From assembly GCA_944384985.1 (NCBI GenBank), contig CALWVM010000017.1, positions 1-46,478 of the forward strand: a DNA stretch of 46,478 nucleotides, given 5' to 3'. The notes under the pieces were generated by a model. The model did not search any database and had not been told where the DNA came from. It saw nothing but the letters and a program-made list of their open reading frames with translations. Numbering within the stretch: position 1 is the first letter of the stretch; each line of letters begins with the position of its first letter. The stretch is from an uncultured Clostridia bacterium. Lineage in GTDB: Bacteria > Bacillota > Clostridia > Oscillospirales > Acutalibacteraceae. This document shows positions 1 to 46,478 of this stretch, piece after piece. The position numbers were made by a program, and so were the translations under genes.

Positions 1-168
1 CTCTTAATTGGCGTTCCCCGAAACAAGTCCTTTTTTCTTTCCACAATTCTGTAACACATCATTGACAAACCTACAGAATCGTTCCGATACGCCTTGTATA
101 TTTGCCCAAACGGACGGCGGAACTTGTAATTTTGCGTATCCTGCACCAGCTTTGGAAATGCAACCGTC

Positions 169-834
169 TCATTCTCCGACCCAGCCTTTTTTATACATCA
201 GGTGCGCCGAGAGCATAGAGATGACCACGCCAACGGGGATGAGCACCCCGGTGGAGAGCGTGCCGTTGAACAGCAGCAGGATCACGATGGCGGCGATCGG
301 CACAAACGCGAGCTTCCAGTGCTTCATGAAGTAGCTGATCCCGAGCGCACCGAACAACGCGGGTACGACCTGATCGAACGCCGGTGCAAACACGGAATTG
401 TCATCCGTGAGATACGGCAGGACCGGGCTGAAGGCTACCACGCCGACGGCGATGATGAGCGTGGTCACGATCGACGAGGTTGCAATGGCGATGGTAGAAA
501 TCACCTCGCCCTCCTCACTGTTGGCGCGCACGCCGGCGTTCTCCATGGCATTTAAACCGCAGGGCAGCTTGAGATTGGTGATATTGCCCGTGACAAAGCT
601 CAGGTAGGTGCCGCCCGCGCCGAGCAGGGGCGTGTAGGTGAACACCTCGATCACGGAAGTCGGATAAAACAGCAGCGCAACAGGCAGAAGCCCTTCGAAC
701 ACATAGCGCGCCTCGGGCCAGACGCCGAGGTGCAGGCAGATGGCGACGGGCAGCATCAAAAACAGCAGCAGTGCCGCAATGTCCCAAAGGATACCGTACA
801 GATGCACGCCGCTTTCATAGGTTCTTTCTTTCAT
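169..834 (-). CDS. Integral membrane protein, partner of DUF5058 protein
   Basis: 221-aa hydrophobic protein with about five to six predicted membrane segments separated by short loops; the function is unknown. The ATG at 834 is preferred over an upstream in-frame start at 960 because GGGGGAGGA sits just before it and the longer form would run into the upstream DUF5058 gene and add an Arg/Cys-rich, non-membrane N terminus. It begins 14 nt after the DUF5058 stop, so the two are almost certainly co-transcribed and probably form one membrane complex (inference). A Gly-Leu-Asn-Ala-Met-Glu-Asn stretch near residue 95 and a following acidic loop are the only notable polar segments inside the hydrophobic core, making them candidates for substrate contact. 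No family name beyond the DUF5058-neighbour context is recognised. Confidence 0.8.
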   Translation of the reverse strand: MKERTYESGVHLYGILWDIAALLLFLMLPVAICLHLGVWPEARYVFEGLLPVALLFYPTSVIEVFTYTPLLGAGGTYLSFVTGNITNLKLPCGLNAMENAGVRANSEEGEVISTIAIATSSIVTTLIIAVGVVAFSPVLPYLTDDNSVFAPAFDQVVPALFGALGISYFMKHWKLAFVPIAAIVILLLFNGTLSTGVLIPVGVVISMLSAHLMYKKGWVGE

Positions 835-848
835 AGCTTCCTCCCCCT

Positions 849-1619
849 TTACCCGCGCCACTCGAACATCGCGATATCCGGCGGCAGGACCTGCCAAAGG
901 ATCATCACAACGCCCATGGCAAGCAGCATGGAAAACGGCATGGCAAACGGTTGCAGCCACTTGATATTAAAGCGGTTGGCAATCGATTGCAGGATCAGCA
1001 TAAAAATCATGGAGGAGACCAGCGCGCAGATGGACATCACGCCTGCGCCGTCGCCGATGATGGATTCCTCGCCCTTGCCCGCAATCGCTCTGCCGATGAA
1101 TGCGGAAATCAGGCCGATGAACGCCGCAGCCGACATGACATCCGCCCATTTGCCGTTTTTGGCGACCGCCTTGCTCATGCCCTTTTGGATCTTTTTGAGC
1201 AGGAACGGCACCAGGATCAGCGGCATGATGCTGCCAAGCGTCATGACCCACGCGACCGCCGTAAACATGGCGGGGTCCGTAACCTCCTGCGAAAGCCCGG
1301 CGGAGCTGCCGAACGCATCAATGGCGGCTTCGGCAGCAGGCACCTCATAGGTGATCGCGCCGATGACCGTCAGGCGGATCCACGGCAGCACAAGCCCCAG
1401 CGCGCCTGAAAGCGTTAGCACCGTTGCGAGGATCGCGAGCGCGGGCGCGACGGTGAACAGGGCGCTCGAGGACACGGTCTTTTTAAGCGAAGAAGTGTCG
1501 ATTCCCAACTCCTTCGCCCGCTTCCACGCGCGCACTAGGAAAAACACCGACTGCGCCACGACGAACGCCACGACCAGGAAGCCGAGCGCATACATAAAGC
1601 CATCCGACTTGAAATCCAC
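849..1619 (-). CDS. DUF5058 family membrane protein
   Basis: 256-aa integral membrane protein matching the DUF5058 family as I remember it: an N-terminal segment, a cytosolic-looking RAWKRAKELGID stretch followed by a conserved KKTVSSSALFTVAPALAIL block, then several further hydrophobic segments. The start is GTG at 1619 with GGGGGAG seven bases upstream. Members are found in Clostridia and are usually followed by a second membrane gene, as here. A transporter-like role is plausible from the topology (inference); no catalytic motif is visible. The ends of the protein and its close spacing to the downstream partner suggest an intact two-gene operon. No convincing own promoter was found in the 110 bases between this start and the preceding regulator gene, which ends with a terminator. 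Confidence 0.85.
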   Translation of the reverse strand: MDFKSDGFMYALGFLVVAFVVAQSVFFLVRAWKRAKELGIDTSSLKKTVSSSALFTVAPALAILATVLTLSGALGLVLPWIRLTVIGAITYEVPAAEAAIDAFGSSAGLSQEVTDPAMFTAVAWVMTLGSIMPLILVPFLLKKIQKGMSKAVAKNGKWADVMSAAAFIGLISAFIGRAIAGKGEESIIGDGAGVMSICALVSSMIFMLILQSIANRFNIKWLQPFAMPFSMLLAMGVVMILWQVLPPDIAMFEWRG

Positions 1620-1649
1620 TGGATCTCCCCCTTAATTCAATTTTCAATA

Positions 1650-1685
1650 CAAAAAGGGCACGGCGGCTTGTCACGCTCCGTGCCC
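1650..1685 (-). terminator. Rho-independent terminator after the XRE regulator gene
   Basis: On the minus strand an 8-bp perfect GC-rich stem (GGGCACGG at 1685-1678 side pairing with CCGTGCCC, positions 1656-1663 and 1678-1685) with a 14-nt loop is followed by TTTTTGTAT. It lies 45 bp downstream of the regulator stop and just before the DUF5058 gene, so it separates the two transcription units. Confidence 0.75.
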
Positions 1686-1729
1686 AACCTTACAGGTAAA
1701 ATATAGCATATCCGAAAGCAAAATACAAC

Positions 1730-2071
1730 CTATTTTCGCGTACAGCCGCCGTTTTCAGCATCCCGGCCGAGATAATTGCGCAAAATCAGGCGGATGCTTT
1801 CGCGTTCGGGTTCGGAAACCGCCCGATACCCACGCAAAAGCGCGCGTTCGTCGGGGCTCAGTTCCACGCTTTCCACATTTGCCGTGTGCCCGATGAGCGC
1901 ATCCACCGACATTCCAAACAGATCCGCAAGCGCGATCAAAGTATCGATATCCGGCTCGACGGCATGGTTTTCATACATGTTGATGGATTGCTGGCTGACG
2001 CCGATCTTTGCCGCAAGCTGTTGCTGGCTCAAGCCCCTCTCCTTTCGCAGCCGCTTCAGGTTCTTTACCAT
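1730..2071 (-). CDS. XRE-family helix-turn-helix regulator
   Basis: 113-aa DNA-binding protein. Residues 1-60 form a Cro/C1-type HTH: KNLKRLRKERGLSQQQLAAK followed by the recognition-helix region GVSQQSINMYE and the typical tail PDIDTLIALADLFGMSVDAL. The C-terminal 45 residues are a short charged helical extension of unknown function that may mediate dimerisation. The ATG at 2071 is chosen because AGGG lies eight bases upstream; an ATG two codons earlier has the same motif too close, and a longer form starting at 2125 adds a poor N terminus. It is transcribed away from the DUF1846-pyrG unit, so control of that divergent region or of the DUF5058 pair are both possible (inference). Its target is not visible. 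Confidence 0.85.
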   Translation of the reverse strand: MVKNLKRLRKERGLSQQQLAAKIGVSQQSINMYENHAVEPDIDTLIALADLFGMSVDALIGHTANVESVELSPDERALLRGYRAVSEPERESIRLILRNYLGRDAENGGCTRK

Positions 2072-2135
2072 AAACATCACCCTACTGCTTATATGGTAGC
2101 AATATTCCTCCGGCTTGAAAAACAATTATATGAAG

Positions 2136-2164
2136 TTGACAACAATATTTATTTGTTATATAAT
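2136..2164 (+). promoter_or_regulatory. Perfect consensus sigma-A promoter
   Basis: TTGACA (2136-2141), a 17-bp spacer and TATAAT (2159-2164): an exact match to the housekeeping consensus, with an expected start near 2171. It fires toward the plus strand, but the first plausible coding start is more than 270 bp away and a hairpin with a T-run intervenes, so it probably makes a short RNA as well as, or instead of, mRNA. Confidence 0.75.
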
Positions 2165-2170
2165 AGCTCT

Positions 2171-2268
2171 TACGAAATACGCGGTACACTGCGTTTTTCG
2201 GCACACGGCGCCGGCGGTTTTCCCGCCCCACGGCTACCCCCTATCCCGCTGCCGCCGTGTGCATTTTT
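2171..2268 (+). ncRNA. Candidate small structured RNA
   Basis: Between the perfect promoter at 2136-2164 and a T-run at 2263-2268 lies about 98 bases without a convincing coding frame. A perfect 10-bp closing stem (GCACACGGCG at 2201-2210 with CGCCGTGTGC at 2253-2262) encloses a 42-nt loop that can form an inner GGCGG/CCGCC hairpin. The stem is followed by ATTTTTCG, which could serve as a terminator. I do not recognise an SRP, 6S, tmRNA or riboswitch consensus in it. It could equally be an unusually long untranslated leader of the DUF1846-pyrG unit. Confidence 0.35.
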
Positions 2269-2326
2269 CGCATAAAAAAGTCGCCGCCGCGCCGCCGGAT
2301 TTCGCCAAATTTTGCCCTGTGACCCC

Positions 2327-2355
2327 TTGATTTTTCACAAGGCGTACTATATAAT
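2327..2355 (+). promoter_or_regulatory. Sigma-A promoter for the DUF1846-pyrG unit
   Basis: TTGATT (2327-2332), 17-bp spacer and a perfect TATAAT (2350-2355). The predicted start near 2362 leaves about an 83-nt leader before the DUF1846 start codon. It is the closest good promoter to that gene. Confidence 0.65.
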
Positions 2356-2364
2356 AAACAGTGT

Positions 2365-2400
2365 CACACTTCGAGGGTGTAACCGCGAAGTGTGTTTTTC
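2365..2400 (+). terminator. Terminator-like hairpin in the DUF1846-pyrG leader
   Basis: A perfect 9-bp stem (CACACTTCG 2365-2373 with CGAAGTGTG 2386-2394), 12-nt loop and TTTTTC run sit between the promoter at 2327-2355 and the start codon. It could terminate transcripts coming from the upstream promoter or act as an attenuator for the downstream genes; no alternative antiterminator pairing was identified by eye. Confidence 0.5.
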
Positions 2401-2444
2401 TGTTTTGCAGGAGGCAAAAATCGGTTTTTCGGGAGAAATGATGT

Positions 2445-3926
2445 GTGAAAATCGGATTTGACAACAACAAATACCTGAAGCTGCAATCCGAACGCATCCG
2501 CGAACGGATCCACTCTTTCGGCGGCAAGCTGTATCTCGAATTCGGCGGCAAGCTGTTTGATGATTACCATGCTTCGCGCGTGCTGCCGGGCTTTTTGCCG
2601 GACAGCAAAATGAAAATGCTTTTGGAACTGCGCGAGGATGTGGAGATCATCATCGCCATCAATGCAAACGACATTGAAAAAAGCAAGGTCCGCGGCGACA
2701 TCGGCATTACATATGAACAGGACATCCTGCGGCTGATGGACGTTTATGCGTCGTTGGGTCTCCCCGTTTGCGGCGTTGTCATGACCCAGTTTGCAGGGCA
2801 GGCTTCTGCGGCGTCCTTTGAGGAACGGCTGCAAAAGCTCGGTGTAAAAGTTTTCCGCCATTATCCCATTGAAGGGTACCCGGCGAACATCCCGCTGATT
2901 ATCAGCGACGAGGGATTCGGGAAAAACGACTATATCGAGACGACCCGTTCGCTCGTCGTGGTGACGGCGCCGGGACCGGGCAGCGGGAAAATGGCGGTCT
3001 GCCTTTCGCAGCTTTACCACGAGCACAAGCGCGGTGTGCAGGCGGGGTATGCAAAATTTGAGACGTTCCCTGTTTGGAACCTGCCCCTGAAGCACCCGGT
3101 CAACCTTGCATATGAAGCGGCGACGACCGATTTGAACGACGTCAACATGATCGACCCGTTCCATTTGGAGGCTTACGGCAAAACGACCGTCAACTATAAC
3201 CGGGACATTGAGATTTTCCCGGTGCTCAATGCGATCTTTGAACGCATATTCGGCACATCCCCGTATAAATCCCCCACGGACATGGGCGTCAATATGGCGG
3301 GATTCTGCATCGTCGACGACGATGTGGTCTGTGAAGCCTCCAAGCAGGAGATCATCCGCCGCTATTATAAAACACTGGTCGCCGCGAAAAAGGGCGAAAA
3401 CGTGGGGCAGGAGGTCCTCTCTTTGGAACTTCTGCTGGAACAGCTCGGTATAACGCCCACCTATCGCCGGTGCGTGCAGCCCGCGCTCGATCTTGCGAAA
3501 GCAACGGGCGAGCCCGCCGCCGCCATCGAACTGCCCGACGGCAGGATCATTACAGGCAAGACCAGCGCCCTTTTAGGGGCGGCGAGCGCTATGCTCTTAA
3601 ACGCGCTCAAGGCGCTGGCAAACATCAGCGCAGACGTTGACCTTGTGTCGCCCGTCGTCATCGGGCCCATCCAGGATTTGAAGATTCACCATCTTGGCAG
3701 CAAAAATCCGCGTTTGCACACGGATGAGGTGTTGCTTGCGCTCTCCATCTCGGCGGCAACGAATCCGACCGCCGAACATGCTGTGCAGGCGCTCTCACAG
3801 CTGCGCGGCTGCGATATGCACACCACGGTCATTTTGTCGGACGCAGACCTGAGCACCTGCGCAAAGCTCGGTATTCAGGTGACCAGCGAGCCGATGCGGC
3901 AGACCAAAGCGTTATATTACAAATAA
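2445..3926 (+). CDS. DUF1846 domain-containing protein (UPF0371)
   Basis: 493-aa protein of the DUF1846 family, full length for the family (about 490-500 aa). It shows the recognisable N-terminal [19 protein letters not shown] and the glycine-rich phosphate-loop-like [12 protein letters not shown] near residues 175-186. Members are soluble cytoplasmic proteins; structural work on the family points to a nucleotide- or ATP-binding, ligase/transferase-like fold, but the reaction is not established. Start is GTG at 2445 with GGGAG nine bases before; a nearby ATG is out of frame. It precedes pyrG by 31 bp with no terminator between, so the two are probably co-transcribed. The leader carries a promoter and an attenuator-like hairpin. 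Confidence 0.9.
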
Positions 3927-3957
3927 AAAAGCGAAGATACACAAAGGGGATCTGTTT

Positions 3958-5565
3958 ATGGCAGCAAAGTACATTTTCGTAACGGGCGGCGTTGTTTCAG
4001 GCCTTGGGAAAGGCATCACGGCGGCATCCTTGGGGCGGCTTTTAAAGGATCGCGGGCTTTCCGTGGCGGTCATGAAGCTTGACCCGTATCTGAACATCGA
4101 CCCGGGCACGATGAATCCCAAACAGCACGGCGAAGTATTCGTGACCGATGACGGTGCGGAAACCGACCTGGACTTAGGGCACTATGAGCGCTTCATCGAC
4201 GTCAACCTCACCAAAAACAGCTCGTGCACATCGGGCAGCGTGTATTACAACGTACTTTCCAACGAGCGCAAGGGCGTTTACGGCGGGCAGACCATTCAGA
4301 TCATCCCGCACATCACCAATGAGATCAAGCGCCGCATCGCTTTGAACGAAACCGAAAACACGGATATCATTTTAGTGGAGATCGGCGGCACGGTCGGCGA
4401 CATCGAAAGCCAGCCGTTTTTGGAGGCGATCCGTCAGTTCGCGCAGGAACGCCCCGGCAACTGCATGTTCGTCCATGTGACGCTGGTGCCGTATTTGAGC
4501 GCTTCCATGGAACTGAAAACGAAACCCACGCAGCACTCTGTGAAAGAGCTTCTCGGCATCGGCATCCGTCCCGACATCATCGTTCTGCGCACCGAGCACC
4601 CCATCGGGCAGGACATCAAGGATAAGATTGCGCTGTTCTGCAACGTCCCCTCCAGAAACGTCATTGAAAACCGCGACATGCCCACACTCTATGAGATCCC
4701 CATGGCGCTCGAAAGAGAGGGCATTGCAGACATCGTCGTCGAGCAGCTGCATCTTGACTGCAAAGAGCCGGATCACTCAGACTGGCTGCGCATGATGGAG
4801 AAGAACGCTTCGCTTTCGAAAGAGGTCAACATCGCACTCGTGGGCAAATATGTGGAGCTGCACGACTCGTATTTGAGCGTCAACGAAGCGCTCAAACACG
4901 GCGGGCTCGACCACGATGCGCACGTCAACATCGAATGGATCGACTCCGAAACGCTCAACGATAAAAACGCGGCAGAGATCCTCGGGGCGGCGGACGGCAT
5001 TCTGGTGCCCGGCGGCTTCGGCACACGCGGGATCCCGGGCAAGATCAGCGCGGCAAAATACGCGCGCGAGCACAAGGTGCCGTATCTCGGCATCTGCCTG
5101 GGTCTGCAAATTGCCGTGATTGAATTCGCCCGCGACGTTTTGGGTCTTGCCGATGCAAACACGACGGAGATCGACCCCGACACAAACAACCCCGTGATCT
5201 ACCTGATGCCCGACCAGCACGATGTCACGAATCTCGGCGGGACAATGCGTTTGGGGCTTTACCCGTGCGTACTCGATGAGCAGTCCAAAGCCTATGCGGC
5301 GTACAAGCAGCAGCTCATTCATGAGCGCCATCGCCATCGTTACGAAGTGAACAACGACTATCGCGAACTGCTTGAGCGCGCGGGCATGCACATCTGCGGC
5401 GTCTCGCCGGACAAGCATATTGTGGAAATGGTGGAGCTGCGCGACCACCCGTGGTTCGTCGCATCGCAGGCGCACCCCGAATTCAAATCGCGCCCCACGC
5501 GCCCGCATCCGCTTTTCTCGGGGCTCATCGGCGCAGCGGTGGACTACCGCGAGCATAAAAAATAA
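3958..5565 (+). CDS. pyrG: CTP synthase
   Basis: 535-aa cytoplasmic enzyme that makes CTP from UTP using ATP and glutamine-derived ammonia, the last step of pyrimidine nucleotide synthesis. The N-terminal synthetase domain (about 1-270) has the [10 protein letters not shown] phosphate loop, and the C-terminal class-I glutamine amidotransferase domain (about 290-535) has the GICLGLQ nucleophile elbow (Cys380) and the HPEF catalytic pair (His506, Glu508). Length is normal for the family and no key residue is missing. The ATG at 3958 is preceded by AAAGGGGA. It follows the DUF1846 gene closely and ends at a strong terminator. Confidence 0.98.
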
Positions 5566-5583
5566 AAATTACGGCTTAAGCCA

Positions 5584-5622
5584 AGCAGGGAGAACCGAAA
5601 CGGTCCTCCCTGCTTTTTCTTT
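5584..5622 (+). terminator. Rho-independent terminator after pyrG
   Basis: AGCAGGGAG (5584-5592) pairs with CTCCCTGCT (5606-5614), with an inner ACCG/CGGT extension around a short loop, followed by TTTTTCTTTT. It lies 18 bp after the pyrG stop. The same hairpin read on the minus strand lacks a good T-run, so it mainly serves the plus strand. Confidence 0.9.
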
Positions 5623-5630
5623 TATGATGC

Positions 5631-5846
5631 TTATAATTCAAAATCCTTTTCCGAAAATTCCGGCAGCTTTTGACGGCGCGGCGGCTGGCGCTTTAATATA
5701 TCGTATTTGTATTTGCGGCAATAGCCGTCGGGGGAAGTCACGCCGCGTTTTTTGCACAGCACGCTCTTCTCATCGGCAGAAAGCGTACCGAATTTGCAAT
5801 ACGCACACTTTGGAGAAATGGCATATTCGTCTTTTGCCCGTTTCAT
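5631..5846 (-). CDS. Small conserved cysteine-rich protein
   Basis: 71-aa protein starting at the ATG at 5846, which has GGGGAGG seven bases upstream; a longer form from 5885 would overlap the upstream ylbJ-like gene and has no such site. Four cysteines in the order Cys-x2-Cys, Cys and Cys (CAYCKFG, then VLCKK, then GYCRKYKYD) suggest a small metal- or zinc-binding fold. Similar short proteins are found in clostridia, but I know of no assigned function. It begins 32 bp after the ylbJ-like gene on the same strand and is probably transcribed with it, so a sporulation link is possible (inference). Confidence 0.7.
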   Translation of the reverse strand: MKRAKDEYAISPKCAYCKFGTLSADEKSVLCKKRGVTSPDGYCRKYKYDILKRQPPRRQKLPEFSEKDFEL

Positions 5847-5878
5847 GCGCTTGCCTCCCCTGCTGTTTTCTTTTAATA

Positions 5879-6949
5879 TTAGCATACTTTCCGGTTGGGT
5901 TCAACCTCCAAAATCAGCAGGACGGTCATTAAAAGCAGCGCGACGAACGACGGAACGGACACCGAATACGCCGCGGGGACAAGTTCCCCGCCCACGGCGG
6001 CGACGCTGACTTCGCACGGGAACACACGCAAAAGCGCCGCGCAGAACAGCGCACTTAAAGCCGCCCCCGCGGCGCGCGCGGCGAAAAAGGTGCGCAGTCG
6101 CACGCCGCAAGCTTGCAGGTACGGTAAGATCTGGCAGTGCACGGCAAGCCCGCCGAAAGCAATCAGCGCCGCAACGGCGGGCATGGGCAGCACGCCTGCC
6201 GCGGCGCGGATCCCGCTTGTGATCTCTAAAAAACAGCTGAGGATCAGCTGCACACGCGAGGGCAGCGGCAGCGTCAGAACACAGGCATGCACGGCGCTGA
6301 ACAAGATCACCCACGCGCAGATCTGCAATATCGATTCGGCACTCGAGCGCACGGCGTCGGCCGCAGCCGTCAAGGGGGAAGTCAGGCGCACCGGGCCAAG
6401 GGCTTTGGGCGCGGCCGGCTCCTTTTTTGCGAACCGCGCGAGCACCACGCCCATGCAAAGCGCGGACAGACAAGCGGCGGCATACAGGATCGCGCCCGCG
6501 CGCATGCTGCGGTAGATCCCCGCCCCCACCGTGGAGAGCACGAACGCGGGACCCGGATTCATGCAGAACAGGCACATCCGCTTCGCCTGCGACGGCGTCA
6601 GGCGATTTTCTTTATACAGCTGTGCGGTCATGCTCGCGCCGACGGGGAAACCGCCGACGAGCGCCATTAAAATCACGCCTGCACTCTCGCCGGGAAGACG
6701 AAAGACGCGGCGCGGCACGGCGGATACCAGCTGCCCAAACAGCTGTAAAAGCCCCGAGCGCATCAAAAAGACTGAGACCGCTAAGAAGGGAAACAGCGCG
6801 GGCAGAACCAGCGTACCGCAAAGCGTCAACCCGGTTTTTACGCCCTCGGCGCAAACCTCCGGGTATCGAAACAGGAACCAGCATGCGACCGCAAACAGCG
6901 CAGCAGACGGGATCCACCGCAGGCTGTGTGCAGCTGTGCGCTTGCGCAT
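5879..6949 (-). CDS. ylbJ: Sporulation integral membrane protein, YlbJ-like (nucleoside-recognition/Gate domain)
   Basis: 356-aa polytopic membrane protein with roughly eight hydrophobic segments. The pattern of the YlbJ family is visible: a first gate half containing LPGESAGVILMALVGGFPVG, then ENRLTPSQAKRMCLFCMNPG, and a second related half in the C-terminal portion. In Bacillus subtilis ylbJ is expressed in the mother cell under sigma-E and is needed for resistant spores; the transported substrate is unclear. Start is ATG at 6949, with AAGGGGAGGAG upstream; a GTG six codons earlier overlaps that ribosome site. It is divergent from yqfC, another sigma-E type gene, across a 126-bp region holding sigma-E-like elements. 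Confidence 0.85.
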   Translation of the reverse strand: MRKRTAAHSLRWIPSAALFAVACWFLFRYPEVCAEGVKTGLTLCGTLVLPALFPFLAVSVFLMRSGLLQLFGQLVSAVPRRVFRLPGESAGVILMALVGGFPVGASMTAQLYKENRLTPSQAKRMCLFCMNPGPAFVLSTVGAGIYRSMRAGAILYAAACLSALCMGVVLARFAKKEPAAPKALGPVRLTSPLTAAADAVRSSAESILQICAWVILFSAVHACVLTLPLPSRVQLILSCFLEITSGIRAAAGVLPMPAVAALIAFGGLAVHCQILPYLQACGVRLRTFFAARAAGAALSALFCAALLRVFPCEVSVAAVGGELVPAAYSVSVPSFVALLLMTVLLILEVEPNRKVC

Positions 6950-6993
6950 ACGCTCCTCCCCTTTCACCGAACGACCCCGGATGCGGTCGTCTT

Positions 6994-7023
6994 GTAATCA
7001 ATTTATATGCGCGCGCATACATT
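6994..7023 (+). promoter_or_regulatory. Putative sigma-E-type promoter for yqfC-yqfD
   Basis: GTAATCA (6994-7000), 15-bp spacer and CATACATT (7016-7023). The -10 matches the Bacillus sigma-E consensus CATACAMT at seven of eight bases; the -35 is a looser match. Downstream genes are homologues of sporulation mother-cell genes, which supports the assignment, but the match is by eye. Confidence 0.4.
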
Positions 7024-7030
7024 TCTATGT
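7002..7030 (-). promoter_or_regulatory. Putative divergent sigma-E-type promoter for ylbJ
   Basis: On the minus strand CATATAAA (7009-7002) resembles a sigma-E -10 and lies back to back with the plus-strand -10 across the palindrome TATGCGCGCGCATA (7006-7019). The corresponding -35 (ACATAGA, 7030-7024) is weak. Assignment rests mainly on the known sigma-E control of ylbJ homologues. Confidence 0.25.
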
Positions 7031-7075
7031 AGCCGTCGGCCGCGGTATCTGCGTCGGCGGCAAGGAGGAACGGCG

Positions 7076-7375
7076 ATGGCAAGAAAAAGCAGAGGGCAGA
7101 CAAAGCGCGCGCACCCGAGCGTCGAGCAAGCATTGGATCTGCCCGAGATCCTGCGCTCCGGCGTGCCGCACATCGAATTGCAGGGAAACGCCGAGCTCTC
7201 GCTGGACGGCTGCAAGGGGATCCTCGAATACACCGAGGAAAGCGTCCGCCTGCACGCGGGCGCACTTCTGCTGTCCGTCGGCGGCAGCGGTCTTTGCATT
7301 CGCATGTATTCCGAAGAGCAGACCGTCATTACCGGCGACATCCGCCAAATTGCGCTTGAGCCTGTGACGGCGTAG
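7076..7375 (+). CDS. yqfC: Sporulation protein YqfC
   Basis: 99-aa protein of the YabP/YqfC family, of normal length. The conserved region ELQGNAELSLDGCKGILEY followed by a beta-rich stretch ending in VITGDIRQIAL is visible. YqfC homologues are sigma-E-controlled and lie immediately upstream of yqfD in many spore formers, as here. Start is ATG at 7076 with AGGAGG seven bases upstream; an in-frame start at 7007 has no ribosome site. The basic N terminus (residues 1-14) and absence of a membrane segment suggest a soluble or peripheral protein in the mother cell (inference). It is separated from yqfD by 10 bp. Confidence 0.85.
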   Translation: MARKSRGQTKRAHPSVEQALDLPEILRSGVPHIELQGNAELSLDGCKGILEYTEESVRLHAGALLLSVGGSGLCIRMYSEEQTVITGDIRQIALEPVTA

Positions 7376-7385
7376 GAGGGATCGT

Positions 7386-8558
7386 TTGTTTATTGTGGTG
7401 CTGGTCCGCTGGCTGCTCGGATATGTTTCGTTCGCGGGCGAAGGCGGATTTCCGGAGCGTTTCATCAACCTTTGTGTCAAAGCGCGCATCCCGCTATGGG
7501 ATCTGCGCCGGGAGGACGGGCGCCTTACGGGCAAGACGACCATACGCGGCTACAAGCGCATCCGCGCGGTCGTACGCCGCAGCGGTGTGCGCGTACACAT
7601 AACCGGCAAACAGGGATTCCCGTTCTGGCGCGCACGGCACCGCCGCCGCGTCGGGCTTGTGGTAGGTCTTGCGGCGGCCGCGCTGGTCATCGCCTGCCTT
7701 TCGGTGCGCATCTGGACCGTCAACGTAACGGGCAACACGGAGATCCCCGCGGAAACCATTCTTGCCGCCGCCGAGGAACTTGGCGTACGTGTAGGGGCGA
7801 AGCGCAGTTCCTTGGACACCAACGCCATTGCCGAGGCGCTGTTGGACAATGTGGAAGGACTCTCCTGGGCGGCGGTCAATATTGACGCCTGCCGAGCGGT
7901 AATTGAGGTGCGCGAAAGCACCCCCGCGCCCGAAATTTTGGACACCGAGACGCCCTCCAACATATTAGCGGACGAAGACGGCGTCCTCACGAAGGTGGAA
8001 GTCTATTCGGGCACGGCGGCGGTAAAGCCCGGGTCCGCCGTCGTAAAAGGCGACCTGCTGATTTCCGGCGTGGTCGAAAATGCCGATGGGTCGGAGACGC
8101 TGCACGGTGCGCAGGGCAACGTATACGCGCAAGTGGAGCGGGACTTTTCCTTTTCCTGCCCAGCGGCCCCGTTTATGCGCCTGGGGGCGAGTGCAACACG
8201 CTATTCCCTGTTCTTTTTCGGTCTGCGCATTCCGCTGGGCTTTTCTCCGGGCGAACAGATCTACACGGTGGAGCGGTATCTGTCAAATGATGAAATTGCG
8301 CTCCCCGTCGGCATATTCCGTGAGCGCGCCGAAGCCTATAACGCCGAATACACACTGGAAAGCCCAACGGACCGCGCGCGCTATGCCGCCGCGCAGTTTG
8401 CAAGCTGTTATGCCGCGCTTTGGATACAAAGCGTCATTCTTGAGACACATTTGACGTTCGATTATGCATCCGAGAACCCCTCTGTGACGGGAACTGTGCT
8501 TTGTGAAAAAGAAATCGGGATAAATCAGCAGATTTTCGTTGAAAAAATTAGTGACTAA
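7386..8558 (+). CDS. yqfD: Sporulation protein YqfD
   Basis: 390-aa membrane protein of the YqfD (stage IV sporulation) family. The N terminus has a basic domain with KARIPLWDLRR and a GYKRIR stretch, one clear membrane segment at about residues 95-112 (GLVVGLAAAALVIACLSV) and a large extracytoplasmic C-terminal part beginning VNVTGNTEIP. The start is TTG at 7386, with AGGAGGG at about nine bases upstream. Homologues are sigma-E-dependent and needed for normal spore formation in Bacillus. It probably shares the yqfC promoter; the downstream phoH gene has its own promoter just after the yqfD stop codon. Confidence 0.9.
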   Translation: MFIVVLVRWLLGYVSFAGEGGFPERFINLCVKARIPLWDLRREDGRLTGKTTIRGYKRIRAVVRRSGVRVHITGKQGFPFWRARHRRRVGLVVGLAAAALVIACLSVRIWTVNVTGNTEIPAETILAAAEELGVRVGAKRSSLDTNAIAEALLDNVEGLSWAAVNIDACRAVIEVRESTPAPEILDTETPSNILADEDGVLTKVEVYSGTAAVKPGSAVVKGDLLISGVVENADGSETLHGAQGNVYAQVERDFSFSCPAAPFMRLGASATRYSLFFFGLRIPLGFSPGEQIYTVERYLSNDEIALPVGIFRERAEAYNAEYTLESPTDRARYAAAQFASCYAALWIQSVILETHLTFDYASENPSVTGTVLCEKEIGINQQIFVEKISD

Positions 8559-8579
8559 TCACAAAATTTGTGCTATAAT
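8547..8579 (+). promoter_or_regulatory. Extended -10 promoter with two adjacent palindromes, upstream of phoH
   Basis: TGCTATAAT (8571-8579) is a perfect extended -10; GTGACT at 8551-8556 gives a partial -35 with a 17-bp spacer. Two perfect inverted repeats lie across it: ATTAGT-G-ACTAAT (8547-8559) covers the -35 and the yqfD stop codon, and CACAAA-A-TTTGTG (8560-8572) abuts the -10. The arrangement fits an operator for a dimeric repressor, but no regulator is identified. Confidence 0.55.
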
Positions 8580-8619
8580 ATATTTAATATAGCTATAATT
8601 TTTCGTTTGGAGGGATTTT

Positions 8620-9582
8620 TTGTTCGAACAGGTTATCAACGTGGACCGTATGGAGCACGCCGTCAGTCTGTTCGGAAGTTTTGACGAGAACATCCGTCAG
8701 ATCGAAGAGGCATTTTCCGTGCGCGTCATCAGCCGCGGGTCGGATATCAAGATCAGCGGTGAGGCGGAAAACGTCGCCAAGGCAACGCGTGCGATTGAAG
8801 GGCTTTTGACGCTCATCAACAAAGGCGAAGCGCTTTCGGAGCAGAACGTGCGCTATGTGCTCTCGCTCGTCAACGAGGGCGCGGAGGACAAGCTTTCCGA
8901 TATGGTCGGCGACTGCATCTGCATCACGGCTAAGGGCAAGCCCGTCAAGCCGAAAACGCTCGGGCAGAAGCGGTATGTCGAAGCCATCCGCCAAAACACC
9001 ATCACGCTCGGTGCGGGCCCGGCGGGCACCGGCAAAACATACCTTGCCGTCGCCATGGCGGTCACGGCGTTCCGCGCAAAAGAGGTCAACCGCATCATTT
9101 TAACGCGCCCCGCGGTGGAAGCGGGCGAAAAGCTTGGCTTCCTGCCCGGCGATTTACAGCAAAAGGTAGACCCCTACCTGCGGCCGCTTTACGACGCGCT
9201 TTTTGATATGCTTGGGGCAGAGACGTTCCAGCGCTATCAGGAGCGCGGCAGCATTGAGGTCGCGCCGCTCGCCTATATGCGCGGGCGCACGCTTGACGAC
9301 AGCTTCATCATTCTGGACGAAGCGCAGAACACCACGCGCGAGCAGATGAAAATGTTCTTGACGCGCTTAGGGTTCAATTCCAAAATGGTCGTCACAGGCG
9401 ACGTGACGCAGATTGACTTGCCGGACGGTAAAAAGTCCGGACTTTTGCAGGCGATGCGAATCTTAAAAAACATTCCGGATATTTCCGTCTGCCGCTTCAC
9501 GGAAAAAGACGTGGTGCGGCACAGACTGGTGCAGGACATCATCAAAGCCTATGAAAAAAGCGAGGAGGCACGAAAAAAATGA
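8620..9582 (+). CDS. phoH: PhoH family ATPase
   Basis: 320-aa cytoplasmic protein with an N-terminal KH-like region (about 1-90) and a P-loop ATPase domain: Walker A GPAGTGKT at residues 133-140 and Walker B IILDEAQN with Asp233-Glu234. PhoH-like proteins are linked to RNA metabolism and sit next to ybeY in many bacteria, as here. The start is TTG at 8620 with TTGGAGGG about seven bases upstream; no better ATG exists nearby. It overlaps ybeY by 4 nt. In Bacillus a large 7TM-HD hydrolase gene (yqfF) lies between phoH and ybeY; it is absent in this window. Confidence 0.93.
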   Translation: MFEQVINVDRMEHAVSLFGSFDENIRQIEEAFSVRVISRGSDIKISGEAENVAKATRAIEGLLTLINKGEALSEQNVRYVLSLVNEGAEDKLSDMVGDCICITAKGKPVKPKTLGQKRYVEAIRQNTITLGAGPAGTGKTYLAVAMAVTAFRAKEVNRIILTRPAVEAGEKLGFLPGDLQQKVDPYLRPLYDALFDMLGAETFQRYQERGSIEVAPLAYMRGRTLDDSFIILDEAQNTTREQMKMFLTRLGFNSKMVVTGDVTQIDLPDGKKSGLLQAMRILKNIPDISVCRFTEKDVVRHRLVQDIIKAYEKSEEARKK

Positions 9583-10085
9583 CCGATAAAATCAAAGTTA
9601 TCATTTCCAACAACCAGAAAGCCGTTAAGATCCCGACCGGCGTGCGCATGCTTGTGCGCCGTTGCTGCCATGCCGTGCTTGTGCAGGAAAACTTCGAGGG
9701 CTCGGCGGAGATCAGCGTGACCTTTGTGGATGACGCGCAGATTCAGGAACTCAATAAAAAGCACCGCGGCATCGACAAGCCCACCGACGTGCTTTCCTTC
9801 CCGCTCGGTGAAAACGGCAACTATGACGTAAATCCCGAAACGGGCGCGAAAGTGCTTGGGGATATCGTCATTTCCATGGAACGCGCCGTCAAGCAGGCGG
9901 AGGAATACGGGCATCCCTTACAGCGCGAAGTGGCGTTTTTGACCGTGCACTCCATGCTGCATTTGCTCGGCTACGACCATGTGAACGGCGGCCTGGAAGC
10001 CGTACATATGCGCGAAAAGGAAGAGGCCGTTCTTACACAGTTGGGGCTTAAACGCAACGGCAGCTATTATTACGACGGCGAGTGA
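9579..10085 (+). CDS. ybeY: Endoribonuclease YbeY (rRNA maturation)
   Basis: 168-aa single-domain metalloprotein that takes part in 16S rRNA 3'-end maturation and ribosome quality control. The zinc-binding motif HSMLHLLGYDH is intact, with His124, His128 and His134 as ligands. The conserved region TDVLSFPLG precedes it. Start ATG overlaps the phoH stop (ATGA), which indicates translational coupling. Length is normal; the C-terminal 20 residues are a Tyr/Asp-rich tail of no assigned function. Confidence 0.95.
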   Translation: MTDKIKVIISNNQKAVKIPTGVRMLVRRCCHAVLVQENFEGSAEISVTFVDDAQIQELNKKHRGIDKPTDVLSFPLGENGNYDVNPETGAKVLGDIVISMERAVKQAEEYGHPLQREVAFLTVHSMLHLLGYDHVNGGLEAVHMREKEEAVLTQLGLKRNGSYYYDGE

Positions 10086-10087
10086 GC

Positions 10088-10582
10088 ATGAAAAATCTTT
10101 TCAAAAGCTTCGGCTATGCGTTTCGCGGCATCGGCTATGCCCTTGTGCATGAACGCAATATGCGCATTCATTTTGTGTGCATGGCCTATATGTATACCTT
10201 TCTTGCGGTATATGATTTTTTTGACGTGTCGCGCACGCAGTTTGCGCTTTTGTTTTTAGCAAATGCGCTGGTCGTCGCCGCGGAGCTTATCAACACCGCG
10301 GTTGAGCGCACGGTAGACCTTGTGACGGACACCTACCGTGAAAACGCGAAAATCGCCAAGGACACTGCCGCCGGCGCTGTGCTTTGCTGCGCGGTATTTG
10401 CCGTGGCTACAGGCATTGCGGTACTCGGGCAGCGCGCGGCTTTTACGGCGATGTTCCATTACTATCGCGAAAAGCCGTGGATGCTTTTGATCTTCGTTTT
10501 GTCCATCGCTGCTGCGACCGTATTTATTTTTAAGGGATTTGGCAAACACAGCCGCCCGGGGAAGGATGAAAAAAGCCTATGA
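10088..10582 (+). CDS. dgkA: Diacylglycerol/undecaprenol kinase, DgkA family
   Basis: 164-aa membrane enzyme, probably phosphorylating undecaprenol as in most Gram-positive members. The family signature ELINTAVERTVDLVTD lies near the middle, flanked by membrane helices (about residues 30-50 and 60-80). An extra C-terminal hydrophobic segment (about 128-150) ending in a basic tail makes it longer than the usual 120-135 aa form. The ATG at 10088 is chosen; a GTG at 10082 overlapping the ybeY stop is an alternative that adds two residues. It overlaps era by 4 nt. Confidence 0.88.
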   Translation: MKNLFKSFGYAFRGIGYALVHERNMRIHFVCMAYMYTFLAVYDFFDVSRTQFALLFLANALVVAAELINTAVERTVDLVTDTYRENAKIAKDTAAGAVLCCAVFAVATGIAVLGQRAAFTAMFHYYREKPWMLLIFVLSIAAATVFIFKGFGKHSRPGKDEKSL

Positions 10583-11481
10583 GCAACCCGTCGAAGACCG
10601 CCTTTATTGCCATCGTCGGCAAGGCGAACGTCGGGAAATCTTCGATATTGAACCGCCTTTTGGGCACCAAGATCGCCATTGTCTCGGACAAGCCGCAGAC
10701 CACGCGCACGCGCATCATGGGGGTCTTAACAACCGACGACAACGTACAGCTCGTGTTTACCGACACGCCCGGTTTTCACCGCCCGCGCACCAAGCTCGGC
10801 GAAAAAATGGTGCAGGCGGTCTCGGACAGCATCTCCGGTGTAGATGCCTGTCTGTTTGTCTGCGAAGCCGAGGGCGGCGAATTAAACGACGCGGAAACCA
10901 AGCTTTTGGAAAAGATCCGCGCGGCAAAAGTCCCGGCGCTGCTCGCCATCAACAAAATCGACCTGCTCCCTGACAAATCCGTGCTTGCCGCCCGCATTGC
11001 GTACCTTGCCGGGCTTGCTGATTTTAAAAGCGTCATTCCCGTTTCGGCAAGGGACGGCAACGGCATGGACGCGCTGCTTGATGAACTGAAGGCCTGCGCG
11101 TATGAGAGCGCGCACTTTTTCCCGGACGATACGCTGACTGACCAACCCGAACGCGTGCTCGCCGCCGAGATGCTGCGCGAAAAAATGCTGCGTCTGTTAA
11201 GGCGGGAGATCCCGCACGGCACGGCCGTTTCGATTGAACGCATGCGTGAGCGTGAGGACGCGCCCATTCTCGACATAGACGCTGTGATCTACTGTGAAAA
11301 AGAATCGCACAAGGGCATCATCATCGGCAAAGGCGGCGGGATGCTCAAAAAAATCGCCACGCTTGCGCGCCAGGATATGGAACGATTTTTTGACTGCAAG
11401 GTCAATTTGCAATGCCGCGTTAAAGTCAAAGAAGACTGGCGCAACCGGGAGGGGCTCATTCACAATTTTGGATTAGATTAA
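10579..11481 (+). CDS. era: GTPase Era
   Basis: 300-aa GTP-binding protein required for 30S subunit assembly, binding the 3' end of 16S rRNA. G1 motif GKANVGKS (residues 14-21), G3 DTPGFH, G4 NKID and a C-terminal KH RNA-binding domain with the GKGGGMLKKI motif near residue 250 are all present. The start overlaps the dgkA stop. Normal length, no missing motif. Confidence 0.97.
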   Translation: MSNPSKTAFIAIVGKANVGKSSILNRLLGTKIAIVSDKPQTTRTRIMGVLTTDDNVQLVFTDTPGFHRPRTKLGEKMVQAVSDSISGVDACLFVCEAEGGELNDAETKLLEKIRAAKVPALLAINKIDLLPDKSVLAARIAYLAGLADFKSVIPVSARDGNGMDALLDELKACAYESAHFFPDDTLTDQPERVLAAEMLREKMLRLLRREIPHGTAVSIERMREREDAPILDIDAVIYCEKESHKGIIIGKGGGMLKKIATLARQDMERFFDCKVNLQCRVKVKEDWRNREGLIHNFGLD

Positions 11482-11546
11482 CAGGTATTTTGTCCGCCGC
11501 CGCGGGGGAAGGTAAAAGTACAAACCTTCCGAAAGCGGTGTACGGC

Positions 11547-11708
11547 ATGGCACAGACGTATTGGGACATTTTCACGAAAAGCGGCAGCATTCAGGATTAT
11601 CTGGCGTATTGCAAAAACCGTCCGGAATTCCAAAACCGCCGCGGCGAGGACGAGTTGGATGAACCTGACGACCAAGGGACTGATCCTCAAAGAACAGAAT
11701 ATCGGTGA
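11547..11708 (+). CDS. yqzL: Small YqzL-like protein overlapping recO
   Basis: 53-aa protein carrying the TYWDIFTKSGSIQDYLAYCK pattern seen in the small YqzL-type proteins encoded between era and recO in Bacillus and clostridia. Function is unknown. The ATG at 11547 is chosen because the similarity begins there; a TTG at 11490 would give 72 residues but the extra N terminus has no family resemblance. Neither start has a strong ribosome site. Its last 50 bases overlap the recO reading frame in another frame, so the acidic C-terminal tail (residues 29-53) is constrained by recO and may be poorly conserved. Confidence 0.65.
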   Translation: MAQTYWDIFTKSGSIQDYLAYCKNRPEFQNRRGEDELDEPDDQGTDPQRTEYR

Positions 11709-12402
11709 GCGCGACAAGCTGGTGACGGTGCTCACCGAAGAACGCGGCGTGCTGCGCGCGTTCGTGCGCGGGGCAAAATCCGTCAAAAGCAAAAAGCAGG
11801 CGGCGACCACCAAATTCTGCTATGCGCGGCTGTCCATTTATGAAGGCAAGGACAGCTACATAATCGACGAAGCCGAGGCTTTGGAAATGTTTTTCGGGCT
11901 GCGCGATGATCTGGAAAAGCTGGCGCTCGGGGAATATTTTCTCGAGCTTGGGCTTGTGTTTTCGCCCGAGGAACAAAACGCGCGCGACAATTTGCGGTTG
12001 CTGCTCAATTCTCTGTATATGCTCGCAAACGGCAAACGCCCGCCCGAAATGCTCAAGGCGCTTACGGAGCTGCGCCTGCTTTCTTTAGCCGGTTACGCGC
12101 CGAATCTTGTCGCCTGTGAAAAATGCGGGTGTTTTGAATCCGACCCCATGTATTTTGACATTTCGGAGGGGCTTTTATACTGCGACAACTGCGCGCCCGC
12201 TACGGCGCCGTTTGCGCTCTCCTTAGGCGTTGTCAACGCCATGCGGCACATTGTATTTTCGGATTTCCGGCAGCTGTATGCCTTCAAGACCAGCGGCACG
12301 GTGACGGAAGAACTCGCGTATGTTTCGGAAGCCTATTTGCGAAGCCGCGTGGACCGTAAATTGAAAACGCTGGAATTCTACAATTCCGTGCGGAAATTAT
12401 AG
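11659..12402 (+). CDS. recO: DNA repair protein RecO
   Basis: 247-aa protein of the RecFOR pathway, which helps load RecA on single-stranded DNA. The N-terminal OB-fold starts with TTKGLILKEQNIGERDKLVT, and the zinc site has CEKC (Cys153, Cys156) and CDNC (Cys175, Cys178). Length is typical. The ATG at 11659 lies inside the yqzL-like gene. The gene ends at a strong terminator, closing the phoH-ybeY-dgkA-era-yqzL-recO unit. Confidence 0.95.
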   Translation: MNLTTKGLILKEQNIGERDKLVTVLTEERGVLRAFVRGAKSVKSKKQAATTKFCYARLSIYEGKDSYIIDEAEALEMFFGLRDDLEKLALGEYFLELGLVFSPEEQNARDNLRLLLNSLYMLANGKRPPEMLKALTELRLLSLAGYAPNLVACEKCGCFESDPMYFDISEGLLYCDNCAPATAPFALSLGVVNAMRHIVFSDFRQLYAFKTSGTVTEELAYVSEAYLRSRVDRKLKTLEFYNSVRKL

Positions 12403-12419
12403 TGTTTTAGAATTTTGGA

Positions 12420-12450
12420 AAGACGCTGCAAGGCGTCTTTTTTTGTTTTT
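12420..12450 (+). terminator. Rho-independent terminator after recO
   Basis: AAGACGC (12420-12426) pairs with GCGTCTT (12433-12439) around a 6-nt loop, followed by TTTTTTGTTTTT. It lies 17 bp after the recO stop and separates the recO unit from the sigma-factor unit. Confidence 0.88.
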
Positions 12451-12505
12451 TTGTCATATTTTGTACTTTTTATGACTACCGATTGAAAGGAGGCGGACCT
12501 TTAGT

Positions 12506-13057
12506 TTGGACAGCGCTGCAAAACGACGGGCGGACAAGGGATTTACCGAAGCCTATGAAGCCTGCTATCTTTCTTTAATCAAATACTGTACGGTGCGCAT
12601 GGGCGACGCTCGCGCGCAGGCGGATGACTGTGTGCAAGAGGCTTTTCTGGTTTTTTACAACAAACTGCTTTGCGGCGAAACCATTCAAAATCCGTGCGCC
12701 TTTCTGTACCGCACGACCGACAATTTCCTGAAACAGGCGGTTTCGCGATATGCACGCGACCAAAAGTGGCACGTACCGCTGGAGGATGCCGGGCAGCTTG
12801 CCGACGAGCAGTCGCTTCCCTTTTCAAAAGAGGATCTGGATTACGATGCGTGCGCCAAGGCTCTGCTGCAAACGCTCTCTGAAGACGAGCAAACGCTTTA
12901 CCGGCTCAAATACATGGAAAAGCGAAGCCTGCGCGAGATCGCAGAACTCCTGGAGATCACGCCGGCAGCCGCCGCCAAGCGCACCTCGCGGCTGCGCGCC
13001 GCCGTTAAGGAAAAATTGACGCAAACCATTCAAGACCACGACAAAGGAGGGACTTGA
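12506..13057 (+). CDS. ECF-type RNA polymerase sigma factor
   Basis: 183-aa sigma-70 family protein of the ECF type. Region 2 (about residues 10-80) includes the DDCVQEAFLVFYNKL helix, and region 4 (about 115-170) has the SLREIAELLEITPAAAAKR helix-turn-helix. A long low-similarity linker joins them. Start is TTG at 12506; AAGGAGG is 12 bases upstream, slightly far. It ends one base before the next gene, the usual sigma/anti-sigma spacing. A 5-bp inverted repeat (TCATA/TATGA, 12454-12475) lies upstream but no clear own promoter was identified. Confidence 0.88.
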   Translation: MDSAAKRRADKGFTEAYEACYLSLIKYCTVRMGDARAQADDCVQEAFLVFYNKLLCGETIQNPCAFLYRTTDNFLKQAVSRYARDQKWHVPLEDAGQLADEQSLPFSKEDLDYDACAKALLQTLSEDEQTLYRLKYMEKRSLREIAELLEITPAAAAKRTSRLRAAVKEKLTQTIQDHDKGGT

Positions 13058-13058
13058 C

Positions 13059-14111
13059 ATGCAAGCCCTGATTGTAACCGATGAGATCCTGCAAGACCTG
13101 TGGGATGACTGCGGGTTCCTTGTCGAATGCAGACAGATTTTGACGGAAACAATGGACGCAGAGATCGCCAAGGGCGATGATATGGACTGTGATTTGCTCG
13201 ACGCATGTGCCGACGTCCTGCTGCTTTTGCAAACGGACGCGGCGGCGCATCCGGCGCCGCAAACGCTCGAAAGCTGCAAAAAGCTGCGCAAAAAAGTCTG
13301 CGCACGCTCCGCCTACGGAAGCAGACAGCGGCGTGCCCTGTACGCCGCCTGCGCCTGTGCGGTTTTACTGGTCGCTGCCGGCACCGCCGCTTCGCACACG
13401 GCGACCGGCGAAACCATCACCCGCAGCCTTTCCGAAAAAATCGCCGCACTGTTCGGCAGAGAGGAAACGACCCTACCCGCACCCGAACCGGAACCGGGTG
13501 AAACACAACCCGTGACCGAGTCTGTTACACAAACGCCGAGCGAGCCCGCCGAACCCGAAACCCGATCTTCGAAAAAGGCTGCGGCAGCAAAAGAAGTCAA
13601 AAACGAGCCTGCGCGCATTTACGGTGTTTTTTCCGATGCGCTTAAGACCGAATACTTCGTCGGCGAAAAGTTGGATATGGCCGGCGTGCGCGTTATGGTT
13701 GTTTATGCCGACGGCAGCGAGCGGGAGGTGCCGCTGGCAGACTGTACGGTGCAAACGGGAAGCGGTTTTTCACAGGATCCGGGCAAATACACCGTCACCG
13801 TATTTTACGAAGGGCTTTCTTTCAGCTACGGCGTAACGGTAAATGCCGTGCCGCAGAGCGTGATTCTCAATTCAATCTACGGCGTGTTCCCGCCGGATTA
13901 CACCTTTACGGTGCCGTCCTTGGACAATATCGACCTTTCCGGCATGACCGTCAAAGCGGTGTACTCTGACGGCAGCGAGCGCACGCTCACGTCCGAAGAA
14001 TACAAAATCACGGTTGAGCGCAATTTCATGGATCTGGCAAACAAGGCGCTCGTGACCGTCTCCTACGAAGAACGCGCATTTTCCTTTATCCTGACCGAGG
14101 AGGTACAGTAA
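13059..14111 (+). CDS. Probable anti-sigma factor with extracellular bacterial Ig-like (Big_3) domains
   Basis: 350-aa one-pass membrane protein. The cytoplasmic N-terminal 90 residues are helical and acidic without a clear zinc anti-sigma motif; one membrane segment is at about 93-112 (ALYAACACAVLLVAAGTAA). An acidic Pro/Glu/Thr linker (about 130-180) leads to two Big_3-like domains at about 187-270 and 275-350, each with the VYSDGSER / YTVTVFYEG type repeats. Position one base after an ECF sigma gene and this topology make it a likely anti-sigma factor that senses something outside the cell (inference). The anti-sigma activity itself is not proven by sequence. Confidence 0.75.
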   Translation: MQALIVTDEILQDLWDDCGFLVECRQILTETMDAEIAKGDDMDCDLLDACADVLLLLQTDAAAHPAPQTLESCKKLRKKVCARSAYGSRQRRALYAACACAVLLVAAGTAASHTATGETITRSLSEKIAALFGREETTLPAPEPEPGETQPVTESVTQTPSEPAEPETRSSKKAAAAKEVKNEPARIYGVFSDALKTEYFVGEKLDMAGVRVMVVYADGSEREVPLADCTVQTGSGFSQDPGKYTVTVFYEGLSFSYGVTVNAVPQSVILNSIYGVFPPDYTFTVPSLDNIDLSGMTVKAVYSDGSERTLTSEEYKITVERNFMDLANKALVTVSYEERAFSFILTEEVQ

Positions 14112-14112
14112 G

Positions 14113-16326
14113 ATGAAACGCAAAACCACCCGATTCCAAAAAGCTGCCGTGCTGCTGCTGATCCTGTCGATGCTGCTGACGGCGTTCCCCGTCGCCTCCT
14201 TCGCGCTCGAGACCGCAGACGGGCTTGTCTACACCACGCAGGACGGCGAGATCACGATCACGCAATACACGGGAGATGAAACGCAAATCGCCGTGCCTGC
14301 TTCCATCAACGGGAATCCCGTTACCGAGATCGCGCCGGGCGCGTTTTCCTATAAGCCGAAGCTGCAATCGGTGACGCTGCCCGAAACGGTTGAAACCATC
14401 GGCATGATGGCATTTTTCGCCAATGAAGCACTTTCGGAAATCAACATAGCCGAGCTGCAGGCCCTTACCTATATCGGCGCATACGCCTTTGCCGGTACAG
14501 CTATAGCAGGCGAGCTGACGCTGCCCGAAAGCGTGACGGAGATCGGCGCCGCCGCCTTTGGCATGACAAACCTTTCCGCGCTGCACTTAGGCAAAAATGT
14601 CGGTCCGGTGCGACCGCAAAGTGCAGAACCATGGGTCACGGTGTTCAAAAACGCGGGGATTGACCTTTCCAAGCTTCTCGGCATTAGTATTGATGTAAGC
14701 TTCCTGATTGAGCCTTACGAGACCACCGCACAGCAGAAAAACATCGCGCCCAACTGCAACCAGTTAAAGCGCATCACCGTGGACGATGCGAACCCCTATT
14801 ACCGCGCCTGGGGCGGTGTGCTTTTTAACCGCAATATGACGGAACTTTACTGCTACCCGGCGGGCAAGGCGGCAAGCATCTACATCATGCCCGCCACGGT
14901 CGAGCATTTTTACGACGCGTTCGGCGGGCTGTATCTGGCAAACGCCTCCATTCGCTATGTCGATGAACTGGATCTGATGGACAACGGCCTGATGCCGGAG
15001 GGCTGGACCGATTTCGGCGCCGCGCTGCAACTGGAAAACATCGTGCTTTCTGCAAATGTCAAGGAGATCAGCAAGGCTGCATTTTACAACACCGGCATTA
15101 CAAGCATTTTCATCCCGAAAAGCGTGACCTCCATTGGGGAAAAGGCGTTCTGGCACTGCCGCAGCCTCACCACCGTGGGCTTTGACCGCGGCTCGGTCTA
15201 CACCGAACTGCCAAAAGCATGTTTTCAGGACTGCGGCAAGCTGCAAAACGTGACGTTCGGCAAGATCGCATACCTTTCTGCGCTTGCTTTCGACGGCTGC
15301 ACGTCGCTCACATCCATTGACCTGACGAATGTTGCAGCGATAGACAGCAGCGCGTTTGACAACTGCGCAAACCTGGAAGAAGTCGTCTATCGCGACGACG
15401 GCAGTGCCGACAAGGCGACCGTTTCGGCAAAAGCGTTTCAGGATACCGATTCGCTTACGACCGTTTTGCTCGGCAACTCGGTGGAAAGCGTGGACGCCTA
15501 TGCATTCGCGGACTGCGACGCGCTTGAGACCGTCTATATCTCCGATGAGATCGAAAACATCAGCGACACGGCGTTTGACGGCAGTGACAACCTGACGATC
15601 GTTTGCCCGAGCGAGACGTGCTACGCTTACAGCTACGCGAAAGCAAACAACATCCCCGTCACAACGCTCGTGGTCTCACCCATTGCAAACCAGACTTTTA
15701 CGGGCTTCGCCATTGAGCCGGATCTGACCGTAAAAGCCAGCGGCAAGACGCTGACCAAAGACGTCGATTATGAAGTGTATTTTAAAGATAACGTAAGTAC
15801 GGGCACAGCGAGCGTGACCGTGCTCGGCAAGGGCGCTTACAGCATGTTCGCGAGCCTCGGCAAATTTGCGATTATGCCGCGTGACCTTTCCGACGGCGTG
15901 CTTTGCAGCGACATTGCCCAGCAGGTTGCGTCCGACGCGCCCTGCGAACCCAGCCTTGCACTGACCTGCGGCAGCTACATTCTGGAAGAAGGCACAGACT
16001 ATCTGCTCGCGTATTCCAACAACGCCGCACCCGGCACGGCAAGCGTCACGATCCGGGGCATCGGCAACTTCACGGGCGAACAGACTGTGACTTTTGAGAT
16101 TGCCGAAGCTGCCGACTCCCTGCCCGAGGAGATCCTCCCCGGCGACCTGAGCGGCGACGGCATGCTGGCACTGACGGATTATGCGCTGCTTGCGGATGCG
16201 TGCGTCGGCGCGCTGGAGCTTTCCGATGCGCAATTCGCAGCGGCAGACCTCAACGGCGACGGCGCCGTAGACGGCTTTGACCTCATGCTGCTGGATCTGA
16301 AACTGAACCGTTCCAAGACATTTTGA
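14113..16326 (+). CDS. Secreted BspA-type leucine-rich-repeat protein with C-terminal dockerin-like module
   Basis: 737-aa exported protein. A signal peptide ends near residue 32 (LLLILSMLLTAFPVASFA). Residues about 35-510 contain many LRR_5 (BspA-like) repeats of the form VTLPETVETIGMMAFFAN. Two Ig-like MBG/FGF-type repeats with the phrase GTASVT follow (about 520-675). The last 60 residues (677-737) hold two calcium-loop motifs, DLSGDGMLALTD and DLNGDGAVDGFD, typical of type-I dockerins. So the protein may attach to a cohesin-bearing scaffold. Start ATG is preceded by AGGAGG. It is the third gene behind the sigma/anti-sigma pair and is presumably their regulatory target or sensor partner (inference). 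Confidence 0.88.
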   Translation: MKRKTTRFQKAAVLLLILSMLLTAFPVASFALETADGLVYTTQDGEITITQYTGDETQIAVPASINGNPVTEIAPGAFSYKPKLQSVTLPETVETIGMMAFFANEALSEINIAELQALTYIGAYAFAGTAIAGELTLPESVTEIGAAAFGMTNLSALHLGKNVGPVRPQSAEPWVTVFKNAGIDLSKLLGISIDVSFLIEPYETTAQQKNIAPNCNQLKRITVDDANPYYRAWGGVLFNRNMTELYCYPAGKAASIYIMPATVEHFYDAFGGLYLANASIRYVDELDLMDNGLMPEGWTDFGAALQLENIVLSANVKEISKAAFYNTGITSIFIPKSVTSIGEKAFWHCRSLTTVGFDRGSVYTELPKACFQDCGKLQNVTFGKIAYLSALAFDGCTSLTSIDLTNVAAIDSSAFDNCANLEEVVYRDDGSADKATVSAKAFQDTDSLTTVLLGNSVESVDAYAFADCDALETVYISDEIENISDTAFDGSDNLTIVCPSETCYAYSYAKANNIPVTTLVVSPIANQTFTGFAIEPDLTVKASGKTLTKDVDYEVYFKDNVSTGTASVTVLGKGAYSMFASLGKFAIMPRDLSDGVLCSDIAQQVASDAPCEPSLALTCGSYILEEGTDYLLAYSNNAAPGTASVTIRGIGNFTGEQTVTFEIAEAADSLPEEILPGDLSGDGMLALTDYALLADACVGALELSDAQFAAADLNGDGAVDGFDLMLLDLKLNRSKTF

Positions 16327-16347
16327 ATGCACCCGTCCCATTTCGGC

Positions 16348-16386
16348 AGCCGCCGCGGCAAGATTTGCCGCGGCGGCTTTTTCTTG
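16348..16386 (+). terminator. Rho-independent terminator after the LRR-dockerin gene
   Basis: A 14-bp GC-rich stem (16348-16361 with 16365-16378, sequence AGCCGCCGCGGCAA) closed by a 3-nt loop is followed by TTTTTCTT. It ends the sigma/anti-sigma/LRR unit. Confidence 0.9.
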
Positions 16387-16454
16387 ATCTTTCGCCGGTT
16401 TATGCACATTCGATAGATTTCCGCCATATTTATAAATATTTCTTGTGTAGATGA

Positions 16455-16483
16455 TTGCTTTTTTTGCGGAAATACGGTATGAT
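16455..16483 (+). promoter_or_regulatory. Possible sigma-A promoter for the PI-PLC locus
   Basis: TTGCTT (16455-16460), 17-bp spacer and TATGAT (16478-16483). The predicted start near 16490 would place the ribosome site almost at the 5' end of the mRNA, so the assignment is tentative, but it is the only good candidate between the preceding terminator and the first gene. Confidence 0.4.
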
Positions 16484-16501
16484 ACTGGGGAGGTGTGCAT
16501 C

Positions 16502-17404
16502 ATGGAACAACCGCCGGTTCTGTCCGCACTTGCGGACGACCTTTTTCTTCCCTGTATCAATCTCGCCGGCACGCACGACAGCGCGACGGCGTTTTGCACC
16601 ATGCGCAAATTTGCGCAGTGCCAGAACACGACCATCGCTGAACAGCTGCAGCTCGGCGTGCGGCTTTTGGACATTCGCCTGCACCATGTGCGCGGGCGTT
16701 TTTTCCTGGTGCACAGCCGGGCGGATTGTTTTTCGGACAGCGCTTGCAAAACGCGCCTGCGCTTTGACGATGTTTTTGCGCAGTGTGTTTCGTTTTTGGA
16801 GCAAAACCCGCGCGAAGCACTGGTGATGAGCGTGAAATGTGACCGTGGGCACGAGAAAGCAAGCTTTTTCCCTGCGTTTTACGATGCGTTCATCCGCCCG
16901 AATACATCACTTTGGTATTTGGAAAATCAAGCGCCGACGCTCGGCGAATGCCGCGGCAAAATCGTGCTGCTGCGCCGCTGTCTGCGGCCGGCGGATTTTG
17001 AAAGCAAGGCGCACTGCGGGTTGGATTTTTCCGTTTGGGAAGATCAGAAATCGCGCCGAAAGACGGAGCCCGTGCACATGCGCATGAGCGAGAAGCTCTG
17101 CGCCGAGGTGCAGGACCGCTATCGCCTGCCGCCCGAAATCAAATGGACACGGTGCGCAAAGCCTTTTCTGGATATCGCGGTGCCCTCAAAGCAGCGCATC
17201 TGTCTGCACTTTTTGAGCACCTGCGGCGCTCCGGGCATCCCGGCGCAAAATGCCGAAATCGTTAACGCGCAGTTTGCGGCATACCCGCTGTGTGAAAGCC
17301 ACGCGCAGGGCTGGTTCTTTTTGGATTTCATCGACCGCGCGCTGTGCGACAAAATCACGCGCTCCAATGATTTGTTCTATGCTTTGCAGGAGGAAACGCC
17401 ATGA
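16502..17404 (+). CDS. PI-PLC X-domain phosphodiesterase (phosphatidylinositol phospholipase C-like)
   Basis: 300-aa protein with the bacterial PI-PLC catalytic signature: AGTHDSAT gives His25 and Asp26, LLDIRLH gives Asp57 and Arg59, and FFLVHSRA gives His71, matching the residues used by the Bacillus cereus enzyme (His32, Asp33, Asp67, Arg69, His82). This family cleaves phosphoinositide or glycosyl-phosphoinositide head groups through a cyclic inositol phosphate. Unlike the secreted bacterial enzymes, no signal peptide is visible from the ATG at 16502 (GGGGAGG eight bases upstream). It overlaps the next gene by 4 nt and opens an eight-gene run with phosphatases, an alpha-mannosidase and a sugar symporter. 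True substrate unknown. Confidence 0.85.
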   Translation: MEQPPVLSALADDLFLPCINLAGTHDSATAFCTMRKFAQCQNTTIAEQLQLGVRLLDIRLHHVRGRFFLVHSRADCFSDSACKTRLRFDDVFAQCVSFLEQNPREALVMSVKCDRGHEKASFFPAFYDAFIRPNTSLWYLENQAPTLGECRGKIVLLRRCLRPADFESKAHCGLDFSVWEDQKSRRKTEPVHMRMSEKLCAEVQDRYRLPPEIKWTRCAKPFLDIAVPSKQRICLHFLSTCGAPGIPAQNAEIVNAQFAAYPLCESHAQGWFFLDFIDRALCDKITRSNDLFYALQEETP

Positions 17405-18366
17405 AAAATGTCCTGATCGGCATTCTGATTGCTGCAGCCGTTCTGCTTGTGCTGCTTTTTCTGCTTTGCGGCTTTATTTTCAACCAGCTTGTGTGGCGCA
17501 AGACCTTTCGCCTGCCCCGCTTTCTTTCCAAGATCATTGCAGGCGGCGGCATTCGAAATGATACATATGAACACGACGCTGCCGCCGCGCTCGAGCATCT
17601 GAAATCGCTGCCGCTGCGGCGGCTTACGCTGACTGCGCCCGACGGTGCACAGCTCATTGCGCATCTTCTGGTGCCCGAAAAGCCGAATGGCAAGGCAGTG
17701 CTCGCCTGCCACGGGTCGAGAAGCACCGGGCTTCAGGAATTCCGTTTCACCGCGCCGGCTCTTTATGAAAAAGGCTACGTTGTGCTCATGCCCGACCACC
17801 GCGGATGCGGGGAGAGCGACGGGAAATACATGGGCTACGGCACGCATGAATCCACAGATTCGCTTTTGTGGGTGCAGTATCTGGAAACGCACTTCCCCGA
17901 TATGCCTATCTTCCTTTTGGGCGTATCCTTGGGCGGTGCGACGGTGCTGATGATGAGTGACCGCGTGAAAAACACGGCCGTGCGCGGCATCATCGCGGAC
18001 TGCGCGTACACCTCAGCTTGGGCGGAATTTTCCTATCAACTGCACACATCGTTCCATCTTCCCGACTTTCCGCTTCTGCACATTTGCGACCTGTACTGCC
18101 GCATGTTCTGCGGCTATTCCTTCCGCGACGCGTCGCCCATTGACGCGGTGCGCCGTGCAAATGCACCAATCTTATTCATCCACGGTGCGGACGACCTGTA
18201 TGTGCCGTACTATATGCAGGGCGAGCTGTACGACGCGTGCGTGACCGCAAAAGAAAAGCTGACCGTGCCCGGCGCTGTGCATGCGCGCAGCTTCTACACC
18301 GCACCGGACGCCTATATGGCGGCAATGGAGCAGTTTATTGCAAAATGCCTTGAGGATCAACCATGA
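17401..18366 (+). CDS. Alpha/beta hydrolase with N-terminal membrane anchor
   Basis: 321-aa protein: an N-terminal hydrophobic helix at residues 3-27, then a serine hydrolase domain. The GVSLGGA elbow puts the nucleophile at Ser176; FIHGADDLYVP supplies the acid and GAVHARS the histidine. The oxyanion stretch LACHGSRSTG precedes. The family includes esterases, acylhydrolases and thioesterases, so deacylation of a lipid head group would fit the context (inference). ATGA overlap with the PI-PLC gene and with the following gene indicates a tight operon. The helix may be a signal anchor that places the domain outside the membrane. Confidence 0.85.
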   Translation: MKNVLIGILIAAAVLLVLLFLLCGFIFNQLVWRKTFRLPRFLSKIIAGGGIRNDTYEHDAAAALEHLKSLPLRRLTLTAPDGAQLIAHLLVPEKPNGKAVLACHGSRSTGLQEFRFTAPALYEKGYVVLMPDHRGCGESDGKYMGYGTHESTDSLLWVQYLETHFPDMPIFLLGVSLGGATVLMMSDRVKNTAVRGIIADCAYTSAWAEFSYQLHTSFHLPDFPLLHICDLYCRMFCGYSFRDASPIDAVRRANAPILFIHGADDLYVPYYMQGELYDACVTAKEKLTVPGAVHARSFYTAPDAYMAAMEQFIAKCLEDQP

Positions 18367-18827
18367 AAACGCTTCTGGAAACCGACGCGCATCTTTTGCG
18401 CGCAAGTGAAAAAACAAACGTGGCGCTGACGTTTACAGTGCCCGAAGCTGTGTCTCTTTTGCGCATTACCTATTTCTATGCGCCGAAAACGCTCGACGGC
18501 GAGGCGGCGCGCCCCGCCATTGAAGCTTGCCTGCGGCGCGATGCAGGGGAATTTTATCCGGAATACCCGGACTGGACGCACTATCTGCCGCTCAAAAATC
18601 TTGTCACCCTCTCGCTCGACGCGCCCGACGGCTTCCGCGGCTGCGCGCACCGGCAGGCAGACCGGCAGGTCCATATTCTAAGCCGTGCGGAGGCTTCTCC
18701 CGGATTTCTGCCCGGGGAACTTGCTGCGGGGGAATGGAAACTGGTGCTGAACGTCCACGCGCTCGTCACCGAATTTTGCGACTGCCATATAAAGATCGAA
18801 GCGGAGGTGGACGGCTGTGGGGACTGA
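18363..18827 (+). CDS. Protein of unknown function, coupled to PHP hydrolase
   Basis: 154-aa protein with no recognised domain. Composition suggests a beta-sandwich (alternating hydrophobic residues, e.g. ALTFTVPEAVSLLRITYFY). The C terminus KIEAEVDGCGD overlaps the start of the next gene by 11 nt, and its start overlaps the previous stop, so it is translationally embedded between the hydrolase and the PHP protein. No signal peptide or membrane helix. Its strict coupling to the PHP gene suggests a subunit or accessory domain of that enzyme (inference). Confidence 0.7.
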   Translation: MKTLLETDAHLLRASEKTNVALTFTVPEAVSLLRITYFYAPKTLDGEAARPAIEACLRRDAGEFYPEYPDWTHYLPLKNLVTLSLDAPDGFRGCAHRQADRQVHILSRAEASPGFLPGELAAGEWKLVLNVHALVTEFCDCHIKIEAEVDGCGD

Positions 18828-19806
18828 ACGCTGGTTTGCCTGTGAGCTGCACTGCCACACCGTCCACAGCGACGGGGATTTCACCGTTCCCGGGCTTTTA
18901 GAAGCGGCGCGCACACGGCGGCTCGACGGCATTGCTTTGACGGACCACAACACCTTTTCCGGATATTTACAAGCACAAAACAGCCTTTCGCCCGTGGTGC
19001 TCGGCGGCATGGAATGGACGACCTATTTCGGGCATATGCTCGTGCTCGACTGCAAACGATATGTGGACTGGCGCGACGCGCTGCCCGACACCATTGACGA
19101 AAAAATGCGGCAAGTGCACGAAAGCGGCGGGCTGTGCGGCGTTGCGCACCCCTTCCAGCTTGGAACACCCATCTGCACGGGCGGGCACTGGGATTACCGC
19201 GTGCGTGACTGGTCGCTGGTCAACTACTTAGAGATCTGGTCGGAGGGGGCACCGTATCTGAACACTTCGAACCGTCGTGCGATTCGGCTGTGGGCGTCGC
19301 TTTTGGATCGAGGGTACCGCATTGCGCCGACCTTTGGGCGCGACTGGCACCGAACGCGCGGCAATCCCCTGCCGAGCGCGTGCACCTATTTATATTGTCC
19401 CGCGCCGCTGACGCCCGACGGCATGAAGCAAGCGCTGCGCCGCGGACGGACGGTCGTCTCGGCCGGGCCGCTCTTCACCGTGGAAACAGCGGATGGAAAG
19501 ACGTCGGGCGACTGCATTCCGGCGGTCCATACAGAATTCCGTTTCCGAACGGATACAACGCGCCTTTGCGCCCTGCAGACGGAAAACACCTTCGTTCCGC
19601 GTGAAATCCGTCTGTATACAAACGGGCTGCAAGAAATCCTGCGGCTGCCCGTTTCGGGAGAAGCACAGACCGCGCAAATCCCGCTTAACGCGGCGCAGTG
19701 GTACTGCGCCACCCTTTGGGGCGAAACGGACGGCAAAGCGAATACGCTGCTTGCCGTTTGCTCCCCTTTATATACACAACCTCATTCCAATCATAAGGAG
19801 AGATGA
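18817..19806 (+). CDS. PHP-domain metal-dependent phosphoesterase (CehA/McbA-like)
   Basis: 329-aa protein with the polymerase-and-histidinol-phosphatase (PHP) metal motifs: HCHTVHSDG (His12, His14, His17, Asp19), LTDHN (Asp43-His44), GMEW (Glu66), GVAHP (His111) and a C-terminal GRDWHR. Homologous CehA-type enzymes hydrolyse phosphodiesters or phosphomonoesters. A C-terminal beta-rich extension after residue 215 is typical of this subgroup. Start is GTG at 18817 with GGAGG upstream; it overlaps the preceding gene. No signal peptide, so a cytoplasmic step acting on an imported phospho-compound is plausible (inference). Confidence 0.88.
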   Translation: MGTERWFACELHCHTVHSDGDFTVPGLLEAARTRRLDGIALTDHNTFSGYLQAQNSLSPVVLGGMEWTTYFGHMLVLDCKRYVDWRDALPDTIDEKMRQVHESGGLCGVAHPFQLGTPICTGGHWDYRVRDWSLVNYLEIWSEGAPYLNTSNRRAIRLWASLLDRGYRIAPTFGRDWHRTRGNPLPSACTYLYCPAPLTPDGMKQALRRGRTVVSAGPLFTVETADGKTSGDCIPAVHTEFRFRTDTTRLCALQTENTFVPREIRLYTNGLQEILRLPVSGEAQTAQIPLNAAQWYCATLWGETDGKANTLLAVCSPLYTQPHSNHKER

Positions 19807-19810
19807 TGTA

Positions 19811-21286
19811 ATGCAAGCTGTGGAAGCCGCAAAAGAGCGGCGATACGTCGGCGTGAAGGAAACGGTGCTGTACGGCGTAGCCAACGGCGGGCAGGTCATC
19901 GGATACAACCTGATCCGCTCGCAGCTGACGTTCTACCTTGTTACGGTGTTCGGCGTACCGAGTGCGGCGGTCACGCTCATGGTGTTCGTACTCGGGCTTT
20001 GGGACGCCTTCAACGACCCGCTCATGGGCAGCATCGTGGACCGCACGCGCACACGCTACGGCAAGCTGCGCCCCTATCTGTTGTTTGTGCCCATCCCGTT
20101 GGGGATCGCCACCGTGGTCTTTTTCGGCGGGGCGGAATTCCTTTCGGGTGTGGAAAGCACCGCCGCCAAGATCGTGTATATGTGGATCACCTATTTTGTC
20201 TGGGAGTTCTTCTATACCATCGGCGACATCCCGTTCTGGGGGCTTTCCGCCGCCATTTCGCCGAGCCCCGGCGACCGCTCGCGCTGCATCACCTCGGCGC
20301 GTTTCCTTTCGAGCATCATCGGCGGCGTGGTCGGCATCGCGATCCCGGTCTTTATCGACTTAAGCACAGCGGGCACGATTTCGTGGGATCTCAAACAGGT
20401 ATTCCTCTTTATGGGCATCCTTGCTGCGACGGTCGGGATGCTGCTGTTCTTCCTCGGCGGCGCGTTTACACGCGAGCGCGTGGTGCAGAGCGCCGACGAG
20501 CCGAAGCTCCTCGATTGCTTCCGCTTCCTGTTCAAAAACAAACCGCTTCTGCTCATTGTGTTGTCCAACATTCTCGGCACGGTCGGCGGCATTGCGGACG
20601 TCTTTACGCAATACTACTATAAGCTCTCTTTGGGAATCGCGAGCCTTTCGATCCTTGCAGGCATTCCCGGCACGATCATGGGCTTTTTCGCTTACCTTTT
20701 GATCCCGTGGTTTGAAAAGCGGTGGAGTTCCAAGCAGATCGTGATCCGCATTGCGATCATTAAGGCGGTCGTGACGACCTGCATCTTCTTCCTCGGCTTC
20801 CGCCATTACACAGACCCGCGCGTGATCGTACCGCTTTTGAGTTTGCAGGGTTTCTTCACAAGCGCAGTTGCCAGCATTTCGATGGTCGTCCCCACCAAGA
20901 TGGTCGGCGACACGGTGGACTACATGGAGTGGAAAACCGGCGAACGCAACGAAGGCATGACCTTCAGCTTGCTGACCTTCATCAGCAAGCTGACCGGCTC
21001 TTTGAGCACGGGGATCGCAACACTCATTTTCCCGCTCATCGGGCTGCAGGAAGTCGGTGCGGACATGGTACTGGTCGAAGGCAGCGGCGTCAACACGCGG
21101 CTTTGGCTGTGGGGGCTTGTAACGATGATTCCGCAGGTTTTGAGCCTGATTTCTCTGATTCCCTATGCGTTCTATGACCTTGACGGCGACAAGCTTAAAA
21201 AGATTCAGTCGGACATCCGTCTGCACCGCGAAAAGCTGTCAAAAGAGATTACCACGCAGCACACGCAGGAGGAAAGCAATGGATAA
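19811..21286 (+). CDS. GPH-family sugar:cation symporter (MFS)
   Basis: 491-aa 12-helix transporter of the glycoside-pentoside-hexuronide:cation symporter family. The signature DAFNDPLMGSIVDRTRTRYG with the following GKLRPYLL is present near residues 60-90. GPH members take up sugars, oligosaccharides or uronides with Na+ or H+. Start ATG at 19811 has AAGGAG about 11 bases upstream; an in-frame extension to 19493 lies inside the PHP gene and is rejected. The gene sits between cytoplasmic phosphoesterases and the mannosidase, consistent with import of a mannoside or glycan fragment for intracellular cleavage (inference). Confidence 0.9.
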   Translation: MQAVEAAKERRYVGVKETVLYGVANGGQVIGYNLIRSQLTFYLVTVFGVPSAAVTLMVFVLGLWDAFNDPLMGSIVDRTRTRYGKLRPYLLFVPIPLGIATVVFFGGAEFLSGVESTAAKIVYMWITYFVWEFFYTIGDIPFWGLSAAISPSPGDRSRCITSARFLSSIIGGVVGIAIPVFIDLSTAGTISWDLKQVFLFMGILAATVGMLLFFLGGAFTRERVVQSADEPKLLDCFRFLFKNKPLLLIVLSNILGTVGGIADVFTQYYYKLSLGIASLSILAGIPGTIMGFFAYLLIPWFEKRWSSKQIVIRIAIIKAVVTTCIFFLGFRHYTDPRVIVPLLSLQGFFTSAVASISMVVPTKMVGDTVDYMEWKTGERNEGMTFSLLTFISKLTGSLSTGIATLIFPLIGLQEVGADMVLVEGSGVNTRLWLWGLVTMIPQVLSLISLIPYAFYDLDGDKLKKIQSDIRLHREKLSKEITTQHTQEESNG

Positions 21287-21536
21287 TAAATGCCCGAAGT
21301 GCGGCGCAAAGCTGCCGTGGTATTCCTTAAAACCCGAGTGCCCGAAATGCGGGTGCAACATCATGTATTACAATATGGAGGTTCGTCTCGCCGCCGATGC
21401 CGACAAAGCGGAAGCGGAGTGGGAAAAGGTGGACCGGCTGCTTTGGAAGCTCACGCCCAAGCGTTTCCGTAAAAATCGGGACGCGCAGCCTCAAACGGAA
21501 GATACGGGAGAAACGGAAAATGAAAACGATACATAA
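21279..21536 (+). CDS. Small zinc-ribbon protein
   Basis: 85-aa protein with two CPKC knuckles (Cys5, Cys8, Cys21, Cys24), a basic stretch (KLTPKRFRKNR) and a Glu/Asp/Thr-rich tail. The start ATG at 21279 has CAGGAGG upstream and overlaps the end of the symporter gene by 8 nt; its own end overlaps the following gene by 17 nt. It belongs to the operon but no function is recognised; a regulatory or metal-binding adaptor role is possible. Confidence 0.65.
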   Translation: MDNKCPKCGAKLPWYSLKPECPKCGCNIMYYNMEVRLAADADKAEAEWEKVDRLLWKLTPKRFRKNRDAQPQTEDTGETENENDT

Positions 21537-22761
21537 ACTGCTTGCCATTTTCTTATGCCTTGGGCTGATTTGCAGTCTGCCCTTTGCCGCATATGCACAA
21601 GATACGGAGGGAAACCCCTTGCAATTCCATGACGGTAAATTCAAAATTTTGGTTCTTGCGGATTTGCAGGATACCGACACCCCGCAAAAAGAAACCACCG
21701 CTATTATGACCGCGGCGCTCGACCAAACAGACCCCGACCTTGTGGTGCTTTTGGGCGACAACATTGCGGGCTACTGGAAAGGCGTAAATAAAGAAGCCAC
21801 CGAACGCGCCGTAGACGCCGTGGCAGCGCCCATCAACGAACGGGGCATCCCGTTTGCGCTCGTCTTCGGCAACCACGACCACGAAGGACTTTGCAGCGAC
21901 GAGGTCGGCATGACCGAAGAGGAAGCAAAGGAATTCTTGCTCACCTGCTTCCAGAAATACCCCACCTGTCTTGCTGTTGCCGGAGAAGAAATGACGGGGT
22001 ACTGCAATTACAATCTGCCCATTCTGGACAGCAACGGAGAAAAGACCGTCTTCAACCTGTGGTTCATGGACTCGAACCCTTACGCAACGGACGAAGAGGG
22101 CGGCGGATACGGTTATGTCCACGCCGACCAGACTGCCTGGTATCAACGCACATCTGATGCGCTCAAGGCGGCGAACGGCGGGGAAATCGTCCCCTCCCTT
22201 TTGTTCCAGCACATCATCGTGCCGGAGGTCTATGACATGCTCACCGAAACCTCGCGCGGCACAAAAGGCGCCAAGCGCGGGCACGGAAGCTTTTCGGAGC
22301 ATTACTATGTAGCGGACAACGTCTACCAGGGCGCCATGCGTGAAGCGCCCTGCCCGCCGGACGTAAACGCCGGGCAGTTCCAAAGCTGGGTGCAGCAGGG
22401 CGACATCATCGGCGCGTTCTTCGGGCATGACCATGTCAACGACTTTGCAGGCGTATATGAGGGCATCCCTCTGGTCGCGACGCCTGCCTGCACGTTTTAC
22501 AGCTACGGCAATCACCGCGGCGTGCGCACGATCACGCTTGATGAATCGGATCTGACCACGTTCCAATCTGATCTGCTGCTGTACGATGACCTGGTCGGCG
22601 AACGAGTCTGGAACCTTTATAAAGACCAGCACGGCTACGCCGAATACCGTTCGAACTTTCTCCCGGCATTTTTCGGGGCCCTGGGCGGTCTTGTTGTGCT
22701 GGGCTGCGCTGCGGCAGCAATCGTGCACACCGTAAAAAAACGCAAAGGGAAAGCAAAATAA
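21520..22761 (+). CDS. Exported, membrane-anchored metallophosphoesterase
   Basis: 413-aa calcineurin-like phosphoesterase with an N-terminal signal peptide (IFLCLGLICSLPFAAYA, cut near residue 24) and a C-terminal membrane helix at about 380-402 followed by KKRKGK. Metal motifs LADLQDTD, GDNIAG, GNHDHEG and GHDHVND are in order. The first motif is DxQ, not the more usual DxH, a variant known in a subset of these proteins. Extracellular phosphate release from a phospho-glycan would fit the operon. The ATG at 21520 has GGGAG nine bases upstream. Confidence 0.88.
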   Translation: MKTIHKLLAIFLCLGLICSLPFAAYAQDTEGNPLQFHDGKFKILVLADLQDTDTPQKETTAIMTAALDQTDPDLVVLLGDNIAGYWKGVNKEATERAVDAVAAPINERGIPFALVFGNHDHEGLCSDEVGMTEEEAKEFLLTCFQKYPTCLAVAGEEMTGYCNYNLPILDSNGEKTVFNLWFMDSNPYATDEEGGGYGYVHADQTAWYQRTSDALKAANGGEIVPSLLFQHIIVPEVYDMLTETSRGTKGAKRGHGSFSEHYYVADNVYQGAMREAPCPPDVNAGQFQSWVQQGDIIGAFFGHDHVNDFAGVYEGIPLVATPACTFYSYGNHRGVRTITLDESDLTTFQSDLLLYDDLVGERVWNLYKDQHGYAEYRSNFLPAFFGALGGLVVLGCAAAAIVHTVKKRKGKAK

Positions 22762-22837
22762 CCGGAATATCCTGTGAATCTTTCAGAAAGGAAAACGCCG
22801 CACAAGGCACAGAAAGCTTTTTTGCGGCACTTGACTT

Positions 22838-25800
22838 ATGAAACAGAACAAAAAGCCTACCATTTACACCGTCGCCACGGCGCATCTGGACACCGTTTGG
22901 AACTGGGATTTTGAAACGACCGTGCGCAAATACATCCCTGCAACGCTTCGGGAAAATTTCCGCCTGTTTGAAAAATACCCCGACTATGTGTTCAGCTTCG
23001 AGGGCAGCCGCCGCTATGAGCTGATGGAAGAGTATTACCCGGAGGACTTTGAACGGCTGCGCAAATATATTGCCGCGAACCGCTGGTTCGTTGCAGGCAG
23101 CGCCTACGAAAACGGCGATGTGAACGTTCCCTCGCCCGAAGCGCTGTTCCGCAATATCCTATACGGCAACCATTATTTCCTCAAAAAATTCGGCAAGACG
23201 AGCGTGGATATTTACCTGCCCGACTGCTTCGGCTTCGGGTACGCACTGCCAAGCATCATTAGGCATGCAGGGCTTTTGGGCTTCACCACGCAAAAGCTGA
23301 CGTGGAGTTCGGCATACGGCATCCCGTTTGATTTAGGGCTTTGGCAAGGCGTGGACGGCAGCCGCGTATATGCGTCGCTCGACGCGCAGGAATACAGCGC
23401 GTCGCTTGACGAAGTCCGTAAGCATAAAAACGCGCCGAACAAGCTTGAAAAGAACATCCGTGAATTTGACCTGCCCATGACCTATCTGCTGCACGGCGTG
23501 GGGGACCGCGGCGGCGCGCCAAAGGAAAAGTCGGTCAAGACCGTAGTTTCCGAAAAGCGGAAAAACGCTGCGGAAAGCGTCGATGTAGAAATTACGAATA
23601 CGGACAGCATCTTCCGCATAATGGATACGGAACTTTCCGCGCAGGATAAGAATAAGCTGCCCGTTTGGAACAACGAGCTGGTTTCGACCGATCATGGCGT
23701 GGGCGGGTACACCTCGCGGGCCTTGGGCAAGCGCTTAAACAAGCAGAACGAACAGCTTGCCGACGCCGCCGAACGATTTTCCGCAGCTGCCGCTTGGCTC
23801 GGCGCGGCCGAATACCCACAAGACGTACTCGACACCGCCTGGAAGCGCGTCATTGCGCACCAATTCCACGATGACCTGCCCGGCACCTCCCTTTCGCGTG
23901 TGTACCGGCGCAGCTGGAACGATTACACGCTTTCTCTCAATCAATTTGCGGGCGTGTATGAAAGTGCGGTACAGGCTCTCGCGCGGCAGATGAAGATCCC
24001 CTTCAAGCGTGGGATCACCGTCGCCGTTGCCAACCCCACGGGCACGGCGCGCAGCGGCGCGGTCGCACGCCGCGTTTCCTTGCCCGCAGGTACGAATTTT
24101 GTCCATGTTAAAGACGCGGCGGGCAAAGCCATGCCCAGCCAGCTTTGCAAAGACGGGACGGTCGTCTTTACGGCACACGTCCCCGCGAACGGCGTTGCCG
24201 TATACTGCATCACCCCCGCAAACAAGCCTTACACCGTAGACACGGGGCTGCATGTGACCGCGCGGACGCTCGAAAACCGAAAATACAAGGTCACGCTCGA
24301 CGACAACGGCGATATTGTATCCGTTTTCGATAAAGCTCTCCAAAAAGAGCTGCTCAAAGCGCCCGTTTGCATGGCACTGCACAAATATAACGGTTCAAAG
24401 CAGTGGCCCGCTTGGGAACTGGATTACAAGGAGGTCATGGCGCCGCCTGCCGCTTTCGCACGCGATCCGCAGTTTACAATCGTCGAGGACGGCAGCGCGC
24501 GCGTGGCAATCGAAACGCACCGCACTGCCGGAAAATCCGTGTTTTTCCAGCGCATCAGCCTGGGCGAAAGCGAAGATGTGGTGCGCGTGGACAATGAAAT
24601 TTTCTGGCAGGAGAAGCGGACGCTCCTGAAAACGCCGTTCGTGCTGACCGCCGAAAACGAACAGGCGTCTTATGATTTGGGGCTCGGCTTCATCCGCCGC
24701 GGCACGAATACGCCGAGGCTGTACGAAGTCCCTGCGCAGAACTGGGCGGACATCAGCGGCAAAGATTACGGCGTTTCGATTTTGAGCGACTGCAAATACG
24801 GCTGGGATCACCCTTCTGCTGACACACTGCGCCTAACAGGCCTGCATACGCCGCGCTTCGGCTTTTTGCCGGACAGCCATCAGGATCAGCTTGACCTTGG
24901 GCGCAATCGTTACGCATTCGGTATTTTCGGTCACGAAGGCGACAGCCTTGCCGCTACACAGGCGGCGGGTGCGGCATTCTGCCAGCCGCTGCGGGCGTTT
25001 GTAGTTCCGGGCAACCACGACGGGATCTTGCCGCCGGAATACGGTTTTGCCGAAATTTCGAACGATGCGGTGGTGCTGCGCGCCATCAAAAAGGCACAGG
25101 ACGACGCACGCCTTGTGGTACGTGTCAACGAAGGCACGGGAGCAAAGCAAAGCGGCGTACACCTTCGCATTGGCAACGGGATTCGAAAAGCGTGGATCTG
25201 CAACGCGCAGGAACAGCCGCTTAAAGCGATCCGTCCCCAAAAAGGCGAACTCGTATTTGACATTGCACCGTTTGCACCGATGACCTTCTTACTGGAACTG
25301 AAAGATTTCGGCAAGGCGGCAGCTGTGCCGCAGCAGATCCCGGTGCGTCTGCCGTACAATGTATCTTCTACTTCCCCGAACCGCAATCGCAAAGACGGCA
25401 TTTTCAGCGGATATTCGATCCCCGAAGAGCTGTTCCCCAAAACGATTCACTGTAAAGGAATTGACTTTACACTTTCCGAATCCACCCCGAATGCGGTATG
25501 CTGCTGCGGGCAGACGCTGCTACTCCCCACCGGGACAAAGGCAGTTGCGCTGGTTTTGACCTCCACCGCCGGAGACCGCACGCTCACCTTCCCGAACGGC
25601 GTGCAGGTGGAAATCCCCGACTGTCTGGAAGCGCTCGGCGCGGGCGACCTGTATGAGGGCAAGCACAAGCATACCGGCTACCGCAAGCTGTGCACGCTCG
25701 CGTATGAATTCACGCATCTGCACAAAGACGGTGCGGACGAGATCGCCAAGCAGGCGTACCTCTTCTTTGAGAAGATCCCTGTAAAGGAAAATCGCTTGAC

Positions 25801-25855
25801 GCTCCCCATCGCGGAAGATGTTACTGTCTTTGCCGCCACAGCGATTGTAGAGTAA
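22838..25855 (+). CDS. Alpha-mannosidase, glycoside hydrolase family 38
   Basis: 1005-aa retaining alpha-mannosidase with no signal peptide, so cytoplasmic. The GH38 catalytic domain shows AHLDTVWNW (His16, Asp18 as zinc ligands), the nucleophile in LPDCFGFG (Asp129) and a third zinc motif HQFHDDLPGTS (His341, His344). C-terminal beta-sandwich domains fill the rest. It cleaves alpha-linked mannose from oligosaccharides or glycans. The ATG at 22838 has only a weak ribosome site; the 76-bp gap after the preceding gene contains a 6-bp stem (22797-22802/22823-22828) that could affect initiation. It is the last gene of the locus and ends at a bidirectional terminator. Confidence 0.92.
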   Translation: MKQNKKPTIYTVATAHLDTVWNWDFETTVRKYIPATLRENFRLFEKYPDYVFSFEGSRRYELMEEYYPEDFERLRKYIAANRWFVAGSAYENGDVNVPSPEALFRNILYGNHYFLKKFGKTSVDIYLPDCFGFGYALPSIIRHAGLLGFTTQKLTWSSAYGIPFDLGLWQGVDGSRVYASLDAQEYSASLDEVRKHKNAPNKLEKNIREFDLPMTYLLHGVGDRGGAPKEKSVKTVVSEKRKNAAESVDVEITNTDSIFRIMDTELSAQDKNKLPVWNNELVSTDHGVGGYTSRALGKRLNKQNEQLADAAERFSAAAAWLGAAEYPQDVLDTAWKRVIAHQFHDDLPGTSLSRVYRRSWNDYTLSLNQFAGVYESAVQALARQMKIPFKRGITVAVANPTGTARSGAVARRVSLPAGTNFVHVKDAAGKAMPSQLCKDGTVVFTAHVPANGVAVYCITPANKPYTVDTGLHVTARTLENRKYKVTLDDNGDIVSVFDKALQKELLKAPVCMALHKYNGSKQWPAWELDYKEVMAPPAAFARDPQFTIVEDGSARVAIETHRTAGKSVFFQRISLGESEDVVRVDNEIFWQEKRTLLKTPFVLTAENEQASYDLGLGFIRRGTNTPRLYEVPAQNWADISGKDYGVSILSDCKYGWDHPSADTLRLTGLHTPRFGFLPDSHQDQLDLGRNRYAFGIFGHEGDSLAATQAAGAAFCQPLRAFVVPGNHDGILPPEYGFAEISNDAVVLRAIKKAQDDARLVVRVNEGTGAKQSGVHLRIGNGIRKAWICNAQEQPLKAIRPQKGELVFDIAPFAPMTFLLELKDFGKAAAVPQQIPVRLPYNVSSTSPNRNRKDGIFSGYSIPEELFPKTIHCKGIDFTLSESTPNAVCCCGQTLLLPTGTKAVALVLTSTAGDRTLTFPNGVQVEIPDCLEALGAGDLYEGKHKHTGYRKLCTLAYEFTHLHKDGADEIAKQAYLFFEKIPVKENRLTLPIAEDVTVFAATAIVE

Positions 25856-25873
25856 GCACAGGACACAAAAAAC

Positions 25874-25910
25874 AACAGCGGAGAAACCACATGGTTTCTC
25901 CGCTGTTTGT
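25874..25910. terminator. Bidirectional terminator between GH38 and transketolase genes
   Basis: A perfect 15-bp stem (AACAGCGGAGAAACC 25874-25888 with GGTTTCTCCGCTGTT 25893-25907) with a 4-nt loop. On the plus strand it is followed by TTTGTTT and on the minus strand by TTTTTTGTG, so it can stop the two convergent units. Confidence 0.88.
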
Positions 25911-25928
25911 TTATAATCTGTAAAATCT

Positions 25929-26876
25929 TTAGCCTTTTAAGGCGACGGCCTGTTTTGCCTTTTCGGCAATGTGGGCGGCGTCCAGCCCGTAGATATGCAA
26001 AAGCTCCACGGCGGGGCCGGATTTGCCGAATACATCCTCCACGCCGACGCGCAGCACCGGTACGGGAACCGTCTCGCAGATCACTTCTGTGACCGCGCCG
26101 CCGAGACCGCCGAGAACGCTGTGCTCCTCCGCAGTGACCAAAGCGCCTGTCTTTTTCGCGGAATCGATCAGAATATCACGGTCGATCGGCTTGATGGTCG
26201 CCATGTTGACGACGCGCGCCGAAACACCTTCATTTTGCAATGTTTCCGCCGCCATAAGCGCTTCATTGACCATCAGACCCGTGGCGACGATCGTGACATC
26301 CGTGCCCTCGCGAAGCACCGCGCCCTTGCCGATCTCGAATTTATAATTTTCATCGAACACGCGCGGCACGGCCAGCCTGCCAAAGCGCATATACACGGGG
26401 CCGTCATGCTCTGCTGCGGCGAATACACAGGCGCGCGCTTCAATATCGTCCGCGGGGTTGAGCACCACCATGCCGGGAATAGAGCGCATCAGGGCGATAT
26501 CCTCGCAGCACTGGTGGCTCGCGCCATCCTCACCGACAGAAATGCCCGCATGCGTCGCGCCGATCTTGACGTTCAAATGCGTATAGCCGATGGAATTGCG
26601 CACCTGCTCAAACGCTCTGCCTGCCGCAAACATAGCAAATGAGCTTGCAAACACGATGTGCCCCGTTGCGGCAAGCCCCGCCGCAACGCCCATCAAATTG
26701 CTTTCGGCAATGCCGACGTCAATGAAGCGTTCGGGAAACGCTTTTTTGAACATTCCCGTCTTGGTCGCCGCCGCAAGGTCCGCGTCGAGCACCAGGATCT
26801 TATCGTTTTGCTCGCCCAGTTCCACGAGCGCCTTACCGTAGGCTTCTCTTGTTGCGCATTTAATCGCTTCTGCCAT
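25929..26876 (-). CDS. Transketolase, C-terminal (Pyr and C) subunit
   Basis: 315-aa half of a split transketolase holding the pyrimidine-binding and C-terminal domains; it includes the GVAAGLAATG and the SVGEDGASHQCCEDIALMR regions. Paired with the N-terminal subunit gene just upstream (2-nt gap), it forms the thiamine-diphosphate enzyme that transfers two-carbon units in the pentose phosphate pathway. Split transketolases are common in clostridia and archaea. The ATG at 26876 has GGAGGCG upstream. It is the last gene of the long minus-strand run. Confidence 0.93.
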   Translation of the reverse strand: MAEAIKCATREAYGKALVELGEQNDKILVLDADLAAATKTGMFKKAFPERFIDVGIAESNLMGVAAGLAATGHIVFASSFAMFAAGRAFEQVRNSIGYTHLNVKIGATHAGISVGEDGASHQCCEDIALMRSIPGMVVLNPADDIEARACVFAAAEHDGPVYMRFGRLAVPRVFDENYKFEIGKGAVLREGTDVTIVATGLMVNEALMAAETLQNEGVSARVVNMATIKPIDRDILIDSAKKTGALVTAEEHSVLGGLGGAVTEVICETVPVPVLRVGVEDVFGKSGPAVELLHIYGLDAAHIAEKAKQAVALKG

Positions 26877-26878
26877 AA

Positions 26879-27721
26879 TTACGCCTCCAATTCTGCCAAA
26901 GCGGCGTTCAGTTCGGACATGGCCTGCTCATACTGCTCGGTATTCGGCGCACTGCCGTGCCAGCCAACGGCGTTTTCCATATACGAAACGCCCTTGCCTT
27001 TGATGGTTTTCATCACGATGGCGGTCGGCTTATCTTTGCACGCATCCGCAGCGGCAAATGCACTTTCGATCGCGTCGAAATCGTGCCCGTCGATTTCGAC
27101 GGTGTTCCAGTTGAAGGCCCGGAACTTTTCGGCTATGGGATACGGCGCGTTGACTTCGTCCATCGTGCCGTCAATTTGCAGGTTGTTGTTGTCAATGACG
27201 GCGGTGAGATTGGAAAGCTTATGGTTGCCGGCGAACATCGCCGCCTCCCAGACCTGGCCTTCCTGCAATTCGCCGTCGCCGAGGATCGCGTACACACGGT
27301 AGCCGGCTTTGTCGAGCTTTGCGCCGAGCGCCATGCCCACCGCAGCGGAAATCCCCTGCCCCAAAGAGCCGGTGCTCATATCCACGCCGGGGACCTTGTC
27401 CATGTTCGGGTGGCCCTGCAGGTAGCTGTCGGCCTTGCGCAGCGTTTTGAGATCCTCCACCGGGAAGAAGCCCTTGAGCGCAAGCGCGGCATACAGCGCG
27501 GGTGCGGCATGCCCTTTCGAGAGCACAAGACGGTCACGGTCGGACGCTTTCGGATTTTTGGGGTCTACGTGCATGCGGATGTTATACAGGTAGCTGAGCA
27601 CATCGCAAATGGAAAGCGAACCGCCGGGATGCCCCGCTTTTGCGTGATACACACCGTCGAGCACACCCATGCGCGCTTTGGTTGCAAAGATTTGCAGCGC
27701 TTTTTTGGTTGCCTGCTCCAT
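26879..27721 (-). CDS. Transketolase, N-terminal (thiamine diphosphate-binding) subunit
   Basis: 280-aa half with the thiamine diphosphate motif GDGELQEGQVWEAA, ending with a conserved NNN at the end of the motif, and the N-terminal GHPGGSLSICDVLSYLY region. Works with the adjacent C-terminal subunit. ATG at 27721 has AGGAGG upstream. The start is 2 bp after the HAD-phosphatase stop, so it is co-transcribed with that gene and with rluD and lspA. Confidence 0.93.
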   Translation of the reverse strand: MEQATKKALQIFATKARMGVLDGVYHAKAGHPGGSLSICDVLSYLYNIRMHVDPKNPKASDRDRLVLSKGHAAPALYAALALKGFFPVEDLKTLRKADSYLQGHPNMDKVPGVDMSTGSLGQGISAAVGMALGAKLDKAGYRVYAILGDGELQEGQVWEAAMFAGNHKLSNLTAVIDNNNLQIDGTMDEVNAPYPIAEKFRAFNWNTVEIDGHDFDAIESAFAAADACKDKPTAIVMKTIKGKGVSYMENAVGWHGSAPNTEQYEQAMSELNAALAELEA

Positions 27722-27723
27722 GG

Positions 27724-28572
27724 TTACTCCTCCTTATAATCATACATAATGTATTCCAGCAAATCTGCCACCGCCCCGCGGTTGCAGTGACACGCATGAA
27801 ATTTGGCGATCTCATGCATTTTATGCGGCGCCTGCGCGCACACAGCGGGCAGCCCCACGGTCTGGAGCATTTCGTAATCGTTGAAATAATCGCCGATGGC
27901 GGCGGTATGACGATGCTCAATGCCGTACATCTCGGCAATATCCATCACCCCGACGCCCTTATGGATCCCTTTTTCAAGCATCTCGAACGAAGAAATCGAT
28001 GAGGACATAAAATTCACGTTCGGATCGTGGATATCAAGCAGATATTTTTTCACCGCAGAAATCAGCGGCGGCATTCCTAAGAAAATGACCTTGCCCCAGT
28101 TTTCACGCGGCACTTCGCTCGCCTTTTTGAACTTGCGATGCGGCAGGTTGTCGGCGCACAGCATGATGTTTGCAAAAATATGCGCATTGATAGTATATGC
28201 GCTGTCGTTCGTTAAAATCTCGACTTCCACCGCCGGAAATTTTTGCATGACCGCCTGCACAAGCTCGAAGCCTGCGGGATTGATGGGGTGGAAACGCAGC
28301 ATCTTTTCGTGTTCATAATCATAGATACCCGCCCCGTTGAGCAGCACGGCCGGCGTGGACGAAATCGGAAGACTTTGGAAGGGTTTGCGCATGGAACTGA
28401 CATTTCTGCCGGAAGCCAATGTGAAATGTCCTTTTTTTTCAAGCACAAATTCACAGATGCGTTCGTAATTCCGCTTCGGCAATCTGCGCAGTTTATTGTT
28501 GAGCGTCCCGTCAATATCCGAAACGACCAGCCAGTCGGAAAAGTCGGTTTTCCCCCTTGTTTCAACCTTCAC
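27724..28572 (-). CDS. HAD-superfamily phosphatase, Cof/YidA-like
   Basis: 282-aa cytoplasmic hydrolase. Motif I is SDIDGTL (nucleophile Asp19, acid Asp21), and motif IV is IGDYFND near residue 230. A cap domain sits between, as in type-IIB sugar-phosphate phosphatases. Start is GTG at 28572 with GGAG eight bases upstream; it overlaps rluD by 11 nt. Substrate is unknown; its neighbours suggest a role in sugar phosphate balance with transketolase (inference). Confidence 0.9.
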   Translation of the reverse strand: MKVETRGKTDFSDWLVVSDIDGTLNNKLRRLPKRNYERICEFVLEKKGHFTLASGRNVSSMRKPFQSLPISSTPAVLLNGAGIYDYEHEKMLRFHPINPAGFELVQAVMQKFPAVEVEILTNDSAYTINAHIFANIMLCADNLPHRKFKKASEVPRENWGKVIFLGMPPLISAVKKYLLDIHDPNVNFMSSSISSFEMLEKGIHKGVGVMDIAEMYGIEHRHTAAIGDYFNDYEMLQTVGLPAVCAQAPHKMHEIAKFHACHCNRGAVADLLEYIMYDYKEE

Positions 28573-29485
28573 GCGTCAAACTCCTTTGAAATTTCGTAAA
28601 ATAGGCGGGCAGTTCGCTGTCAAATGAAATAAATTCCCCCGTGCGCGGATGTGTAAAGCCCAGCTGTTTTGCATGCAGGCACTGCCCGCAAAGCCCTTTT
28701 TCGTTCGGCGCCGGATGTCCGTAGACCGCATCCCCCGCCAGCGGATGCCCAAGATACGCCATGTGCACGCGGATCTGGTGCGTTCTGCCGGTTTCCAGCC
28801 GGCAGCGGATATAGGCGTAGCCGACATATTTTTCTAAAGTCTCGTAATGTGTGACCGCCGGTTTCGCATTTTTGTCTGTGACTGCCATTTTTTTGCGGTC
28901 TTTTGTACTGCGGCCGATGGGGGCGTTGACCGTCCCCGCATCCTCTCGCAAATGCCCCTTAACGATGGCGCGGTATTCGCGCAGGAACGCATGCGCGGCG
29001 ATTTGCTCGGCAAGCGCACGGTGGGCAAAATCGTTTTTGGCGACGACCAACAGCCCGCTTGTATCCTTATCAATGCGATGGACGATCCCGGGGCGCAGCA
29101 CGCCGTTGATGCCGGAAAGCGAATCCCCGCAGTGCCACAAAAGCGCGTTGACCAATGTCCCGTCAGGGTTCCCCGGCGCGGGATGCACGACCATGCCTTT
29201 CGGCTTGTCGACGACGAGCAGGTCACCGTCCTCATACACAATATCAAGCGGGATTTCCTGCGGCGTTACGCATAACGGCCGGGCCTCGGGCAGCCGGAAC
29301 TGCACGCGGTCCCCTTCGCGCAGGCGGTAATTTTTGGAAGCCGCTTTCCCGTTGACCAGCGCCGCGTCCTCAGAGAGTGCTTTTTGCAGCGCAGAACGGG
29401 AAACATCGGGCAGCAGACGAGAAAGGCAAACGTCCAGCCGTCCGCCCGCCGCTTCGGCATCGATGGAGAATTCAAACGGTTCCAT
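28562..29485 (-). CDS. rluD: Pseudouridine synthase, RluD/RluA family
   Basis: 307-aa enzyme that isomerises uridines in 23S rRNA to pseudouridine. An S4 RNA-binding domain (about 15-65) is followed by the catalytic domain with HRIDKDTSG, where Asp139 is the nucleophile, as in E. coli RluD. ATG at 29485 with GAGGAGA upstream. It overlaps the lspA stop by 14 nt, the usual clostridial and bacillar lspA-rluD order. Confidence 0.93.
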   Translation of the reverse strand: MEPFEFSIDAEAAGGRLDVCLSRLLPDVSRSALQKALSEDAALVNGKAASKNYRLREGDRVQFRLPEARPLCVTPQEIPLDIVYEDGDLLVVDKPKGMVVHPAPGNPDGTLVNALLWHCGDSLSGINGVLRPGIVHRIDKDTSGLLVVAKNDFAHRALAEQIAAHAFLREYRAIVKGHLREDAGTVNAPIGRSTKDRKKMAVTDKNAKPAVTHYETLEKYVGYAYIRCRLETGRTHQIRVHMAYLGHPLAGDAVYGHPAPNEKGLCGQCLHAKQLGFTHPRTGEFISFDSELPAYFTKFQRSLTREG

Positions 29486-29966
29486 CGCATTTCTCCTCTG
29501 CTGCTTTGCGGCGTTCGTGCACCAAATCTAAAATCAAATACAAGATCAGGAGCGCCGCACCGACACAAACGAGCATATCGGCAAAATTAAACACAGCAAA
29601 ATCCACAAACAGCGGCTCAATGTAATCCACCACGAAACCGCGTGCCACACGGTCAATGAGATTCCCCGCGCCGCCCGCCAAAATCAGCACAGCTGCCGTA
29701 AGGGCGAGCTTATCGCGCAATTTTCCGGACAGCACAAGACCAAGCCCCGCCGCGAGCACGATTGCCGTGAATATGGACAAAAGCGTTGTGTGCCCGCTAA
29801 ACATGCCAAAGGCGGCTCCCGTGTTTTCAACATAAGAAAGCTGCACGACGCCGTCAAGCACAGGAAAGCTGCCTATGGGTTGCAAATATTCGATTGCAAG
29901 AAATTTCAAGCCCTGATCGACCGCGATCAGCGCCGCGATTATCAGAACGGCAATCCAACGAAACAT
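29472..29966 (-). CDS. lspA: Signal peptidase II (lipoprotein signal peptidase)
   Basis: 164-aa membrane protease with four helices that cuts signal peptides from prolipoproteins. Conserved VENTGAAFGMFSG, GGAGNLIDR and the catalytic pair in VVDYI (Asp114) and FNFAD (Asp130) are intact. Start ATG at 29966 with GAGGTGG five bases upstream; a GTG three codons earlier overlaps that ribosome site. Confidence 0.95.
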   Translation of the reverse strand: MFRWIAVLIIAALIAVDQGLKFLAIEYLQPIGSFPVLDGVVQLSYVENTGAAFGMFSGHTTLLSIFTAIVLAAGLGLVLSGKLRDKLALTAAVLILAGGAGNLIDRVARGFVVDYIEPLFVDFAVFNFADMLVCVGAALLILYLILDLVHERRKAAEEKCDGTV

Positions 29967-29981
29967 CCGTTCCACCTCAAA

Positions 29982-30004
29982 CAGAGCGGCAAAACGCCGC
30001 TCTG
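29982..30004 (-). terminator. Hairpin between divIVA and lspA
   Basis: CAGAGCGGC (29982-29990) pairs with GCCGCTCTG (29996-30004), a perfect 9-bp stem with a 5-nt loop. On the minus strand only TTTG follows, so it would be at most a weak terminator or an mRNA-stabilising or processing element between divIVA and lspA. Confidence 0.4.
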
Positions 30005-30007
30005 CCG

Positions 30008-30973
30008 TTATTTTTTCCGGAAGAAGCTCTTAAAGGAGACCGGTTCGTCGTCGCCCGCATCGCTGTCTTCTCCGGCCGTCTCGGCGTCGTCTTCCGACTC
30101 CTCGATCGTCGCGTATGCGTGCCCTGCCGGAGCGGCGGACTCTTCTTCCTCATCCGCAAGCGCCGAGAAATCCAGCGTAAAGCCATCGTCCGCATCATCA
30201 TCGTCCGGCGCGGCGGCGTCTGCCGCTTCATCAGCGCCCTGCGGCGCGTCTTGCTCTGCGCCGGAAGAAATATCCTCCATTTCTGCCGGCGCTTCAGACG
30301 CGGCTGCCGGTTCAGCGGATCCTTCCGCCGCTTCGGCTGCCGGGGCAGCTTCTTCTGCCGGCTCCGCCGCCTGCGCGGCATCCTGCTCCTGTGCCGGTTT
30401 TTCCTCCGGCGGCATTTCCTTTTCCACGTATTCCGGGATCGCGTTAATCAGGTTCAGGTGTTCTTTGTAAAGGGAGAGAAGATTTGCGCGGAATTCGGAC
30501 GCTTTCTTTTGCAGCATTTCGAACTCCAGGCTCTCTTTCATAACTTTACGGTTGACCGCGCCCAGAATTTCATCGGCGTCTTTCTTGCTTTGCAGCACGA
30601 CGGCGTCCGCCTCGGTCTTGGCGTTTGCAACGATCTCCTGCGCCTGCTTTTGCGCGTCGGCGCGCATGGCGTCGGCATCTTTCTGCGCTTTGTCAAGCGT
30701 TCCTTCAACGCTTTCTTTCGCATCGCGGACGATTTTGTCGGCGAGGGTCTGTGCGGAGATGAGCGCTTTTCTGAGGCTGTCCTCTTCTTCCTTATACTGC
30801 TCGACTTTATTGGCAAGCAGACTGATCTTTTTAATCAATTCTCCGTTCTCTTTGAACATCTGTTCGTAGGAGGACGTGACCTCAGCAAAAAAGCTGTCCA
30901 CATCGTCGGCGCGGTAAGCCCCGCGCCCCGTTGCCTGGAAGGACTTTGCCTTCAAAGTTTCCGGAGTAAGCAT
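30008..30973 (-). CDS. divIVA: DivIVA-domain cell division protein
   Basis: 321-aa coiled-coil protein. The N-terminal DivIVA membrane-binding region is MLTPETLKAKSF ... YRADDVDSFF, followed by a long coiled coil (about residues 35-175) rich in KDADE/KQAQE heptads. The last 110 residues are low-complexity Ala/Glu/Pro and Asp/Ser-rich. DivIVA proteins mark septa and poles by sensing curved membrane. Start is placed at ATG 30973 by similarity; an ATG at 30991 adds six residues but lacks a ribosome site. Placed directly behind sepF; ylmG and ylmH, usual in Bacillus, are absent. Confidence 0.88.
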   Translation of the reverse strand: MLTPETLKAKSFQATGRGAYRADDVDSFFAEVTSSYEQMFKENGELIKKISLLANKVEQYKEEEDSLRKALISAQTLADKIVRDAKESVEGTLDKAQKDADAMRADAQKQAQEIVANAKTEADAVVLQSKKDADEILGAVNRKVMKESLEFEMLQKKASEFRANLLSLYKEHLNLINAIPEYVEKEMPPEEKPAQEQDAAQAAEPAEEAAPAAEAAEGSAEPAAASEAPAEMEDISSGAEQDAPQGADEAADAAAPDDDDADDGFTLDFSALADEEEESAAPAGHAYATIEESEDDAETAGEDSDAGDDEPVSFKSFFRKK

Positions 30974-31001
30974 ACTTCTGATTCCACCCATCTACAAATT
31001 A

Positions 31002-31475
31002 TTAAAAGAATACGCCGTTGTTTTCAAGTTCATCCAAAAGGTCGCCCATAACATCCACATTGTAGGGCGTGATGATGAACGTGCTGTTTGCCACGCGCTT
31101 GAACTGCCCGCCGTTCGCGTAAGCGACACCGCTCAAGAAATCCACGAGCCGCCGAGCAACCTCGCGGTTGGCGGATTCGAGATTAAGCACCACCGTGCGC
31201 TTTTCATTGAGGTTGTCTGCGACCGCACGCGCTTCCTCAAAGCTTTCGGGTTTTGCAAGCACAACCTGCAGCCGCGCCGTGGTGTGAATGTTGACAACGT
31301 TGTCACCGGAATCGCGATCGCGGTCGCGCTCACGGGCGCGGCGCGCTCTCTGGCGCGGCTCTTCGGGCTCTTCCGCCTCGCCCGGATCCGAACGGTAATC
31401 GTCGGATTCCAACTCGTCGTAATAATCGTCCTCCGAAACGTTGACCATGTTTTTGACCTTATCCAAGAAGCTCAT
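31002..31475 (-). CDS. sepF: Cell division protein SepF
   Basis: 157-aa protein. An N-terminal membrane-targeting helix (MSFLDKVKNMV), an acidic and basic Arg/Glu-rich linker (about 18-58) and the C-terminal SepF core (about 65-150, with VVLNLESANREVARRLVDFL) are visible. SepF binds FtsZ filaments and the membrane during septation. ATG at 31475 has GGAGGGAC upstream. It lies between yggS and divIVA in the same operon. Confidence 0.93.
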   Translation of the reverse strand: MSFLDKVKNMVNVSEDDYYDELESDDYRSDPGEAEEPEEPRQRARRARERDRDRDSGDNVVNIHTTARLQVVLAKPESFEEARAVADNLNEKRTVVLNLESANREVARRLVDFLSGVAYANGGQFKRVANSTFIITPYNVDVMGDLLDELENNGVFF

Positions 31476-31495
31476 ATTTTGTCCCTCCTGTGTGA

Positions 31496-32221
31496 TCAGT
31501 AAATGCGCGGGCCGAAAATTTTAGAGCCGACCCGAATGTGGTTGGAGCCCGCGCGGATCGCCTCGGCATAGTCGCCGGACATACCCATGGATAGGATATT
31601 TATAAATACATTATCTATTTTTTTAGCGCCGATGTCAACATACATATTGTATATATTTTCAAAATATTTACAAAGTTCCGCTTTGTCTTCGCAAATAGGC
31701 GGGATGGTCATCAGCCCGCAGATGCGAATGCCCTCGATCTCCGCCATTTCGGCGACGCGTTCGGGCGTTTCTTCCGGCATGAAGCCCGTTTTGCTCTCTT
31801 CGCGCCCGATGTTGACTTCAACAAGCACGTCGGTCACAAGTCCCTTTTTGACGGACTGCTTGCCGATCTCGCGCGCAACCTTTAATGAATCCACCGACTC
31901 GATCATATCCACTTCGCCGACGATCTGGGCGACTTTGTTGGTTTGCAGATGCCCGATCAGGTTTTTGCGCACGCCTTGAAGGTGCAGGTTCGGCTTTTTG
32001 CGCAGCATTTCCTGCACGCGGTTTTCGCCGATGAGCGTAATGCCGCAGTCGATGGCGTGGTTGATGAAGCGTTCCTCGACCGTTTTGGTAACGGCCATAA
32101 AATCAATGTCCGCTGCGCTTCTGCCCGTGTCTTCCGCGGCGCGGGCGATGTCCTCACGGATGGCTTTCAGGTTGTATTCGATGTCCTGAAAGCGCTGTTC
32201 ATCCCAAGATTTTTCCGTCAT
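31496..32221 (-). CDS. yggS: Pyridoxal-phosphate homeostasis protein, YggS/PROSC family
   Basis: 241-aa TIM-barrel protein with Lys46 in MAVTKTVEE as the likely PLP-binding lysine, and the C-terminal SMGMSGDYAEAI and RVGSKIFG signatures. It buffers PLP and affects vitamin B6 and amino acid balance. ATG at 32221 with AAGGGA upstream. It overlaps the end of the HlyD-like gene by 23 nt and is followed by sepF, matching the Bacillus ylmE-sepF arrangement. Confidence 0.93.
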   Translation of the reverse strand: MTEKSWDEQRFQDIEYNLKAIREDIARAAEDTGRSAADIDFMAVTKTVEERFINHAIDCGITLIGENRVQEMLRKKPNLHLQGVRKNLIGHLQTNKVAQIVGEVDMIESVDSLKVAREIGKQSVKKGLVTDVLVEVNIGREESKTGFMPEETPERVAEMAEIEGIRICGLMTIPPICEDKAELCKYFENIYNMYVDIGAKKIDNVFINILSMGMSGDYAEAIRAGSNHIRVGSKIFGPRIY

Positions 32222-33488
32222 ACAGGTCTGTCCCTTCTACAATGATTTCATCATACAATTCGACATAGCCGCTTTGCGGGTTGCCGTTGTCATCCGTCGG
32301 TGTGACACACACGGAATATTCGCTGTCGGAATAGGCGATCTCGACTTTTTTGAACTCGACGAGGTTGCCGCTGACCACATACACGCCCTGCACGCCGTCC
32401 ACTTCCCGGATGGCGCGGTTGTTCACGCGAAAGCCCGTGTAGCTGTCCAGCACGATCTGCACCTGCTCTTTGCGAAGCCCGGCGTATTGCTGGTTCATCA
32501 GGTTGCTTTGCAGGACCAGCACCGTGCGCCCGTCCCCAGTGGGGAGCACGGACATGACGGTTGCCTGGACGCTCTCGGCGGAGGTGAGCGGAAAGTCCAC
32601 GGTCAACCTGTCGCCCGATGCGACACCGGCGGCGGTCTGCGCATCCAGCACGCAGACAAGATACCAGTTGAACGCATCCACAAGCTTGCCCATGCAATTT
32701 TGCAGCTCGCTTTCCGGCACGGGATCGGCGGAGAGCACCGCCGCAAGCTGATCGCCGGTCGCCGTCAGCACATCGTCGTAGGCAATCACATTTTCATAGC
32801 CGTCCACATGGCTGATGTAATAGCCGGGATTGTCCGCCGTCACGGTGGTGTAACCGCCCGCCGCGCTTTGCAGCTGTGCAAGCCTTGCACGCAGCGCCGC
32901 AAGCTTTTCAGTCGGGTCGATAACCGTACCCGTGGAAAGCTGACGGGAAGTGATGGCTTCGCAGACGGTGTCCTCATAGCTCCCGTATTCATCCAAATTC
33001 CCGTTGCGCATGGCAAGCACATAGCTTTCGGCTGCACTGTAGATCTGCTCTTCCAGCACGTCCACATCTGCCGAGCTTGCGCCGATCTTGTTTTGCAGGG
33101 ATTCGAAATAGGCAATGTCGGCTTCGACCTGCTGCAACTCGGAATAGTTGCGTGCGGATACTTCGGAACCGAACACGACCGCCACCGCGTCGCCGCTTGC
33201 CACACGGTGCCCGTCCGTCACAAGCGGCACTAGCGTGCCCGCCGCGTCGGCGCGGATGTAGCTTTCATCGCGCACCACAAAACCCTCCGCTGTTACGGCG
33301 TTGTTCACGGTGGTTTCCAGCGCAACCTCCGTCTCGACGGGCGAATAGTTGATACGGAAGATCTCATATATGCTCACACCCACCACCAAAACAGCAAGCA
33401 GCGCATATAAGATATTGATACTTTTTTTCTTTTTCGGGTGCAGCGGCACGACCTTGCCGCCGTCGTTTTTTGCTACTTTGTTGGGCAT
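32199..33488 (-). CDS. HlyD-like membrane-fusion/adaptor protein
   Basis: 429-aa protein with one N-terminal membrane helix (about 24-44, NILYALLAVLVVGVSIYEIF) preceded by a basic, Lys-rich tail, then an extracytoplasmic region beginning with a lipoyl-like half (GFVVRDESYIRADAAGTL) followed by a coiled-coil hairpin (about 115-220) and a beta-barrel C-terminal part. It resembles periplasmic-adaptor-type proteins of Gram-positives. Such genes recur next to sepF/yggS in clostridia, but their partner pump is not in this window and their role is unclear. Overlaps miaA by 16 nt. Confidence 0.75.
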   Translation of the reverse strand: MPNKVAKNDGGKVVPLHPKKKKSINILYALLAVLVVGVSIYEIFRINYSPVETEVALETTVNNAVTAEGFVVRDESYIRADAAGTLVPLVTDGHRVASGDAVAVVFGSEVSARNYSELQQVEADIAYFESLQNKIGASSADVDVLEEQIYSAAESYVLAMRNGNLDEYGSYEDTVCEAITSRQLSTGTVIDPTEKLAALRARLAQLQSAAGGYTTVTADNPGYYISHVDGYENVIAYDDVLTATGDQLAAVLSADPVPESELQNCMGKLVDAFNWYLVCVLDAQTAAGVASGDRLTVDFPLTSAESVQATVMSVLPTGDGRTVLVLQSNLMNQQYAGLRKEQVQIVLDSYTGFRVNNRAIREVDGVQGVYVVSGNLVEFKKVEIAYSDSEYSVCVTPTDDNGNPQSGYVELYDEIIVEGTDLYDGKILG

Positions 33489-34417
33489 GGTCTCACCGCC
33501 TTCGCAATGTTCAGCGCCTGTTCAAGCAGTTCGCCGCTTGTGCAGGTGTCCGGATACAGCCAGTGTATTGCTTCGTTTCGCTTAAACCAAGTGATCTGCC
33601 GCTTCGCGTAGCGGCGCGTGGCGCGTTTGAGGTTTTCGACTGCCGTCTGGAGCGGCAGTTCGCCGTCCAGAAAAGGCTTAAGTTCCTTGTAGCCGATCGC
33701 CTGCGCGGCGGTGGCGGCATTCGTCGAATAGAACGCGCGCGCCTCGTCCAAAAGCCCCGCCGCAAGCATTGCATCCACGCGGCGGTCGATGCGCCGGTAA
33801 AGTGCGGCACGGTCACGGAAATTCAGACCGATATAGGTTGCCGCATACGGCGAAGGTTTGTCGTGTGAAGCGGCGTCCAGCTGCGAAGGCTGCATACCCG
33901 TCTGCGCCAGAACTTCCAGCGCGCGCACGATGCGTTTTTTGTCGTTGGCGTGCAGCCGCCGGGCGGTCTCGGGGTCCGCTTCGGCAAGTCTTTGCAGCAT
34001 CGTCTCGCCGCCCAAATCGTCATACTGCGCTTCCAGCGTTTTGCGAAGCGCTAAATCGGCGGGGACTTCGACAAACGCAGTGCCTGTAAGCAGATTATCC
34101 ACATAAAGTCCTGTGCCGCCTGCCAAAATCACCGTTTTGCCGCGGGCGTAAATATCGCGGATACAGACGGCCGCATCGCGCACATAAGACGCGACGCTGT
34201 ATGGCGTATCGGGCGAAAGGATGCTTAGCATATGGTGCGGCACGCCGCGCATTTCCGCTTGCGTGGGCTTTGCCGAGGCGACGTCCATCCCGCAGTAAAT
34301 CTGCATGGAATCTGCCGAGACGACCTCGCCGTCTAAGCGCCGTGCAAGTTCCACGGCAAGCGCCGTTTTGCCCGAGGCGGTCGGCCCCACCACAGCGAGC
34401 ACAGGGATGCGCTCCAT
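33473..34417 (-). CDS. miaA: tRNA dimethylallyltransferase
   Basis: 314-aa enzyme adding a dimethylallyl group to A37 of tRNAs that read codons starting with U; MiaB then thiolates the same base. P-loop GPTASGKTALA, the DSMQIYCGMDVASAKPT region and the C-terminal AIGYKELKPFLDGE region are present. ATG at 34417 with GGGAGGG seven bases upstream overlaps the mutL stop (TGATG). A GTG at 34420 is a possible alternative. MiaB is encoded in the same operon. Confidence 0.95.
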   Translation of the reverse strand: MERIPVLAVVGPTASGKTALAVELARRLDGEVVSADSMQIYCGMDVASAKPTQAEMRGVPHHMLSILSPDTPYSVASYVRDAAVCIRDIYARGKTVILAGGTGLYVDNLLTGTAFVEVPADLALRKTLEAQYDDLGGETMLQRLAEADPETARRLHANDKKRIVRALEVLAQTGMQPSQLDAASHDKPSPYAATYIGLNFRDRAALYRRIDRRVDAMLAAGLLDEARAFYSTNAATAAQAIGYKELKPFLDGELPLQTAVENLKRATRRYAKRQITWFKRNEAIHWLYPDTCTSGELLEQALNIAKAVRPCPTK

Positions 34418-36351
34418 CACTGCACCCTCCCGAACTGTTTTTCAAGCTGGGCGCGCGAAAGCGTGATGAGCACGGGCCTGCCGTGCGGGCAGTAGCGCAC
34501 ATCGGGATCGGCAAGCAGACGCTTTGTGAAATCATACAATTCATACTCTGTGGTGTGGTCGCCCGCCTTGACCGCAGCGCGGCACGCCATAGAGTGATAC
34601 AGCCAGTCGAGCTTGTCGGCAAGCACCTCGCGGTGGTATTTCAGCAAATGCCCCGCGAACTCCGTGACGAGCGCGGTGATATCCTCGTGTTCGAGATTCA
34701 GCGGGCAGGCGCGCACCAACACCGTGCCGCCGCCGAAATCCTCCACGGAGAATCCCGCCCTTGTGAGCACATCCATATGTTCGAGCACAGCGGCGTACTC
34801 CTCCTTGCTCAGCGTGACGTGCACGGGGGCAAGCAGCATCTGGCTGCCCGCAACGCCGTTATCCTTTTTCAGCGCATTATACAGCATCCGCTCGTGGGCG
34901 GCGTGTTTGTCGATAATGAAAAGCCGGTCGCCCTGTTCGGCGAAAATATAGGTCCGAAACGCCTCACCCAAAATGCGGAAATCCTCGGCAGAAGGATCGC
35001 CTGCGCGGACGGCGTTCCCTTCCTGCTCCGTGTTTTGCAGCGCTTTTGCCGGTGTCGGATCCGTCGATTCGGGCGCGGCCGTTTGCGCCGGTGCGGCGGT
35101 GGGGACGCTCAAATCCGGCAGATCATCGTCCTCTGCGAAAGCAGTTTCGATATCACGCAGCAGCGCGTTATAAGCCGAGATCTGCTGCGGGGTTTCGGCA
35201 GCTGCGGCATTTACAGGGCGCGCGGGCGTTTGCTGCGGCGCGGGCGGCGCAGACGGCGCGGCGGCACGCGGCAGGACAAGCTGTTCGCCCTGTATGCTTG
35301 CGGGGCGCAAAACGGCGTGGTCCGCCGAAGGGTGCGGCGCAAACTTTGCTTCGGGGCGGGAGGTATCCGCCGCGAGCGCGGACTTTGCCGCGCGATAGAC
35401 CACGTCGAACACGCTTTTTTCATTGGAAAAGCGCACTTCGGTTTTGGCCGGGTGTACGTTAACATCCACCGCGGCGGGGTTTACGGTCAAAAACAGCACG
35501 CACGCCGGATATTTGCCGACCATGACGCTGTTTTTATATGCTTCCGCAAGTGCTGCCGTGCCGGAGCGGGATTTGATGTAGCGGTTATTCACAAAGAAGT
35601 GCTGCATGGTGCTCGAACCGCGCGAGCAGTATGGCTTGGAAACATATCCGCGCACCGAAATGCCGTTCTGCTCACTTGCGGCAGGCAGGAGTGTTTCGGC
35701 GAAATCGCGCCCGTACACAGCGTAGATGCAGGAGAGCAGATCGCCGTCGCCCGGCGTACACATCTGCTCGCGGCCGTCTTTGATGAAACGCAGCGACACC
35801 TCGGGATGCGACAGCGCAATATGATCCGCCACCGCCGCCACGGCAAGCCCTTCGGCACGGTCGGATTTCAGGAATTTCATGCGCGCAGGCGTGTTGAAAA
35901 ACAGGTCGCGCACGATAAGCGTCGTCCCCACTGGGCAGCCCGCGTCGTCGAGCGTGAGCTGTTCGCCGCCCTCGAGCACGATGCGCGTGCCCGCGAAGGC
36001 AGAAGCTTCGCGCGTCATCATCTCCACGCGCGAGACTGCCGCGATGGAGGGCAGCGCCTCGCCACGGAAGCCGAGGGTAGAGATCGCGTCGAGGTCGTCC
36101 GCTTCACAGATCTTGCTCGTAGCGTGGCTTAAAAACGCTGTCGGCACATCTTCGCGCGCAATGCCGCAGCCGTCGTCAGTGATGCGGATATAGCGGATGC
36201 CGCCGTGCTGGATCTCCAGCGTGACGTTTTTCGCGCCCGCGTCGATCGAATTTTCCAAAAGCTCCTTGACCACAGAGGCGGGTCGTTCCACGACCTCGCC
36301 CGCGGCGATGCGCTGGGCGATGCTTTTGGGCAGCTTACGGATCTTTGCCAT
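34417..36351 (-). CDS. mutL: DNA mismatch repair protein MutL
   Basis: 644-aa protein. The N-terminal GHKL ATPase has VVKELLENSIDAGA and DDGCGI, then a linker rich in Pro/Ala (about 345-445), and a C-terminal dimerisation/endonuclease domain. The endonuclease motif reads DKHAAHERMLYN, which differs from the canonical DQHA(x2)E(x4)E in that Gln becomes Lys and the final Glu becomes Asn; the other site residues, ACRAAVKAGD and YCPHGRP, are intact. So nicking activity is likely but not certain. ATG at 36351 chosen because MAKIRKLPKSIAQRIAAGEV is the family N terminus; a longer form from 36453 is rejected. Confidence 0.95.
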   Translation of the reverse strand: MAKIRKLPKSIAQRIAAGEVVERPASVVKELLENSIDAGAKNVTLEIQHGGIRYIRITDDGCGIAREDVPTAFLSHATSKICEADDLDAISTLGFRGEALPSIAAVSRVEMMTREASAFAGTRIVLEGGEQLTLDDAGCPVGTTLIVRDLFFNTPARMKFLKSDRAEGLAVAAVADHIALSHPEVSLRFIKDGREQMCTPGDGDLLSCIYAVYGRDFAETLLPAASEQNGISVRGYVSKPYCSRGSSTMQHFFVNNRYIKSRSGTAALAEAYKNSVMVGKYPACVLFLTVNPAAVDVNVHPAKTEVRFSNEKSVFDVVYRAAKSALAADTSRPEAKFAPHPSADHAVLRPASIQGEQLVLPRAAAPSAPPAPQQTPARPVNAAAAETPQQISAYNALLRDIETAFAEDDDLPDLSVPTAAPAQTAAPESTDPTPAKALQNTEQEGNAVRAGDPSAEDFRILGEAFRTYIFAEQGDRLFIIDKHAAHERMLYNALKKDNGVAGSQMLLAPVHVTLSKEEYAAVLEHMDVLTRAGFSVEDFGGGTVLVRACPLNLEHEDITALVTEFAGHLLKYHREVLADKLDWLYHSMACRAAVKAGDHTTEYELYDFTKRLLADPDVRYCPHGRPVLITLSRAQLEKQFGRVQ

Positions 36352-36418
36352 TGGATTTGCCTGTTTTCCTTTCTTAGGGACGGCTGCGCCTTCCCCCCGA
36401 TTCTGTCTGTAAAGTAAA

Positions 36419-39040
36419 TTAACTTTCCTTCTTGGCGCGGTCGGCAAGTTCATACAGTTTCGTCAGTGCCTCGATAGGCGTCAAGGTATTGACATCCATC
36501 GTTTTCAGTTCCTCCGCGATTTCCTGCGCGGTGTTGCCGGCAAGGCTCGTTTGCAGGGATGCTTCTTCGGCAGGCGGCACGGGTGCAGCGGGCTTCGGTG
36601 CGCGTGCCGTGTCGTTTTCTTCGAGCGCGCGGAGAATGACCTTTGCGCGGCGCACCACTGCATCCGGCACGCCGGCAAGTTTGGCCACATCGATGCCGTA
36701 GCTACCGTCCGCCCCGCCGCGGACGATCCGCCGCAGGAACGTGATGTCGTCGCCGTGCTTTTTGACGGCGATATTGTAATTTTTCACCCCCGGAACGGTG
36801 TCCTCCAGTTCCGTGAGTTCATGGTAGTGTGTCGCGAACAACGTTTTTGCGCCTAAGCGTTTGCGGTCGGCGGTGTATTCGAGCACCGCGCGCGCAATGC
36901 TCATGCCGTCGTATGTAGAAGTCCCGCGTCCGATCTCGTCGAGGATAATCAAACTTTTGGACGTGGCATTTTCCAGAATCTCCGCGACCTCGCGCATTTC
37001 CACCATAAAGGTGGACTGCCCGCTCGCCAGATCGTCCGACGCACCGACGCGGGTAAAAATGCTGTCACAAAGCCCAACTTCGGCGTGCTTGGCAGGCACA
37101 AAGCTGCCCATCTGCGCAAGCAGAACGATCAGCGCGACTTGGCGCATATAGGTGGATTTGCCCGCCATGTTGGGGCCCGTGAGGATCATGGTGCGGTTGT
37201 CGCCGCAGTCTAAAAGCGTATCGTTCGGGACGAACGGCGCGCCGTCGAGCATCTTTTCAATGACGGGGTGCCGCCCTTCGGTGATGCAAATACGGTCCGA
37301 GTCGTTGACCTCGGGGCGCGTGTAGCGGTTTGCCGCTGCTACCATGGCGAGGGAGCAAAGCGTGTCGAGCGTGGCGAGGGCGCGCGCCGTGCGGCGTGTG
37401 CGGTCATACTGCGCGGCGATTTTTTTGCGCACCGCGCAGAACACTTCGTATTCCAAACTCACGATGCGTTCCTGCGCGCCAAGTACCTTGGATTCCAGCG
37501 CTTTGAGCTCTTCGGTGATATACCGCTCGCAGTTCGTCAGCGTCTGCTTGCGGATGTAGGTGTCGGGAACCAACTCCTTAAAGGAGTTGGACACCTCGTA
37601 ATAATAGCCGAACACGCGGTTGTAGCCGACTTTCAGCTTTTTGATGCCGGTCTTTTCCTGCTCCTTGCGTTCAAGCTCGCTTAAATACCCTTTGCCGCCT
37701 TCCACGATCTCGCGCAGTTCGTCGAGCTCGGCATTGAATCCGCTTTGGATCATACCGCCCTCACGCACCGAAAACGGCGCATCCTCGCGAATGGCGTCGC
37801 ACACAAGCTTGTGCACATCTTCGAGCACATCCAGATCGCGGCAGACATCCCGCAAAAGCTGCGCTTTGCTGCTCTCCAAAAGCCGCTTGAGCTCGGGCAG
37901 CGGCTGCAGGGTGGTTTTCAGCGAAAGCAGTTCTTTGGCGTTTGCCGTGTTATACACGACGCGCGTCATCAGCCGTTCAAGGTCATAAATACCCGAAAGC
38001 AGATCCGTAAAGTCTTTCAACCTTACAGAATCGTGCATCAATTCCTCCACGGCATTTTGGCGCCGGGAGATGGCGGCACAGTCGCAAAGCGGGCATTCCA
38101 CCCACGCGCGCAGCATACGCTTGCCCATGGCGGTTTTGGTCTTATCGAGCACCCACAGAAGCGAACCGCGCTTTTCGCGGTCGCGCATGGTTTCGGTAAG
38201 TTCAAGATTGCGCCGCGTTGTCAGCCCGATCTTCATATATTTTGCATCGGAATACACCTGCACCGCGCGCAGGTTCTGCAAGTCGCTTTTCTGCGTCTCG
38301 TGTAGATAGTCAAGAGCAGCCGCCAGCGCAAGCACAGCGCTTTTGAACGCTTCGCCCTGCAAGTTCTCTGCCCCCGCCGCGCCGAACTGCTCGCGCACGC
38401 GCCGGAGCGCCGCATCATAATCCGCGGTTTCGGCAGGCAGCATCTCAACCGAGGCTTCCAGCTTTTTGGCGATAAATGTGCGCACACGCTGGAGTGACGC
38501 CGCCTGCGGGTTCATCAAAAGTTCCCGCGGGACAAAGCGCGCAAGCTCGTCCACTGTGCGCTCGTCGATATTCTCCGAAAAAGCGGTCACCTGCACCTCG
38601 CCCGTGGAGACGTCCGCAAAGCAGAGCCCCATCTGGTCGAAGCACAGGTACAAACAGGCAAGGTAATTGTTTTTAGTCTCGTCGAGCATGCTGCTTTCAA
38701 TGACGGTGCCCGCCGTGATGACGCGGATGACGTCGCGCTTGACAAGCCCCTTGGCGGCTTTGGGGTCCTCCATCTGCTCGCAGACGGCGACCTTGTACCC
38801 GCGCGAAACGAGCTTTGCGATGTAACTGTCGGCGCTGTGGAACGGCACGCCGCACATCGGCGCGCGTTCCTCCTGCCCGCAGTCGCGCCCCGTCAGGACA
38901 AGTTCGAGCTCGCGAGAGGCGATTTTGGCGTCCTCAAAGAACATTTCGTAAAAGTCCCCGAGCCGGAAGAACAGGATCGCGTCCGGATATTCCTTTTTGA
39001 TTTCAAAATATTGCTGCATCATTGGGGAAAGTTCCGCCAT
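36419..39040 (-). CDS. mutS: DNA mismatch repair protein MutS
   Basis: 873-aa mismatch sensor. The mismatch-binding N terminus includes DFYEMFFEDA (Phe-x-Glu wedge), the middle has core/clamp domains, and the C-terminal ATPase carries GPNMAGKST (around residue 620) and the DEIGRGTSTYDG signature. Normal length. ATG at 39040 has GAGGCGG upstream. Its partner mutL follows after 67 bp on the same strand, as usual in clostridia. Confidence 0.97.
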   Translation of the reverse strand: MAELSPMMQQYFEIKKEYPDAILFFRLGDFYEMFFEDAKIASRELELVLTGRDCGQEERAPMCGVPFHSADSYIAKLVSRGYKVAVCEQMEDPKAAKGLVKRDVIRVITAGTVIESSMLDETKNNYLACLYLCFDQMGLCFADVSTGEVQVTAFSENIDERTVDELARFVPRELLMNPQAASLQRVRTFIAKKLEASVEMLPAETADYDAALRRVREQFGAAGAENLQGEAFKSAVLALAAALDYLHETQKSDLQNLRAVQVYSDAKYMKIGLTTRRNLELTETMRDREKRGSLLWVLDKTKTAMGKRMLRAWVECPLCDCAAISRRQNAVEELMHDSVRLKDFTDLLSGIYDLERLMTRVVYNTANAKELLSLKTTLQPLPELKRLLESSKAQLLRDVCRDLDVLEDVHKLVCDAIREDAPFSVREGGMIQSGFNAELDELREIVEGGKGYLSELERKEQEKTGIKKLKVGYNRVFGYYYEVSNSFKELVPDTYIRKQTLTNCERYITEELKALESKVLGAQERIVSLEYEVFCAVRKKIAAQYDRTRRTARALATLDTLCSLAMVAAANRYTRPEVNDSDRICITEGRHPVIEKMLDGAPFVPNDTLLDCGDNRTMILTGPNMAGKSTYMRQVALIVLLAQMGSFVPAKHAEVGLCDSIFTRVGASDDLASGQSTFMVEMREVAEILENATSKSLIILDEIGRGTSTYDGMSIARAVLEYTADRKRLGAKTLFATHYHELTELEDTVPGVKNYNIAVKKHGDDITFLRRIVRGGADGSYGIDVAKLAGVPDAVVRRAKVILRALEENDTARAPKPAAPVPPAEEASLQTSLAGNTAQEIAEELKTMDVNTLTPIEALTKLYELADRAKKES

Positions 39041-39079
39041 AGTCCGCCTCGCTTACAAAGAATCCGGTTGCAGCCGCCC

Positions 39080-39487
39080 TTAATGGCAGCCGCCGCAGGA
39101 GCCGCAGTCGCCGCTGCAGTTGTGTGCTGCAGGGTCGCAGGTCTCGGGGTCTTCGCCGTTGACACACATAGCAAGGATGCCTGTGATGCGGTTCATCATG
39201 TCATCCACAGCCTGGCGTGCAGTTTCGAACGCCTTCATGTGCTCGTTCGCCATAATCTCATTATAAACCGCCTGGAATTCGCGGTTGTACTCGTTCATCT
39301 TCTGCTCATCCGGCGTTTCTTTCGCCGCTTCCTGCTGATAGTTGAGCTGCACCAGGCGGATCTTGCCCATCAGGGCGTTCAGCGCCTTGTCCGCATCGTT
39401 GGCTTCTTTCGCCGCAACATACGCAAGGTAAGTCTCATCCTGCTGGATGGCGGCGCCGAGTTGTCTGGTCAAAGTTTCGATATTCAT
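39080..39487 (-). CDS. YlbF/YmcA family protein with cysteine-rich C terminus
   Basis: 135-aa helical protein. Residues about 1-95 match the YlbF/YmcA (RicA/RicF-like) family: a helical hairpin with KALNALMGKIRLVQLNYQ. In Bacillus such proteins with YaaT bind RNase Y and affect RNA processing and development, and carry [4Fe-4S] clusters. The C-terminal end has CDPAAHNCSGDCGSCGGCH, a cluster of cysteines that could bind metal or an iron-sulfur cluster. It lies between miaB and mutS, the same position as ymcA in Bacillus. ATG at 39487 with AGGAGA upstream. Confidence 0.8.
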   Translation of the reverse strand: MNIETLTRQLGAAIQQDETYLAYVAAKEANDADKALNALMGKIRLVQLNYQQEAAKETPDEQKMNEYNREFQAVYNEIMANEHMKAFETARQAVDDMMNRITGILAMCVNGEDPETCDPAAHNCSGDCGSCGGCH

Positions 39488-39515
39488 AAAGTTTCTCCTG
39501 TCTTTATATTTTTAT

Positions 39516-40949
39516 TTAATGGGCATCGTTTTGCCGAACTGCTTCGCCGAAGATCGTCCACTTGCCGGTTTCGGTGACCCGCACGTTGCAATAGGTGCCG
39601 ATCAAATCGGGCGGACCGGTAAATTCGATCATCACATTGCCGTCCGTGCGTCCTGCCAGGCGGTTTTCTCCGCTTTTCGCATGGCTTTCGACAAGCACGG
39701 TATACGTTTTACCCACGCTTTCGGCAATGCGTTTCGCGGCAATTTCCTCCTGCACGGCGGAAAGCTCTGCAAACCACTGCGTTTTTTCCTTATGGGAAAC
39801 GGGGTCGGGCAGTTTCGCCGCCGCCGTACCCGGACGCGGGGAATAAATAAAGGTAAACAGCGAGGTGTACCCCACCTCGCGCACAAGCGAGACGGTGTCC
39901 TGAAATTCCTCGTACGTTTCGCCGGGGAATCCGACGATAATATCTGAGGTCAGGGAAAGCCCCGGCACAGTTGCCTTGGCGTCCTCGATCAGCGCCAGAT
40001 ACTGTTCGCGCGTGTAGCGGCGGTTCATGGCGCGCAGCACGCGGTTGTTGCCCGACTGCACAGGCAGGTGCAGGTGCTTCGAGACTTTGTCGCACTGTGC
40101 GATCGTTTCCAACAGCTCATGCGTGCAGTCCTTTGGGTGCGAGGTCATGAATCGGATCTTGAAGTCGCCGGGAAGCGCATTGATCTCCCGCAGAAGCCCC
40201 GCAAAGTTCAAATCGCTTTTGTTGCCCTTGCCGTAGGAATTGACGTTCTGCCCCAAAAGCGTGATCTCGCGGCAGCCTGCTGCGATGATCTCGCGCGCCT
40301 CGCGCAGCACATCTTCGGGTTCACGGGAGCGTTCCCGCGCGCGGACATAGGGCACGATGCAATAGGTGCAGAAGTTGTCGCAGCCGTACATGATCGGCAG
40401 CCACGCTTTCACGCCGCCGCTGCGGCGCACGGGCAGATGCTCAGCGATTTCGCCAAAGCCCTCAGGCGCGCAGACCACGCGCTTGCCGCCGGTGAGCGTC
40501 TGATACAAAAGCTCCGGCAAACGGTGGAGCACGTGCGTGCCGAACACCAGGTTCACAAACGGGTAGCTTTTGTAGATGCGCTCGCGCACACGCGCCTGCT
40601 GCATCATGCAGCCGCATAGCGCCACGATCAGATCGGGCTTGTCCTTTTTATACGTTTTGACCGCACCCACGTTGCCGAACACGCGATCCTCAGCGTGCTC
40701 GCGCACGGCGCAGGTGTTATAGAGGATCAAGTCCGCATCGGCGGGGCTGTCGCAGAAATCGTAGCCCATTTCCGCAAGCAGTCCTTCAATGCGTTCGCCG
40801 TCCGCTACATTGCCCTGACAGCCGTAGGTGTGCACGAACGCTTTGGGCGGCGTTTCGGGATATTTGGCCCCTAAGATCTCGCGCACCTGCAGGGCATACT
40901 GCCGCTGGCGTTCGAGTTCCTCAGGCGGGATATTATGCAGCTTTGCCAA
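39516..40949 (-). CDS. miaB: tRNA-2-methylthio-N6-dimethylallyladenosine synthase
   Basis: 477-aa radical-SAM methylthiotransferase that converts i6A37 to ms2i6A37. The UPF0004 N-terminal domain has three conserved cysteines (in HTYGCQGN, YNTCAVREHA and ALCGCMMQQ), the radical-SAM cluster motif is CDNFCTYC, and the C-terminal TRAM domain ends the protein. Start is TTG at 40949, preceded by GGTGAAA; there is no better in-frame ATG. It heads the miaB-ylbF-mutS-mutL-miaA block and starts 15 bp after the alpha/beta hydrolase stop. Confidence 0.95.
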   Translation of the reverse strand: MAKLHNIPPEELERQRQYALQVREILGAKYPETPPKAFVHTYGCQGNVADGERIEGLLAEMGYDFCDSPADADLILYNTCAVREHAEDRVFGNVGAVKTYKKDKPDLIVALCGCMMQQARVRERIYKSYPFVNLVFGTHVLHRLPELLYQTLTGGKRVVCAPEGFGEIAEHLPVRRSGGVKAWLPIMYGCDNFCTYCIVPYVRARERSREPEDVLREAREIIAAGCREITLLGQNVNSYGKGNKSDLNFAGLLREINALPGDFKIRFMTSHPKDCTHELLETIAQCDKVSKHLHLPVQSGNNRVLRAMNRRYTREQYLALIEDAKATVPGLSLTSDIIVGFPGETYEEFQDTVSLVREVGYTSLFTFIYSPRPGTAAAKLPDPVSHKEKTQWFAELSAVQEEIAAKRIAESVGKTYTVLVESHAKSGENRLAGRTDGNVMIEFTGPPDLIGTYCNVRVTETGKWTIFGEAVRQNDAH

Positions 40950-40964
40950 AGTGTTTCACCAAAT

Positions 40965-41909
40965 TCAAGTGGTTTTGAGATAGATCGAGTGCAGCCACGC
41001 AAGTATGTCGCGGAACACCAGCTCCCGATCCGTTTCGAACAAAATCTCGTGGCGATCGCCGGGGTACAGGATGACCGTTGGGTCATGCCCTGCAAGCACC
41101 AGATTGTCCGCCACGGAGATCGGACCCTTACCGTTTAAGCCGACCGGGTCCTTCGCGCCGGAAATTACCATGATCGGCAGCTCCTGCGGCACCAGAGACG
41201 CCCAATCGCGCTGCGAGCACTCAACCGCCAGCGCAAACAGATCGCGGTAACCGCCCAGCTTGAGCGGGAAGCCGCAGAGCGGATCTTCCAGATACCGCTC
41301 CTGGTTGCCCTTGTCGCGGCTGAGCCACGCCACGGGAGAAGCGCCGCTTTCGCGGGTCGCGAAGTTGCAGATGTTATTAAACGCCGCGCCAAGCTTATCC
41401 ACGTCCGCACGCGGCCCGAACCGTGCGCAAGCCGCGTTGATGGCGGGCTGTAAAACATCGGCGACCGCCGGCAGTTCAAGTGTGCCGCAGTAGATCACGC
41501 CGTTCAATTCATCGCCGAAATGCGTGGAATATACGCGTGCGCACAAAGAACCCATGCTGTGCCCAAACAGAAAGTAGGGGAGGTCCGGATATTTTTTCTT
41601 CATGATCCTGGTGAGGATGTGCATGTCGTCCACCAACCGCTTGTCGCCGTTCATATCGGCGAAAAAGCCGAAATCCGCCGGGGAATTGACAGATTTGCCG
41701 TGCCCGAGGTGGTCATTGCCGCAAACCACAAACCCATTGGACGCAAGGAAACGGGCGAATTCATCATATCGATCAATGTGCTCCGCCATGCCATGCGCCA
41801 TCTGGAACACCCCAATAGGCGTCAAATCCTCTTCCCGCCAGATGAGTGTGCGAATATTGTTTTGACCGGTTGAGGAACGAAAATATGCTTCTGTTTTTAT
41901 GATCGCCAT
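40965..41909 (-). CDS. Alpha/beta hydrolase (monoacylglycerol lipase/lysophospholipase-like)
   Basis: 314-aa serine hydrolase. GHSMG gives nucleophile Ser118; GAKDPVG and GDRHEIL supply acid and His. AHGMAEHIDRYDEFA near residues 38-52 is typical of the monoglyceride-lipase group. ATG at 41909 with GGAGGTG upstream; a longer frame from 42302 overlaps the promoter and is rejected. It is the first gene downstream of the minus-strand promoter at 41952-41980 and may lead a very long operon through to the transketolase genes. Substrate unproven. Confidence 0.88.
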   Translation of the reverse strand: MAIIKTEAYFRSSTGQNNIRTLIWREEDLTPIGVFQMAHGMAEHIDRYDEFARFLASNGFVVCGNDHLGHGKSVNSPADFGFFADMNGDKRLVDDMHILTRIMKKKYPDLPYFLFGHSMGSLCARVYSTHFGDELNGVIYCGTLELPAVADVLQPAINAACARFGPRADVDKLGAAFNNICNFATRESGASPVAWLSRDKGNQERYLEDPLCGFPLKLGGYRDLFALAVECSQRDWASLVPQELPIMVISGAKDPVGLNGKGPISVADNLVLAGHDPTVILYPGDRHEILFETDRELVFRDILAWLHSIYLKTT

Positions 41910-41951
41910 GCCGCACCTCCAAAAACTGCAACAAATTTGGAATTCCATTGT

Positions 41952-41980
41952 ATTGTACCATAAAAGCTCCGCTTTGTCAC
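41952..41980 (-). promoter_or_regulatory. Sigma-A promoter for the hydrolase-miaB-mutSL unit
   Basis: Minus strand GTGACA (41980-41975), 17-bp spacer ending in TGG, and TACAAT (41957-41952), an extended -10. Expected start about 35 bp before the hydrolase ATG. No terminator stronger than the weak hairpin at 29982-30004 was seen downstream until 25.9 kb. Confidence 0.7.
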
Positions 41981-42128
41981 GCCCTTTCTCACCGCAAAGC
42001 ATGTTCGACAGTCTCCGCGTTCGCGCGTTCGCGCCTGTAAAGCGCAGAAGCGGCAAAAAAGTGTAAATTTCGCCCAAGTTCCCGGTGCCGGGAGTCGAAA
42101 AAACCGTCTTTTTTACGATGAAAAAGCA

Positions 42129-42157
42129 TTGCACACCGCAAAAGGCTGTGCTAAAAT
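42129..42157 (+). promoter_or_regulatory. Sigma-A promoter for the SCP2-domain gene
   Basis: TTGCAC (42129-42134), 17-bp spacer ending TGC and TAAAAT (42152-42157): an extended -10. Predicted start near 42164, leaving about a 56-nt leader that carries AAAGGAGG before the ATG at 42220. The rest of the 41910-42219 gap holds no coding sequence I can support. Confidence 0.7.
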
Positions 42158-42219
42158 ATGGATAATCCCCAAAATATAGGGATTCCCCGAAAAAAGCAGA
42201 CGAAAGGAGGCAGTTATCC

Positions 42220-42546
42220 ATGACATACGAACAAATCGTTGCCAAGGTCAAGGCAATGTATGAAAACACAGACGCTTCTTCCGTCAACGGAACGCTTGCC
42301 ATTCAGGTCAATCTTCTCGGCAAAAACGTCGAGGGTGTTTTCTATATTGAAGCCAAAGACGGCCGTGTCAATGTGGAGCCGTACGACTATCACGACAACA
42401 AGGCGGTCGTGACCGTTGCGCCGACAAATCTGATGAAGATCCTCGAAGGCAAAATGGACCCGGTCATTGCCTACACCACCGGTAAGGTCTCTATCTCCGG
42501 CGATCCCGGCGCTGTTCTGACCCTTGTGAAGCTGGCAAAGAAATAA
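42220..42546 (+). CDS. SCP2 sterol-binding domain protein
   Basis: 108-aa protein forming a single SCP2 domain, with the motif NLMKILEGKMDPVIAYTTGK and the following VSISGD typical of the family. SCP2 domains bind lipids or acyl-CoA; in bacteria the ligand is mostly unknown. Complete, with ATG at 42220 and AAAGGAGG upstream. It is a single-gene unit with its own promoter and a very strong terminator, so probably well expressed. Confidence 0.88.
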   Translation: MTYEQIVAKVKAMYENTDASSVNGTLAIQVNLLGKNVEGVFYIEAKDGRVNVEPYDYHDNKAVVTVAPTNLMKILEGKMDPVIAYTTGKVSISGDPGAVLTLVKLAKK

Positions 42547-42560
42547 AATTTCATTTGCGA

Positions 42561-42600
42561 AACACACCCGGCAAAATGTTTTGCCGGGTGTGTTTTTGTT
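42561..42600 (+). terminator. Rho-independent terminator after the SCP2 gene
   Basis: A perfect 16-bp stem (AACACACCCGGCAAAA 42561-42576 with 42579-42594) with a tiny 2-nt loop, followed by TTTTTGTTTTC. Confidence 0.92.
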
Positions 42601-42663
42601 TTCGGCACCTCGTGCCCCGCGCCTTTTCCCTTGGAGAAGGCGCAAGCGTTTCTTACAAAGCTA

Positions 42664-42697
42664 TGCAAAAGCGGCCGCCGCAACAGCGGCAGCCGCT
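42664..42697 (-). terminator. Terminator after the cohesin-like protein gene
   Basis: On the minus strand AGCGGC-T-GCCGC (42697-42686) pairs with GCGGC-G-GCCGCT (42681-42670) including one U-G pair; the loop is TGTT. TTTTGC follows. It lies 34 bp after the stop codon. Confidence 0.7.
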
Positions 42698-42731
42698 AAA
42701 GTGCTTATTTCAGAAGCGATTGTGAAGCGAA

Positions 42732-43961
42732 TCAGCCTTCACGCTTTTTCTTCAGCGTGATCGCCGCAACGCCCGCCGCCATAGCCAGCATCGCTGCCGC
42801 AGCAATGCTGCCGGCAACCGCACCGCTGGTCTGCGGAATCTCGGGGTTCGCAGCGCCGGTCGTGCCTTCCTCACCTTCCGTCGTCAGGACGGGGATGACT
42901 TCGGTTTCCACTTCGCCGCAGCGTTCGCAGGTTCTCTGGCGCTCGCCTTCCTCGGTCTCGGTGGCCTCCTTCACAACAACCCACTCACCGAAGTCATGCC
43001 CAAGTGCCGGGATTTCTTCGGTAACGGTCTCTTCGCAGCGTGCGCAGACACCGGTTCTGGAACCTGCCTCGGTGCAGGTCGCTTCCTTGGTGACTTCCCA
43101 TTCCGCAACGTCGTGGCCGAGCGCCGCAACCGCTTCGGTCACCGTCTCGCCGCAGACATCGCAGACACCGGTCTGCTCGCCTGCTTCGGTACAGGTCGGC
43201 TCAACAGTCACAGTCCAATTGGTCACAGTGTGGCCCGTCGCAGGAATCTCGCGGGAGTTGACTTCCACGCCGCAAACCGCGCATTTCTGGACTTCTTCGC
43301 CCGCCTCAGTGCAGGTTGCCGGGGTCTTCACTTCCCAGTCGCCAGGCGTATGACCGGTTGCCGGGATCCTGCCGGTGCTGATCACTGCACCGCAAACCTC
43401 ACAGACGGTCTGGGTCGTGCCTTCTTCGGTGCAGGTCGGATCCTTCGTCGTGTTGACTTTGGTGGTCGCATGGCCGCAAGCGATCGTCACGGAAGAAGCG
43501 GTAGAGTTGGCGATAACCTGATCCAGAACATTTTCGCCGTCCAGCGTGGTGCCGTCATAGGCGTTGTCAATAACCAGCGTCAAAGGCGAACCGGGTTTTA
43601 CAACCCGAAGCTGGAATGTGACCAAAGCGCCGCCTTCGGTAATCGCACCCGCAGTTGCGCCGGCATAGCGAACACCGGCTGCATAGTTCAGATTCACTAC
43701 CGGGTTCAAAGCCGAGATCGGCGTGGTTACAGACCCTTCAACAGGCGTATATGCCGTCTTGTCAAACTCCACGTTGAATTGCAGCGTTCCAAGATTGGAA
43801 TTCTCGGAAACTGCAACCGTCACCGTGATAACGTCGCCGACATTTGCCGTGGTCTTGTCCGCAGAAAGCGTAAGCGCAGCCGTGGTATTCACCGCAAACG
43901 CCGGGACCGCGCACAAGCACACCAGGGCAAGAACCGTCAGAATGCTGACAATCTTTTTCAT
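42732..43961 (-). CDS. Cell-wall-anchored cohesin-like protein with cysteine repeats
   Basis: 409-aa secreted protein. Signal peptide ends near residue 23 (VCLCAVPAFA). Residues 28-160 resemble a cohesin (GDVITVTVAVSENSNLGTLQ, then FNVEFDKTAYTPV). Five repeats of about 40 residues (175-355) follow, built on TCTEAG..CxxCG..IPATGH..W; the fifth lacks the first Cys. The end is NPEIPQTSG, a hydrophobic helix and KKKREG, a sortase-type sorting signal (IPQTS). A cohesin fixed to the wall could capture dockerin proteins such as the one encoded at 14113-16326. Ligand specificity cannot be read from the sequence. ATG at 43961 with AAGGAAGG upstream, behind a 225-nt leader. Confidence 0.8.
   Translation of the reverse strand: MKKIVSILTVLALVCLCAVPAFAVNTTAALTLSADKTTANVGDVITVTVAVSENSNLGTLQFNVEFDKTAYTPVEGSVTTPISALNPVVNLNYAAGVRYAGATAGAITEGGALVTFQLRVVKPGSPLTLVIDNAYDGTTLDGENVLDQVIANSTASSVTIACGHATTKVNTTKDPTCTEEGTTQTVCEVCGAVISTGRIPATGHTPGDWEVKTPATCTEAGEEVQKCAVCGVEVNSREIPATGHTVTNWTVTVEPTCTEAGEQTGVCDVCGETVTEAVAALGHDVAEWEVTKEATCTEAGSRTGVCARCEETVTEEIPALGHDFGEWVVVKEATETEEGERQRTCERCGEVETEVIPVLTTEGEEGTTGAANPEIPQTSGAVAGSIAAAAMLAMAAGVAAITLKKKREG
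42897..43439 (-). repeat. Five tandem ~40-residue cysteine repeats (coding)
   Basis: The coding DNA for residues 175-355 of the cohesin-like protein consists of five related units, each encoding a TCTEAG segment, a CxxCG pair and IPATGH/IPALGH. First-cysteine spacing is 40, 40 and 38 residues (Cys177, 217, 257, 295); the last unit has ATETEEG in place of the cysteine. Such repeats could vary in number among strains. Confidence 0.75.
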
Positions 43962-44187
43962 AGTTTGTCCTTCCTTTTTTCTTAAAATTTGTTTTATTAA
44001 GTTCCCCTCCGTGTGCGCCGTTTAGCGTCGGAAAGCACTCGCGCCGACGCAGAGCCCGCAACCGCACCCCTCCAGGCGGAGCGGTTTACAGCCGCGTACA
44101 CAAAACGGATTTATAATACTGTTTTTGCCGGTTGCGGCAAATATATCCGGAATTTGGATATATTTGCAGACAAGTATACATTATGTT
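43962..44187 (-). promoter_or_regulatory. Long structured 5' leader of the cohesin-like gene
   Basis: From the predicted start near 44187 to the ATG at 43961 there are about 225 nt without a gene. Inverted repeats within it: CAAATATATCC/GGATATATTTG (44138-44166, 11-bp stem, 7-nt loop), GCGTCGG/CCGACGC (44025-44050, 7 bp) and ACCGC/GCGGT with inner CTCC/GGAG (44061-44085). I cannot match it to a riboswitch class I know; it could be a regulatory RNA or mRNA-stability element. Bases 44223-44409 hold nothing I can support. Confidence 0.45.
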
Positions 44188-44193
44188 TCTTAC

Positions 44194-44222
44194 ATTATAA
44201 AAGGAACCCTGTGTTTTGTCAA
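44194..44222 (-). promoter_or_regulatory. Perfect consensus sigma-A promoter of the cohesin-like gene
   Basis: Minus strand TTGACA (44222-44217), 17-bp spacer, TATAAT (44199-44194): exact consensus, implying strong constitutive expression and a long leader. Confidence 0.8.
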
Positions 44223-44409
44223 TGGATTTTTTGAAGTTTATGAAAATTTATTTAAGCAATCTGCATAGGTTTTTCGCAAGTTCTTATGGCTTTTCTGGCT
44301 CTTTCTCCGAAATGTGATGCTTGGCAACCTCTTTATTCTAATCCAGCCGCCGTCTTAGACAGCGTTGATACAATTCTTCTTGGTTTTAAAGGCGATGCAG
44401 GCCTGTGTC

Positions 44410-44841
44410 TCAACGTTTCATTTCTGCAAATGGGAGATCGCGGTAGATGAGGTCCGTGCGGGGCGAAAAACCCACAGCCTGCCAAAAACGGTTGCCAGCT
44501 TCGTTGTCGGCAAAGACGACCAGAGACGCCTTATGGATGCCAATTTGCCGAAGCGCGCAAAGCGTCCTTTCCACGAGTTTTGCCGCGATCCCCTGCCGGC
44601 GGTATTGCGGATGGACCGCCGTATGATAGATATAGCCTCTGCGCCCATCGCTGCCCGCCAGGATCGCGCCCACGAGCTGCCCATGTTCTTCCGCAACAAA
44701 ACAGGTGTCGGGATTGCGCTGCAGGAAGCGGGCGATCCCGTCTTTGGAATCATCCAAATTGTTGAGACCAACACCTTTGCAGGATGCCCAAAGCGTATAT
44801 ACGGCGCCGTAATCACTCAATTTCATGTTTCGAATGTGCAT
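44410..44841 (-). CDS. GNAT family N-acetyltransferase
   Basis: 143-aa acetyltransferase with the acetyl-CoA-binding motif YRRQGIAAKLVER (Arg/Gln-x-x-Gly-x-Ala) near residues 80-92 and preceding beta strand YIYHTAVHP. The acceptor substrate is unknown. ATG at 44841, 30 bp after the M48 protease gene; its ribosome site (GGAG 11 bases before) is moderate. A later start at 44826 is possible. Confidence 0.85.
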   Translation of the reverse strand: MHIRNMKLSDYGAVYTLWASCKGVGLNNLDDSKDGIARFLQRNPDTCFVAEEHGQLVGAILAGSDGRRGYIYHTAVHPQYRRQGIAAKLVERTLCALRQIGIHKASLVVFADNEAGNRFWQAVGFSPRTDLIYRDLPFAEMKR

Positions 44842-44871
44842 CTTCTTTTATTCTCCAAAAAAAGAACTCTC

Positions 44872-45894
44872 TTATTGTTCCACATCTAACTTTTGTATGT
44901 TTTCTATTCTCTTCCATGTTGCCGGATGTGTTGCGCCTACAGTTGCCAAAGAAGAGATTATTTTCTTAAATGGATTTCTCTTTCCTTGAACCGCATCCGG
45001 CAACAAATAGAAAAAGGCTAACAATCCCTCGGCATATCCAAGTTCACATGAAAAGATATCCGCTTGATATTCTGCGCCCCTGCTGGTAGCCAAAAAGAGC
45101 AAATCCCCAACGATTAACCACGCTTTTTGGAATAACTGAACAGAGAAGAAAGCCACAATCGTAAATATAATATCTGCCAGAGACATAATAAGGTCAACTA
45201 TTTTTTCTCCAAAAAAAGCAAACGCAATTCTAAAGAGCTTCATAGAGAATTTATAAACATATAATAATGCCCAAACGCCCATAAATATAATGTTGGTTAA
45301 CCAGTTTGCAATGTTTATAACTAATCCGACATCTGTATCCTTATGGGCTAAGTGCCCGAATTCATGACCCAACACGCCTTTTATGTATGCATCAGGCAGT
45401 GCTAACAATCCTGTTGTTACGCAAATTGTTCTTCGCCCCATAGCAAAAGCATTGGGCTCCTGATCCAACTGGACAAAAAGTCTGACTCGATCCGAAATCG
45501 ACGGATCCGACTGCAATGCATTGCTATATACTTCGTTAAAAAGAAGGACGAGCCTTTCTTTCTCATTTGCGCTAAGTTTTATGTTTTCGACTTGGATACA
45601 ATGTGCTTTCTTCCTGAGCAGCCATTCGCCAATTGGCGAAAGCGATATTGTAAGGGCAACGAAGTAAACCGCTGCAATAACCAAAGCGGAAATTATATAA
45701 TATTCTCTTGAAGTAAAGTCAATTGGCACAGGATTTTCTCCTGCAAACATTTCCACATAAACCTGCGTTAATAAAATCGTGCCTGTATAAATAATGCTTA
45801 GATTCATGAATAGATAAAGCATAATGGGAATATTGTGCAGTTTAAAAAAATTCCGAAGAAAGTCGAAAACATAAAACGATTTATTGTTTTTCAC
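44872..45894 (-). CDS. Membrane-bound M48-family zinc metalloprotease
   Basis: 340-aa protein with membrane helices at about 25-45 and 66-86 before the protease domain and further ones at about 190-260. Zinc motif HEFGH (177-181), preceded by NAFAMG, with a third ligand in GAEYQAD (Glu275), as in HtpX/Ste24-type proteases. Function may be quality control of membrane proteins. Start is GTG at 45894 with GGTGGGG upstream. Its DNA is clearly AT-richer than the rest of the window, with many AAA/TTT runs and A/T-ending codons, suggesting a different origin. Confidence 0.88.
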   Translation of the reverse strand: MKNNKSFYVFDFLRNFFKLHNIPIMLYLFMNLSIIYTGTILLTQVYVEMFAGENPVPIDFTSREYYIISALVIAAVYFVALTISLSPIGEWLLRKKAHCIQVENIKLSANEKERLVLLFNEVYSNALQSDPSISDRVRLFVQLDQEPNAFAMGRRTICVTTGLLALPDAYIKGVLGHEFGHLAHKDTDVGLVINIANWLTNIIFMGVWALLYVYKFSMKLFRIAFAFFGEKIVDLIMSLADIIFTIVAFFSVQLFQKAWLIVGDLLFLATSRGAEYQADIFSCELGYAEGLLAFFYLLPDAVQGKRNPFKKIISSLATVGATHPATWKRIENIQKLDVEQ

Positions 45895-46029
45895 TATAGC
45901 CCCACCCTTTTCTGCATTTTTACGATTTCGCTATTTGCCATAAAAGCAGTTCGTATGCCAATTCATAACGCCATACATAAGAAAAAAATTGGATAAGACC
46001 TTATGAATCGAGATATTACTGTGTTTTAT

Positions 46030-46058
46030 AATATATCATAACTGCACTATATTTGCAA
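46030..46058 (-). promoter_or_regulatory. Promoter for the M48 protease gene
   Basis: Minus strand TTGCAA (46058-46053), 17-bp spacer and TATATT (46035-46030). Expected start near 46023, giving a leader of about 130 nt to the GTG at 45894. Within 45895-46205 no other gene is supported. Confidence 0.5.
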
Positions 46059-46169
46059 ACCAAGAAGCACGTCTTTGTTTCAAAAAGAGGACTGCAAATT
46101 GAAATCCGTATCGCGCAATTTTGGGCGTTAGTTAAAATATTTTTTCACTTAGGCGAGGGTCTATCTGCA

Positions 46170-46204
46170 AACAAAAAAGCGACGGCATTCATATACCATC
46201 GCTT
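46170..46204 (-). terminator. Terminator after tRNA-Thr
   Basis: On the minus strand AAGCGATGG pairs with CCGTCGCTT (46204-46196 and 46185-46177, one U-G pair, 9 bp) around a 10-nt loop, followed by TTTTTTG. It begins just after the tRNA 3' end. Confidence 0.8.
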
Positions 46205-46205
46205 C

Positions 46206-46281
46206 TGGAGCTGCTGGGCGGACTCGAACCGCCGACCTGCTGATTACGAATCAGCTGCTCTACCAACTGAGCCACAGCAGC
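46206..46281 (-). tRNA. tRNA-Thr (anticodon CGT)
   Basis: 76-nt minus-strand tRNA with complete cloverleaf: acceptor GCTGCTG/CAGCAGC, D-arm GCTC/GAGC, anticodon stem GCTGA/TCAGC around loop TTCGTAA (anticodon CGT, reading ACG), T-arm GGCGG/CCGCC around TTCGAGT. The discriminator base T and CCA are encoded in the DNA. Flanked by its own promoter and terminator. Confidence 0.96.
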
Positions 46282-46344
46282 ATATTTGATTTTGGGACAA
46301 GCTGTATACGGTTCTTCTTCCGAACCGCCCGTGACAGCTTTTAT

Positions 46345-46373
46345 ATTATATCGGATAAACACGGGAATTGCAA
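46345..46373 (-). promoter_or_regulatory. Sigma-A promoter for tRNA-Thr
   Basis: Minus strand TTGCAA (46373-46368), 17-bp spacer and TATAAT (46350-46345); start near 46338. The approximately 57-nt leader contains a CGGTTC/GAACCG hairpin, presumably removed by RNase P. Confidence 0.7.
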
Positions 46374-46408
46374 GAGAAATTTTTGCTTTTTTGTGTTTTT
46401 GTTGTAGG

Positions 46409-46417
46409 TGTTACAAT
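46409..46417 (+). promoter_or_regulatory. Possible extended -10 promoter at the window end
   Basis: TGTTACAAT (46409-46417), an extended -10, points out of the window, divergent from tRNA-Thr. AAAGGA at about 46455 may be a ribosome site for a gene starting past position 46478; no coding start is visible here. Confidence 0.3.
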
Positions 46418-46478
46418 GATGTGTGACAAATAAGAAAAAAAGATAGCGAATAGAAAGGACCTGTGTTAAGGTAGAGTT

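Follow-up and report, generated by a model that had tools for sequence, protein, structure and literature searches.

Bacterial enzymes of the PI-PLC family (PF00388), such as those of B. cereus, Listeria and S. aureus, are chiefly known as secreted enzymes that attack membranes. CehA/McbA metallohydrolases (NF038032), of which CehA itself is a carbaryl hydrolase, combine a PHP catalytic domain with an N-terminal domain, and glycerophosphodiester utilisation sets pair a GDPD with an ABC importer. The myo-inositol catabolic (iol) pathway, as usually described, is not known to include a phosphodiester-cleaving front end; a gut review contains none of the terms phosphodiester, cyclic, glycero and phospholipase (PMC12482443). 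The known PI-PLCs act on membranes (PMC9572076), and the Elen0235 cyclic phosphodiesterase first opens the ring of a cyclic phosphate and then takes off the phosphate (PMC11656708).

In the window, the whole 46,478-nucleotide stretch of DNA analysed here from an uncultured gut Clostridia bacterium, a PI-PLC-type gene and a CehA/McbA-type gene belong to a set of eight genes, all on the + strand (16502–25855), whose neighbours overlap or nearly abut. The open reading frame coordinates agree with the sequence-only reading, which had described eight same-direction, overlapping or near-overlapping genes, and the gene order recurs in other genomes, a check which that reading had proposed. The operon-like cluster of eight genes is real. 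It is closely flanked by two strong intrinsic terminators, one on the + strand at 16348–16378 that separates it from the LRR gene upstream (14-bp stem and T tail), and one at 25874–25907 just past the last gene (15-bp stem, listed on both strands). These have the longest stems of all in the window scan, which returned 26 terminator-like sites against 14.5 expected. The promoter scan of 16100–26000 gave three sites, all on the minus strand (4.9 expected), and no promoter-like site on the + strand. The promoter of the cluster was thus not located, and co-transcription of the eight genes is likely.

The first gene, PLC (16502–17404, +), encodes a PI-PLC-X-type phosphodiesterase of 300 residues that scores 23.9 bits against PF00388 (cut-off 23.1). 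A 15-sequence PLC profile matched the solved structure 2plc with an E value of 2.7e-44, and the window protein alone matched 4rv3 at 7.8e-8. All five catalytic residues noted from the sequence are in place, H25, D26, R59, H71 and D275, the counterparts of His32, Asp33, Arg69, His82 and Asp274 in the Bacillus PI-PLC; residue numbers were mapped by motif order and by alignments to the S. aureus and Listeria enzymes. Across the relatives, H25, R59, H71 and D275 are present in 52/52 and D26 in 51/52, and the inositol-contact residues are also kept. PLC thus shares its sequence family, catalytic residues and inositol contacts with the bacterial PI-PLCs. It differs from them in that inspection shows no signal peptide, the positions that insert into membranes hold no tryptophans, and a PHP gene is its partner. 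The first two of these features indicate that PLC is probably cytosolic. A crude hydrophobicity scan, covering up to 90 in-frame upstream residues, flagged PLC as secreted in 11 of 68 linked loci, but the flagged stretches inspected precede the likely ATG and lie in a promoter-like region; a secreted PLC in these loci was rejected. Of the PLCs in the four more distant PLC genomes named below, three (L172, L173 and L174) look exported, judged by their N-termini.

U154 (18363–18827, +) and PHP (18817–19806, +, with a GTG start) overlap by 11 nt. The PHP protein, earlier termed a PHP phosphoesterase, is more exactly a CehA/McbA metallohydrolase, scoring 228.6 bits against NF038032 (cut-off 80). 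All nine tri-metal ligands (H12, H14, D19, H44, E66, H73, H111, D176 and H178) are conserved in 59/59 sequences. U154, a 154-residue protein, had been left as unknown. It has no Pfam match and no match among solved chains; five Pfam families each matched one of eight members at E 0.003 or worse, and none was consistent enough to name it. A related protein in locus L076 matches DUF6669. U154 is identified as the N-terminal domain that fused CehA/McbA enzymes carry, here split off as a separate protein. Its gene lies directly upstream of PHP in all 80 best-scoring related loci (of 416), and the two are fused into one protein in L161–L163. The pair shares with CehA/McbA enzymes an N-terminal domain and a PHP catalytic domain complete with its nine metal ligands; unlike these, it is encoded by two genes, has H96, R97 and H132 as invariant residues of its N-terminal part and is accompanied by a partner phosphodiesterase. 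PHP was also scored against NF041661 (phosphoribosyl 1,2-cyclic phosphate diesterase, Elen0235 type), and the 28.8 bits obtained are far under the cut-off of 500. Assignment as an Elen0235-type enzyme was therefore rejected, and the window PHP belongs to a different PHP subfamily. The likeness retained is one of working, in that the chemistry described for Elen0235 may also be that of U154 and PHP. For 3e38, the phosphatase role is an assumption; both this and the low NF041661 score were counted against the explanation preferred below.

Conservation was counted over the same 80 of 416 loci. A PLC-type gene lies beside the U154-PHP pair in 68 of them, and the three genes occur together in two arrangements, codirectional in 22 and divergent in 46. 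In 63 of these 68 loci, PLC and PHP distances were compared and correlate (r 0.89), as shared ancestry alone could make them do. The GPH-type symporter gene (19811–21286, +) starts after a 4-nt gap, and its product belongs, as read earlier, to the sugar:cation symporter family (TIGR00792, 260.4 bits, cut-off 231.35). Such a gene is directly downstream of PHP in 24/80 loci by the filter, or 25 with L098, whose alignments share 3 nt and which was dropped for that reason; in the 46 divergent loci it never takes that place. The small zinc-ribbon protein (21279–21536, +; 8-nt overlap with GPH) shows a sub-threshold LysW-like match (22.9, cut-off 53.2) and was matched in 21/80. The conserved unit is therefore PLC plus the split PHP enzyme, with GPH and the zinc ribbon added in one branch. 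The U154-PHP pair also occurs with glycerophosphodiester utilisation sets, beside GDPD-family genes, in L154 and L161–L163; the window has a PI-PLC and a GPH symporter instead of the GDPD and ABC importer.

PLC tends to occur with inositol catabolism. iolE is found in 12 of 15 PLC genomes versus 31 of 150 overall, and at a lower PLC threshold (E 1e-3) in 15 of all 23 genomes with a PLC match (p 3.5e-7). This association partly reflects genus-level ancestry, with a genus-level p of 0.002 in the second family. iolE is missing from three of the 15 PLC genomes (G057, G073 and G085), from four more distant PLC genomes (G208, G236, G308 and G385), from G229, and from G119 and G095, which have a PHP relative and no PLC; the order-level sample holds nine genomes with a strong PHP relative and no PLC. 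The window's genome carries a separate iol operon, whose genes exceed the curated cut-offs: iolG (459.9 bits, cut-off 355), iolA (MMSDH; 552.4, 448.5), iolE (419.9, 290) and iolD (914.2, 715). Neighbouring iol genes were searched for as IolG, A, E, D and J at E 1e-30 over L077–L156, L059–L076 and L161–L175. Among the 80 related loci the one match beside the cluster was an IolJ-like gene (L117), and the wider search, outside the iol locus L175, added only a 29%-identical IolA-like gene in L065. Ino1 had no match in any of the 16 genomes tested, the window's included; the cell's own inositol lipids are therefore unlikely and were rejected as the substrate.

The gene set, the conserved pairing, the residues, the iolE co-occurrence, the host's iol operon and the missing Ino1 match tip the balance slightly towards an operon that salvages an exogenous inositol-1-phosphodiester inside the cell, from PLC through U154-PHP to iol. 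The GPH symporter, proposed as the importer, would take up a soluble phosphodiester of inositol, either glycerophosphoinositol or a glycosylated relative, from which the presumably cytosolic GH38 of this lineage could strip alpha-mannose. PLC would then use the 2-OH of inositol to attack the phosphodiester, so that an alcohol leaves and inositol 1,2-cyclic phosphate is formed. U154 and PHP, one enzyme from two genes, would open this ring and take off the phosphate, and the freed inositol would pass to the iol enzymes, whose genes lie at another place in the genome. The conserved heart, an internal PI-cleaving-type enzyme paired with a phosphate-removing enzyme split in two, most likely frees inositol and phosphate from an inositol compound that the cell has imported. 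More tentatively, at a little under even chances, gut Clostridia may possess an undescribed intracellular route in which a cytosolic PI-PLC forms inositol 1,2-cyclic phosphate for a dedicated CehA/McbA-type enzyme of two subunits, U154-PHP, acting as the bacterial inositol cyclic phosphate phosphohydrolase, and swappable GH38, GH4 and GH43 enzymes match different dietary or microbial inositol glycans. The open-licence literature matches listed contain no description of a PLC-U154-PHP pairing, of cyclic inositol phosphate hydrolases or of bacterial glycerophosphoinositol use. If true, a cytosolic PI-PLC branch tied to a cyclic-phosphate opener and to inositol catabolism would mean a role in nutrition for PI-PLC, a natural function for one CehA/McbA subfamily and, for gut Clostridia, a route to phosphoinositide-derived food. 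What becomes of inositol 1,2-cyclic phosphate in bacteria could then be tested directly with two purified components.

The sequence-only reading had instead placed a mannose-containing phospho-glycan at the core. The GH38 gene (22838–25855, +) closes the cluster after a 76-nt gap, and its product belongs to the alpha-mannosidase family, with PF01074, PF09261, PF07748 and PF17677 (N, middle and C domains) all over cut-off. The protein has no signal peptide by inspection, among solved structures it best matches a chain of an Ams1 alpha-mannosidase (E 1.6e-71), and close homologues (60–88% identity) occupy the same place in 10/80 loci. In fungal GIPC cores, mannose is joined to inositol as Man(alpha1-2)Ins or Man(alpha1-6)Ins (PMC6151786). 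The natural substrate could accordingly be an inositol phosphate that bears mannose, whether a fungal Man-alpha-inositol head group, a GPI glycan or a PI mannoside; were the mannose on the inositol 2-OH, GH38 would have to act before PLC, because PI-PLC needs that hydroxyl. However, GH38 matches occur in only 12/80 loci, against 68/80 for PLC, and other loci have GH4 (16) or GH43 (16) genes, whose representatives score well below NCBIfam cut-offs and whose names carry no sugar specificity. Two further GH38 genes are present in the window's genome. Mannose thus lies outside the conserved function, and a mannose phospho-glycan was rejected as the core substrate; within the module, the mannosidase and other enzymes that cut sugars are optional. 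Phosphomannan fits poorly and was likewise rejected, since PLC keeps its inositol contacts and tracks inositol catabolism. Of the earlier reading, what stands is the operon-like cluster, its conserved synteny and an inositol-type phosphodiesterase that works alongside another phosphoesterase and an importer. In the window's own lineage the compound may be a mannosylated inositol phosphate, from fungal head groups or from GPI or PIM cores, and a mannosylated natural substrate is on the whole rather unlikely.

Somewhat less probable still is that U154-PHP simply dephosphorylates inositol 1-phosphate, a monoester supplied by PLC or GDPD, with no dedicated cyclic-phosphate step. PHP proteins are well known as phosphatases (PMC11656708), the pair adjoins GDPD-family genes as well, and GDPD opens its own cyclic intermediate (PMC9842563). 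PI-PLC, however, stops at the cyclic phosphate (PMC9842563) and hydrolyses it poorly (PMC9572076), and PLC loci would therefore still need an opener. General phosphate scavenging or lipid turnover, with PLC working from within on the membrane of its own cell and inositol involved only incidentally, would account for the Na/Pi cotransporter with a PhoU domain directly after PHP in 17 loci and the response regulator cluster in 18, sets that may share loci; the lack of an Ino1 match, the conserved inositol contacts and the iolE co-occurrence make it improbable. A chance sharing of one promoter by neighbouring genes whose functions are unrelated is very improbable, given the recurrence of PLC, U154 and PHP in both arrangements and their correlated distances, even though ABH, the zinc ribbon and MPE have no assigned role.

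The alpha/beta hydrolase ABH (17401–18366, +; 4-nt overlaps with PLC and U154) has an N-terminal transmembrane segment by inspection, in keeping with the anchored hydrolase described from the sequence. MPE (21520–22761, +; 17-nt overlap with the zinc ribbon) matches PF00149 and has no match among solved chains; a signal peptide and a C-terminal anchor, again by inspection, agree with its description as an exported metallophosphoesterase. ABH was matched in 11/80 related loci and MPE in 13/80, and both, like GH38, are lineage accessories.

The window spans a single contig from a genome of 2.1 Mb, and all eight genes of the cluster at 16502–25855 lie on its + strand, in the single direction first described from the sequence. 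Neighbouring genes overlap by 4, 4, 11, 8 and 17 nt or are separated by gaps of 4 and 76 nt. A terminator scan detected a 14-bp stem upstream (16348–16378) and a 15-bp stem downstream (25874–25907); bracketing by the two terminators is compatible with a single transcript. The promoter scan gave no promoter-like site for the cluster on the + strand. Pfam and NCBIfam agreed with the families originally named: a PI-PLC-X-type phosphodiesterase (PLC), an alpha/beta hydrolase (ABH), a 154-residue protein (U154), a PHP protein, more exactly a CehA/McbA-family metallohydrolase, a GPH cation symporter, a zinc-ribbon protein, a metallophosphoesterase (MPE) and GH38. The stretch directly upstream (12506–16326) begins with a gene that reads as ECF-sigma-like, next to genes for a Big_3 protein and for a dockerin-bearing LRR protein of the BspA type; the Big_3–LRR pair also precedes the same cluster in the related locus L077. 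Just beyond the downstream terminator (25929–27721, minus strand), transketolase is apparently encoded as two adjacent genes, by reading.

A profile search of named genomes returned 416 relatives, and genes at the best 80 loci were counted by tblastn with the window's proteins (E of 1e-5 or better). Matches were counted for U154 (80/80), PHP (80/80), PLC (68/80), GPH (28/80), the zinc ribbon (21/80), MPE (13/80), GH38 (12/80) and ABH (11/80), fractions that do not describe a random sample because the 80 are the closest relatives. Among the nearest of them are uncultured gut Clostridia such as Candidatus Fimenecus. The full eight-gene order, whose recurrence elsewhere the sequence-only reading had put forward as a check, is also present in loci L077–L080. 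GPH lies directly 3' of PHP at 24 of these best 80 loci by a position filter, or 25 including L098. At 22 of its 68 loci PLC lies upstream and reads in the same direction, and at 46 it is divergent; five of the 12 PLC-less loci (L088, L089, L129, L130 and L152) have less than 2 kb of contig upstream. Among 150 same-family genomes, seven besides the window's carry a PHP homologue above 200 bits, adjoined by U154 in 7/7 and with a PLC homologue at that place in 6/7. Across the order, 11 of 295 evenly sampled genomes have PHP relatives at E 1e-40. PLC occurs in two of these, the window's and G021, and the remaining nine, all without PLC, belong to one other family.

The other genes around this core vary. 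Clustering of crude reading frames from the best 80 of 416 loci, with one representative per family checked in Pfam, placed GH4 genes 5' of U154 (16 loci), GH43 genes after PLC (16 loci, all divergent) and Na/Pi cotransporter genes that include a PhoU domain after PHP (17 loci). The GH4 and GH43 representatives resemble alpha-galactosidases and arabinanases, respectively, both far under the NCBIfam cut-offs. Loci L092, L094 and L095 keep ABH, U154, PHP, GPH, the zinc ribbon and GH38, and gave no tblastn match to PLC. Since the accessory set varies among GH38, GH4, GH43 and PLC-less GH38 loci, mannose trimming is a lineage trait outside the core. The window's genome has two more GH38 genes (contigs C14 and C2; L074 and L075), with 25–27% identity to the window's GH38.

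The core is associated with inositol catabolism. iolE exceeded the cut-off in 31 of the 150 same-family genomes and in 12 of the 15 with a PLC of at least 77 bits (p 2.5e-7), or 12/13 once two PLCs with signal peptides are left out; counting all PLC-match genomes gives 15/23. Among the 96 genomes of at least 1.7 Mb (sizes known for 123/150), iolE is present in 12/14 with PLC versus 19/82 (p 1.3e-5). All seven genomes with linked PLC–PHP, the window's included, have iolE. In a second family, iolE is found in 20/21 PHP genomes versus 46/87 overall, and in 5/5 PHP genera versus 6/15 genera (p 0.002); this is mostly a genus-level pattern. Counting against the inositol link, no iolE above the cut-off was found in G057, G073, G085, G119, G095 and G229, nor in four distantly related PLC genomes from other families; the PLCs of three of these four look exported by inspection (L172–L174). 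In the window's genome iolG, iolA, iolE and iolD all exceed the cut-off, and iolB- and iolC-like frames, by reading, lie between iolD and an aldolase. Inositol-1-phosphate synthase had no match in 16/16 genomes, so inositol probably comes from outside the cell.

A profile of the PLC family hits PI-PLCs of solved structure, at E 2.7e-44 for the best. Bacillus PI-PLC residues, taken from parts of PMC4934513 and PMC9572076, were mapped by motif order and by aligning with the enzymes of S. aureus and Listeria. Among 52 aligned sequences (the window's and 51 of 65 usable), H25, R59, H71 and D275 are invariant (52/52) and D26 is kept in 51, the window's protein having all five catalytic residues as the sequence-only reading held. 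The inositol contacts K112, R159, W179, D205 and S239 are likewise in 52/52; at position 207, 31 sequences have Y and 21 have F. In contrast to the Bacillus enzyme, whose Trp47 and Trp242 insert into membranes (parts of PMC4934513 and PMC9572076), the corresponding helix-B and beta7-alphaG segments carry tryptophan in 0/52 and 1/52. Linked PLCs start ~20 residues ahead of the GTHD motif, and inspection showed them to have no signal peptide; two unlinked PLCs (G085, G073) have one, also by inspection. From the lack of a visible signal peptide and the near-absence of these tryptophans, we infer that the PLC substrate may be soluble and intracellular.

U154 resembles the N-terminal domain present in fused CehA/McbA proteins: tblastn matched it to L013 at 4e-6, and hhalign gave a probability of 98.9% when it was compared with the N-terminal regions of eight such fusions. 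U154 and PHP form a single open frame in L161, L162 and L163. Across 60 sequences (the window's and 59 of 79 usable), P41, N79, T82, G93, H96, R97, G114, G123 and H132 are invariant; the invariant histidines and arginine suggest that U154 may help bind substrate.

Other partners accompany U154–PHP where PLC is missing. L154 and L161–L163 have GDPD-family genes and an ABC importer (Pfam for L154 and L161 only), and L155 and L164–L166 a sodium:solute symporter together with a protein of metallo-beta-lactamase fold (Pfam for L166 only). An MgtC-like gene is also present in most of the latter, and the substrate there may differ. In L152 (Anaerolineaceae), U154–PHP adjoins an ABC transporter of the phosphonate type that includes a phosphonate-binding protein. 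L170 has, close to U154–PHP and an ABC importer, a gene (14653–15465) that by reading resembles PIG-L/LmbE deacetylases, a family known from GlcNAc-inositol compounds. In a PHP tree of 42 chosen sequences, labelled by hand from neighbour genes (for L169, solely the metallo-beta-lactamase-fold gene), one change sets apart the 26 PLC-linked sequences (support 80/91), and the unlabelled, PLC-less L092 and L095 fall inside that group. PLC and PHP distance matrices correlate (r 0.89, 63 of 68 loci), as shared ancestry alone could also produce.

According to parts of PMC9842563, PI-PLC and GDPD form one superfamily, in which PI-PLC stops at the cyclic phosphate and GDPD opens it; a section of PMC9572076 gives a Km of 90 mM for the poor hydrolysis of inositol 1,2-cyclic phosphate by PI-PLC. 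The pathway would need a partner able to open the cyclic phosphate and release inositol. We propose that the split PHP enzyme, U154 plus PHP, is an inositol cyclic phosphate hydrolase, the novel and testable part of the scheme. GPH would import the substrate, GH38 would optionally take off sugar, PLC would yield inositol 1,2-cyclic phosphate, U154 and PHP would convert this to inositol and phosphate, and iol enzymes would degrade the inositol. Fungal Man(alpha1-2)Ins cores have mannose on the inositol 2-OH (part of PMC6151786); if the substrate does too, GH38 would have to act before PLC, which uses that hydroxyl. The gene cluster described by the sequence-only reading is confirmed, and its proposal of a shared substrate is supported in part: the common theme is an inositol phosphodiester, in place of a mannose glycan.

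By eye, many divergent PLC–U154 intergenic regions in L103–L156 contain a sigma-70-like promoter (TTGATA, 17 nt, TATAxT) that overlaps with a palindrome resembling TCAATTGA, which may be an operator.
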